A stretch of DNA of 64,000 nt from Liolophura sinensis. Its lineage: Eukaryota > Mollusca > Polyplacophora > Chitonida > Chitonidae. The DNA lies in contig NC_088295.1 in assembly GCF_032854445.1 (NCBI RefSeq), positions 48,781,385 to 48,845,384 on the forward strand, written 5' to 3'. A model generated the notes under the pieces. It was not told where the DNA came from and did not search any database. It saw nothing but the letters and a program-made list of their open reading frames with translations. Shown one piece after another: positions 1-64,000 of the stretch (the first letter of the stretch is position 1; each line of letters opens with the position of its first letter). The position numbers and the translations under genes were made by a program.

Positions 1-984
1 GTAACGGTGCTAGTTTGCCGAAAGGAGAACCAAGTTCAAGCTGTGATCGTTCAGTTTCTGGTGCATTGAATAATGAAGATGTCAAAAGTACTCACCAGCA
101 GCAGCATCCTTCAAAGGACACTGGTTTAGGGAGCTCAGAGTCAGGTCATGTGACATCTGATTCCGCATTGGCCACTGGTTCACGACCTCTGCGTAAAGGT
201 CAGGACTGGATAGAACCTGTTATCAGCTTGAACTACAGCACAGAGGGCACGACCTCCAGCACCATCCAGGTGGAGTTCACCTCTTTCCCACCAGAGGACA
301 AAGGGCCGAGTTTGTCGCAGACAAGCTCTGCAGTGCATGCAAACAGGACTGATGAGCCCTCTGGGCTAGCAAGCAAGCAAGAGAGTGTCATAGAGTCTCA
401 CAGCACATCAGGTAATGTGTTAGGGTCCAACAGACTCATTAGAACCAAGAATGACTCGGGTTCAGTAGATACATGTGGTTCACTTACGGCCACAGGAGAC
501 TCTTGTAGTTCCGAGACAGCTACAGTTGATAGTTCTAGTGCAGCTGCATTTGATAGTTCAGAGATGTCTACAGTCAATAGTTCTTCAGAGACAGCTGCAT
601 TTGATACTTCAGAGATGTCTACAGTCAATAGTTCTTCAGAGACAGCTGCAGTTCATAGTTCAAAGGTGGGTGCACATGATAGTTCAGGGATGTCTTCAGT
701 TGATTCATTGACAGCTGATGAAGAAAGTTTAGAGTCCGCTGCAGTTGATAGTTCGGCAGAGGCAATGGGAGATGAGCATTTAATGCACTCAGTAGAGGTT
801 ATAAAGGCAGGTGTTTCCAGCAGACACCCTGATGGTAATACCCAGACAGCAGACTGTGAGCAGGGAGCAATGACTAAGCAGTCAGATGCAGTGAGCTCCA
901 GGCTCACTAGCCAAGGTGATGTAATGAAAGCACAAGATCAAAGCACAACAGATCAGGGGAGACAACCCAGATGGCAAGATACAG
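1..984 (+). CDS. DCAF6: DCAF6 large Ser-rich exon with 51-bp internal duplication
   Basis: This exon holds the variable linker between the N- and C-terminal WD repeats. A conserved patch near 229-290 ([18 protein letters not shown]) resembles the DCAF6 family. From about 500 to 720 the protein is a degenerate Ser/Thr-rich repeat built on D/N-S-S-S-E-T/M. Two copies at 561-611 and 612-662 are almost identical over 51 bp, so 17 residues are duplicated in frame. The donor is GTTAGT at 985. The exon start is not in the window or lies at its very edge. Confidence 0.88.
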
Positions 985-3900
985 GTTAGTGCTGGATGTG
1001 TGGTGATAAAGGAACTAATCAAAGCATGCAAAACAACTTTATCCAAATATTGATGGACTTTATCCAAGAATTGAACATTCCCTGTGTTGAATGACACTAT
1101 AAAGACGAGCACCTCATAATATATCATCATACCTTGTTGACTTCTCACATGTGGTGTTTCTACTTAATACTGTTTTATAAAGGAGCTGCATCGGCTACTG
1201 TTGGAAGACATGCATTGTGAATTGGGTCTATGCCTGCCCATGTCAACATGACTCCAATATGGCTGACTGTCTATTGCTCTGCTAGGATGATGGTGTCAGG
1301 TGCAGCCCCTCTATCATTGTACATGTAGATCATGAAGGGTTGAGAGAAAGAGATGATTGTTAAACCCAGTTGAGTCACCCTCTTTAAATAAAGATTCTGA
1401 TTCAGTACATCTGAACTACACCTCCAACTGCTCCTGGTCATACCCAAGACCCAAGGCTCATGAATCTGCCTTATACATAAGACAGGCTTATCCGCAACTT
1501 CTGGTATCATTTCTCAACTTAGATTTTAATTTAGATGCTAATTTTCAGTTTTGTTTTGGAAGTGTAAGACGACTCGTAAGTCTCGACGAAAAAAAGTCCC
1601 CTGAATCAAATCACAATTTCAGTGCAGTTAGCCGTTTTGAAGTTAAACACTGAATTAATGCTTTAGACAGCTTTTTGATCCTCAGGCCTGTGCTACACCC
1701 GCAACACTGGACACACACCTCTAGTATACCTTATCGCTGTGACAGTATACCCCAAAATTCCAGTAGAATTAAAATATTATTTGCAGCACAGTTACATACA
1801 GAGAGCCAACATTTCAAATCTGCCGGATCATATGATAATTGTTAAACATCCTTGCCACACCTCCTTTGTATAATTCTTGCACTATCTTTGAGCATGTTGA
1901 CCAATAGACGTTCATACTTTAGCTTGCATAAATGCAGAGACATTGATTTTTCACCTTGCAGACACTTTTGCACCGTATCTTTCATAACTACTTAAATACA
2001 TTTTATTTCTTGTGGACTAACAGTGTTTAATGACTGATGATTGGTCTGAAGGATGTTTTAATTACACACTGTTTATTTCTATAGTGGAGTCAACATCAAG
2101 CCAGGTTGGATCAGGTACAAGGCAACGTCGTATTGGGAGGAGTGGGCCACCAACAGGTGACTTCCAGCTGGACTCTAGAGGAGACAGCAGTGATGAGGGC
2201 CCTGGAGAGGCATCAGCTCAGAGGAGGCAACCACAGCGGTAATTAACTACTGTCTTAAAGAGCTAGTTCAGTGTTGAGACATGTATGTACTGAAAGCAAG
2301 GTTAAATGATAAGATTGAGATAGTAGGAATTACTTTCTTACATTGTAAAAAAAGTGCATTGTATTAAAGCCACTGTTGTTAGTTTGGGAGGATGATATGG
2401 AAACAGACCATGCCGAATAGCACAGTTGGTTGAGCGTTCGCTTCAGGAATGGTAGATCCAGGATAAACCCTGCATCCAGTCACACCTAAGACTTTAAAAG
2501 AGGAAGTTGTAACTTTAGCATGAAGGGGATAGTGCAACAACTGGTTGACCCGTATCAGTATAATGGCTCGGGCAGGGGGGCTTACCTGCCTTCGGTAAGT
2601 TGTCTCAGTAAAGCAGCACTAGATAAAAGAGCAGTGGAAATCCGTCCTGCAACAAGGAGGCACATTACATACACCCTAAGGATTCCTTCATCGTCACATG
2701 ACTGAAAAATTCTTGATTGCGACGTTAAACCCCAAGCACTCACTCACACACTCACTAATACGGAAGCAAAAGTTTTCTGTTGATTCCCATTTTACCTGGT
2801 GTGACGTTATGCAAGAACACATGACGTCACCCATCACTGACATATAGCAACAATTTACATCGTACTTTCAAACGCCCATTATGTCATTCCAGCATAACTG
2901 CCTTACTCAATGGCATATCAGCCTGAGTCATTGTGAGATAAGGAATATTATCATCTCACATCAGGAAAATTTTACGGAAACTGCCGAAGATTTTGTTTTA
3001 TTGGGGTCATAAATAAAGTTATTCATCTTAAATGTTTTGAGCCGTGATGCTAGCAATATTCCATAGCGTATTCTTCATATCAGTTTAATATTTCCACCTG
3101 GCCTCTCGTGGTACTGAAGTAGCACTTGGATTAACAGTATTATCATTATTAGGGATTGCACAGTCTGTTAGCAAATATTCTTGTCCTGAAAATTGGCTGA
3201 CCACTCTGGAGTCAGCATGGTCAGGCACCAAATTGCCTGGAATACATCAACCACTAAACCAACAGGCTCTCCACAAAAACAGAAGACAGCTGACCGTTAG
3301 ACTTTAACTGTGAACATGCACTACCAGAATGGTCTGAGCCAATTTTCAGTACTAGAATCTATGCCTCTACAGCTAACATGCTTTACTAGAGTGGTCTCAG
3401 CCAGTTTTCAGCACTGGAGTCTGTGGCTGTCGAGCTGACATGCCTTACTAGAGTGGTCTCAGGCAATTTTCAGCACTGGAGTCTGTGGCTGTCGAGCTAA
3501 CATGCTTTACTAGAGTGGTCTTAGCCAGTTTTCAGCACTAGAATCTGTGCCTGTCGAGGTAACATGCTTTACCAGACTGGTCTCAGCCAATTTTCAGCAC
3601 TAGAGTCTGTGCCTCTACAGCTAACATGCATTACCAGAATGGTGTCAGCCAATTTTCAGCACTGGAGTCTGTGCCTCTACAGCTAACATGCATTACCAGA
3701 GTGGTGTCAGCCAATTTTCAGCACTAGAGTCTGTGCCTCTACAGCTAACATTCATTACCAGAGTGGTGTCAGCCAATTTTCAGCACTAGAGTCTGTGCCT
3801 CTACAGCTAACATGCATTACCAGAGTTGTGTCAGTCAATTTTCAGCACTAGAGTCTGTGCCTCTACAGCTAACATGCATTACCAGAGTGGTATCAGCCAA

Positions 3901-6900
3901 TTTTCAGCACTAGAGTCTGTGCCTCTACAGCTAACATTCATTACCAGAGTGGTGTCAGCCAATTTTCAGCACTAGAGTCTGTGCCTCTACAGCTAACATG
4001 CATTACCAGAATGGTGTCAGCCAATTTTCAGCACTAGAGTCTGTGCCTCTACAGCTAACATGCATTACCAGAGTTGTGTCAGTCAATTTTCAGCACTAGA
4101 GTCTGTGCCTCTACAGCTAACATGCATTACCAGAATGGTCTCAGCCAATTTTCAGCACTAGAGTCCGTGCCTCTACAGCTAACATGCATTACCAGAGTGG
4201 TGTCAGCCAATTTTCAGCACTAGAGTCTGTGCCTCTACAGCTAACATGCATTACCAGAGTTGTGTCAGCCAATTTTCAGCACTAGAGTCTGTGCATCTAC
4301 AGCTAACATGCATTACTAGAATGGTCTCAGCCAATTTTCAGCACTAGAGTCTGTGCCTCTACAGCTAACATGCATTACCAGAGTGGTATCAGCCAATTTT
4401 CAGCACTAGAGTCTGTGCCTCTACAGCTAACATTCATTACCAGAGTGGTGTCAGCCAATTTTCAGCACTAGAGTCTGTGTCTCTACAGCTAACATGCATT
4501 ACCAGAATGGTCTCAGCCAATTTTCAGCACTAGAGTCTGTGCCTCTACAGCTAACATGCATTACCAGAATGGTCTCAGCCAATTTTCAGCACTAGAGTCT
4601 GTGCCTCTACAGCTAACATAACTACTTAGAATCCACTTTCTAATGACATCTGCCAATGTGAGCTTCTGTCGTGTTTCCTGTAGGTGTATTCATTTATGTG
4701 ATTGGGATTTAACTCTTGTACTCAAGAAAATTGACACTTTCACTGATAAACTCGTGCAGAGTGCCTGGAGCAAACATCACCCTTTTGGCAAATAGTTTGA
4801 TAAAGGTCCTAACTGAAAGTTTCTAGCAAATGTTATTGGTCAAGAGTGAAACAGAGGTTTTTACGTATGATGCCATGTGTTCATGAATATTCAACATAAT
4901 TTACATATTATGTAACACTTGTGGCCCTTTGCACTTGGCGTGTGGTCTGGCAGGCAAAGCCAAACGCTGCTGAATGGGAGTTTTAAATCTCCATGCAAAC
5001 AAAGAAACAATGATAGCATTCTCTGATGCATCGCACAGACACAATGTTGACAGTCTTCTGTATTGAGCTGTGACTAAGACAGTTTTCCTTTCTAGAGATG
5101 ACTCTGACGATTTAGAGCGTAATGTAGCAGCAATCCGTCTTCAGAACTTCTATAGGAAGAAACATGCAGAGCGTGAAGAGAAGGACTTGGATGCCATCCA
5201 AGTGTATCAGCCCAAAGTCAAGCGGAAATACAGAGGTCACAGAAATGCCAGAACAATGGTAAGCCCCTTTTAATCCTGTCAATGAAATAATTAATTATAA
5301 AATATAAATATCAAAGGACATGCATCATTGACGGGAAGAAAAATGATTTTCCAGCATTTACATGCCTTGGGTTCTATCACCCAGATTTACAGGGTAATTT
5401 GTTTTTGATGAAACCAAAGCTTTTGATGCCAGCATTCAATCTGCATTGAGGCATCAACTGGTTTTATATCGCTGATGACGTTGTTTAACTGTGTCAGTCA
5501 CAGCAACTGTATTTTGTATTGAACTGTAGTTGCTGTCTTCAAAATGTTTAGTTTATTTGGTGTTTTAAGAGTCCAGAGGAAGACATAGCTTCTGCCTTTT
5601 GACACCCACCTGTAACTGATCTAGCATGAAATAGATGTGAACCTGTGACTGTTGGATTATAAATGTGTGCATGCCTTACTTTCAGATCAAGGAGGCCAAC
5701 TTCTGGGGGGATGGGTTTGTGATGAGTGGTTCAGACTGTGGTCATATCTTCATGTGGGACAGAAACACTACAGAGCTGGTCATGTTACTGGAGGCAGACC
5801 GCCATGTCGTTAACTGTCTTCAGCCACACCCCTTTGACCCAGGTCAGTTAAAATGGACAGTAGAGCACTTAGTGACTCAATGAATATCAGGAGAAAAGAG
5901 AGTATGTACAATGTTGTGGGGATGAGGAAATATGCCCGGTCTAATAAGTTTGAAAGTTTGAGATGTTTTACAACTTTACACAGATGTTTCTGTGTGGTAT
6001 GTTACTGATAATAGTGGTTGCTCATACAATGTGTCTGTGTTTTTCCAGTGTTGGCCTCCAGTGGTATAGACTATGATATCAAGGTCTGGGCACCTCTTTC
6101 TTCCACACAGTACTTTGACCAGACCTCAGCTGCAGAGGTATCATTCCTTATTCTTTTGCCTATAACCATAACATAGTTTAACGAAGTTCATTTAGAGGTA
6201 GTTCACATAATTCATTTCCTCCCACCATAATGCTGGTCGCTGTCATAAAAGTGAAATGTTCTTGAGTACAGCGTAAAACATTAATCAGATAAATAAACAT
6301 TCCTCTACATCTTTATTATGGTGTTGCACAACAATCAAGCAAATAAATTAATAAATTTAAGTTGGACTTGATTGCTTATTGACAACTGTTTTTTTATGGC
6401 TGCAGATAATACGTCGTAATGAGGTGATGCTGGAGGAGACAAGAGACACCATCACTGTGCCTGCGGCATTCATGCTGCGTGTTTTGGCCTCACTAAATCA
6501 CATCCGAACAGGTAAGACAGGAAGGGTGGTGGAAGGATTATTGCGTGGGGAACTTGATCCAATACTGAGTTTTCTGTTTTTGTTGTATAACGTTACGACA
6601 ACAAAGTGATGAGGTCATTTCATGGAACAGTTGGGTCAAGTCTGTCAATTTTAACATGAGGTGGCAGGTGTATATAGGATATAGAAACTAATTAAACATG
6701 ATTAGGTTAATCTTCTGAATTATATTCTTTGATGGGTTTTGGTATTGGTTTAGATATAATGATATTCTGTCAGTGGTGTTGTATTTGATTGAGCATGGTA
6801 TTTTGCTATACATTGATATAATTTTTTACAAAATTTACTGTACCAGGCCCCTGGTCTGTTTCTCCAAGTAAGATAATGTTGTTTGGTCGAGAAAAAAATT

Positions 6901-7054
6901 ACATTTTTCGTTTGGTCAATATTCCCTCTTCACAAAGCAGTTCTTAAACCAGTACTTACGCTGAATCTGCCACATGGCTTATCACTTTGTCAATTCTTTC
7001 TTGTGTTTTGCAGGCAGGCCGTCTGAAAATGAATCTGCCAGCGACAGTGATTGA
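1..7054 (+). CDS. DCAF6: DCAF6 (NRIP / IQWD1), 3' part of gene, 7 exons in window
   Basis: DDB1- and CUL4-associated factor 6 is a WD40 substrate receptor of CRL4 ubiquitin ligases and, in mammals, a nuclear-receptor and calmodulin-binding cofactor. Exons read as 1-984 (open at the left edge, first full codon at 3), 2085-2238, 5096-5258, 5686-5842, 6049-6137, 6406-6511 and 7014-7054 (stop TGA 7052-7054). All junctions have GT-AG ends and compatible phases. The part seen encodes about 564 residues: a Ser/Thr-rich acidic insert, an IQ motif, then the C-terminal WD repeats ([12 protein letters not shown] and [13 protein letters not shown]), and an acidic tail ending SASDSD. Human DCAF6 is about 860 residues, so the N-terminal WD repeats lie before the window. 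No frameshifts were seen. Identification rests on remembered family similarity and is strong. Confidence 0.93.
2412..2757 (+). mobile_element. V-SINE-like element, copy 1
   Basis: A tRNA-like 5' region (TAGCACAGTTGGTTGAGCG, box A-like, then GGTAGATCCAGGAT) is followed by a body shared with the copy at 13345-13680 and a 3' end GACGTTAAACCCCAAGCACT with CACT/CACA repeats. This 3' end is typical of V-SINE elements of molluscs (for example RUDI). The exact family name is not verified. The small ORF at 2520-2705 lies inside it and is not a gene. Confidence 0.75.
3340..4617 (+). repeat. 62-bp minisatellite in DCAF6 intron (about 20 copies)
   Basis: The unit of 62 bp carries the core CAGCACTAGAGTCTGTGCCT followed by CTACAGCTAACATGCATTACC. 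The first copies (3340-3600) are the most diverged. Later copies are near-identical and differ by recurring variants (GCAT/TCAT, GAGTGG/GAATGG/GAGTTG), which suggests amplification of multi-unit blocks. The array ends about 480 bp before the IQ exon. Confidence 0.95.
5096..5258 (+). CDS. DCAF6: DCAF6 IQ-motif exon
   Basis: The exon encodes an IQ-like motif ([13 protein letters not shown]) embedded in a basic and acidic helix, as in DCAF6/NRIP, where the IQ motif binds calmodulin in mammals. Calmodulin binding here is inference. The acceptor is a pyrimidine-rich TTTCCTTTCTAG and the donor is GTAAGC. Confidence 0.92.
6216..6300 (+). mobile_element. SINE type A, 3' fragment
   Basis: A truncated copy of the dispersed SINE with CCCACCATAATGCTGG, AAGTGAAATGTTCTTGAGTA and an AAATAAAC tail, between two DCAF6 exons. 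Confidence 0.7.
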
Positions 7055-10000
7055 GATCAAGGCGTCTTATGGTCTGGAGGATGAAATCTCATATTACCTG
7101 CAAAACTATAATGATAAGATGTGTCTTCATTAACATATCATATATTGTTACTGAAGAGAGCAGAGTAGATGTAGTAGAAGAGAGATGTATTTTCACAGTG
7201 CTTGAACAATTGTTTTGTTTTTTACCCAAACTGGCAGCTAGATATCCTTTTCCACCTACAACTCTATCTAACAAATACTCAAAGAATATTTTCACTTTGT
7301 AAGCTTATAACTTGCATCAACTATAACGTTATAACTTTGTATGTAACATGCCTGCTTCAGGATGTACCTTGTTACCTGCAAAATGCAAATGTCATTTGTG
7401 TTATCTGCTGTTGTTTTGACATTGTTTTGATTGCAGTGCCAAGATGTCAGTAGTTAATTATTGCAATGTTAAGATTTGTTAAACAGGAGTGAATTTCAGC
7501 TGCAGCAGGTATTGTCTAGAAAAAGCAGTCGCTTAAATACTGGGTTGATTAAAATTGAGCTCTGTGGGTTTTGACATTCTGCAGAGACTAGCTCTCTTTA
7601 ATGTTGGTCAGGTAGATCTCGTCCACTTTCAAATACCATAGTTTTATATGTATAACAGGCATTTTGCAAACTGAGGCAACTGTCAGAAATCTTATAAAGT
7701 AACCTCCCTACAAATCCAGTGAAACCAACATGTAACACTAGCCATGGTAAATGACCCAAAACTTTGCGCATAACAAACTGCACATTTTGAGGTTTATTGA
7801 TCTTAGAAAGGTATTTTGAAGTTTGTTTGAAAGGTAGGATGATGTCCCACTGGAAAAGGCATATTTCAGCACCAAAAGTAAAATTTTGTGTCATTTATTT
7901 GCTTTTAAACATGCCCTTTTTGGGGGCAATATTTTAGGTCATTTGCCATATTACACATAAAGAGAACCATGAATCTCAGTCCTGTGTGGACACAGTGTTC
8001 GCTATTTCACCAGTCGCTCATAAAGTCAGCAACAATGTAATAAAACTTTAAAAAAGGTTAAGCAAATCTGCATTAAATCAAAATGATTTTGTGTCCAGTC
8101 TGTGTGTTTAAGTAGAGAGAAAACTATGTGAAGAATTTGTACTAACCTACAGAAAAGTGATGTGAACAACAGAGGTATGACAAGTTGCTTTCTTTGAGAC
8201 ACTCCCGTGCTGTAAACATATTCTAGCACCCTGACCACACTCTAGTGTATAGCTTGTACAGATAAAGGTGTCATCATGAAATCAGTATACTCTACCTGTA
8301 TTATGGGGCCTTATTGGCAGAGTAGTCAACAGTGTTGTGGCTGGGGGATGCATACTACCCCTCTGTGATTGTGCTCTTGTGTTCAAATCCAGCCCTGATA
8401 TGTGTTGCCGTATTAAAGAGTCTTAATTACCTTGTAAAATGGAGTGGTTGGCGATGGATGGTTATGTTGAATATGGTGTGAAGCACCTGTCAATAAAATA
8501 AATCATTTGTACTTAGAATTAAGCAATGTATTGACAAATTTGTGATGTCTGTCTTGTTAATGACAGTTAAAGTTTATCCAACTCCAGGTTTCTGGAGTTA
8601 TTTATTCATTTTCAGGTACAGGTATAATATGTTGTGGTATTTGATATTTTCATTAATATGTAATCACCATAATTCTCTTGGATCAGTGTTTCTGATGTAC
8701 CTGTAAGTCTATGGTCATTATTGCGCACAGTGGCATAGATTTTAGTAACAAATTTTAAGCAAGTAGTTGTACTTTCACGTTCACTTTTCAATTCATGTTG
8801 TGCATGCAGCCCTGAAAACTGATTATTGTACTTGCAAAATTTTGCCACAAATTGTCAGTTCGTAGCACTTAAAATTTAGAAACAGCTGTGTTTCAAGTTG
8901 GCAAAGTTTAATGTCTTGAATTGGATATTTGTCTGTAATACCAATAGGTTATATGTTCTTTGTGCCATGCTGTAAGCCCACCACAGTCACACCATCTTGT
9001 AACTGGCTCGTGGCATTCCAGTAGCCAATGATTGTTTTACTGCAGACATAGTATCGAGGATTGTGGTTGTCCTGGTGATGAGCTAATAAGAAAATTATGT
9101 CACCGTTTCACTGCAGTTCCACATGTACACTACAGGTACACTATTCACATGCTAGTGAATTACTACTCAGTTGTCTGATGAGAACTTTCCTCCCCTTTAA
9201 CAGTATGTCACTGACAGTAACCAAGTATTTATCGCAGTCCTCCAGTACTTGCCACTCCCAGTTGGTTTAGGGTAAGTGTGTGCATGTAGGTAAGACTTAA
9301 TCAGTGTTTAGTATTTCTCTTTAGTGTATTTATATGGTTACACATTGTACTCTCAGAAAGAAAACTTGTACATTTTCTGTATATACATCATGCATATGGA
9401 TAATGTTGGCCCAGTATAATGCTGTGTTACACGTGTAAATATTATCAACAATGTTTGCATAAGCACAGTTGATTGTATATCATATAATGGCTTGCTAAGC
9501 AGCACTTGCTGTTTTGGTCGTATGTTTGTATATGTATCCTAAATACTGAGTATTGCTTGTTCTTCATGTTGTTTGATAATTTTGGTAGGTCAGTTGCTGT
9601 ACTTTACTCCAATCTGTGTCACTGGGGGACAAATGCAGGAAGTTTTCTTGTTAGCCATTTACTGTATGTAATAGTGTGTGATTCATGAAAAGCATTTTGA
9701 TAGCTTAATATTTGATTTTAGAACATGGTTTCAAAAAGCTGAATATTTTTGCTTAGTTGAGAGATGTGCATGAGTTCATTGTATTTAGTGTTTCACTTCA
9801 ATTTTTTCATGAAACACTTGAGTGTTGGGCTGAAAACCTATTAACTTATTAGCAAACAATTTACTCAGTGAACTTAAAAGTTTTTGTGAAACTGGGGTAG
9901 CAGTTTCTGATAAATATGGTCAATTTCATTGGTGTATTCTGCCAAAGGATTTTAGTTAAATTAGATTGCAGATTTATGATAAAAACAATTGCTAGGACAA

Positions 10001-10860
10001 TGTTCATTCTACTTCAGGGATGGGTGAGTGTAACAATAAGGCCTAGAAAGCTGTGTTACTGCATTCAATAGGCCGTACTGTATCAGAATGATACTGTATT
10101 CTAATTTACTTGTAATTGGTTTAAAAAAAGTGGTCATATTAGCTAATATTTAGGGTGTTCTAACTGATAAATGTATGTGTCCGCTAGCTTGGTACTTGTA
10201 TAAATTAAATGATGTTTTGGTAAAGTTTGACAGTTTGTAAATAAATGAACTGTTTTCAGTGAATATAATAATACTGGTACTTAATGCATAAACATGATGT
10301 CTACATGACAATTTTTCTGGAATGGCTAGACTACGTATTTTCTATGCAATTTTGAAAAATGATCTGATCTGAGTGTTTCTTATGAGTCATGCTATTCAAG
10401 TTTGAACATCGGCAAACTGCTATACTAACAACGATGTGGCACGCACTTACATTATTGACCTGTGTGTTGGGAGAGAAGATTATTGTAGTATAAACATCAC
10501 TGTACTGATCAGTCTGCGCTACCTCATGTTTCAGTGGGCATGTTGTTTTTTCGGTTGTAAGGGAATTCCCAATTTATAAACTGATGCCTTGCAAAGAGTA
10601 GCTCCTCTCCGATTGGCTGCTTATTGAGTGAGTAAAAGCCACACCCACTCATATTTTGAGTGTTGCAAGGAGATTGGATCTGTGTTGGTTTGGTGGATTG
10701 GATTCAGTGTTATTTTAATTAGATGACAATAGAACTATCAGTTGATTGTTCAGCTGTGAAAATTACAATCAGGACTGTTTTGTGTACTGTATCAGAGTGG
10801 ACAAACAGTAAAGTTTGTATATAGTCACTGTAAACTAACAATAAAGTATCAGTGCCAAAT
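7055..10860 (+). other. DCAF6 putative 3'UTR and downstream sequence
   Basis: No coding exon was recognised. AATAAA signals occur at 8492-8497 (inside a SINE-like tail) and at 10840-10845, the latter followed by GT/T-rich sequence, so the 3'UTR could run to about 10.86 kb. 8325-8505 resembles a degraded type B SINE (GTGTTCAAATCCAGCCCTG, B-box-like). ORFs in this stretch are short and unlike known proteins. Confidence 0.45.
10840..10845 (+). terminator. candidate polyadenylation signal AATAAA (DCAF6)
   Basis: A canonical hexamer followed within 15-40 nt by a T/GT-rich stretch. It is a possible distal end for DCAF6. No transcript evidence is available here. Confidence 0.35.
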
Positions 10861-11809
10861 TTTTCGTCTGCTTTTTTTGTCAGTTTTGTGAGGCGTGGTT
10901 ATACTGTTACTGTCGATAAAGGCCATTGCTCTCGCTCTCTGAGACAAATAAGCCCTGGACTAATGCAATCGGTTGTGTGGTTACATCTATTAAACTGCAC
11001 TGATACATGTACACCTTTAAGTCAGTCTGTCAGGTAGGCCCTGTACCTGCATGGTGAAGGGTGATGGCTACACGGCTTATTCCAGGCACTGTGGTTTTCA
11101 CCACCCATAACCCTGACTGCAGTCATTTTGGTCTAAAAGCCTGAAAATGAAACTTGACATCCATATACTGAAAACACCAGAGCCAAATAATAAATCTTCA
11201 TTCAGGCACCTGCGTGGTGAAGGGCACCATCACTTCCATGTGTTATATATTCATGAAAAATTAAAACTCCACCTGCAGAACGACACAAGTTGTAGCCGAG
11301 ACACAGACGGAACAAACAGGAACAAAACTTTACTGCTACAGGCAGGTCGGAAGCAGTTTTAAAGTGGTGCAACTGGATCGACTATCCCAGAACAAAAGGC
11401 AAGGGTTGAGGGGACACCTATGGGCCCCGAAAGCTTGGGGATGCTAGATTACCCGATGGAGATGCTCTGAAATCTTTTAACGTTTTTGTTTTTTTATTCT
11501 TTTCAGAGATCCACTGGAGTTTGGGATGTGCTGAACAGTCTATAGTGTACATATATGTGGATGGGCATTCATTTTGTTGGTCATCATTAAATTGGTTCGA
11601 CTTTACTTTGGATTTATTTTATTTTTTATTTACTTTTTTCAGTGTTTTTTTTTTTGTTTTCTTGTTTGATGAAATGTGGTACCAGCCATACTGCTTCTTA
11701 TGCCACTGTGCTGTAGGCCACATGTACTGGCCTAATGATGTTGGCAGTGTAGGATATCGATACCTTTTGTTTGTAAACAGATTAGTCTTGTAAGCCATAA
11801 CATTATTAT

Positions 11810-12690
11810 ACGCCTACGCCAACAGGCGGAGCATATTATGTTATAGCGATTTTCGTCTCTCTGCCCATTCGTCCATATCCGTGTCCGAGCTATAACTCCA
11901 AAAGTTTTCAACATGGAGTATTAGCTTTTGGTGGATATATATAGATACACAGACGACAATGTGTTGCTACTCACGTTTGTCCATTTTCGTGGCTGTCGTG
12001 GTAACCAGATAGCCATTTTCCCTATATATATGGCCTACCACATAAGTAGATATGATTTCAGGTCTGGGCTATAATTCCAACTGTTTTCTGTGTAGAGTTT
12101 TAATCTTTGGTGATAACGTACATAATCAGATGATGATGTGTTGTGACTCACAGTTGTTCATTTTCGCTGTTTTCATGGTAACCAGATAGCCATGTTTCCT
12201 ATGTATAATGCTAGTACATAAATAGACACAATTTTATATCTGGGCTGTAACTCTTAATAGTTTTCTACATACAGTTTTAATTTTCGGTGGATACACGCAT
12301 GTAGATATACAGATAATGATGTGTCGTGACTCACATTTGTCTACTTTCGCAGTTATCATGGTAACCAGATACAGCCATTTTCCTGATATATACGATATAA
12401 ATAGATACAATTTCGTGTCTGCGCTACAACTCTTCCACGCCAAGTTTTAATTTTTGGTGGATAAATAGATACACAGAGGACGATGTGTCACAACTTACAT
12501 TTGTCCATTTTCGTGGTTGTTCATGGTAACCGGGGTAGCTGTTTTCCTCATATATACTAAAAAAATGGATACAATTTCATGTCTGGGCTATAACTCCAAC
12601 CGCGTTCCGCATAAAGTTTTCATTCGTGGTGGACACATTTGTTGACTTGCGCGGTTGTCGTGGTAACCACATACCTATCTTCAACACCCA
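11810..12690. repeat. degenerate tandem repeat, period about 180 bp
   Basis: About five diverged copies share a CTGGGCTATAACTCCAAC-like segment, AGTTTTAATTTTTGGTGGATA, ACAGATGATGATGTGTTGTG and CATTTGTCCATTTTCGTGG, ending TGTCATGGTAACCAGATAGC. No gene was seen. The array lies between DCAF6 and CHORDC1. Confidence 0.8.
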
Positions 12691-13017
12691 TGAAGATCCC
12701 CCTGGTGGATTATACTCATCAAAATTCTGCTGGTATTATTTTGTACATTTCTAACAAATGCATTTGTTTGGGCGTATGTTGTGTTCACCTAAACTCTTGT
12801 TGTGGAATATCCCAAATAATTAACTGATTTACTTGAATTCCTCAGCTTTGTCATGGTAGGGCAAGATCTGCTGCATGGCTTGGCCGTGCTACAGCTTAAA
12901 TCCATTTGGATTGTAAAAGGTTGTAGGAATCGAAATATCGCGAAGGGTCGATCACGTTTTACTTAGGCCATTCTGGTTGTGACGTTTGAGAGTTAGAATT
13001 GCGTTGAAAGAAACAAC

Positions 13018-13083
13018 ATGGCTTTACTTCAATGTTACAACAAGGGCTGTGGACAGAAATATGACCCAAACGAAACAAAGACG
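13018..13083 (+). CDS. CHORDC1: CHORDC1 exon 1, apparent 1-base deletion
   Basis: Encodes the first half of CHORD1 with zinc-ligand cysteines (QCYNKGCG). As written it ends in phase 0 before GTAAGT, but exon 2 needs one incoming base. One extra A in the GAAAC run near 13073 would give YDPNENKDDSC across the junction, which aligns residue for residue with human FDPETNSDDAC. An unseen micro-exon is the alternative. Confidence 0.85.
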
Positions 13084-16000
13084 GTAAGTTATAGGTGCTG
13101 TGCGCGTGCGATCGGAGAATAACATCGCGATAGTGATAACGAAAACTGGTCATTTGATATGCTACGACATTGGTCAGTTACTGATGACAGTGATGTGGGA
13201 TCCCGGGAGAACTTTTGTGAGGCCACAAGATCTCCATAATATTTCTTTTACCTCTCCATATAGTGTGGGTAGACTAAAATAACATTGAACGTCCAACTCG
13301 GCTGGTATCCAGACGAGCCAGGTTATTATATAGATAGTTTAATTAAATTAACGTCCGCATCGGGAGCAGTAGATCCAGGATCAAGCCTGGATCGAGTCAC
13401 ACAAAAGACCTTAAAAGAGGAAGTTGTAACTTGCTCGCTTGGTGTTCAGCATGAAGGGGATAATGCAACGACTGGTTGACCCGTATCAGAATAATGTCTC
13501 GGGCGGGGCAGCTTACTTGCCTTCGGTAAGATGTCTGAGTGAAGCAGCACTAGATAAAAGAGCGGTGGATATCTGTCCTGCAACAAGGAGGCACATTACA
13601 TGCACTCTAAGGATTCCTTCGTCGTCATATTACTGAAAAATTGTTAAGTACAACGTTAAATCCCAAGCACTCAATCACTTAAATTAAACGTTGAGATCCA
13701 TTTTCAACAATTTCTGATATTTACCTGCTTCAACGTTTAATCGTTGAATTCCGAAACACAGTAGGTCCAGTGATGATTCATCTGTCATCATGGATGTAAA
13801 ATAGAAAGAACAATTTGCCCAGTCAGTCGAGTAAGGAAAATTAATTCTAAAGGCTCCAATCAAGGCTTGCGGCTGTCATGTGCACGTCCGCTACATTATC
13901 CTTGTTTTCTACCCGTGGTCTCAGATACAGTGCGGACTTGGGTACACGCGATGAGTCAGGCATGCTCACCGCAATTTTTAAGAGAGAAAAGTGAACACTT
14001 TATCAGATTCATGGCATATAACTAGTTTGAAATGGATTTGAGTGTATGAGTGATTGAGTACTTGATCATTTTCTCTTCAATCCTGTACAGAAATTGGCGT
14101 GTGCTTCTGTTTTAGAGTGGATTTACAGGCTCGCTTTGTTCCGCAAAGTGCCTTGCAGAAGGGATGCATTTTTAAATTCAACAATTAAACATTGAGACAG
14201 ATAAATATCAGAAATTGTTGAAAATAGACCTCAACGTTTAATTTAATTCAACTATTAATAAGTCACCTAGAACATTCAATCTACCTAGTCCGAGATTGAC
14301 ATCGAATGTGGCAAAGTTTTGTTGGACTAAGGATCATCCCAAACCAATGTCTGAGCATGCTCCATTTAAAAACCTGATGCACTGGCAGTGGCAGTATGTC
14401 ACATTAATTGTTTGAGACAAAAATTATCGATCAAATATCTCTCCATGGCCTAAAGTTTGCAGATGCTTATTTCCTTATCTTTTAGTCTGTCGATTTTTTG
14501 CACTGTCAACATGTTATTTCCCAGGCTGGGTGGTTCTGAGATTTCCTGTTGTTGCTAAAAGTAACATATTACACTGACAGCCTTGACATATTTGATAGGG
14601 GCAGGCAACAACATTTTCAGGTTTTTAAATGGTGTGTCCTGATGTTGGTTTGGAGCCATCCTTGGCCGAACAGAATTTTTGCTAATTTTGACCGATTTTA
14701 TGCAGAGTTGTAAAGCTTATGGTGCTGTTTTTTGTTTGTTATTGACCCTTTCATATGGTCGTTCACAGTGAAAAGGGTATCAGGTTAATTTGTTTGACAG
14801 GAAAGTCATACAAGACGAATCCTTCAAAATCCTGAGTCAGCTCATACAGTGGCTGAAATCAATCTGGGAATCTAATATGGGCCGGCCTAAAGACAAAAAT
14901 AACAGGCTGGATGGGTATAAAGACTGGATTGGAGAAGGGCCACTGCACTGTTTGCTCTGTCAGATTTGGACACATTACTCAAACAGAATGGCTCCTGAAT
15001 AGAGCAGTGGTACGGGCAATGTTCCGGTCAAAGAAATAGACCTGAAAACAAAGCACTACTTCTTCATATAACATATATTGCTGGATAGCTTGAAATGTGA
15101 TTAATATTTTGACTTTGTAATTAATATTTTGGTGATAAATGTCCAAACAGCAGATATCAAGTATGTCTATCTTTTGGTCTTTATGCCGGTCCTGGCTTCT
15201 CATTCCCGTCTTTAGGCCAGTGCCTGTAATATTTATGCTCCATACGATGTATGTCCCCATCCAACTGAAATCTTTCCGATTGCCATCTGAACATGTTTTG
15301 GATTTTACTGCAGCTTTCACACTGTAGCTCTCCGTCAATCATCATATGAAAATGGAGAGTTGTAGTACTGTATCTAATCTAAATGTGTGTGTAGTTTGAT
15401 GTGTGTCATCTTTTGGAGCTTGGTTATAACATATCTGAGCTTATGTGCATGTAATAATTTAATGCATGTATTTGATTAAGGTTTATGACCGTGCGTGGTG
15501 AAGAATTCCTTTATCGTGAGTGGAGGAAGCTGTGCTGGCCATACAATGGTCACAGCATCTTGATCCAAAAGCCGAATCATGTTTCTATACTTTGTGAACG
15601 TTGTGCATATCAGGAAGGAGAATGTTGAGTTTTGTTTATTTTCGAAATAAAGCATTTTTCCAATGCAGAACTGTACTTCATGGTTTTCTACGAGTCTTGA
15701 GCTGCCACTAATTTTCCAATATACAACGTTTGAAGAAACTTTTAATATAGAAAACTTTAATTATTTCTTGAGTAGGCCTTTTTCATATTTTGTGCAAACC
15801 TGTGTCATTAATGTATCCGCTCAAATAATATGGATGCCTGCAGTCTAAACTTATCATGTTGAAAGAATGAAGCATGATCACAAATGAAATATGGCAGTTA
15901 TGTACAATACAGTCTTCTTAAATAATGTTCCTATTTTCTTACTATAATATGTATTTTCTGCTACTTTCTAAGCAACATTGTCTGTGTAATGTATCTCAAG

Positions 16001-19000
16001 CTGTATTTATAAAATATTTACTCAAATAATTTCTCTGTCTGCAGATTCTTGCAAGTTCCATCCTGGGGGTCCCATATTTCATGATGCTCTCAAAGGATGG
16101 TCGTGCTGTAAAAAGCGCAGCACAGACTTCTCAGAGTTTTTGAGTATTCCTGTAAGTATAGGAGACATGAGCATGCGTACTGTAATGACAAAAACCTGAT
16201 GCAGTATCAAGGTTCAGCAATGACATGATTACTTACAAGATTTGATTTATTTATTTATTTATTTATTTATTTATTTGATTAGTGTTTTATGTCGTACACA
16301 AGAATATTTCACTTATATGATGGCGGCAGGCATTATGGTGGAAAGAAACTGGGCAGAGCGAAGGGGAGATCCAAAGGTTGCTGGCAGACCTTCCCACTTA
16401 CAGCCGGAGAGGAAGAAGGCATGAACTTGAAATCTTAGTAACCTCATTGGTGAGAGGCTCCATTGGTCATTACGATTTGAAGATTTGACAAAGGTCACTG
16501 AACTCATCTCGCACAAAGACACTTCAAGATCTACATGTGACTTGAGACGAGGAACCTACATTGACGTCTTGGTTTAATAGCCATGTTGTAATTGTCTCCC
16601 TCTGCTTTCAGGATGTCATGATGGCCATGTGGTTCTGGATGAACATTAATTTTGACAGACGTTAACCTTTGCGTTATAAGTTTACCATTAAACAATCAGA
16701 AATTTGGTCCATCACAAAGTTATTCATTTTTCCTGATTTCTGAGTTCTGTTGGTCTTAATTGGGTTGTTTGAAATTTGTTAGGAAGGCAGCATGATATTC
16801 TACGGGAAAAATGAAAATTTCAGCACCAAAATAATATAACATTTCTTTTGGCTGTATCAAGGCATTTTTGTGGGGAAATTTTTATGTCATTTTAAATAAG
16901 CTTTTGTAATCTTTTGCATTTAAGGGTTGCTTAAAAGGTAAACACAATAATGTGAAACCACCGGCAGAACCCTCTAAACAAGAATCAAAAGATGAAAAGG
17001 AGGTAAGTACATATGTATCATTATTATACCCAAGCGGTCGTCAGTCGCACCCTCATCACCACTTGTCTCTGCGCTCTTGACCAGAATTTCAAATTTTCAT
17101 CACTATCAAACTCATGCATGCCCAAAGTTTAGACAATTTCCATTATTTTAATACCAAACATTGACCTGTGCACAAAATATGACTGGATGGCAGTGAAAAA
17201 AGACTTTACAGAATTACATTTGTCCCTTCCGAAAAATTGAAAATGCTGTAAATAGGGTACTGATTCTGTAAGTTTTGTGATCAGGTAATGTCAGGATTAT
17301 CTCCCCTCACTATGATAACAACAGAAACTTAGCAGTTGTTGCAACTGGAGTCAGTTCACACTAGCATTGTCGAAAAAATGAAGATGGTTGGCCCAGGAAA
17401 TTTTAAGTTTTTTCATCATTTTCTCTTGGTTTTATTTTGAAAAAAGGATTTGAAATTTTTCAAAAACCTCTTCAATTAGTTTATACCTCAGTCCTTTCCA
17501 TGAACACTAGAAATGATGCTGTTTAGTAATGTTAAAAAAGGCATCAAGCCTGAAGCCAGCAAACAAAATGGCTTGTTATGTCTATTTCTATTTTTGTGTT
17601 TAGGTAGTTGTTAGTGTACCCAAAAAGGAGGTTCGGCCCCCTAATAACGCTACAGAGAGACCATCGGTCAATGAACCAATGATTGAGCTAAAGAAAACTG
17701 TGGGAGCCACGTTAAAACAGGCCTTGGAGAAACAGATGAATGACCTCAGTTTACAAGGGGAGAGCAACGGTATGTCTGGTAGGATTGACTGCCGTTACAC
17801 ATAAAAAAAAATATGGCTGCTTCAGTTAAGTTGTATGCATGACATGGTATGTGTGGTACATGAGAAGTTGTATGTATAAGATAGTTTGTGTGGTACTGGT
17901 ACAGGAAAAGTGGCATGTTTACAATGTTTACGGTGTCAGCAATGACGCCTCTTATAATATGAGGATTTTTGACACCATGTATTTGTGTATCCTATCATTG
18001 AGTAACCATGAAACAAAGTTATCCTGCAAAGACCCATATTCACAACCCAATGAAGGGAGATAACCTACTCTGCTGACACATTTGACATTGGCAGCAGGAT
18101 ACGAGAATATACACATACCCCATGTGACTGTTGTTGTCCAATAATAAGCAGAGTATTTTGTCTGATGCGTGATAGCATGTGTTATGTGAGAAGTGGTATT
18201 AGCAAACCGATGTGAATTATGCATTGCACGTGTGATGCCTGTACTGTGCAGTGATAATGATACAAGAGGTGGGGAATTTCATTATAGGAAAAACTTGTAC
18301 TTGACTGATGTTTAGAAATGAAGATTGCATGTATAAATTTAGGAATAAATCCATATACTGTTATATGATTATTAAGTGTTACTGTGCAAAAAAATCAACA
18401 TGTGTACATGTATGTCAAAATTGGGTGTGACTTGTGAAACCAGAAATCTGGAAATTAAAATGAAAGCTGAAATTAAAATGAAGGCATTGCATACCAGTCT
18501 CAACTAAAAGGTAGTATACTGATAAAAAATTTAGGTTGCCTCACAACTTTAAGAATAGGTCCCATCATCCTGATGGTGGTAAAAATCTTTTGTATTTAGC
18601 GACTGTACTGATTTGTCTTTCAGAAAAACCTTCCACAGGAGAGATAACAATTGGGACAACATGTAAAAACAATGCATGTGGTAAGGTAAGCCGTCTCCTG
18701 TGTATAATATCATCCATTTATTGTGTCACTAGTATATGATAATCAGAGTTTGTGTATTTTTAAGAAAAACCCTACATCTCACTTTACATGCACTATCAAA
18801 ACATTCTCTGATCGAGTCTTAATGGCTCACTGGTAGGATGGAATTCAACCATATTGTGTGTGCCTGATTACTGTTATACGTTCATCTTATTCGATTGTTG
18901 ATGAATGCCATACGCAAAAATATTTCACTGATACAGTGATGGTTAATTACTGATTAACTTTTCTCACGTGTGATTTACAAGTACACGGATGCACACCTTG

Positions 19001-22000
19001 GTGGTGCAAGGTAAGAAGAGCTCATTGAACGTTACACTTGAATGTCTGGAATTACTGTATTTCACGTATTAACAAATTTTGCGTTGTTCTGTTTGATTCA
19101 TCCACCTTATAGGTTCACTGAAGAATTTTTCGAGATTAATTTGTTAATAGAAAAACTTTAGTGTTGGCGTCAACAGTTTCATTTAAGGCCTTCATGTGCT
19201 TCTGAAAATTGTTTATGCAGGATTGACATGAAATACAGTAGATTCATTGTCTTGAATTGTTGTTATAAGTAACTTTCAAAAGATAGGATCACGTTGGCGT
19301 ACAAGATAGAGTGTTTGCTTTGCTAGTGGAAGTGCCAAGATAATTGTTTCAATTTTTAATTGATAGATCATCGGTTCAACCCTGAACCAAGTCATTATCA
19401 CACTTAAGGCTTTATTATCTGTAACCTAGGAACAACATTTACTTCCCTTGGAGCTGCTCTAAAGAGGAATTGGCCCAGTGCTGTTCAGCCTGGTGTCACT
19501 GTAATGTTAGTGTGTTGAGGGGTCATGTCTGGTGTCTTCAGCATGGCATTACAGTGTGGCAGCACTATAAATATGGTTGCACTGATATAGGCCTTGGGCC
19601 ACTTTCACAAAACTTTGTAAGCCACATTTCTTGTAACTGTTTTGTCATAAAAGATGATGTCTAGGTTATAGTGCCATAAGGTGACTTCATTTACAAGAAA
19701 AGCCATGAAAAATTTATTAACAAAGTTTTGTGAAAGCGACCCCTGCTACTGGGAGACACATTTAGGTCATCTGAATCGTGTTGAAAGCAACATAAAACAA
19801 TGATCAGACAAACACCATAGGAACAGCATTCGGTAGATCATGACAGGTACATAACATGATTAGCTGACACAGTTTCTCCTTGTCATTCTGTTTTTACAGA
19901 CATATCAGGGTGAAAGTAGCAACTCTGAAGACTGTGTTTATCACCCCGGCACTCCAGTGTTTCATGAAGGGTCAGTTGAAATGTTTATACCACATTCCTT
20001 CTTAACAATGTTCTTGTGTTAGATATACATTGTATTGTATTATGACTTCTTCCCTGGTGGTAAGAGGGAAGGTCTATCAGCGAAGTGGCCTGTGTCCAGT
20101 TTCCTCCCATCTTAACGTTAGCTGCTATCTAAGTTAGAACTGTTAAAATTTATTTGTGCAACAAGACATGATTTGTCATGTCTTGCGATATGTTTATTTA
20201 GTCCTTATTTATATTTTCTCATTGCTGTATTTCTGATTTGTGTGTGTTAATTTTTTTTATGTTTTCTTCTTTCACATTTTCTTTATGAAGCAGTTGAAAA
20301 ATTGTGGAAATAAATCTGAAGCATATTTTTTCATTTATCTTTAATAACTTTTGCTATTTATATTTGTTGTGGAAATACCGGGGTGTAGTATTTGCTTTCA
20401 TCTTTGTGACAAATGTCGAACACTTTGTGTTTTCAAGGTTGAAGTTCTGGTCTTGCTGTCAGAAGAGGACAACAGAATTTGACACATTTCTTCAGCAAGT
20501 GGGCTGTAAGATTGGTCAACACGTTTGGATAAAAGCAGAAGTAAGCAATAGTTTTCTGGACTCATTAATAACTGGGTGCATTCTTACATGCATTTGGGGT
20601 AACCCTTTGTTGAACAGCATTTTGCCAAACCCAACATCAGAGCAATCTGGAACTAAATTGTCTAATAATTGTACTCCAGAACTATTTAATGACTCATTTA
20701 GTGAGTTCCCAAGGTTTCTTCTAATCGACAGTGAAATATTCTTGAGTGTGGTGTAAGAGACGGCTGTTTGCATGTTTGTGATCATATGTGATCATTGTGA
20801 TCTATGCTATATAACACACATACCCATCCAAATGATTCAGTGATCATTAAATAGGACTCCATTGCATAGAAACAATGAATAGAAACAACTCATCACTCTG
20901 AATGTGCAGATTAGAGTTGAGTACATGCAGGACTAATGGTTAGAGAATTTGTCTCCAGAGAGTTGAGAGACGCTGGGTTCAAACCCGAGTCGAGTCGTAC
21001 CAAAGACTTTGAAAAATGGCACTTCACTGTAAGTCATCAAATTAAGGATTTCAATATTTGGTATTGAACAGAAGTTTGCATTCATGTCTCCCACAATCTA
21101 GCTCTTTGGGAGCCTTGTTACCATGTTAATTATGTGGTTGGGTAATTTGGAAAATTGGCATTTCGTATCCTGTGCGAACATAAAAATTATTTCCAGGCTT
21201 GCAGTAACTGAAGTGTCATGACGTTTCTTTGTAGAACCCTGGCCAGAAGAAGACGTGTCGATATGACTGGCATCAGACTGGGTCAACGGTCAACATCTCG
21301 GTGTACTCTAAACTGGCGATACCTGACCGCTGTCGTATAGAAGCCAACAGGGTCTCCTGCTCAGTCTACATTGTATTTGAGGGAGGGAAAAGTCTTTTTG
21401 AACAGAAATTTATACTTTGTGGGGTGGGTAGCTGTACAGCATTTTGTTAAGACATGTTTGTGAAAAGGAATGTTGAGATCATGAAAAATAATTCTGACAG
21501 TTGTAGTCTTACTTGATACTGATTTTCTTCATCTTATGGTAGCTTTGAAATGTTTGCTAACTAATAGTAAAGTAACTTAGGTGAAATACAGCGTTTATGT
21601 GTTTTTTTATGAAGCGTTAACTTACAGAAAGTTTCTTTTGGGACTAGTCACATAGACTTAAGATATAGACCTGAACTCACTTCTTGCAACATATAACACT
21701 AAAAAATCTTTGCAAATATTTTTAATTTATGAAACTACAAGCAATCTTTCATTGTCGGAAAACTAATCGGTCAGCAGAGTACTTGTAAGAGTTTAATAAT
21801 TTTTTGTATATTTTTCAAATATAATTTTAAGTGTTTTTTTCACCCTTCTTTCAGGTCATTGACCCCACAAAGAGTAATGTGAAAATGGCTGGAACCAAAG
21901 TGGAAATCAACTTAATCAAGGCAGAATTATTTCATTGGCCTGACTTGGTCTCAGCTATTGTATCTGACCAATCAGAATCCGGGAACTCATTGGCAGGCAG

Positions 22001-22043
22001 CAGTCCCAACAATGTTCAAAATCTGCAGTCGGCAGGCTTCTGA
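13018..22043 (+). CDS. CHORDC1: CHORDC1 (morgana / CHP-1), HSP90 co-chaperone, 9 exons
   Basis: The family binds zinc through two CHORD domains and contacts HSP90 through CHORD and CS domains; in mammals it also restrains ROCK. Exons: 13018-13083, 16045-16151, 16925-17002, 17604-17770, 18624-18685, 19900-19970, 20438-20540, 21235-21423 and 21855-22043 (stop TGA). About 343 residues (human 332). CHORD1 starts [17 protein letters not shown] and continues with [18 protein letters not shown] and GCLKGKH. CHORD2 runs from [10 protein letters not shown] through [12 protein letters not shown] and [15 protein letters not shown] to GCKIGQHVW. The CS domain begins [19 protein letters not shown]. The start ATG follows AAACAAC and matches the family N-terminus. 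Two junctions (exon 1/2 and exon 4/5) are out of frame by one base, each explained by a homopolymer indel near 13073 and at 17757-17761. Confidence 0.93.
13345..13680 (+). mobile_element. V-SINE-like element, copy 2, in CHORDC1 intron 1
   Basis: The body is closely related to 2412-2757 (shared GGTTGACCCGTATCAG, GCAGCACTAGATAAAAGAGC and CTGCAACAAGGAGGCACATT) and it ends in the same CGTTAAATCCCAAGCACTCA tail. The tRNA-like head is degraded. Confidence 0.75.
14880..15262. mobile_element. inverted-repeat (MITE-like) element, CHORDC1 intron 1
   Basis: The segment at 14882-14927 (GGCCTAAAGACAAAAATAAC, then GGCTGGATGGGTATAAAGAC) reappears inverted at about 15178-15222 (GGTCTTTATGCCGGTCCTGG, then CCCGTCTTTAGGCC). 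Related sequence occurs at 27160-27540, partly in the opposite orientation (AACTGCTCTATTCAGGAGC is the reverse of GCTCCTGAATAGAGCAGT at 14991). Confidence 0.6.
16243..16470 (-). mobile_element. SINE type A, nearly full length, in CHORDC1 intron 2
   Basis: Reads on the minus strand from a GAGCCTCTCACCAATG-type head through GGGAAGGTCTGCCAGCAACC to AAGTGAAATATTCTTG and a long (AAAT)n tail (TTTA repeat at 16243-16277 on the plus strand). Confidence 0.8.
17604..17770 (+). CDS. CHORDC1: CHORDC1 linker exon, apparent 1-base insertion
   Basis: Encodes the linker between the CHORD domains, including [20 protein letters not shown], which matches the family. The exon has GGGGG at 17757-17761 and leaves 2 bases, whereas the next exon needs 1. 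With four G the reading is [17 protein letters not shown], a natural continuation. Confidence 0.85.
19287..19445 (+). mobile_element. degraded V-SINE-like head
   Basis: TAGATCATCGGTTCAACCCT followed by GAACCAAGTCATTATCACAC and TTAAGGCTTT parallels the 5' part of the copies at 2412 and 13345. The 3' part is not recognisable. Confidence 0.45.
20930..21030 (+). mobile_element. tRNA-like SINE head
   Basis: ACTAATGGTTAGAGAATTTG (box A-like) and GCTGGGTTCAAACCCGAGTC (box B-like, GGTTCAAACC) followed by GAGTCGTACCAAAGACTTTG, as in the V-SINE-like copies. There is no cloverleaf, so this is not a tRNA gene. Confidence 0.6.
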
Positions 22044-22249
22044 GAGTGGCTAGCGAATCTCATCATTTTCATCTTATTTAGTGTCACAGTTTTGTAATCT
22101 ATGTCAATGTTTTCTCCATGGACCTGTTATTCTATAAAGGGTAAAAGTGCAAAAAAAAAAAAATGTTATTTGAGACAACATCTATTTGTTGGCAACATTT
22201 CTCTCTCAGGTAATAACATTTTAAGGTTACCATACAGTTGTCCCGACAT

Positions 22250-22500
22250 TGTCAAAGAAACTTCTGTTATACTCAAGGACATTTCACTTATACAACGGCA
22301 GCCAGCATTATGGTGGGAGGTAACTGAACAGAGCCTGGAGGAAACCCACGATCATCCACAGGTTGCTGGCAAACCTTCCCATGTACAACCAGACAAGAAG
22401 CCAGCATGTGCTATGCTCGAACTCACAGCGTCTGCCTTGCTGAGTGGTTCCCGTGTCCCGTGCTGGCACGCGATTAAACCACTCGGCCATGGAGGTCTTC
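22250..22500 (-). mobile_element. SINE type A with well-preserved tRNA-like head
   Basis: The minus strand begins GAAGACCTCCATGGCCGAGT and continues GGTTTAATCGCG, a near-perfect box A (TGGCCGAGTGGTTTA). A box B-like GTGAGTTCGAGC follows about 60 bp on. The body then contains the conserved GGTTGCTGGC-type and CAGCATTATGG-type segments in reverse. The head resembles tRNA-Ser/Leu and supports a tRNA origin for the family. Confidence 0.82.
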
Positions 22501-22999
22501 CGCTGTAAACATGCATGGTCACATATTATTTTAGTGTGGAGAACCTCATTGACAATGTAGTAGATATCTTGTAGTCATTTTCTTACCTGTGCATGCACTG
22601 TGATATTAATGGGAAAAAATGGGGGGGAAGGGATGTACATTGTAATTTGACTGTTGTAAATTTGTGGTTTAAAAAAAGGTAGTCAAAAAGAAAATTGCCG
22701 TAACAGTCTCTCTTATTCAGTAAAGGAGCGTTGCCAAATATCGTTCGGGAACCAGTCTCTTTAAGGATATCTCCACATACAGAGAGCTATTAACGTTTTA
22801 GAGTGTGAATGCCAGCCCCCAGTCACAATGATTACTGACCTAGAGTAAATTCATGCATCCTCGACAAACATGCGACTGCTGGGGTATCATGGCTATCGCC
22901 TACATGTATGGAATGGTTCCAACTTAATAATTGGTGGCTCCTGTTCATCAAGCTTGTTTCCATTGCTTTGAGCTAATGTTCCTGTTTTGTGAGTTGAAT

Positions 23000-23348
23000 T
23001 GGTCTTAGGTGCTTACCTTTAAGTTGTTAGGAGACGAGATACGGGTTCAAATCCCAGCTTTGACGCAGAGAATTTGAAGATTCTCTCACTCTCACTGTTC
23101 ACGAGGCCTTGGTGACAATGAGAGGTAAAAAGATGCTCATATAGCCATTTGCTCAGTCTAGCATTCATTGAGACCACTATTGTCTTTCGCCAATATGGTG
23201 TGTATAGCTATGTGTGACTCATGAGAATGGTGGAAAGAACTTGCGAAAGGTTGATGGTTTTCCCCCAGACAATCAGGATTTGTCAACCCGTATAATGACT
23301 GTTTTTATACAAGTGCAAAAGTCTTGAATAGGTCAATCAGTCAAAAAT
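23000..23348 (+). mobile_element. SINE type B copy
   Basis: A head with a B-box-like GGGTTCAAATCCCAGC, the shared segments CTTGGTGACAATGAGAGG and CTTGCGAAAGGTTGATGG, and a degraded 3' end. It is related to the copies at 47110, 55250, 41625 and 23825. Confidence 0.65.
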
Positions 23349-23629
23349 ATGAGAAGTGATTTTATTATATCTGGGGATCAGAATCATGATAAAACACATA
23401 AAACATGTAAAATAACATTTTTATTGCCATGTGCAGTTTTTAAAAAAAGACTCGTATGGAGAGGAGATAAAATTGGATTTGTACATTTCCTTTGCCAGGA
23501 AAAAAAAGCTGTGGGTTTCTGCTTATTTTGATGGCAAGACACTGAATTAGTGTTGTTGTAAAGTGAATATGTATTGTACATCTGAATCATAGTTGTTCTT
23601 TATTAGGCACTGTTTGGTGAAGAAAAATT

Positions 23630-23696
23630 AATAAACCTCTAAATGAATGCGAACCGTATGATTTGGTTGCACCATACATGTTGTCAAATTAATAAA
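23630..23696 (+). terminator. candidate CHORDC1 polyadenylation signals
   Basis: AATAAA occurs at 23630-23635 and 23691-23696, about 1.6 kb after the stop codon, with A/T-rich surroundings. Either could end the CHORDC1 3'UTR. A type A SINE (22250-22500) would then lie inside the UTR. Confidence 0.4.
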
Positions 23697-23824
23697 AATT
23701 ATTTCTGATAATTATTGTAGTTCTCGTAGTGCTCTGTCCACATTTGTTATCCCCTACTACAGTAGAATATGAAAGTGTATCTATGACTTACCCACTCTGA
23801 TCAAGGATATCACTATATTTATGC

Positions 23825-24115
23825 TTGCCTTTAAATGGCTAGGGTACAAGAGGTGTGTGTTCAAACCCGGCCCTGGACAAGAAATTTGTTGATTTTCCTA
23901 TGAAAATAATAGGTCCATGATGTTTGCATCGCCTGTTTCACAGTCTAACATTCGTTAAACATATGACTTGTCATCCAATAATATGACATGCATATCTGAA
24001 CTCCAGGTGTCATAAAGTTTGTCAGTAACTTGCCAAAGGTGAATGGTTTACCTTAGCATCATATAAGTGAAAAAAATTGTTGTGTTAAACAACAATCAAA
24101 TCCGTAACTAAATAT
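23825..24115 (+). mobile_element. SINE type B copy between CHORDC1 and TIMM13 ends
   Basis: CTTGCCTTTAAATGGCTAGG and a B-box-like GTGTTCAAACCCGG head, then GTCAGTAACTTGCCAAAGGT and a 3' end CATATAAGTGAAAAAAATTG with TTAAACAACAATCAAA. Confidence 0.7.
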
Positions 24116-24196
24116 TGGCATTTTACTCCTAGTCAGTAGTCGTCCAATAAATATTAAAATCAGATTCCAGGTTACATATATATATATATAAAAACT

Positions 24197-24202
24197 TTTA
24201 TT
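24197..24202 (-). terminator. candidate TIMM13 polyadenylation signal
   Basis: AATAAA on the minus strand, 1.2 kb downstream of the TIMM13 stop. With the CHORDC1 signals near 23.63-23.69 kb it places the two convergent 3' ends about 500 bp apart. Confidence 0.4.
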
Positions 24203-24579
24203 CCACTGCTAACAAATTTCCCAGAAATCTCAGACGTCATCTGCACTGTCTTGACAACGAAACAGTAAAGATAAACAATTCACAATTCATTTGAATTAAT
24301 TTGTTACGCTTCATGAATTATTTCTTCACACATTTACCCAGATGAAAACAAAGCTCAAAAACCTACACTTCTCTCACACTATTAAATGTTGCATGCATAT
24401 TTCCATGTAAATATTCAATTCTAAAACATCCCTCTTAGCAGTATGTGAACAAATTCTAGAAGTTGCCCATCAGTTGATCAATTTTATAACATCCTTTGAG
24501 CAGCCATAAATTTTTTTTTTTTACTTTTTTTAACATGGGTCATTCACTTTGTGGAGAGAGTGAAAGAGAACACTGATTT

Positions 24580-24774
24580 TTAATGGGAATCTGCAGCCTT
24601 TGCAAATATGCACTTGTTTTGATTTGGTTGATGTGAGTAACAATATCCAGCCTCACAGGGCTGGCCTTCGTATTTTAATAGGATGGGACCAGATGTCCCC
24701 CTACCAACACATCCTCCATAGTGCCCATCTTTAATGCATAAATGTAATAAAGAGGCAATACAATTCTCCTGCAT
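24580..24774 (-). other. small cysteine-rich ORF, unrecognised
   Basis: 64 codons from ATG to TAA on the minus strand, inside the presumed TIMM13 3'UTR. It has six cysteines at residues 5, 13, 22, 39, 44 and 54 and a Gly-rich stretch (DGHYGGCVGRGTSG). An acceptor-like TATGCAG precedes GAG at the second to third codon, so it could be a terminal exon of a spliced transcript. No signal peptide is present in the ORF itself and I do not recognise the family. It may be a chance ORF. Confidence 0.25.
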
Positions 24775-25401
24775 ACATTTTCAAGATTTTAAGTCATTAC
24801 ACTAACGGTAGCTTACATGTACAATGTATGGAGTATTTTAACAGAACACAGCTGCTATTGAAACACACCAACATGTAGAATAAGCTGAGCGTGGGGATAA
24901 TGTTTGAATATTCTAGGGTTTGATGTTTTGTCTTTTTTCTACATAATAAATAGGCTTTTAAAAACGGAGGGCACATATAATCTTCACTGAATCCACATCA
25001 GTCATCAAACATTCTAGGATATCATGCTTAGATGCACACCTATTTATCTTTAGTTACCATGACAACCATGGGGTATTTACAGGTAATTCTACTGTATTTC
25101 ACGACAGTTCATTCTTAGTGATTCATAAGATATCAGGCCTTCAAATTTGAGGCGTTCCATCACACTCCCACACCTATTGCACTCCTGACACGAAGTCCAG
25201 GAGTGTTAGTAAGACGCACCCTAACAAAAGGAGAGATCTGCACTGTTACTTCCCTTTGACCAAGTTAAAGCATTACAGACGACTTCTAGTCATACACAGC
25301 AGTGACTCCACTCTTGTCACTCACTCTTGCAATTCACTCTCCAGTCTCACAGGCAATCGGGTAAAATGCCAATTTAATAAAGGATCTATGTTCCGCAAAC
25401 A

Positions 25402-25497
25402 TTATCCATGTCTCTCTCTCTGAAGCCTGTTACTGTATGCCCGGGATACTAGATTCCATGCATCCATATAACGATCCATGCACATGGCCACACATTT
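25402..25497 (-). CDS. TIMM13: TIMM13 exon 3, second CX3C and stop
   Basis: 31 codons starting [15 protein letters not shown] and ending QRERHG, then TAA at 25404-25402. The second CX3C completes the disulfide-bonded hairpin typical of small TIMs. Confidence 0.95.
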
Positions 25498-28400
25498 CTG
25501 ACAAATAAAAAACAGAGATACACATGATTACTTTTTAATTATTTCTTTCTTTCTTTCTTTACGTTGATTGGGGTTTTTGTACGGTAATCATACTGAAAGG
25601 TGTTTATATTGTTCAATATCATGATGTTCACAGGTTGAAAAATCTCACTGACCAGAGTACAAAGCAAACACCCATCACACTGAGAAGTATATTATCAAAG
25701 ACAGGTGAAAATGTTTGGTTGTTCTGCTCATTTTAAGCAATCAAAAGAAAAATCATGATCTTAGATCGAGCCGAGGTCATCACAGAGGCAATTTTAAGTC
25801 ATGCGAGTGTTCATAATTTCAGACAAATAAATTAATGATTTTTGTACTTCAACTACTTTCATGTTGTTTTATTTTGGCTTTATATGGAATCTAATGCATT
25901 TCACACCTTTAAAACATAATTAAAGACGTTAATTTTTGTCCCGGTGTGGAAGACCTCAAAATGTCTAACATTTTGACCCCTAGAGGAGAAAACTAATACC
26001 AAATTAAATATTTAATAAACTAATGAACAAAAAGTCTTTGTTGCACGTTTACGCTGCTCGCTGCAGTTTGATTAATCCTATGAGATGAGTAATTGAAGGT
26101 AGGAACTGAGCCAGTGTGCTTGACCAAATCCTGAACAGGATTGACCCAATGCCTTTCTCACAAATTGAATTTTCATGACTCTCCTGCTTCCCATGGTGGC
26201 AAATGGCGAAAAACGGTGATCTCTGATGTAGCCTTACATGTGTATACACAAATTTGCCGAAGATCACTAGTCTGGTTATGATATATGTATATGTCACAGG
26301 TGGAAAACTTGACCACTATAACTTGCCTACTGTTTGCAGTTTCAGTTTCCTTCATCCATAATAACAATAATATAACAGCCGTCACTGTATAAGTAAAAAA
26401 TTTAAACATTCAATCAATTACGAACCAAATGAAAACTCAGCTACATACCTGTTCTGAACTGTCCAGTGATGTTCCAGGCTTGTGAATACACTTCTTAAAA
26501 CATTTTTCTGACATTTTCTGTGAAAATAAAATAGAGAGTGAAATAATCTGTGTTAATCTTGCCACTTCTAAAACATCATTTAATGCAGATAAAAATAAAA
26601 AAGAACAATCAGGATTTGGGATTTAGAGAATGGATAAGATCTAAGTGTGATTTGCACCTCCTACACTCTATTGTCTTCCAGGTGATTATCTTGTTGTATC
26701 TAGGTGAACCCTTGTATTATGATTTAATTAACCTGGCTCATCAGTTTCACAAGTACTGTTTTATACAAACTTGGACATGAGAAGGAAGATCAAATGTCTT
26801 TTTCGCTGACTACACCTTAATAATTTCTGGGAGGCTCACAAGTGAAGTCATGTATGAAGTTTAAATAATAACTGTTCTTACTAGTTTTTGGATGTAGGGC
26901 TTTCAAGCGCAAAATATGGATAAATCCTGACCACATGAAAGCAGGTCAAAGGTCAGTAAAATATTGTCTGACGATGTTTATATTCGATAGAGTTTCTACT
27001 AGGCTGGTGAGGTACAAGTTCACAAAACTTAATTAACAAACATAGGAATTGTTTGTCAAGATATTTTGGAAATGGATGGACGTACAGGACTTTGACAAGA
27101 CTCTGGTCAAAGTTGGTTGAGGTGCAAGTAGTAGTGTTAGGGCTATCCTATATACCAGGATGACAGACCAGATGGGTATAAAGACTGGATTTGAGATCGG
27201 TCAGTTACACATAAATGACACTAAAACCACAGAAATTACTGCCTGGACATTTATTAACCCAATGGAGAAAAAAACAACAACAACATTTCAAGCTGTTCAG
27301 AAATGTAAAAAGAAAAATAGCTAGGTCTTTTTCTTGGATCGGACTAAAGATCACGAGCACAACTGCTCTATTCAGGAGCTGTGTTGTCCGAGACAAGCGA
27401 TCAAATCTGGCAGGGTAAACTGGGCCTTCCCTTGCCAGCATTCGTGGTTGTTTGTCTTTCATCCAATCCAAGAAACAGGCAGGATATTAAAATAAATAGC
27501 AACACACTGTTTATTTCTGGATAGCACGAAATGTGCTCTTTTGGATTCTCTTATGCTGATAGATGACCACACGGTTATTTTTGTGTTACGGTCACTGATG
27601 TGTAGCCAACCTGTCCCTCTCAAATGCATTCATTATACCTACGTTGTCTGTATTCTAGCCTTTAGGTTCCCCCCCCCCCCCCCACTTAATGTTGCCTGAA
27701 ATGCATGTATAACTATGTTTTATGTGATCTGACAGTGTTTCAGATACTTCTGACTTGACAAAAATGACATTCATGGAGTTGTCTCCCATCATTCACAGTG
27801 CCATGTATGTAGGTACTGTCACATGCTTGGCTGAATATGGACACAGATACCCATTACAACTTTCGTTTTTTGGGAGGGACGAATGTAATTCTGTGTATTT
27901 TAGTGTGTAAAGTCTTTTTTTGCTGCCAGCCTGCGGTTTTTGGTGTACAGGTGTATGCATGGTATTATTATGATGGAAATTGTCTAAGCTTTGGGCAGGT
28001 ATGAGTTTTATCTATTTATTTAATTGATTGGTGTCTTACGCCATACTCAAGAATATTTCACTTATATGACGGCGGCCAGCATTATGGTGGGGGTATGAGT
28101 TTTAATGCTGAAAGTTTGAAATTCTGGGTGAGAGGACACAAGGAGACAGGTGGTGATAAGGCTGCGAGTGACGTCCCCTTGGCTTTGCGAGGCACCCCTC
28201 CCAGCTGCCAGCATAGAAAGGTCCAGATGTTGACGGTCAACCTCTGTCAAGATTTTTATGGCTTCTTTCTCACAGGCTTGGCCAGGTATGCACCAAAGCT
28301 TATTGGCCACGGAATGTTTGGGACTGAGCTACAGCGCTAAAAGTTAACACTGTCGCTTATAGAAAATTATGGGGGTCTGTGGCCATATACATAGGCCCCT

Positions 28401-29995
28401 ACACATCTGCTCCCTTATACAGGGTTCTTGCTCTTCTGTCCACGTCAAATTCAATGACTTTTTATGACCATTTATGGACAAATTCCATGACATTTCCATG
28501 ACCTTTTCCATACAATACCAATCAAATAAATGATGGCAGTCCACTTTAAGGGAGGAAGTTCCATTGAACCTTTCAAATTCAGCCAGTATGGCAACTTTAG
28601 TAAAAACAATTCTTTATAACAGTATCATCTGGACCATCATCTATGTTATGAAACTGAAAAGGAACGAACGCCACAACATACATCAGTTATGTCCCATCAG
28701 AAGTTTTAATTGTAGACTATATTGTCAAAATACGAGTAGTGAAAGTCAAGTAGTGATGTCAAACGTTTCTCGGCAAAGTTTGCAGTTTGCGTCAGTGGGC
28801 TTCTTCGTCCTCTTGATCCATTTGCCGTATGAGCTGCCTGACATCCACCAAGATTGCAAAGAGCATTTAACGGGCATGTTTTCTTCGCCGGAGACTGACC
28901 TGGTTACCGCCTGCACAGTTGACAGACAAGTAAACAATATGGCGCTCACATATGGTATTCCGAGTGAATCCGGATCAAACAGAAGCAGGAGGACAAGCAC
29001 TCGGGACTGACTCGGGACCATCATACAATACTTTTATCTACTATGAAAATGAGGCTGTCTTAACAGCATTCTAGTCCACCTTCACGGGCCAAAAATATAG
29101 CGCTCTCTCGCAAATTCACGAAGAGTTTTGAACAGGAAAAAAGTACAAAAGTTATCTCCCCTATCAAAGTTCTATAACTTTGGGTTTATAGCTATTTTTT
29201 ACATGAACATCGGTCACCCAAATGAATGTAGGGTAAAACATACATATTTTTCTTGTTTTAGCACCAGAACTGAATTTCCCCCATGACCTCTAAAATAAAC
29301 CCATGACTTTGTACAACATCCCATGACTTTTCTAGGCCTGGAGATAAATATAAAATTCCATGACTTTTCCAGGATTTTTAATGATTGCGGGAACCCTGCT
29401 TATTTCATTAAATTTCCCAGGGTATTTGAAACAAATCTATATGTGACTTACAAGCCATATCGAGCGGAAAGCTATTTGTGAGGATATGCACTGTGTAGTA
29501 TTTTATTTCATCATTTTCCAGTGATGAAATATGTCCTAGACAATGTCCATGTACAAAGATTAGGATAAAACAGTTAATTTCCTCCTTCAACTTTCATGTT
29601 TTAATGAATGTTATGATGAAACTTCTTTCACACATTAACCAAAGTCAAATATTCAGACTCGGATCTTTTGCCGCCTTGACTGCTTGCTTAGTTCGTGTAT
29701 TCTTGAGGACAAATCACGACGTACTTCTTTACCGTTGATATGCGAACAGATATGGCGTTTTGTTGTTAGCAAAACTGCATGAAATGTGCACATGTCCTAT
29801 CTCTAATTATGTCTAAAATCACTAACAGTAACACCGAGTGACACTGGCAGTGGCAATGACAGCCATGATGAAAGCTCGTACCTGAAGTAACTCTTGTGCA
29901 TTTGCTAATGCTATCTGTTGCTTTACTTGATCCATCAGCTGATCTCTCTGCGCAGAGCTCATCGACGATCCACCTGGAGGTTGATTGAAATCCAT
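25402..29995 (-). CDS. TIMM13: TIMM13, small TIM chaperone, 3 exons
   Basis: Tim13 pairs with Tim8 in the mitochondrial intermembrane space and escorts hydrophobic precursors to the inner membrane. Exons on the minus strand: 29995-29882 (38 codons), 26517-26449 (23 codons), 25497-25402 (31 codons plus TAA). All introns are phase 0 with GT-AG ends. The protein has 92 residues (human 95). It has the twin CX3C motif (CFKKC and CVAMC, 13 residues between), the conserved [16 protein letters not shown] segment, and [20 protein letters not shown] at the end. The ATG at 29995-29993 is chosen because [11 protein letters not shown] gives the expected short N-terminus; an upstream in-frame extension is less likely. 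No frame errors were seen. Confidence 0.95.
26449..26517 (-). CDS. TIMM13: TIMM13 exon 2, first CX3C
   Basis: 23 codons, [19 protein letters not shown] then SSEQ. It supplies the first CX3C pair and ends before donor GTATGT. The acceptor is TTTATTTTCACAG. Confidence 0.95.
27155..27545. mobile_element. copy of the 14.9-15.3 kb inverted-repeat element, TIMM13 upstream intron region
   Basis: Shares GATGGGTATAAAGACTGGAT, CTGCTCTATTCAGGAGC and TTTCTGGATAGCACGAAATG-like segments with the 14.9-15.3 kb element. It lies between TIMM13 exons 1 and 2. Confidence 0.55.
28016..28092 (-). mobile_element. SINE type A, 3' fragment
   Basis: Plus-strand TTTAATTGATTGGTGTCTTACG, CAAGAATATTTCACTTATATG and CAGCATTATGGTGGG are the reverse of the family 3' end. 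The head is missing. Confidence 0.75.
28420..29398 (-). mobile_element. hAT-like DNA transposon remnant with broken zinc-finger ORF
   Basis: The ends are inverted: CAGGGTTCTTGC at 28420 and the reverse complement of GCGGGAACCCTG at 29387-29398, matching 10 of 12. The 5-6 bp flanks CTTATA and CTTATT look like a diverged target duplication. CCATGAC-rich subterminal repeats lie on both sides (28440-28510 and 29280-29370). The minus ORF at 28746-29024 contains [18 protein letters not shown] followed by a CKLC pair, resembling the start of BED/hAT-type zinc-finger proteins, then stops. The element is about 979 bp, too short for a transposase, so it is non-autonomous or decayed. Confidence 0.6.
29882..29995 (-). 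CDS. TIMM13: TIMM13 exon 1
   Basis: 38 codons, starting [11 protein letters not shown] and ending ANAQELLQ before donor GTACGAGC. A CACGTG E-box lies about 75 bp upstream of the ATG (near 30069), which could be promoter-related; that role is inference. Confidence 0.93.
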
Positions 29996-32859
29996 CTTTT
30001 CTCTTCTCAAAGACTTAACAACAAAAGTTTTGTGACACTGACACAAGCAGAAGGGAACAACTGACCGCACGTGTTGCTCGCTAAACATCCGCCAGGTGGC
30101 GTTCGGACCTACCAAAAACAGAAGACTGTAAATAAATCTATGCACGTAAAATAGGGTCATTCTGATAATTGATCTGATGAAATATTTACACTCTCAAAAT
30201 GCAAAAGAAATGTTTATTTGGTATTAGCGTTCATGATTAGTGTTTAGTTTAGTACATCTTTTAGTTCTCCGTTCAGAGACATTGATGCCGTCTGCTTAGT
30301 TGTTTTGAGACCCTTGAAAGGAGAGTGTATTGATCTCCGAACAAAATGTCATCTGATTCACAAGCAGGCGACAGTTAGCAAATCCCGTTAAAATGGTAAT
30401 CAGTGACTGACAGTTCAATGGAATATCGGTTTTAATTGGAACCCAATGCTGTCGTTATTGGTGTAAAGTGCAGGGTAAGAAATACGTATTAGACCTCCTG
30501 ATAAGCTTGTGTTGGTCAAAGATACACGTAGCTGAACAACAACAACAACACGTAGTGTCCACACGTACATCCGCAGGCGTGTACATGTATGACAAAACCG
30601 TTGTCTTGTGAATGTTACAGTATGTGAGAACCTCTATACTCATTCGTTCAATGGTTCGTGTCAATCAAATTCATATACTGTTCCTTAGAGCGATTCGTGG
30701 AGGAAACGGGCTCTAAAGCCAAAACAGGGCATGAAATAAATGTCGAGGTCGAAACTGCCAAAATCACACATAGTTTAGGCCTATAAGTTTAAGGAAGTAA
30801 AATGAAAGTGGCCATTGATGTTTTCTTACATAGGCATACGTGAGGACAGAAAGTTTTCTTTGACACTTTAAGCAATCCACTGAGCAATTAAGTTGAGTGT
30901 AAGTCAGTAAATAAATGTATAAAATGTTGAACATAATTATGTTGAATGGCTATATGTCAACAGTTATATCAAATGTTGACTGTGGTATTAGTTTGCTGAT
31001 AAATGTATTTATTTATTTATTTCCTAAAAATGTCAACAAGTAAAATTCAGGAAGGAACCTGGTAAGTGCTATAATCAAAACATGACAAGTGTGTTATAAC
31101 ATATAAAATAACAAAGATGACAATAAACATCTAAATTCTGAATATTAACACATCTAATCCAAGTACAACCTAATGCTAGTCTTAAAAGCCAGTCCTGAGG
31201 TAAAAATATCATTACCAGTGCCTTTTTTGTTTCATAATATGTATTGCTTAAGAACTGGATCAAAGTAAGGAGACCATTGATATGTTTCACCTCAAGTCAC
31301 TGTGTAAGTTCTACACCTTAAAAATATTGACAGCAGCAGGGTAAAAGATAGGACATACAGTTAAATGCAGGTATGCTTTACCTTTAGCCCCAAGTCTATC
31401 GTCTTTATTCATGCCATTGATCTTGAAGTCTGGAAGGTGTTATGTATTCATAAAATATTTCTGGTTTGAAAGCAGGGTTACCAAGTATCAAGCACACCAC
31501 TAATATCTTAGATATGAAATTATTTGGGTACAGACTTACTTAAAAGTAACAGTTTGGGTACAGAATCATTGGAATTGCCAACCATGCCAACGGCTATTTG
31601 GCGGCTCTCTCTAGTCCTTAGCCTGAGGTTAACTAAGTCATTAGACTAGCAAAATAAGTCATGTTTGCATTTCAGGAGGCCACTTTTTTAATCTCAAATG
31701 TAGCAGAATCTTGACGTACTGCAGACCTGGGTACTAATTTTCACTTTTGGTATATTATGACTTAACCTAACGGTAGCATGTTCACTGTACTACATATTAG
31801 TTTGACCATGTTTAATGAAATTCCTTCTGCAATGACTTGTCACTTTGTCACGAAACCTTCGAGAAAGTCAAAGGACTACATAAATAGTGTTATTTTGAAA
31901 TGTTACTAAGTGACCATCTATCCATTGCAGCTATGTTTTGGTGAGTGTATTAGGGTAGCTTGAAATTCGAATGTGGCCAAGGCCGTATCTAGAAAAATAT
32001 TAAAGGCTCTGATCCCAAACTTTAATAGTAACATTCTGATCGTGCATGAACAAATTTCGAAACTGCAACTCAAAATGATGCTTCCTAAGAGCTTTTAAGT
32101 GTGTAAATGAAAGCAACTTGTATGAAAACTTAACTTTTTATTGGTAAACCACCAAGTTCTTGTTTAATTTACTAGTTAGTTTTAATACAGCTTCTTTAGT
32201 TTGGGCGGCCAACAGTTTGGGAGCCCAAATGTTTTCCAGAACTGAAGTGACTCTAGATATGGTCCTGGTGGCTTACTAGAGGCAGGAAAATACTACTTGA
32301 TGCTGACTGTCAAAGAGTAAAATCTTTGAATTTTATTAGACAAATGATAGTCGCTTTGATTATTCTTATGTATGAAATACATACGAGTTTCATTTTGTTA
32401 AAGTGAACATAAAGTCAGCCACTAATGCTGAATTAATGAATAAATTAATACTCAGAGTAAATTGTCTGCCAGTGCCATATCTCTAATGCTAAACTTCATC
32501 TTCTCAGCTTTCAAATCTTAATGGAATTTATTATACATATTTCTCTGTGATAACTGTGTCCTATATCAGTTTTTCTCTGTTTATATGATGGCAGACTTTA
32601 TGTTCACTTTAAGGAATTAAGTACCTGTATTAAGATATACAAGCATGTAACAAAGGAGTACTTTGATTAGTGTTAACAAATTTATGTGCACATATAAATG
32701 ATAGGGTAAGATGCCTGTACGAACATCAGAATAAGTTAACTTGTGTTTATCCAGTACTGAGCTGTTTTAGAATCGTTGTTTGCTGTGACACCAGCCTTTC
32801 TGAAGTGTTCTTATATTGTTAGATGATTGTAAATCACTTCAGACATGGGACTGGTGTCA

Positions 32860-33250
32860 CGTTGACACATGATAGACAAAAATAACCAACTCAGTTATGT
32901 TCGGTTGACATATGATAGACAGGTGTTAAAAGTAACCAGCTGAGTCATGTTGACACATGATAGTGTTAATAGTAACAGGCTCAGTTGATTTCATATTGAC
33001 ACATGATAGATAGCGTCAACATTAAATCAATTATGAAGTGTTGACAATTAAATGATGGGCAGAAGGTTTTTCAATTAGCCAGCTCAGTTAAGTTATGATG
33101 ACACATGATAGACAGGTTTTAAAGTTAACCGGTTACATGTACATGTACACTGTAGTTACTTCCTGTTGAAACACGGCCCTGACAGACAAGTGTTAAAATT
33201 AACCAGCTCAGTTGTCACATTGACACACATGATAGACATATGTTGAAACT
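32860..33250. repeat. degenerate tandem repeat, period about 60 bp
   Basis: Repeated GTTGACACATGATAGACA and TTAACCAGCTCAGTT segments occur six to seven times with many changes and variable spacing. Confidence 0.75.
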
Positions 33251-33710
33251 TCCCCGGTTTCAGTGGAAGGAAGTAAAATCCCAATAAAAAAATCAGAGAA
33301 TTTAGTACTACATGTAATCTCAGTAAGGTAAGAAATTTATAACACATTAAACATCAACCATTTACATATATGTACAAGTAGCAGTAATAGAATGAAAAGA
33401 AAAATGAAACCAACAGACATGCACAAGTAATTTAGTGTCCTCATTGCAGTTTTTGATTTTGGATTTCTTTTCAAAGAATACAAGATGTAACATTTATAGC
33501 ATGTCACACGATCATTATAGATTATAACCTCTGTAAGTAGAGGGGAGGGATCTTTGTTGCAAAAGCAGTCTTCAGTATGTCGTTCCAGGCTGTCAAGCCT
33601 TTTATCTGCGACATTATAAATGTCACAGTTTAATCTCAGACTGGAGTGGCATGCGGAGTCCATCGTACAACATCTGGCAGCATATGTTTCAGGGTGCTAC
33701 TATTCGATTG

Positions 33711-33893
33711 AAAGGAGCCTCCATGGTCGAGCTGGTTATAGTGCCAGGAGCATCTCACCAATGCAATCGCTGTGAGACCAGCTCGTACTGGCTTGCTCTC
33801 TGGCTGTACCTGGGAAGGTCTGCCAGCAACCAGCAGGCTCAAGTGAAATATTCTTGAGTATAGTGTAACACACGAATTAATTAAATAAATAAA
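33711..33893 (+). mobile_element. SINE type A with internal deletion
   Basis: The head CCTCCATGGTCGAGCTGGTT (box A-like) and CTGTGAGACCAGC are present, then the body jumps from GCCAGCAACC straight to AAGTGAAATATTCTTGAGTA and an AAATAAATAAAT tail. The middle third is deleted. Confidence 0.8.
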
Positions 33894-36029
33894 TATTTTA
33901 ATAAAATGTACAGAAAGTAAAATGGGAACAAATCCCATTCATATTTAATTGTTACATACATTGCTGTATGTCACCAGCTGTTTGATGTCGAATCCACTAT
34001 CAGGAGCACATAAAGGTCTTAAAATGATACCTTTGTGAATTGTTCAGTGACCAAAAATTAATAACATTTCACAAAAACACTCTTAAGATGAATGAATGAA
34101 TCAGTCAGAATCAGGAAAAATGTGTAGAAACATGAAACTATACGCTGATTGACACTCCCATTTCATAATAGATGGAATACTGCACATTATGTACAAAATA
34201 ATCACACTGTTTGTAGCCATTTCAGGAGACAATGCGCCACAGCCCTCTGTTGTGTAATAAACACATGTATACAGGACCATAAATCTTGTATATCATTGTT
34301 GTGTACATGTCAGTGCCTTACTTATTTATGTACCTGAATTTTTCAAAAATTTAAAGAAATAAAAATAGGAAAAACTGATGTACCCATGTGATTTGACAAT
34401 GGATTTGAAAAATTTCCATTTTTGAAAACTAAATTTAATTATTAAATGTATGCTGTAAATAATGTTTCCTGTTGGACTAAATGGGCAGGATTGTCTGTAC
34501 CTGGCTCACCATCTGGCACCAGGCAACATTTAAAGCATGGTGATTTCACTGAGCCAGGTACATGTAGCTTTTGGTTTGCCCTCTGTTGCACATATGTACT
34601 TTTACATGTTAAGGCTGTAGCCAGCTGTTGTCCTGTGTAATTTAAAAGTAATGTTTGTTACATGACATACATGTATGCAAATGAATGGATCACTGATTGT
34701 GCCCTAAATTGACGTTCCGTGCGAATGCTGTCCTGGAATTCTTTTGATTTGTGATGTTGATTCAGTCTGACCATGTGAGTGGTTTTGTTAGTGTTAAGCA
34801 GAATGTGACATTCAGACCAAGCCAATTGATGGGAATGATAGGCAGTAATTTTTTTTAGTGTCTAACCTTTGACAGTTATGCGCTCAACAAACATTACTAA
34901 TTTGGATGTACATATACATGTGTACTGCTGGCTTGATGAAAAATATGGGCATTAACATTTGAAGATCGAGAGACATTTTATGTCGTAATACGGGATGTGA
35001 TTTCTGTCGTCCTTTGTTGGCCACGAGAGCTCTGGAATATATACTGATGATGCTGGTTGGTTGAAATCCACATGTGGCTGCATGTACATGTATGCTGTAT
35101 GCATCAGGAACAGTGTGACTGACAGCTGTGTACATATCTGCAATATACATCCCCAGCATTCAGTTTAGTGAACACTTTGTACATGGTTTAGACCATGCAG
35201 AAATAGACAGTTATCTTGTGGATGTGATCATGGAAGCTGACATTCACAGAAACCATCAGGAGATATGTGACATACATGTGGAATGAGTTTTTCTGTACAT
35301 CCACACTAGCTTGTGAACAGCATGTGTACCTGGATGTGTTTTTAGCAGATTACATGTACTTGTACATATCCAGATATCCTATATATCTAACTCTGGAGCG
35401 TAACAGCTTTTCTTGTGCTTTGTTTTAATTACAGCTTGATATTTTAACAATGAATGATTCAGACAGGAAGTTACATTTGATGCACCCTGGCTAACTTAAC
35501 CATTTTGGCGGTTAAGCAGAAGAGTACTGTATTACAGGTGGTAGGAGAAAATGACCAAATCTCCATTGTGAGGTGGCACAGGAACTGGAACTGACACTAT
35601 GTGGTGAACATCACTGTCTTCAAATAGTGGGAGTCCACAAAACTTGACAAAATGGGCATGTTGTGTACTGATGCAGGATTATTAGCATGCACTTCACTAA
35701 TGTTCTCAAATACAAAATGATGTACATTACTATAAACACAACATGTAGTACATGTGTCTATAAAACATGGTTGTATTTTTACAGTCCAGTTGTTTTTGAT
35801 GATGCAGATGCCAGGATATATAAACCATGGATGGATGATTTTTGAAGAGTTTTGGTGAAGCTCAAATTATTATATTTTACTGCAGAAAATAACATTTGAT
35901 ATTAAGGTGCAAATTTGTTCATACCTGTACATGTACCTGGATTCGTTATTTGTATGCTGTTGTGTACCATGCTGAACTTGTCAGGATTTGTACACCTGTA
36001 TTTGTATCAAAGACTGTGAGCATACAAAC

Positions 36030-36205
36030 ATGATGAATGAGCAACACAACAGTGGAAACTCTTCGGCCATGGCAGAGAAAAGCAAATCAGAACATAATCC
36101 GCCAGGTTTCAAGGCAAACCGAGTGCAGAAGATGTTGTCTATGGTACCGGGAGGGGGGCAGCTACTGTCGCTACCCCCAACAGTTACCTGGTTGGCTGTC
36201 AAGAG
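36030..36205 (+). CDS. DOP1: DOP1 probable upstream exon (N-terminal extension or 5'UTR)
   Basis: An open frame starting ATGATGAAT at 36030, with a stronger in-frame ATG at 36069 (GGCCATGG context). It ends CTGTCAAGAG before GTAACA. Spliced to 38456 it stays in frame and runs straight into the conserved start ([18 protein letters not shown]). Vertebrate DOP1 lacks this extension, so the conserved ATG at 38466 could be the real start and this exon 5'UTR. Phase agreement favours coding but can occur by chance. Confidence 0.5.
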
Positions 36206-39200
36206 GTAACAAACAGATGTCCAGTCATGCTTTAGACCTGTTATTTTGTCGTGTTGATCAGAAATTCGAAAGTTGGATGATTGGATCATAGAAATGTTGT
36301 AATCATGAATGATGGGAGTGCTTTACTCGTTGATCATGGGAGTGCTTTACTCATTGATGATAGAAGTGTTTTGCTCATGAGTGATTAACGGTGGGATTTA
36401 CGCATTGATCATGGGAGTGCTTTACACATTGGTCATAGAAATGTTTTACGCATTGAGTATGGGAGTGCTTTTCTCATGGATTATGAGAGCACCTAACTCA
36501 TTTACCATAGAAATGTTTTACTTATTGATCAGTCTTTGGAAGTCTTTTACTCATCAATCATGGGAGTGCTTTCCTCATTGATAATGATGCGTTTTACTCA
36601 TAATTGTGGGAGTGCTTTACTCGTTGATCTCTGGAGTGCTTCATACATTGGTTGTAGAAGTGTTTTACTCATTGATTGTGGGAGTGCTTTACTCATTGAT
36701 AATAGAAGCGTTTTACTCATAATTGTGGGAGTGCTTTACTTGTTGATCTCTGGAGTGCTTCACATATTGGTTGTAGGAGTGTTTTACTCATTGATTGTGG
36801 GAGTGCTTTACTCATTGATTATGGGAGTGCTTTACTCGTTGATCTCTGGAGTGCTTCACATATTGGTTGTAGAAGTGTTTTACTCATTGATTGTGGGAGT
36901 GCTTTACTCATTGATAATAGAAGCGTTTTACTCATAATTGTGGGAGTGCTTTACTTGTTGATCTCTGGAGTGCTTCACATATTGGTTGTAGAAGTGTTTT
37001 ACTCATTGATTGTGGGAGTGTTTTACTCATTGATGACAGGAATGCTTTACTCATTGATCAGAGGAGTGCTTTACTCACTAGTCATGGGAGTGTTTCTAGT
37101 ACCCATCATTTCCTTGCAATATATTTAGATAAAACAAGTTGATAAAACTTTAGAGTTAAAGTCTGCATATAGTATCTTTAGGGGATATTGTTGAATTTGG
37201 AGGTCGGCTATTAAAAATGATTTTGTTACTATTCTGTCATCTGATCATTTGCCTCTCACCGCTCCACTAACTCCATTAACAGATGAATTTACAGACAGTG
37301 TTTTGATTTTGTTTATTTGTTGTAGGGTTTGTATTTATCCTTCATAATTTGACCATTTGTTGGTTCTGTTGGCCATCTTAAGTACTTTTGTGAGATATAT
37401 ACACCATTAATTCTGTCAATGTCAATGTTAGATTCTATAGTTTTTTTTGAAAAATAGTCTGTTTATGAACTGCATGCTTAACAGTTTATACATGTACTTT
37501 AACTTTGTGGTTTTATTATTTTTAATTGCTCTTATCCAATAGAACAAAAAAGCACAATTAACTGCTGTGAAACGTGTCAGTGCATGTACTGTAGGTGTGC
37601 AGAGTTATATTTGGGGTGGGGGGTGGGGGTGGGGTCATGTAATGTTCGCTCTGTACCCACTATAGGGGCTTTCCCTGAATGGGGTGATCAGCTTTATTTA
37701 TGGTTATGACTCAAACCTGCAGGACCATGGCTGTACACATGAGTAATACACTGCCCATTGTTCAGTCTATGTACTTGTGTAAACACATAAATGATGATCT
37801 GACTAAAGGGATTTTGTTTGACCATTTACATTGTAGAGGCCCTTCTCTTGACATACATGCGTTCTATACATGTATGTCTGATTTGTATTTGATGGGTGCA
37901 GTTGCGTGAAAATAGCCGATTTTCGTCTTCATTTTGGACACATTATACATACATGTATGCCTGTATGTGCTGGTGATCAGTATTATAGTATGCCCAGTCT
38001 TAATATAGACTCTATTAGAAACAAAACAACTTTAATACAATGCTGAAAGCACTTGTCATACAGTTTGCATGATATGCAGGCAGGTTAAGCTTATCTACGC
38101 ATACCTGTACTTGTAGGCCTACCTGTAGGTATAAAATTGTCAGTTCAATGACCTGCAGTAATTTGGGCTTGTAGGGAGATGCTGATAACATAAATGTACA
38201 CAGTACCAGTCAGTTTATACGTGAAGTTTGAAATTTACAGGAAAGGGTTATGTGCCAGGTTTGGAAAGTCATTAAAATCCTTAAAAAAAATTCTAACTGT
38301 TTTTTTTTTTTTTGATCTTGAATGAGGCATTATTAGGCAAAAGTAGACTGTCGAAATATTGAATATGGTATTCGACACTCTTGTAAATAAATTGAAACCA
38401 TCTATACTTATTTAATACTTGATAATTTCTTCCCATGTTGTTGTTGTTGTGTCAGGTATGTAGAGATGAGTTCGCTGACTGTGGAGGAGTGTGAACTGCT
38501 GAGCGATGCTAAGTACAGGTCCTACATCAACCAGGTGGAGAAGGCCCTCAAGAGCTTTGAGTATACCAGTGAGTGGGCTGACCTCATCTCTGCACTGGGC
38601 AAACTTAACAAGGTATGCTTCAGGGTCGACCATATTACTTTTTAGTCTATACCAATTCCTTATCTACTGTAGGTATTGCAGAGTGGGCACCCTTTTTTTG
38701 ATTCCAAAGAGGTTTAAAACATTATTTTTTTTTTTAATTTGTCTTAAGAGCGCAAGTGTTTTTTCAGTACTTGGAAGAACTCTTCCAGGTACATGTACAC
38801 GCACATTTACTGAATTACCATAGATTAGGCCCTGAATCCACACCTGAAGATTTCTGTTGTAATAAGAAATTTGAAAATCTGTACACAATCACAAGAAATT
38901 CTCACAATACATCAGATTTGTGATGGATTTTTTTTTTACATCGAATGAGAAAGTTAAGATGGTTTAATTTCCTGAAAAAATCTTGACCCAGAGCACATAC
39001 ACAAGTTTCAGCATTTGACAAGGTAGTTAGCACCTATATTATTACCAACAGCCCAATGGACAATCACATATCTGCTAGCCAGTAATGCAATGGTGCATCT
39101 AGTATCATAAGTATTATATGTGCAATCATGTCAACTCTATATGTTCAGCTTCTTGTTCATTATGATTTCGCTTCAACCGTTAGACCTTACAGTGCTAATT

Positions 39201-42200
39201 TGTAGATTCTCCTGCTGTCGCTCTTTGTGGAGTTTTTGAGTGAAAGTAAGCAGTCAATAAGCGCCATCATATAAGTGAAAAAATCATGACCATGGTTGTT
39301 AAACCACAACCAATAAATAAATAGACAGACATGTATACAGTACTGTATGTACCATATAGTAAACATATACAGACACGATATTAGTTGAGAACAGTGTTAA
39401 AATTCATAGATTTTGCTTTATTATTACACCTGTACATTCAGTCCTGTAGATATTGCGTCATTCGATTCAGGTACCCCACGGCCAGTACTGTCTGCGACGT
39501 GATATGTTGGGTTTCGTCACAAACTCGAGCCTGATTTAGAACATTCAGAAAAAATTAATCCTGAGGGGGTCCCAGTAAACAGTACATTAGTGTACCACAC
39601 AATAGCATCGTGAAATCAATACCAAAGCTCAGTGTCCTACTTTACATACAGATACATAACAGATGCCTCAGACAGTCCTTACTGGCTACTCTGATATGAA
39701 ATTTGATTTTGTCAGCCTCAAATATTGTCAGCCTAGGCTAGTCAGACTTGTATGCCAGCTGCTGTAATCCCTCATTGTACGGTGAAATGCAGAACTCAGT
39801 ATAGGGAAATAAGATTGAACCAGCAGAGACATGACGTACTGTGCATGCAAACAGGCACACTCTTTCACCTGTAGACTACTATACATTTGTGCTGAAGCAG
39901 TCATGTTCACTTTTGTCATGCAATTTATATTTGGGTCATTGACTTATTTCACCTGGTTTTTGTATGTAGATGTTGTAGGTGTAAAATATTAACCAGCTTT
40001 GTCAAGCACCGTCTGCCTTTATCAAGCTCACATATCTCTCCCATTGTGACACAATTCCCTTAATACTGAATCTACTTTCACAAAAGTTCATAGCCATGGT
40101 AACCTTGGTTATGGTTAGGAAAAATTGATTTCAATCTAGATAGTATACCCAGCTTTATTTAGCCAATCACAAGCACGTAATGCAGCAAATACTTTCTGAA
40201 CACACACAGTCCAAGGGTTTTGAATTTGTATGTAGGACCTACTTATTAAAATTAATTTATTTATTTGTTTATATGTTTGATTACCTGTATGTGAAGGTGT
40301 GTGAAAAGTGATAGCCTCTAAAACACTAATTAACAATGTATAGGCCTTAACATTTGGAAATATCAGGAAGTCAAAGAAACGATTGAAGAAATTTTTCACT
40401 TAAGGAGAATAGGCCTGTCAGCAACCTGTGAATGGTCGTGGATTTACCCTGGGTTGTTCCTCCCACCATAATGCTGGCCGCCATTGTATAAGTGAAATAT
40501 TCTTGAGTACGGTGTATGGAAACACCAATCAAACAAATAAATAAATATATAAGGAGAATAATATAGTGAATATGTAATATACATACTACAATGGGTATGA
40601 TCAGTGCTTTGTTAGTATAAATAAATTACTCAATCAGATCTTCATAATTAAAAGTGATAGAAAGGCCGCGATATACTATACCTTTTTCTCTGATGTATTG
40701 ATTGTTCTGATACAAGTTTCAATTAATTTACGAGGCAGAATATGGCCACTACTAAAGCTGAAATGTGCACTTTTAATATGAGAACACTAATGTTTAGTAC
40801 GAGAATTGACATGCTGGCCATGTTTCCTGCTGAACGTCATACAATCTTTTTGGTCTTGGAATCAGTTAATTCCCCTTTTATACATTTTACATTTCTACTT
40901 GGGTTGTACTGATTTTAATATGCACTATCAGTTTTAGTGCTGAAAATTGGTTAATACTAAGCATGGTTGAAACCATCCAAATACCACTGGCACAAACATA
41001 AATGCTGATATCTGTATTAAAAGTTTACCACAGTGATTTTTCAGCAGTGATACAATTATGACAAATGCATCGCTAAACTGAAATTGTAAAAAAAATGTGT
41101 GAATTATAATATGGGTTTGAAATTTGGTTTTGAAGGTACTGCTAAACCATATCAAGTATCCAGTTGTACCGAAAAAGGTGACCATCGGTAAACGGCTTGC
41201 CCAATGTCTGCATCCAGCCCTTCCCAGCGGAGTGCATCTCAAAGCCCTAGACACCTACGATATCATCTTCAAATGTATTGGTACGCCCCGCCTAGCTCAA
41301 GACCTGTTCGTGTACAGTGCAGGGTTGTTTCCCCTTATGGGCCATGCAGCCATGAATGTGAAGCCGGCGCTGCTTGCGGTATACGAAAAGCACTTCACAC
41401 AACTGGACAAACAAGTGAAGCCTGGGTTAAATGGGCTACTATTGGGCCTGTTGCCAGGGCTGGAAGAGGGTTCAGAGTATTATGACAGGTGAGTGATAGC
41501 TGTCAGTCAAATACTCCTATGGGAGAGTTGTCCACTGTGGACATGTATATGCAGTATTTTCTATTCAAGGCTAAGCTATTTTGATTAAATTGTATTCTTT
41601 AAGTTCAGTTTTAGTTTTAGTCTCTTAACCACAGAGCAGTATGAGGTATGGGTTCTGTCTCCCCTGCTCTGGAGTTGTTCATACATCTAGTAACAATAAG
41701 TGGTTGACACAGTTGTCCTTCGCTGATATGGCATACAAATCTGTATATGACATGTCTGAAAGTTTGATATTAACTTGCTGAAGGCCGATGGTTTACCATG
41801 ACACTCTGGTTTCACCCCCCTACCCACACCCCCCACCCACACCATCCACCCCACCATAAAACTGACTACTATTGTCCAAGTAAAAAATTCTTGAATATGA
41901 TATTAACAAAACACAGCAGTCAATCAATCAGTCAATTTTATTTAGATTTACATGTAAATGTAACTAAAACAGTTTGGCCGAACAACATGGATGAGGTGAA
42001 TTATTACTCTGCTATTATTACTCTGCTCCCTTTCAGTGCAACTTGATTTATACAAGAATTGAACTTGTTAAAAAAGATGCCCCCGTGTATTTTTTTTCAG
42101 AACAAACAGATTAATGGAGAAGTTTTGTGAGGCAGCAGGCCCTGCGTTCTTCTACACCTGTCTCTGGGAATGTATTATGACGTGTCCTAGCATCCGGCTC

Positions 42201-45200
42201 CCAGCATGCACCTACCTCAGCACTCACTACAACAAGAAAAAGTCCATGGAGGATCAACTCTACCTGATGGGACAGAACATAGATTTGATGGCAAGTATAC
42301 TTCTGGGATCTCATCATTATCAGTTACAGTAATGGGAAAGAAGAATTTTCATTTATCGCTTTGTGCATAAATGAAGTTGGCTGTTGCTGATGAAAAGTTG
42401 AATAATTAATATGATACCACAGGTAAATATCAAGCCTCAAATGTGTATTGACAGTCCAAGGACACAAAGCAATATCACTAGCCTTAATTCCTCAACCTTT
42501 TTGCATGTGAAAGATCAACTTTCAGTGCAATTTATGCACCTTTTTCATTTGATGTTGAAGATAAAATTACACTGGTTGAGTTGGCTTGAAAAAAATTTTA
42601 TTAGTTGGCACAAACTATTGCCCTCAGGAAAACTTAAAATATACACCTGGCAAACATGCAAAAGGGTTGAAATATTACAGTATTTGTTGGGCACAAAGTG
42701 AGTCACAAATTTGATTATATTATCAGCAGTTTATAGGAAATACTTTTTTTTTTTCAGGAAAGTATATTTGATGTCAAAGTACTTTTAAAAATTATATATG
42801 TTTCCCAACTTTTTAGGTAGAGGCGACCTGCAGTGCAGTGCAGGACTCCAGTGTTCTGGTACAGAGATGTATTCTGGACTTTCTATTGAATGCGTTCCCT
42901 ATGCACAACGCTCAGCTGACCAGGGTGGACACTGGTCGGGTGGTCAACGCTGCGCTTTGCGTACTTCTCCGGCGGGACATGTCTCTGAACAGGCGACTGT
43001 ATGCCTGGTTACTGGGCACTGACGCCGCAGGCAATCCTGTGTTCAGTGGGGTCACGGACCAGGGCAAAAAGGGCAAGACGGATTCGAGCTCTGTTTCAGG
43101 GGAGCTGGACATGACTTTTTTCCACAGCTACTCAAAGGACAAGCTCGTGTCAGCTCTCAACAGCTACCTGATCATGAGCGCGGAGAGTTTAAGCCACAGT
43201 GCCTTCGGAGGCAGTGAGAAACACACGGCTTTAAGGCCATTTAGAATACTGATAAGCCTGCTGGATAAGCCAGAAATCGGGCCGGCTATTATAGAGGACG
43301 TTCTTCTCGGAGTCTTTCGCTGTTTGTATCGAGAGTGTGTGGTCAAGGCTAAAATGTCGGAATCATCGGTGAGCGGTCGCCGAAAAATGGAGAGGAGCTC
43401 TTCTGTGAACAGTCAGTCAGGTAAATACAGTCGCCAGGATAGCCTGGTGAGCGTGGAGCTCACCAAAACGGCCAACCTGCTTGTCAACACCTTAGAGCCT
43501 TACTTCATCTGGGATTTTATCGCCAAGAACTTTGAGGCAGCCTGTGTGTTGGGTAAGCAGCAACCCGAGGGACCCCAGGGAGACCCTGAGTCCAGTCAGG
43601 GCAGAGACATCCCTTCTGTGTTGGAGCTGTGTCAGCTTGTGGACTTTCTCCTGGACATTGTGTCACTGGTGGGTAATATGCATGCTTAACACTAAAGTAC
43701 TTACATACATGTACGTAGAGAGCAGCATGTCATACCGGCTTTATCCTACATTATTACTCCCTCTAGTGAACATTATTAAGGGAATGTGAGATGGAACTCT
43801 TTTGTCTCTAAATTTAAGAAGATGTTCTTCTATGAATTGTCAGCAGTGTTCGTACGCAGCTTTTGTTAACATCATTTTTCCTTTCACCTCTCTCACTTTG
43901 TTCCAGTGGCACAAATCTTAAAAGTTCACACTAAACTCCTCAATTTTCTTCAACGTTGTATGAAAATTTTTTTCTTACTGAAACTTCTGGCATTTCATAT
44001 GGTACAGTTAGTAGGACTTACCATTACCTTTTGTGATAAAAGAGTTAGAACTTAAAACTCAAAAATCAAACAGACAGCCAGTCTCACATTTTTATTGATA
44101 TAAACCATCACAATGCATTTTATTTGGAAATTTTACAGAAAAATGGCTGCACATGTGACAAAGTTTCAGTATAAACCTCTGCAACCTGTACCTACTGAAT
44201 CACTTGAACCTGCTTTAAAAGGCAACAAACTTAGCTTTCGGTCGAGTGAATTGAAGTTTTAGGAGCTGATACTACAACAGCGCAAGCATTGAAACGCCAT
44301 TATTCCTTGGTATCGGGTTTTCTCTTTTTAGAAACATTGCCCCTTTGGTTGGTTAAACTGAAGAGAGTACAGGCTTATAAACTATGATGTATGCTGTGAC
44401 CTACTTCTCTCTGTTCGTGTACATGTGCTTCGTATAGTACATGTGGTCTGTTCATTGTGATTTACCAAATACTTGGTATTTCTGAGTATTAAGGTTAGAA
44501 TGTCATTATAAATATGGTTTGATACCCTGTCAGATGGAGTGCGTCAGGACAACAATAGCAATGATATCAGTGCTGTGTTCTTTATTATTTATGTTAACAG
44601 TTTTATTAAAATTGTTATGTGTCAAAGGCCAAGACAGTATACACTGTTACAGTATAAAAACTCTATCAAGAAAATGTATGCATCAAGAAATGTATTCTTA
44701 CAATAATAGCCAGTATTTCAATGCTAAAATTTGGGGGACTACACTACTACCACAAAAAAGTGTTTATACTGAACACTGATAAATAATCCGTAATGACCCA
44801 GAACCCTCCCACCAATGCAGTTGCTGTGAGTTCAAGTCCAGCTCATGCTGGCTTCCTCTCTGGCAGTATGTGGGAAGGTCTCTCAGCAACCTGCGAATGG
44901 TCATGGGTTTTCGCCGGGCTCTGCCCAGTTTCCTCCCAACATAATACTGGCCGCTGTCGTATAAGTGAAATATTCCTGAGTACGGCATAAAACACCAAAT
45001 ATCCATGTGTGAAATCTGAAAATAGTTTGATCACGTTTGGAACCTGATGCTAATGTATGTGTTGTCATTGCTTGATCTTGATAGGAGACATACATGGAGA
45101 CAACCACGGAGCATTTACCTGACCTTCTGCGTCACATCACAAGTTCTCTGACTACCCACTGCGCGAGGATCACAGACCAGGAGGTGACCGCTTCTCTGCG

Positions 45201-48200
45201 TCTCTGTGCCAAGATCCTGCAGAAGGTTCAACCCTCCATGAACATCCTGGGCAGTGAGGCTCAGGAGAAGGAGACGGAGGTGTTCCTGGCGGGGGATCAG
45301 GACATAGACATCAAGAGCACCTTTGCTAAGATCACCAGTGAAACGTCTGTGAATGAGACCAAGGAGGACCGTGGGGAGAATGACATAGAAAAGCACCATG
45401 ACAACGAGCCAGAGAAAGCCGAGGATTCGTCACAAGAGGAGGCTGAGGGAGAGGACAGCGGTGCACAGTCAGTGGGCAGCAGGAAAAGCTCCACCCCAAC
45501 TCTAACCAGTAGGGTGTCAGAAAATGAGGAGTCTTCTGGCACAGGGGACAGTTCCGCGATGAGAGAGTTTCAGCGCTATAACTCCATTGAGATAGAGCGC
45601 TCCCCATCCAGGGTGTCCTATCGTATCAGTGGCCCACTGACACTTATGCAGGCCTGTGTTCAAAGCTTCCAGGAATTTTTCCATGTGTTTGTCACAGAAA
45701 AAGTGCTTGGGGATAAAGACTTGGCAAAGAAATGCCTGGATCTCATAACACTGTCGTCGGACTCAGGGAAAGGTTCTGACAGGGACTCGTTGCTGGAAGG
45801 TGGCTCCATCTACAGCCAAGAGGAGGTAACTCCTGGAACTAAGGTGGGAGTGCAGTGTTTGGTGAGCTCTGATAGAATCACTAGCCACCTATGTGAAGCC
45901 TTCTCTTCAGCCTGTAAACTGCTGGTGGATTTCTCCAGTTTCCCCATGTACTGTACAGACTATCATAAACTCATGGACCAGACATTAAAACAGGGTAAGT
46001 GTGTGGCTTTTGTTGCAGGTGTAAACACATGGCCTTTGTTGCAGGTGTAAGCACATGGCCTTTGGTGCAGGTGTAAATGCACGGCCTTTGGTGCAGATGT
46101 AAGTGGGTGGTCTTTGTTGCAGGTTTAAGCACATGGCCTTTGTTGCAGGTGTAAACGCATGGCCTTTGTTGCATGTGTAAGTGGGTGGTCTTTGTTGGAG
46201 GTGTGAGTGCATGGCCATTGTTGCAGGTGTAAGCACATGGCCTTTGTTGCAGGTGTAAGCACAAGGTCTTTGTTGCAGGTGTGAGTGCATGGCCTTTGTT
46301 GGAGATGTAAGTGGGTATTCTGGTTTTCTTCTCCGTTTAACCTGATTGATTCTACTAGTCTTAATTTTCACCTATTTTTAAAAAGAGGCCAGAAATGACA
46401 ACTCAGGCTATTCGGCCCTTTAAAGTTCTGTTTGAAATGAAAAAAGAGTACCGTACCTGTATGTACCTGCCTCTCTACACATACATATTGGGTTAGCCAG
46501 CTAACCGTCCACTTGTGTTAAAACTCTGTTTGGACACCCTGTTTACAACACTTTTAACATGGAACATATAAGGGAAAATGAAATCTTGACACCCTGCTAT
46601 AACAAAATGGCCTCAAAAAGGGATGTTTGGACACCCTCTTTCACATTTCTGGCTATTAAACCCCCCTGCTTCTACACGAATATGTAGATCAGGGCCTTGA
46701 GTACATGTAAGAGAAATATTTTTGAGTACAGCACAAAACATTACACAATGAAATCAATAAAAATCATTCATTATTCCATGTATTTCCTCCAAAAGAACTA
46801 CTGATACCCTGTATCCACAGCAAGCTGTATATACCTGACACATAGTGCATGTTTTGTCATATTATGGGAGTGTTATTTGATCTCTACAGGTCATTGCCCA
46901 TTACATGTATTTCTGTGAAGTTTGTGTCAAAGATAAATTTTAGTCTTCCAAATCGTATGAAATATGTTTTCAAATTGTAATCTAAATATGTGTATTGCAA
47001 TTGAAAATGTATTATGCTTAAAAATGTTCTTCTTGGAAACAGGTAAGCACGACATTAAACCCCGAGCACTCACTCACTCACTCACTCTTGGGAATGTGCC
47101 ATGTTTTAGTTGTTTGAGGTGCTTGCCTTTCAGTTGCTAGGTGTGGGATCAAACACAGCTGTGGTCAGGGAATTTGTAGATGCTGGTGAGGCTTTGGTGA
47201 CAATCCTCATGAGGCCGTATGGCGTAGTCTTAACACTCTTTAAAAACCGCTTGTCTACCACTAACTTGACCCGCAGGGTTTGCTTATCTGTACATCGTAT
47301 GTGGGAAAGTTTGTCAGTGACTTGCCAGAGGTCGGTGGTTTTCCACAGGGCACGACAGTTTCCTCAACCCAGTAAACTGAGCGTCATCATATGAGTGAAA
47401 AATTCTGTGTCACTTAACAACAGTGAAATAAATAAAGGTATAAATAAATACGTAAATAAGAATGTTTTTGCCCCCACAGATGAGGAGTTGACCTTACCCT
47501 GCTGGCTTCAGGGCCTCATAACATGCACATCATTTGTGGACAGTTTTAAGATCAAGACGGCAGCCATCTCCACGATGCTGGACCTAATCATCCTCACCCA
47601 GTCTGTACAGTCAGAGACGGAGAGCAAGGATGCAGAGCATGGTCACAAGCGCTCCGTCACCGAGGGAACCGTCTCCGTGGTTATTCTGCCCTTTCTCCTC
47701 CCAAAGCATCTCTATTTTCTCAACAGTTCTACACTCTTCTATCGAGTAAGCTTGTATAATTGAGTAAAGGTCATATTCTAGAGATACATATTCATCGCCA
47801 TGGAGTTACGTTTGATGTGGTGTTAATTGCTCTTCATAAAATATAACCTTGACCGCTAAACCTTATTCAGTCACTCAGGTGTGGTTTTCAAATCTAGCTC
47901 TTTCAGCAGGGAGTAACACAATTCTGACTTACATGTACAGTGTACTCTAGGAGGTTTGCAATGTACCCACTGCGTAATACACCATGTAAAGTATAGTATG
48001 TTCATGGGGTTATATTTTGTGAATGATATTAATGCTGTTATGAGGTCCACTACACCTAGTGCCATTTGTGGGAAAGGCATCTGCAAGCTTGCATATTACT
48101 GTAGCCGTTAGTTTTAGCTGCCAATTCCTCTGCGGCCTTACGTGGGAAGGTTTGCCAGCAACCTGCAGATAGTCGTGTTGTTTATGTTTCAAAAAATGTC

Positions 48201-51200
48201 AGATATACCTAAAACATGACCTAAACTTTCTCCCCATAATTGCACTTTTTGAGGGAAATAAATTTTTTCTTTAAAATATGACTTTTATTACTGAAAGTTA
48301 CATTTTTCCAGTTGAATGTCATCTTATCTCCCATGTAAACCACAAAACACCTTTCAGAGATCATTCGAACTCTCAGAATCAGGTAAAAAAGATGCAGCTT
48401 TGTAGGGGTCGAAATTTTCCGTCATTTAGTGTATCCCAGCGTAGAGAACTTCAAACTTTGTGTGTGTATATTTCTTACTGTCTATGTTTTAGTCACTGTA
48501 TGACTGGCTGTCTGTTGNNNNNNNNNNNNNNNNNNNNNNNNNNNNNNNNNNNNNNNNNNNNNNNNNNNNNNNNNNNNNNNNNNNNNNNNNNNNNNNNNNN
48601 NNNNNNNNNNNNNNNNNNNNNNNNNNNNNNNNNNNNNNNNNNNNNNNNNNNNNNNNNNNNNNNNNNNNNNNNNNNNNNNNNNNNNNNNNNNNNNNNNNNN
48701 NNNNNNNNNNNNNNNNNGGGGTCGAAATTTTCTGTCATTTAGTGTATCCCAAGGTAGAGAACCTCAAACTTTTTGTGTTTATATTTCTGACTGTCTATGT
48801 TTGAGTCACCGCATGACTGGCTGTCTGTTGTAGATGGTATCTGAGGGCCTGTGGGAGTACCTGGGGGAGGAGAGCAGTGGCTACCATCAGACCAGTGTGG
48901 AGCTGTTCCATCAGCTACACCAGGTCACCCCCAAACAGCTGGGTCTGTGAGGATGTCATAGGCAACGCTCTCATACAGGACGACCAGGTGAGTGGCAGGG
49001 GTATCTACCATAATGCAGCATGTAGCTGATAACTGTACACACTGCCCTTTGTGGCAATATTATGTTCTCCAGATTTCATCTAAAAAAATGCATATGTACA
49101 ATGACAGAGTTTATGGTGCTAAACATGTTGTTAAGTTCTAAGAGATTCTGGCAGGCTAGGTTTTCCTGAACAAGTATTTGACAAGATATTTGTTCATATT
49201 TATCCAGGCATGTTGTAAAGGCACTGCTTTGTTCTATCTAGGCTTATTATCGAGCCAGAACATTACTTTTCTCCCCGTATTTGACCTGCACAGGCTAATA
49301 TGGTCTTTATATTTCTGAAATCAGACGAAAAGAGTACACAAATTTTGCCTCCGTATACATGTTTGTGTATGTCACATCATTTACTGTGGAAAAATGTTCT
49401 CTTACTGAATCTTACTGATTCACAAGCACATTTGTAACATACAGCAACACAAAGTCAAACGTAGGCAGCTACCTGCTCAATTTTCTACAGAAGTAGATGG
49501 GTGCGGGTAGCTGGTAACAGACCATCTAATGAAACCCCTGCATACATGTAACTGTTTATTACGTAACTACAGCAAAAAAGGATAGATGCATACAAGAAGT
49601 TTACAGTGCTGTGGCATTTGACGAGAGACAAGAGAATGGAGACCACGCCTGGACGAATGATACGAACCTATGACAGGTGAGTGAGTGCATGCACATTGTG
49701 TGTACCCACGTGTTTGTTCATGTGATGGTGTCGTTTGTTGTTGCGTTGTCAGGCCAGTGTATATGGTACTGGACAGGAAGTAGCTCACCTAGTGTTCTTT
49801 CCATCCAAGTCCAGTCATACATGTAGTTTGTAATAAATATGTACAGAATATTTCATATTAGTGTAGTATTTGGCCTGTAAAAATGCACTTTCCCAAGCAC
49901 ATAAAGACCTTAAAGTGATAAAATAAGAAATGAATCCAACTTGGTAAATAACTCTAAAGTGGCACTATGCCGTGAATAAATCAGTCAGAATCAAGTAAAA
50001 TGTGTCACAATGCTGGACTTTAGGAGAAATATAGTAATTTCAACGTAATACTAGATTATTAGCTCTCCTGTCAATTAATACTTACATGTTCATTTACTTG
50101 TTGTTGTTGTTGTTGTCAGATCAATGTTTGTGGTGCTGGACAGCCTGAAGGAAGAGACGAGCCCCACCCAGGCCATAGCTGGCACTTGGGTCACACACAG
50201 TCTACAGAGAGGGGACCTGGGTAGAATGCTGGAGCCTATCCTCCTGATGCTCTTCCATCCAGACACAGCCAGGTAGTCCTGCATGTAACATTACATGGAG
50301 CCTCAGTCAAATAGACTTTTGAGATCTGTCAGTCATTGTCACTGGTTGTGTAACTGGCTGTGTAAACAAAGCAAATTTAAAAGAAGGCGAGGTAGACCTT
50401 GAATAACATTTTGCCATAAACAAAAAAATGAAATTAAAGCTTTTAGTTAAGATACTCTTTCTGGAAAAGCCTTCGAAGTTATATGTACATAAAACTGTAG
50501 GAATTTGGAAATATCAGCATTTCACCCATTTAGCCCCATACTATTTATCACCTATCTCTGTAAACCAAGATTTTCAAAACCAAAGTCAAATATGAAATGG
50601 CACATTTCAATTTGTTTTTTTGATATCACAATTCATACTTTCATATAAAATAAGACTAGCTTCATATGGTCAATGGTGTGTATTTTTTTATAGATGAGCT
50701 TTTTTGATAATTCAATCCATTTGATCTAAAGATGACCAAACTAATCTGTGAAATACCTGTACTCAAGCGGCAAAAGTCCCAGGCATTAGGACTGTATCTC
50801 AAAGTATTTCTGGCATTATAGCATCTACCCTAATTCCTCAGCCTTTTCCTTATAAAAGAGCAACTTTCAGTGCAATTTATGCACATTTTTAATTTGATTT
50901 TGGAGACAAGCCACATTCAATGGATTGGCCAATTTCAGGGCTTTAAGAAAATTAAAATTTTAGCAGTTCACATAGAATAATGCCTTCAGAATGTGCTTAA
51001 GTAAACAACACGCAAACATGCGAAAAGGTTTAAGAATTTACAGTAATTGTCATACCTGAGAAGGTCTTCCAGCAACCAGTGGATGGTAATGGGTTTCCCT
51101 GAGCCCAGTTTCCCGCCCACCATAACACTGGTCATGGTCATATACGTGTACATGTATATTCTTGAGTATGGCGTAAAACACCTATCATATATAAGTAAAT

Positions 51201-54200
51201 AAATAAGTGCCACGTAATGGAAAGGATAATGAATTTTAAGATTAGGTGATATATGCATTCATACGTGGTGTTAGTTGTTGTTGCTGCAGAATGATAAAGT
51301 AAGATTTACTAGCATTGGCATCTTCTGTTTTACAGAATCTCAATTCAGCACGTGAACATCCATCAGCCTAAGAAAGTGAAGCTGAGTGATGTAGGAGACG
51401 AGATCGAGTCGACAGAAGCCAAAATCTTCGCCATCAGCAATGAAGGTGGCAATGTGATTTACCACGTTAGCTCACAAGGTAAAACCATCTCTAAAAGGAG
51501 TGCGGAGGATCTGAAATCCTATGCCTTGACAGTGGTAAATGAGAAAGGCTCCAAGTCCAAGTTTGTGACCGCTCCTACACGGGCTCAGCCAGACCTCCCT
51601 TTTGAAAGGGTCAATGCAGACATGCTGAACTTACGTGTGAATCCTTTCGGGACAGAAAACGTGTTGGACAGACTGGTGTTTGACGGGCTGGATATTCCTG
51701 GTGTAACCATGTATGCAGATCACCCTGACCTAGCCAGTATTAAGAGACTGAACAAAGAGACCTGTCAGAAAGAAGGGATAGTGTTTGAGGATAGGGATCA
51801 AGAGGAGTCAGAAGTGACTCTGTCAGAGACTCCAGCTGAACAAGAGGAGTCTGTTGAGGACATTGTGCTAGACATTCTGGAGGAGTTGATCGACAAAACG
51901 ATGGAGAGTAAGCCTTCAGACACACCTATCCCATTACGCTCCACAAGGGAGACAAGCGTGGTGTCCAGAGACAGTGTCAGTTGTCCAGAAGATGAACTGT
52001 TAAATTCCATTGAGCGTCAGGGCGTGAACATTGACTCCCCTTCAGGTAGTGATGTGGATCTCTCAAAACAGAACTCGGGGTCACATGGCGAGCCAAGCTC
52101 TACGGACATCCACACCCTTCATATGCATATTTTGCTCTATACACAGAAATATGACTTCCAGAGAACTCTGTACGCTCTCACCACACTCAAGTCACTCATT
52201 CGGTCTTGTCCAAGGCTTGTCGTGGTTTCCATGGCAACGTGTAGCATTTCTGCAGTTCGGACACCTCACTTGCTCAAGGTTCAGACGTTGCTGGCCCGAC
52301 ACAGGAAATCTGTGTTTGGAAGAATTTCTTCGGGGAAGTTCCTTCGGAGACGCTGTCAGGCTGCCGTATGAACATGTACCTGGAAATTCTGGTGTCCAGT
52401 GTTGTTGTATTATGTGAGGAGCTACTACCCTAATCTGATGATGAGTAAACTGGCCCCAGAGGAGTTAATGGGGAAACCGAGAAGTCCACATTCTCAGTGC
52501 TGAGATTCTTATGTTGATGATGTCAGAACTAATCCTAATTACTAAGGACAGCGGTAAAAGCTTGCCTCTTACATGGACAGTTTACTGACCAAGTGCAAAA
52601 CTTCAGAAGGCTCTGCTTCACTGCGTACTCGCTAGTAATTTACAACGCGCGACGTAAATTCAGTAAGGAGAAAAGTGCAACTAGCTTTACGGAAACTATC
52701 GTCGATTTCAATGAAGAGAATTTGGACTCGTCGGCCGTCGAAACATTCCAGATTAAGCTGCTTCAGTTGCTTCGCGTCATGGTTCAACTGGAAGATCACA
52801 TTGTTAAAGCTAATGGGGAACAAGATGCCTCCACTTCAGCGGGGTCACAGAATGGGAGCAGTCAAAGTCAGCTTCCAGCCTTCTCTTTCTCATGTGCGTT
52901 ACAATCCAGCATTACCCATGGTGCATCAGGCTATGTTTTTGTCTGGGATTCTTAGTGCCCTGAAACAGCAGCATGTTGCCCACATGCACAGACACTGGAT
53001 ATCCATGGTTACATCATCTTTACCATTTATGGGCAAAGCTCTGTCACATATTGTCATGTCCCGTCGTGGCACAGTTGTGTCGCAATCTGGAGATGCTTGC
53101 TCAGGCGTATGGACCACCCATCATGAATAGTAAAGCAAGGTAGGTTTACATATGCACTGGAAGGGCTTCAGACATGTCAGTTTATTTGAATGTGGCACAC
53201 CGTTTTTCTATCGTTTTTCGTTTGATTTGGGCATATCCAAGATTTAAATGCACACTTGTACTAATTTATTCGTTATTGTTTATCGAATTATGTGTTTGTT
53301 TATAAATTCACATAAAGTCACCATGTTAGGGAAGTGAAATGAATATTTGTTGTTCTCTACGTTCATTTCAGTTAAGTACATGTATGTAAGTCACATATTG
53401 ACTTATTTTGGGAGATGTGCGTTATGTATTTGGTAACACACTGAATTACCATAATATTAGAAGATTCCCAATGGATTGAGACTTTTATTATATTTCTTCA
53501 ACCTTTTCGCGAATGAAAGAGCAACTTTCAGCCCCAGTTATGCACATTTTTAATTTGATTTTGGAGACAAATCCATGCTGGTTGGGTTTTCAGGCATTCA
53601 CTTAAAGTATAATTTTACTAGTTTAACATTCGAAAAAGTTGAAGATTACAGTATCTGCAGATTTTACTGTATTTTCCTGTAAATATCTCCTCTGTGTATT
53701 CTACCCACTGCATCATATACATACACATTATGCATGTGTACATTAGGTGTACATTAGGTGAATGTGGATACTGAACGTGGATACTTCTACTGAAGTCAGA
53801 GTAAGGACTTTTTGTGTAAGATTCTCCTTTGATGAACCCATCCTTGCGCACAGAGTACTGACTGCTTGTATACATATATGGAGTCAGTGCTGGGAGAAAA
53901 CCTGGACTCAGGGCTGTCTGCTATGTGAGCGAGATAGCCTAGAGACTGAGGGGATTACTTGTTAAGGATTACTGACTAGAAGAAGCTCAGTTGATCTGTA
54001 TGTATAGTGAGTAATTTATATTCCAAGTTAATTACAGGTACATAAATCTAAGTTTCTACACACCCTGTAGCGTATTTACTGTGTCTTTATCCTGTACACA
54101 AGCTGTCTTGACCATAAAGGTAGATTGATTATTGATGTGATCTTGTCCCATGTCCCAACAGCAGTAGCGGTTTACGGCGAGTACCCCTGACCACATGCTG

Positions 54201-57200
54201 ACCATGCTGGAGGGACTGACCACCCTATGTCACTACTGCCTCCTGGACAGCAGTCCCAAAGTGTCGCTGGGAGCCCGCTACCATCGGGCGCCAGCAGCAC
54301 CTCAGAGGCTAATAACTATGCCAGTCAGATCATCTTTAACCTGCTTCATGTATTCAACCCAGTCAGTGGCAAGGTAAGGAAAAGGGGTGTGTAATTTGTT
54401 GCAAATTAAACATTTACATGAACTGTTAAATAAACCCCTAACTAAGGTATTAAAAGAGGCTGTGTTTTTGTAAATAATGGTTTCTGTACACATTGACAGA
54501 GTGTTAAAACATATTGAGCTGTAAACAGATAGGGAGGTTACTGGTGGTTGTGTTGAAATTTATTTCTGGTCTGGTCTTGTCACCATCTGTGTTTGCATGT
54601 TTGTCACGTTTGTGAGGAAGGATTTTCATACATGGCCATGTGGTCATTTCAATCAGTCAGCTCTGAAAAAGCTCACCTGTGAAATAATTTAATTTAGGTA
54701 CACTGTGCAAGTAATGAAGAAAATACAGGCTTTTTTTTGGGCTGTCAATCCATGCTTTGATAATCCAGTTCAGATAATACTAAGTTTTTTAATCAAATGG
54801 TGATAAAGGCTTGATGTTAAACCAATTGCACTGTGAACTAGAATTCTGTTATTAACTGTTTGTTTAATCTATTTGTAGGACTCCAGCCCCCCACGTGACC
54901 TGACGACAGCCATTTCTCCAGTTATGGAGGCTCGTCGGGATCTGCTGAGCATCCTTCCTCGTATCATAGCCTGTCTGGCCACCATCTGGAAAGCTATCAC
55001 TCTGTCTAACCAGGAGGCCATGGACACACAATCTGAACAAGCTAACTGGACCATGGGATCACCCAAGGTAACACCTGCATGTGGACAGCAGGGCTCCTTT
55101 TGGATCTTGGAAAACGTTGAAAAGCCTGGAAATTTGAAGTAACTTTTCATTTCTTTGAAAAGCAAGGTTTCACTTTGAAAAGCCATGAGATGGAAAACTG
55201 TATACATCTCTGTAAAAGAGATGTACTGTATACTTTAACAGTGACTGGAGAAATTGGTGGGCTGTGATCTGGTGGTTAGAGGTGGGGTCAGACACGGCCT
55301 TGGACAGGCAATGCATAGATTACCTTACTCTTGCTGTTTGTGGGGACTTGGTGACAATAAGCGATCAAAGACCCTTGTGTGCCTGTTTACTATATCGTCT
55401 GTCATTTCTTTAAGGTCACTTGTCTTCCACCCTTAAGATGGTCGTGTATACATGTGTCTCTGTACGTCACATGTGGGAAAATTTGTCAGTAACTTGCTAA
55501 AGATCGTTATGCTTTATGCCTGGCACCCTGATTTCCCTTTGACTTCCTCATAAGACTGACTACCATTGTATAAATGAAAATTCTTGAGTATGGTGCTCAG
55601 CAAAAATCAAATAAATCAATAGATAAATAAATAAAACTGCTGTCTGTTTCACAGATTATCCAGAGGTACATCCTGGATTTCCTCAGTCCCTTATCTCAGT
55701 CCCATGGGGTCAGTCTGTTGGGAGCTGTGGCTGTCGCCTGGAATGACCGCCGCAAGAAATCCAGCTCTCATGCCAAAAAGGTAAGTGTCAGTGTACGTGT
55801 CATTGAGACTCTGGTTTCATGTCTACATGGTTAGCACTGCTATCGCCGCTATTAATGCTTCAAGGTTTTTTTTTTCTTTTTTGCTCCTTTTGTTTTTTTA
55901 CACAGGAATTGGCGATGAAAATCAGTGCCTGTTAATACACTCAAATGGAATGTAGATTAATAAAACGAGTGTGTTGTGTTTAGAATGAGGGTAGTAAGCT
56001 TGTGTTTAATGTGTCCCGCACACATATACAACACACATGTAGGACACACAAGACACCGCTGTAGAATGTTCATCGTGACTAAAATTACGTAATAAGGTCC
56101 TGCATGTACTTCAGACTTCTGTCGGTATCCCATTCAAATAATTATATGCACAGAGTAATGAATAAAGTGATATTTGATAAATGGGTAGACAGTTAATATG
56201 ACCGTGTGAAAGTCAAGTACTTGTGTGTGTATACACCATGGGTTTATATGTCAGGTGTGTGTCTATCATAGGTTCATAGTACATCTGTATGTCAAGTCCT
56301 TGTGTTTGTATACACCATGGGTTTATATGTCAGGTGTGTGAGTACCATAGGTTCATAGTACATGTGTATGTCAAGTCCTTGTGTTTGTATACACCATGGG
56401 TTTATATGTCAGGTGTGTGTCTATCATAGGTTCATAGTACATGTGTATGTCAAGTCCTTGTGTTTGTATACACCATGGGTTTATATGTCAGGTGTGTGAG
56501 TACCATAGGTTCATAGTACATGTGTATGTCAAGTCCATGTGTGTGTATACACCATGGGTTTATATGTCAGGTGTGTGTCTATCATAGGTTCATAGTACAT
56601 GTGTATGTCAAGTCCATGTGTGTGTATACACCATGGGTTTATATGTCAGATGTGTACATACCATAGGTTCATAGTACATGTGTATGTCAAGTCCTTGTGT
56701 TTGTATACACCATGGGTTTATATCCCAGGTGTGTGAGTACCATAGGTTCATAGTACATGTGTATGTCAAGTCCATGTGTGTGTATACACCATGGGTTTAT
56801 ATCCCAGGTGTGTGAGTAATATAGGTTCATAGTACATCTGTATGTCAAGTCCATGTATATGCAGACTGTGAATCAATTGTTCTCCTCAGGTGATCCCGGT
56901 GCCATGTGATGACCAGCTGTTGTTGGTGGATCTGGTCAGTGAGATCAAGGTCCTGCCTACAGACAAACTTGTACAGATGGTCAAGCAGGTGATGAAGCAA
57001 CCCCCTCCATCCGAACTCACCAAAAACAAGGTACATGTACCTTATAAAATCACCAAAAATCCTGAAGGTCTTGTAAAGTTTCCTATCAGGTCTCTGTGGC
57101 TAGTGCATCACAGTGACCCAGGAGCCGATGAGTTCAAGTCCAGCTTATACTGGATTCCTTTCCATTTGTATGTGGGAAGGTCTGCCGGCAACCTGCGAAT

Positions 57201-60200
57201 GATTATGTGTTTCCCCTGGGCTCTGCCCTGGTTTACTTTCACCATCACGCTGGCTGTCGTCATATAATTGAAATGTTGTTGAGTATAAAACATTAATCAA
57301 AACATCAATCAAATAAATAAATAAGGCTTCTTATGATGAATGTCATGTTAAAGGACAAGTTGTTTAATCAGGATATAGAGGTTTTTTGATACATGATCAG
57401 AGCCAAGCCTAATCTTGTCATGAACTCTGGAAATAATACTATTGACCTCTTTATATGGTGTTCACCATTTTGTTCAAATAATCTTGGATGATTTAAACTA
57501 TGTGTACCCTGCAACAACATTGTCTTATTTCCTTGAAGTATTTAATCATTACAGCATACTTTCTTCTTCTTTTGGTACTTAAATGCCCTTCCTTTATAGA
57601 TTCACAAGTAGGTGTCTAATACCCTGTTCACTCGAGCAAAGTTAAGCTGTTTTAACTTGCAAAAGTGGCTTTCAGCCAGTTTGACGTCGACCATGTGAAC
57701 GCAAAGTGAGGGCATTTAATCCGGTGTATTTGCCCCAACTAGCAACGTGGCTTTAAGCCAGTTTCAGTGCTTGAGCCGGTTTATCTGTGCTGTGTGAACG
57801 GTAACTGGATTAAATGCTCCAGGGACGTGGCGGTCAAAATAACATCTTAATTACTAAACCAGCTTAAATGTGACCATGTGAATGGGCCATTCCCTGAACT
57901 ATCTTAAAAGCGGCATGGCCATATGGTCATGTGAACGCCCACATTTTTACAACTAGCTTCGATTTAAACCAGTTCAGATTTGATCTGGTTTAAATTGATC
58001 TGTGTACGGGGTACAATCTAACAGGTTTCTTACAAACTAATAATTTCATGTTGAACACATGTTGTGTTATCATCTGTCTTGAATCTTGAATTTTTCTGCC
58101 TCCTTGACAGAAGAGTATTCCACTGGAGGTGAACCTGTTGCAGTTTTTCTTTGCCTACATCCAGCAGACGTCTGGGATACAGCTGATTGACTCGTGGCCT
58201 TCCCTGCTGACCCTGATCAAGGATGGCCTTCAGCTGAACATCTCACCACCAGGACAGTTCTTACTGCTGGAGTTAGTGGTCAACTTCGTTTTCTCAGCCT
58301 TTGTAAATGACATTCTGTCTTGAAGCAACATGTGACTTGACAACCCCTTGATATGTACATGTAGATTTAGTACATTTACAAGATGATGTTGACTGAAATA
58401 TGGTGTCTTTTTGAATGAAAGGATGAATTATTAGGGCTTATTATGATTGTTTTCTTGAAGATGTGCGAATATATTTTTGCTTTCAAAAATATGTATTAGT
58501 AAGCCGGTATGAACATATACTTTTATGTGTAAGAGGAATTAAAACATTCCTTAACTGACCATGTTATTAATTATTGTTTTGTGGGCAATTTTCAGGATAG
58601 AATAGCTCAAACAGAGCTAATGCGTTGTTGGAAAACCACGGTGTCGGAAAAGTAGTACATTGTTTGTCTATCTGACCTGTTTTTAAAAGAATTCATTTCC
58701 AATGAAAAGTTTTACAAAATGTCATGTCTGACAAAAAAAAGTGCCAAAAAAAAAAATGTGACGAATTTCTTTCTTCTCTTTGTTTTTGTAGAATATTAAA
58801 TGAGGCTGTGCAGAGAATGCCTGGTATGGATGACCGGAAAAGTCAAAAGGAATTGCAGGTACTTGTTTAGTTTCATGCTGCATGAGAAATGTAGATAAGA
58901 AAGTGCGAGTCTATTCTACATGTGCATCACATGTACTGCATGTATTGCAAAATAACCAGCTGTAAGAAGGGAAATTTCTTCAATGTTGAGGATATCTGAT
59001 TATTTATTTCTTGATATTGTTGTGACATGGTCAGTGATGGTTCATTTGCTCACGGTCAGGATATTGTTTTCATATGATGAATGATGATGTTTGTTTGTTT
59101 GCTCACATTCAGGATATTGTTTTCATATGATGAATGATGATTGTTTGTTTATTTGCTCACTTTCAGGATATTGTTTTCATATGATGAATGATGATTGTTT
59201 GTTTGTTTGCTCACTTTCAGGATATTGTTTTCATATGATGAATGATGATTGTTTGTTTGTTTGCTCACTTTCAGGATATTGTTTTCATATGATGAATGAT
59301 GATGATTGTTTGTTTGCTCACTTTCAGGATATTGTTCAAAAGGTTCTGGACTCTGTGAGCACTATCGCTGGGTCATGTTTGGCTCAAACTACATGGTTAC
59401 GGCGTAACCTGGCTGTAAGACCCGGCCCTCAGACTGACATCCACGATGTGGAGGATGGAGATGTCAATGAGGAGAGTGGTCCGTATACAGTTGCACTTCA
59501 AATAGGCTATGCTTGACACTTAGGAAAAATTAGAGGTTTAAATATTTATTTATTTATTTGATTGGTGTTTATGCCGTACTCAAGAATATTTCACTTATGC
59601 GACAGTGGCCTGTATTATGATGGGAGGAAATCGGGCAGAGCCCGGGGGAAACCCACAACCATCAGCAGGTTGCTGGCAGACTTTCCCACGTAGATGTTTA
59701 AAGTTTAAGAAGCCATGTCCAGTGTATGAACTCGTACATACATACATTGTCACTGCTGTTGTACTGTTGTAGGTTACATATTTCTCCTTGTATTTATATG
59801 TGCCTTAGAATGACAATAGAACAGCTTGAGAACTGCTTTTACAACGCTTTATTAGTTACCTATATAAACGTGCATGTCGGTTTCGTGGTATTTATTTATT
59901 TTCCCGTGTAAGTAGGGATTGATGGTTGAAACAACTTCCAATCATAAAACACCGATACTCTCTGTTTACCAAGAAGTGAAAAAAAAATTTTTGATGAAAT
60001 CATCTGTTAGTTAGCCGAAGTGCTCAAGGGTTACAGCCCTGATATAGCCAGATCTCCAACAGAAATGCTTTCAAAAGCAGGAGCATTCATAGCTCACTCT
60101 GGGTTGGTGGGACCAGGACATTGTAACACTGTCCTCTGGTGGGAAAACTGCTGTGATTTGATACTAAAACATCTTTTTGATGTAGTGCTGCTGAATTCTT

Positions 60201-63200
60201 TTTCCCTTATTCTGTAATATTTGTAATGTTCAATACAATGCCTGTGTCTCTCCACGCAGATATGGAGATGTCGCCCCCCTTGGAGAGAAAAGTGATAGCA
60301 CCGCAGAACTCCAATTCTGAGATCTCCAAGTACAGTGTACAGGCTCTGACCCAGCTGGCAGAGGTAAGTTTTCAGTGCTAGCAAGGCCTGTAGTGGTCAT
60401 GATTCTTGTTGAATTTTTATATACAACAGCCCTCCACGCACCCTCATTAAATAGATAAAAAAAAGTTATATAAAGTCTGTTACATACAAGTTTTGGTTTA
60501 TCCCCATTGCATACTTGAAACATGATAAAAGTTATTCAGTGAAATGAATGACTTAAATATTAGTATAGAGGTTGTGAAGATTTTATCTGTCTTTTAACTT
60601 TATATATTCTTTCTTCATGCTAAGTGAAAAATGCTTTGTTTAGAAAAGAGAAGAATTTTGTGTCTCTTATGAAACACTGTTGCCTGATAAAACTTCAGTT
60701 TCCAGTCTAAATATTAATTTTGCGGTTGTTAGAGGACTGCCAGTCTCCTGGATGTGGTGTATGGGAGTGAAGAGAAGGAGAAAGTTGTCCCATTCCTCAC
60801 TTCCATTATGTACAACGTCTTCCCTTATCTCAGAAACCACAGGTTAGTAAACACATCATTGTCTCTACCATGTACAGTCTTTCCTTATCTGAGAAAACAC
60901 AGTTAAGTAAACACATCATTGTCTCTCCCTTGTACAGTGTCTTTCCTTATCTGAGAAAACATAGTTAAGTAAACACATCATTGTCTCTCCCATGTACAAC
61001 GTCTTCCCTTATCTCAGAAACCACAGGTTAGTAAACACATCGTTGTCTCTGCCATGTACAACGTCTTCCCTTATCTCAGAAACCATGGTTTAGTAAACAC
61101 ATCGTTGTCTCTGCCATGTACAACGCCTTCCCTTATCTCAGAAACCACGGTTTAGTAAACACATCATTGTCTCTGCCATGTACAACGTCTTCCCTTATCT
61201 CAGAAACCACAGGTTAGTAAACACATCATTGTCTCTGCCATGTACGTCTTCCCTTATCTCAGAAACCACAGTTTAGTAAACACATCGTTGTCTCTGTCAT
61301 GTACTATGTCTTTCCTTATCTGAGAAAACACATTTAAGTAAACACATCTTTGTCTCTCCCGTGTACAACGTCTTTCCTTATCTGAGAAAACACAATTAAA
61401 GTCTTTCCTTATCTGGAGAGACACAGTTTAGTAAACACATCATTGTCTCTCCCATGTACAGTGTCTTTCCTTATCTGAGAAAACACAGTTAAGTAAACAC
61501 ATCGTTGTCTCTCCCTTGTACAGTGTCTTTCCTTATCTGAGAAAACACAGTTAAGTAAACACATCATTGTCTCTCCCATGTACAATGTCTTTCCTTATCT
61601 GAGAAACCGCAGTTTAGTAAACATATCATTGTCTCACTCGTGTACAACGCCTTCCCTTATCTCAGAAACCACGGTTTAGTAAACACATCATTGTCTCTGC
61701 CATGTACAACGTCTTCCCTTATCTCAGAAACCACAGGTTAGTAAATACATCATTGTCTCTGCCATGTACGTCTTCCCTTATCTCAGAAACCACAGTTTAG
61801 TAAACACATCGTTGTCTCTGTCATGTACTATGTCTTTCCTTATCTGAGAAAACACAGTTAAGTAAACACATCGTTGTCTCTCCCTTGTACAGTGTCTTTC
61901 CTTATCTGAGAAAACATAGTTAAGTAAACACATCATTGTCTCTCCCATGTACAATGTCTTTCCTTATCTTAGAAACCACAGTTTAGTAAACATATCATTG
62001 TCTCACTCGTGTACAACGTCTTTCCTTAACTGAGAAACCACAGTTTAGTAAACACATCATTGTCTCTCCCGTGTACGTCTTTCCTTAACTGAGAAACCAC
62101 AGTTTAGTAAACACATCATTGTCTCTCCCGTGTACAACGTCTTTCCTTATCTCAGAAACCACAGTTTAGTAAACACATCATTGTCTCTCCCGTGTACGTC
62201 TTTCCTTAACTGAGAAACCACAGTTTAGTAAACACATCATTGTCTCTTCCGTGTACAACGTCTTTCCTTAACTGAGAAACCACAGTTTAGTAAACACATC
62301 ATTATCTCCCGCATGTACAACATCTTCCCTTATCTGAGAAACCACAGTTTAGTAAACACATCATTATCTCTTCCATGTACTATGTCTTTCCTTATCTTAG
62401 AAACCACATGGTATTTATCTTGCCCAATATGTCAACATGTAAGACGTCCATTCAATACATAAAAATCAAACCATCCAGATGTTCATTATCATATTATCAG
62501 CAATGGCTCAAGGGTACTGTTAATACATTCATTCTCCTAACATTGTTAAACGCCATAGTTGTTTATTTGCTCATGGTTCCAGCCCTCACAACCTCCCAAG
62601 TTTCCGGGCTTGCTCACAGTTCCTGTCCAGCATCAGTGGTTACCAGTACACTAGGAAGTCCTGGCGGAAAGAGGCCCTGGAGCTCCTGCTGGATGCCAGC
62701 TTCTTCCAGATGGACCAGAAGTGCATTAGCTACTGGGAGACCATCATAGACAATCTGATGACCCATGATAAGACCACCTTCAAGGACCTCATGAGTAAGG
62801 GGGCTGGGTCAGCATAGTCTGGGCAGGGCTAATTTGCTTGACAGTCTGAACAATCAGTCAAAAGCTACCTAGTTTGGATGCTTTTGTGGTTTTGCACTTT
62901 GGCTCCACTTTCATTTCTGAAGGGGCAGCCGCATGGCCCAGTGGTTTAGCTGGTGAAAAACTCCATGAAATTCTAGATTATAGCGCATACATGTACTTAT
63001 ATTTTATTGAAGCTGATTTCCGTTTTTGCACCACTCATGTATTTATTCAATAACATGTTTATTATACACCAAAAATCAATCCTGTCATCTAAGGAGCAAA
63101 GTTAAGCCCACAAACGGCCACCTGCCATATAAAACATATGCGGCATGACCACCTCAGTGTTTAGATATAGGCAAACTTGGAAGTTGGTATATAATACTGT

Positions 63201-63410
63201 TTAGTAACATGTTTCTGTAGAGTTCCTTGACAGTTTTCCTCTTGCCTCTTGTCTCAGGTCGTGTGACGGTGGTACAGGCGGGCTCCCTGAACCTATTCAG
63301 CAGTAAGGACCAGGAGTTTGAACAGCGGACCCTGCTCCTCAAGAGGCTCGCCTTCACATTGTTCTGTAGTGAACCTGACCAGTACCAGAGGAACATGCCA
63401 GATATACAAG
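36030..63410 (+). CDS. DOP1: DOP1 (dopey), 5' and central part of gene, 22 exons in window
   Basis: DOP1 is a large peripheral membrane scaffold that works with MON2 in endosome-Golgi transport; mammalian DOP1A also links cargo membranes to kinesin-1. Exons: 36030-36205 (probable), 38456-38612, 41136-41488, 42101-42290, 42817-43668, 45085-45994, 47480-47745, 48834-48987, 49573-49676, 50120-50272, 51336-53139, 54162-54373, 54879-55067, 55655-55780, 56890-57030, 58111-58271, 58792-58858, 59328-59478, 60260-60363, 60733-60842, 62583-62794 and 63258-63410; more follow beyond the window. The N-terminal dopey domain is clear ([75 protein letters not shown]). Later matches include [35 protein letters not shown] and [19 protein letters not shown]. 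About 2190 residues are covered (human DOP1A 2465, DOP1B 2298). Exons 8, 11 and 12 have single-base frame breaks at homopolymers. One gene corresponds to the two vertebrate paralogues. Confidence 0.93.
36305..37102 (+). repeat. 24-bp minisatellite in DOP1 intron 1
   Basis: The unit is approximately GGGAGTGCTTTACTCATTGA plus TCAT, with higher-order variants (GATCTCTGGAGTGCTTCACA and TTGGTTGTAGAAGTGTTTTA). Because 24 is a multiple of three, the plus strand shows long open frames of MGVLYSLI-type octapeptides (36536-36937 and 36940-37128). These look like a by-product of the repeat, not a protein. Confidence 0.92.
37613..37634 (+). other. G-run cluster, potential G-quadruplex
   Basis: Four G runs of 4 to 6 separated by single T (GGGGTGGGGGGTGGGGGTGG). 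This fits the G3+N1-7 pattern for intramolecular quadruplexes. It is in DOP1 intron 1, on the transcribed-RNA-like strand. Confidence 0.6.
38456..38612 (+). CDS. DOP1: DOP1 exon with conserved N-terminus
   Basis: Encodes [20 protein letters not shown] onward to the invariant [19 protein letters not shown]. The ATG at 38466-38468 matches the usual family start. The acceptor follows a TTG repeat (TTGTTGTTGTTGTGTCAG) and the donor is GTATGC. Confidence 0.95.
39195..39325 (+). mobile_element. SINE type B, deleted copy
   Basis: TTTGTAGATTCTCCTGCTGT followed by the 3' end CGCCATCATATAAGTGAAAA and AATAAATAAATAG. Most of the body is missing. Confidence 0.6.
40417..40549 (+). mobile_element. SINE type A, 3' half, DOP1 intron
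   Basis: Runs from CAGCAACCTGTGAATGGTCG through CCCACCATAATGCTGGCCGC and AAGTGAAATATTCTTGAGTA to an AAATAAATAAAT tail. Confidence 0.8.
41625..41945 (+). mobile_element. SINE type B copy with C-rich insertion
   Basis: Shares CTTGCTGAAGGCCGATGGTT and CTGACTACTATTGTCCAAGT-type segments with other copies. A CCACCC-rich stretch (41813-41856) interrupts it. Confidence 0.6.
42101..42290 (+). CDS. DOP1: DOP1 exon ending in a GC donor
   Basis: Encodes the segment [20 protein letters not shown] through [15 protein letters not shown]. Homology and phase place the exon end after ATG at 42290, where the intron starts GCAAGT, followed by the exon at 42817 beginning [17 protein letters not shown]. No GT donor nearby keeps the frame. 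Confidence 0.9.
42477..42692. mobile_element. MITE copy 1 (TIR family)
   Basis: Left end TCCTCAACCTTTTTGCATG and right end CATGCAAAAGGGTTGAAATA are inverted repeats. The body has AACTTTCAGTGCAATTTATG and GATGTTGAAGATAAAAT. Related to 50830-51046 and 53505-53655. Confidence 0.75.
44794..45000 (+). mobile_element. SINE type A, DOP1 intron, close to acceptor
   Basis: Starts at TGACCCAGAACCCTCCCACC, carries a box B-like GTGAGTTCAAGTCC, the GGGAAGGTCTCTCAGCAACC body and the AAGTGAAATATTCCTGAGTA 3' end. It ends 84 bp before the exon at 45085. Confidence 0.82.
45995..46312 (+). repeat. 26-bp minisatellite starting at a DOP1 donor
   Basis: About 11-12 copies of GGTGTAAGCACATGGCCTTT plus GTTGCA. The first unit is the intron start itself (GGTAAGTGTGTGGCTTTTGT). 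Each unit carries TTGTTGCAG followed by GTGTAAG, i.e. an acceptor-like and a donor-like sequence back to back. Confidence 0.9.
47035..47092 (+). mobile_element. V-SINE-like 3' tail fragment
   Basis: GCACGACATTAAACCCCGAG followed by CACTCACTCACTCACTC is the same 3' end as the copies at 2412 and 13345. Confidence 0.65.
47105..47445 (+). mobile_element. SINE type B copy just upstream of a DOP1 exon
   Basis: A full-length-like copy: head TTGCTAGGTGTGGGATCAAA, middle CATGTGGGAAAGTTTGTCAG-like and CTTGCCAGAGGTCGGTGG, 3' end CATATGAGTGAAAAATTCTG with AAATAAATAAAG. It ends about 35 bp before the acceptor of the exon at 47480. Confidence 0.75.
48103..48180 (+). mobile_element. SINE type A, short internal fragment
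   Basis: Only the TACGTGGGAAGGTTTGCCAG and CAACCTGCAGATAGTCGTG part of the family is recognisable. Confidence 0.55.
48405..48517 (+). repeat. 113-bp gap flank, left copy
   Basis: GGGGTCGAAATTTTCCGTCA to CTGGCTGTCTGTTG. It is repeated at 48718-48830 with roughly 10% differences and the same length. See the gap entry. Confidence 0.9.
48518..48717. other. assembly gap of 200 N
   Basis: Exactly 200 N between two near-identical 113-bp flanks (48405-48517 and 48718-48830). The right flank leads into the DOP1 exon at 48834 and the left one ends just where the same TAG and exon would follow. The gap is probably an unresolved overlap of two haplotypes and not missing sequence of known size. Confidence 0.95.
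48834..48987 (+). CDS. DOP1: DOP1 exon next to the gap, one frame break
   Basis: Reads [20 protein letters not shown] and on to [10 protein letters not shown], then hits TGA unless one C of CCCCC (about 48916-48920) is removed, after which [18 protein letters not shown] follows as expected for dopey. The exon starts 116 bp after the N gap. Confidence 0.88.
50830..51046. mobile_element. MITE copy 2 (TIR family)
   Basis: Left TTCCTCAGCCTTTTCC, body AGAGCAACTTTCAGTGCAAT and GATTTTGGAGACAAG, right CATGCGAAAAGGTTTAAGAA followed by TTACAGTA. Confidence 0.75.
51056..51209 (+). mobile_element. SINE type A, 3' half, DOP1 intron
   Basis: Contains CAGCAACCAGTGGATGGTAA, CCCACCATAACACTGG and CTTGAGTATGGCGTAAAACA, with a diverged AAATAAATAAG tail. 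Confidence 0.7.
51336..53139 (+). CDS. DOP1: DOP1 large exon with multiple 1-base frame breaks
   Basis: The first kilobase is an intact frame, from [17 protein letters not shown] through an acidic linker to ARHRKSVFG. After 52319 the conserved protein continues only by changing frame eight times: near 52320 (A missing), 52401-52405 (extra base), 52474-52476 (extra A), 52562 (T missing), 52597-52600 (extra A), 52637 (extra A), 52881-52893 (extra T) and 53060-53062 (extra C). Between breaks the frames encode [93 protein letters not shown] and [14 protein letters not shown], all dopey-like. Splice sites are intact. Confidence 0.88.
53505..53655. mobile_element. MITE copy 3 (TIR family), shorter
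   Basis: Left TTCTTCAACCTTTTCGCGAA, body AGAGCAACTTTCAGCCCCAG and GATTTTGGAGACAAATC, right CATTCGAAAAAGTTGAAGAT followed by TACAGTA. The right half is shortened relative to the other two copies. Confidence 0.75.
54162..54373 (+). CDS. DOP1: DOP1 exon with two frame breaks and a NAGNAG acceptor
   Basis: The acceptor ACAGCAG allows exon starts at 54162 or 54165, differing by one codon in frame. The exon needs one more C in GTACCCCT (54184-54187) to read [19 protein letters not shown], and one more A in CCCAAAG (54258-54260) to read through [16 protein letters not shown] to the conserved [13 protein letters not shown] end. Confidence 0.87.
55250..55635 (+). mobile_element. SINE type B, best-preserved copy
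   Basis: Segments in order: GGTGGGCTGTGATCTGGTGG, TTGGTGACAATAAGCGATCA, CACATGTGGGAAAATTTGTC, AGTAACTTGCTAAAGATCG, CATTGTATAAATGAAAATTC, CTTGAGTATGG and AAATAAATAAATAAAA. It ends 20 bp before the exon at 55655. Confidence 0.78.
56213..56865 (+). repeat. 79-bp minisatellite upstream of a DOP1 acceptor
   Basis: About eight copies with period 79 (CACCATGG at 56234, 56313 and 56392), containing TATACACCATGGGTTTATAT and CATAGGTTCATAGTACATGT. Two alternating subtypes (TGTCTATCATAG and TGAGTACCATAG). It ends about 25 bp before the exon at 56890. Confidence 0.92.
57089..57325 (+). mobile_element. SINE type A, nearly full length, DOP1 intron
   Basis: The head GTGACCCAGGAGCCGATGAG (box B-like GATGAGTTCAAGTCC), body GGGAAGGTCTGCCGGCAACC and tail AAATAAATAAATAAG are recognisable, with a shortened 3' conserved segment. 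Confidence 0.8.
57622..58011. mobile_element. MITE-like TIR element in DOP1 intron
   Basis: The left end CCCTGTTCAC and the reverse complement of the right end (CCCCGTACAC) match 8 of 10 and both ends are flanked by TA. The interior is rich in subterminal GTGAAC/CATGTGAA and CCAGTTT/AAACCAG motifs. No ORF. Length 390 bp. Confidence 0.65.
59057..59327 (+). repeat. 54-bp minisatellite duplicating a DOP1 3' splice site
   Basis: Five units precede the exon at 59328. Each contains TTTGCTCACTTTCAG followed by GATATTGTT, i.e. the real acceptor and the first nine exon bases, then TTCATATGATGAATGATGAT. GATATT occurs at 59060, 59113, 59167, 59221 and 59275 before the real 59328. Confidence 0.95.
59543..59693 (-). 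mobile_element. SINE type A, 3' half, DOP1 intron
   Basis: Plus-strand TATTTATTTATTTGATTGG, CAAGAATATTTCACTTATGC and GGGCAGAGCCCGGGGGAAAC are the reverse of the family 3' half. Confidence 0.8.
60843..62400 (+). repeat. 63-bp minisatellite duplicating a DOP1 exon end and 5' splice site
   Basis: About 24 copies following the exon 60733-60842. Each contains a copy of the last 33 or so exon bases (TGTACAACGTCTTCCCTTAT, then CTCAGAAACCACAG) and the intron start TTAGTAAACACATCATTGTC. At least three copies keep the exact junction CCACAG/GTTAGT (donors at 61027, 61213 and 61737). The last copy at about 62371-62410 is fused to unique sequence. Confidence 0.95.
63258..63410 (+). CDS. DOP1: DOP1 last exon in the window
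   Basis: Encodes [20 protein letters not shown] through [19 protein letters not shown] to NMPDIQ, matching the conserved C-terminal third. The donor GTCAGC is immediately followed by a 15-bp minisatellite. The remaining C-terminal exons lie outside the window. Confidence 0.93.
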
Positions 63411-63535
63411 GTCAGCACTCTCAACACAGGCACTCTCACCATAGGCACTCTCAACATGGGCACTCTCAGTGTAGGCACTCTCAACATAGGCACTCTCAAC
63501 ACGGGCACTCTCAACATAGGCACTCTTAACACGGG
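63411..63535 (+). repeat. 15-bp minisatellite starting at a DOP1 donor
   Basis: About eight copies of GGCACTCTCAACATA, beginning 4 bp after the exon end. The unit keeps the exon's frame, giving repeated H-S-Q-H-R if the intron were retained, to a stop at 63527. Confidence 0.93.
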
Positions 63536-64000
63536 CACATTTTAGTGGTTCATTATGTTTAAATAATAAATGCTCCCTTCTGAATGCAGTGGGAGTATCT
63601 GTATTTGGATTTGCCTGTGGAAGGGTGTGTCTGCATGGTTTGGTCAAATATTAGGCATTTCACCTAAAGTTTAGCATTGGACACATTTAGATTGATTCTG
63701 ATTGACTCCTGAATCTTATATGGTCACATATGAGTTTCTTTGTAAAGTTTGATTATTTTCAGAGAGATTGTGCTGGCATTGAAAGTATCATTTTAATGCA
63801 TTTACATGCTTCTGAAAGTGCATTTTTATATACCAAAGGTGAAGTTTTTTTTCCAGCTACTTTCTTGATATGATTAATTTTTGAAGAAAAAAAAAAGAGA
63901 TTGCCTTTGTTTCTTCATTTTTACCAGATTTTCCTTATTTTGGGCAATTTTCCTTTTGTTGTGCTTCAAGCAGGTCTGAACCTCCCAGTTTATGTACTAT

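Follow-up and report, generated by a model that had tools for sequence, protein, structure and literature searches.

Minisatellites at and near the splice junctions of a DOP1 gene, probably of the mirage kind

Why should several minisatellites of a single gene lie at its splice junctions, or within a few nucleotides of them? The question arose from an initial annotation of a stretch of 64,000 nucleotides (hereafter the window), in which five such arrays had been noticed in introns of a DOP1 gene. Repeats placed at random would, it was argued, rarely hit exon edges so often, and the cause was sought either in slippage seeded at splice-site sequence or in tolerance, duplicated splice sites being neutral. 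All five arrays were recovered by Tandem Repeats Finder, run on the window, which represents one haplotype. We consider it likely that the arrays belong to the minisatellites called "mirages", spanning or abutting a junction and amplified neutrally, two of them (A2 and A5 below) being ordinary intronic minisatellites near a junction.

The DOP1 gene and the anatomy of its arrays

The gene carrying the arrays was identified as DOP1 from a 22-exon model based on reading frames, junctions and Pfam domains (Dopey_N, TPR_DOP1_M, TPR_DOP1, and DOP1_C), with which the proposed splice sites are compatible. The DOP1 features given here lie on the forward strand. The exons E1 to E22 cover positions 36030-63410 (first exon 36030-36205, last exon in the window 63258-63410), and the gene is taken to continue beyond the window since the model has no stop codon inside it. 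The frame is broken in exons 8, 11, and 12, and these breaks, together with a 200-N assembly gap, make sequence errors possible. No DOP1 was among the matches listed by a search of solved structures. The C-terminal query gave 29 matches (best E 8.7e-17), which were rejected as sums of many weak repeat-protein stretches, none passing singly, and the three of the exon 11 query (E 0.087-0.38) look like chance. Rfam yielded no match at the gathering threshold. The upstream neighbor is a DCAF-like gene. Five of the six frames of the first 15 kb of the window were compared with Pfam and no family was recognized, a silence that means little since a WD40 protein is present there.

Two arrays truly span a junction, A3 and A4. 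The 54-bp array A3 (59045-59336) had been described with the correct unit but as ending at the acceptor 59328, whereas it extends 9 nt into the exon; according to the gene model and the unit alignment, its last unit includes the codons DIV of exon 18 (59328-59336). The acceptor AG followed by GATATTGTT, the first 9 nt of exon 18, is kept in all five upstream units. The array A4 (60808-62408) does lie at the donor 60843, with a unit of 62 bp instead of the 63 bp initially given and a start 35 nt inside the exon, its first unit thus holding the last 35 nt of exon 20 (60808-60842, within the DOP1_C stretch by gene model and Pfam). Intron 20 measures 1740 bp, of which A4 occupies 1566; when cut at TGTAC, the array yields 26 pieces, and in one of these two or more units are fused. 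Its units differ in an ordered way, forming subtypes, which would not be expected from the reuse of identical reads; we thus give next to no credence to an assembly artefact, to which the 200-N gap with its 113-bp flank duplicate and the frame breaks in the three exons could point. DOP1_C matches residues 164-471 of the product spliced from E13-E22, a stretch that includes the exonic portions of both A3 and A4; the A3 junction separates residues 228 and 229, and the A4 junction interrupts codon 350. We therefore take the exon copy as the probable original, from which the intron copies would derive.

The third array at a junction, the 26-bp array A1 of intron 6, begins at the donor 45995 as first described (finder span 45991-46313). 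Its first unit and the next share 20 of 26 bases without gaps, the four exonic bases matching only with a gap; the exonic overlap is ambiguous, and only the donor is certainly inside the unit. A1 units repeat a GTAAGT- or GTGAGT-like donor, most often preceded by TTTGTTGCAG or close variants, and the donor of intron 6 (AGG/GTAAGT, 45995-46000) is the strongest of them, with a score of 10.4 vs 6.9 at most for the others.

The remaining arrays do not contain a junction. The 79-bp array A2 (56205-56856) precedes the acceptor 56890, as annotated, although the gap is 33 nt by the finder end and not 25; it includes seven donor-like CAG/GTGTGT copies, the real junction being outside the array. The 15-bp array A5 (63415-63531) indeed lies by the donor 63411 but begins 4 nt past it, and this donor, absent from the unit, is unrepeated. 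Several arrays called by the finder had been omitted: the 24-bp array A0 in DOP1 intron 1 (36312-37096), 106 nt from the donor 36206; an array in an intron of the DCAF-like gene (3313-4619), more than 400 nt from each intron end; and three small DOP1 arrays (score 50-56) at 73, 245, and 401 nt.

The proposal that the arrays arose independently was supported, since 17 of the 21 unit-pair comparisons were reached by at least 16 of 60 shuffles. The closer pairs were A1-A2 (reached by one shuffle), A2-A5 (two), A1-A5 (three), and A2-A4 (five), and a CAGGTGTG-like stretch is present in the units of both A1 and A2.

Decoy splice sites and a possible course of events

In A4, three of the 25 later pieces retain all 35 exonic nucleotides and the exact donor: by unit alignment, the unit 60992-61053 (donor 61027) and those starting at 61178 (donor 61213) and 61702 (donor 61737). 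Another 21 have T at +1 and one is cut short. The exonic part of the exon-side unit is identical to that of these three inner units and not to the remainder. Of the 62 positions, just one is kept less well than +1; we do not claim selection against the decoy donors, because a single loss spread by homogenization explains this equally well. Read-through of exon 20 meets a stop at 60904, ahead of every scored A4 decoy. Two of the upstream A3 acceptors equal the real one in score, one nearly does, and two are lower; any of them, if used, would be followed by an in-frame stop 15 nt downstream. The A1 decoy donor 46019 (weak, score 2.8) would instead extend the exon in frame by 24 nt, the first stop lying further on at 46048, so that the decoys are not all poison sites.

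A role of the arrays in splicing, with decoy sites tuning DOP1 through early-stop transcripts that lower its level, could be suggested by the three exact donors of A4, the two A3 acceptors equal to the real one, and the early stops that would follow the decoys of both arrays. We regard this role as quite improbable, given the loss of G at +1 in 21 of the 25 later A4 pieces, the weakness of the other A1 donors relative to the real one, and published amphioxus data which, in the portions available, suggest that mirages leave regular splicing undisturbed.

The mirage reading that we favor would start from a short tandem duplication crossing an exon-intron boundary (in A3, A4, and probably A1), which would leave the intron with an additional copy of the splice site. 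Further copies of the unit could then have accumulated in the intron by slippage or unequal exchange. The exon-side copy, the 5'-most for a donor and the 3'-most for an acceptor, would stay selected and used, and the remaining copies would become neutral decoys in the intron, intact in some cases and decayed in others; A5 and A2 would be ordinary intronic minisatellites lying near a junction. We infer the order of these events, the neutrality, and the choice of the site used; the repeat anatomy, the exon sequence in the A3 and A4 units, the intact and dead decoys, and the early stops were read directly. The tolerance initially put forward as a cause fits this anatomy and explains the survival of the arrays. 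The ambiguous exonic overlap of A1 and the absence of a junction from A5 and A2 speak against the mirage reading.

Junction proximity and chance

All placement tests were post hoc, the gene having been chosen because of its pattern. The base set consisted of the six DOP1 arrays A0 to A5, of which three are at a junction, four within 5 nt, and five within 40 nt. When whole arrays were placed in their own introns, the P values for these three criteria were 5e-6, 1e-5, and 0.0006; when they were placed in any intron, none of 200,000 trials reached the at-junction or the 5-nt criterion. However, an array that grows in tandem gains copies between unchanged flanks, so that the placement to be tested is that of the founding unit. 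For founding units in their own pre-expansion introns, the corresponding P values were 0.065, 0.0077, and 0.0054, and they became 0.085, 0.014, and 0.012 with the DCAF-like array added. Over all DOP1 introns, we obtained P values of 0.0067, of 0.00084 for four of six within 5 nt, and of 0.012 for three of all nine arrays. The founding-unit expectation was 1.26 arrays within 5 nt vs four observed, and 2.02 within 40 nt vs five observed. Strict spanning was less striking: before expansion the A3 intron would have measured about 240 bp and the A4 intron about 236 bp, in introns of this size a duplication of 54 or 62 bp would touch or span an edge with a P of about 0.4, and at least two strictly spanning arrays have a P of 0.31 under the founding-unit null.

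The expectation that random repeats would rarely hit exon edges thus holds strongly only if finished arrays may land anywhere, and depends on the test for founding units (P from 0.085 to 0.0008). Proximity to boundaries is genuine; once repeat growth is counted, however, its excess over chance is modest. Enrichment of junctions in repeat content was not recovered, intron ends being no richer than interiors: repetitive 40-mers made up 5 of 43 junction-adjacent intronic windows vs 19.9% of 3497 interior ones, and 2 of 43 junction-centered windows vs 19.1% of 3897. None of the 1089 DOP1 exon-internal windows was repetitive at 28 of 40 or more.

These results bear on the other cause initially suggested, a founding duplication seeded at junctions by splice-site sequence or by co-transcriptional splicing (GT- or pyrimidine-rich motifs, R-loops, breaks). 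The four arrays that come within 5 nt of a junction (P 0.0077 for own introns, 0.00084 for all introns), the five within 40 nt (P 0.0054), and the donor-like motifs in the A1 and A2 units argue for it, and since array edges exceed the founding-unit expectation, there may be some real preference for junctions. Seeding nevertheless seems unlikely to us, as the spanning of A3 and A4 is not unusual, junction 40-mers are not more often repetitive than interior ones, A0 and the DCAF-like array are counter-examples, and the gene was selected because of the pattern.

Comparison with known systems

Tandem repeats over exon-intron boundaries have been described as mirages in amphioxus, in Adh3, the globins BflGb6 and BflGb9, and PGBD5, further cited loci being TnC and those referenced to retinol dehydrogenase and presenilin papers (PMC3087553, PMC3902484). 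In the available parts of these sources, globin mirages are present at 5' as well as 3' boundaries, splice signals are retained by many of the repeats, though not by all, and units measure 10-72 bp in Adh3, 150-160 bp in the globins, and 10-160 bp across genes (PMC3087553); the published data also suggest that regular splicing is undisturbed (PMC3087553, PMC3902484). Further traits of amphioxus mirages are length instability between haplotypes and boundary units that stay outside homogenization.

As far as these accounts allow comparison, the units of A3 and A4 resemble mirages in containing the boundary together with exon sequence (9 nt in A3, 35 nt in A4), A1 having only the donor for certain. 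The unit lengths of 26, 54, and 62 bp fall within the range of about 10-160 bp, the presumed authentic copy borders the exon, and the repeats occur at donors or acceptors. Retention of splice signals ranges from the AG of A3 (all five upstream units) to the donor GT of A4 (3 of 25 later pieces). In contrast to mirages, the units of A5, A2, and A0 lack an exon-intron boundary, and, unlike in amphioxus, the gene is DOP1, a single long gene that holds two or three such arrays and two more lying close to a junction. The initial remark that no description of the pattern was known for this gene needs qualifying, since in general the pattern has been described as amphioxus mirages. A literature search with mollusc terms returned no paper, and a paper on gastropod haemocyanin proved irrelevant. 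Turri and others reportedly found that a minisatellite of IFI6 (6-16, G1P3) supplies multiple splice donors at an exon end; donors would be repeated at the exon end in both systems, the inner ones being reportedly used in IFI6 and putative in DOP1.

Intron gain by tandem duplication (Rogers) has been documented, in the portions available, for the potato RdRp gene (PMC4974935) and human tandem-repeat genes (PMC2812944). There too, a duplication over a splice boundary copies splice signals, and acceptor-like sites (scores up to 11.6) directly adjoin donor-like ones in A1 units, as if the introns had been created from AGGT-bearing exon sequence and the arrays were remains. We nevertheless give this origin very little credence: no new intron is evident in DOP1, and introns 6, 17, and 20 have one end in the array, with the other splice site 1166, 186, and 174 nt outside it. 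An abalone TSSK1-like gene has an intronic minisatellite with a 27-bp unit, variable between individuals (PMC6905558); it shares with the DOP1 arrays an intronic position, in its case in a mollusc, and the available text mentions no junction in its unit.

The DOP1 arrays would thus represent the known mirage kind in another gene, and outside lancelets if the mollusc host holds, in which case mirages would not be a lancelet peculiarity. DOP1 alone would have two clear and one likely mirage that differ in stage, with decoys still intact, decoys already decayed, and exact exon-end copies. If this is true, the feeding of new splice sites or introns by junction-spanning repeats becomes testable by genome-wide counts; what we present is the anatomy of the arrays, together with a statistical excess that is modest and post hoc.

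Two 113-bp copies flank the 200-N run (48518-48717) at 48405-48830; they are alike at 103 of 113 bases, and the right copy ends 3 nt before the acceptor 48834. They are either another junction repeat, which has been collapsed, or the ends of two contigs that overlap. A wider proposal, doubtful in our view, would count them as a further mirage, with founding duplications drawn to junctions outside lancelets too and long genes gathering independent mirages that provide decoy sites for isoform and intron evolution.

An interspersed repeat whose exact pattern had no match in prokaryote, virus, and plasmid contig collections, and whose letters returned no paper in a text search, may belong to a family of mollusc sequences, in which case the host is probably not a lancelet; seven copies of it are present in the window (up to three mismatches to the pattern; 0.00 expected).

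The DOP1 gene and its minisatellites

The DOP1 gene lies on the + strand at 36030-63410, where single open stretches match Pfam Dopey_N, TPR_DOP1_M and TPR_DOP1, and the product of exons 13-22, once spliced, matches DOP1_C. Its putative model of 22 exons and 21 complete introns was set by eye from GT/GC-AG signals (one GC donor, at 42291) and a reading-frame check. Reading frames join across exons 1-7 and 13-22. Between 48834 and 54373, exon 8 (a stop in the chained frame) and exons 11 and 12 (no open frame) are broken and the remaining exons are open in some frame, shifted in exons 9 and 10, which reflects either damage to this gene copy or small sequence errors such as assembly indels. Within 48405-48830, a run of exactly 200 N is flanked on either side by a 113-bp copy (103/113 bases alike), the right-hand one ending 3 nt before the acceptor 48834; the pair is either a repeat that collapsed or the overlap of contig ends from two haplotypes.

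Tandem Repeats Finder returned 26 rows across the window. Once rows were merged, DOP1 contained six arrays scoring >150 (A0-A5) and three small ones scoring 50-56, the latter 73, 245 and 401 nt from their nearest junctions. A3 (59045-59336, 54-bp unit) runs across the acceptor 59328 and includes 9 exonic nt, A4 (60808-62408, 62-bp unit) runs across the donor 60843 and includes 35, and A1 (called at 45991-46313) starts at the donor 45995. The nearest junction is 4 nt from A5 (63415-63531, 15-bp unit; donor 63411), 33 nt from A2 (56205-56856; acceptor 56890) and 106 nt from A0 (36312-37096). Thus A3 and A4 are clearly mirages, the amphioxus term for repeats over exon-intron boundaries, and A1 is likely one; A5 and A2 are merely close to junctions and A0 is not close. 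Several similar 'agccagttt ... gtgaac' phrases at 57610-58030, a by-eye impression and perhaps an old imperfect repeat, received no call from Tandem Repeats Finder.

The independent origin proposed for the arrays was supported, as their units are mostly unrelated: for 17 of 21 unit-pair comparisons between arrays, at least 16 of 60 shuffles reached the score. The closer pairs were A1-A2, A2-A5, A1-A5 and A2-A4, reached by 1, 2, 3 and 5 shuffles, respectively.

Decoy splice sites within the arrays

The 26-bp units of A1 align without gaps from the first base of the donor (20/26 bases shared by units 1 and 2), and fitting the preceding exonic CAGG to the unit requires a gap. The units carry an acceptor-like TTTGTTGCAG adjoining a donor-like GTGTAAG, the layout that would be expected if the exon end CAG had been copied behind a T-rich stretch. 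With a matrix of 18 DOP1 donors, the three tested ones excluded, the real A1 donor scored 10.4 and the others at most 6.9. Read-through of exon 6 meets a stop at 46048, and the weak donor 46019 would add 24 in-frame nt with no stop. CAG|GTGTGT is present seven times in the units of A2.

In A3, TCAG|GATATTGTT is copied five times upstream of the real acceptor. Two of these copies equal it in score (8.1; matrix of 19 acceptors) and the rest score 7.4, 4.7 and 0.6; splicing to any of them would run into a stop after 15 nt. Cutting A4 at TGTAC gave 26 pieces, one being a fusion, of which the first comprises the exon end and donor. The donor and all 35/35 exonic nt are intact in 3 of the 25 later pieces (donors 61027, 61213 and 61737). 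T occupies +1 in 21 of these 25, the last piece being incomplete, and this position has the second lowest conservation among 62; we take the change to mark a subtype that has spread and do not count it as proof of a selective effect. A transcript reading through exon 20 would reach a stop at 60904, ahead of the first scored A4 decoy (60907).

Junction contacts and chance

When whole arrays were placed at random in their own introns, the observed contacts were very rare (3/6 at a junction, P 5e-6; 4/6 within 5 nt, P 1e-5; 5/6 within 40 nt, P 0.0006), and with placement in any intron the first two outcomes occurred in 0/200,000 trials. Tandem arrays grow via inserted copies, so that the distance to the exon is fixed by the founding unit, the initial tandem duplication before array growth, as was presumably the case here. 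The pre-growth introns of A3 and A4 measured ~240 and ~236 bp, and a unit would therefore touch or span an edge with P near 0.4 each. Founding units in their own introns gave P 0.065 (3 at junction), 0.0077 (4 within 5 nt), 0.0054 (5 within 40 nt) and 0.31 (2 strictly spanning), or 0.085, 0.014, 0.012 and 0.35 with the DCAF-like array (3313-4619) added. When the intron was also drawn, P was 0.0067 (3) and 0.00084 (4) for six arrays, and 0.012 (3) for all nine. The initial annotation's claim that random repeats would rarely touch exon edges so often thus holds strongly for finished arrays (P 5e-6 to 0.0006) and more weakly for founding units (P 0.085 to 0.00084).

An array-free test counted a 40-nt window as repetitive when another site no more than 2 kb away matched it at 28/40 or more. 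Repetitive windows made up 5/43 of the intronic ones adjacent to junctions (one across the N gap) versus 19.9% of 3497 overlapping interior windows, and 2/43 of junction-centred windows versus 19.1% of 3897; inside exons there were 0/1089. Repeats are therefore no commoner at intron ends than in interiors. A modest excess of exact edge contacts is left, assessed post hoc yet more than nothing, and array seeding at splice junctions is a possible explanation. The DOP1 mirages are most likely neutral by-products of tandem duplication crossing a junction, which an intact copy on the exon side makes tolerable.

Published parallels and neighbouring features

Minisatellite-like duplications of both kinds of intron-exon boundary are described in amphioxus globin genes, under the name mirages adopted from Adh3 work; splicing there is regular despite the repeats, copy number varies between haplotypes, and mirages were proposed as an intron source (PMC3087553). 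PGBD5 was added as a further case, with TnC cited (PMC3902484). New introns can arise in humans from tandem repeats at exon-intron boundaries (PMC2812944), and a boundary-crossing duplication created an intron in potato (PMC4974935). In molluscs, an abalone intron holds a variable minisatellite with a 27-bp unit (PMC6905558); searches of open papers by mollusc terms, not specific to DOP1, gave no junction-spanning repeats in molluscs among the matches listed.

Upstream, the 3313-4619 array (62-bp unit, 21 copies, 93% alike) lies well within a ~2855-bp intron of a DCAF-like WD40 gene; its unit length is that of A4, its sequence unrelated. Repeats at 506-704 with periods of 24, 27 and 51, each a multiple of 3, fall within a 328-residue Ser-rich open frame that is probably an exon of this gene, for whose later exons (5687-6135) DCAF8 was the best match among solved structures. 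A CHORDC1-like gene on the + strand at 16038-20753 has CHORD-domain matches, one just under the Pfam cut-off. Seven copies of an interspersed repeat whose core resembles GTGAAATATTCTTGAGTAC lie on both strands (6251, 16284, 20731, 28033, 33843, 44965 and 59566), the copy at 20731 overlapping the end of the CHORD-bearing open stretch 20298-20756.
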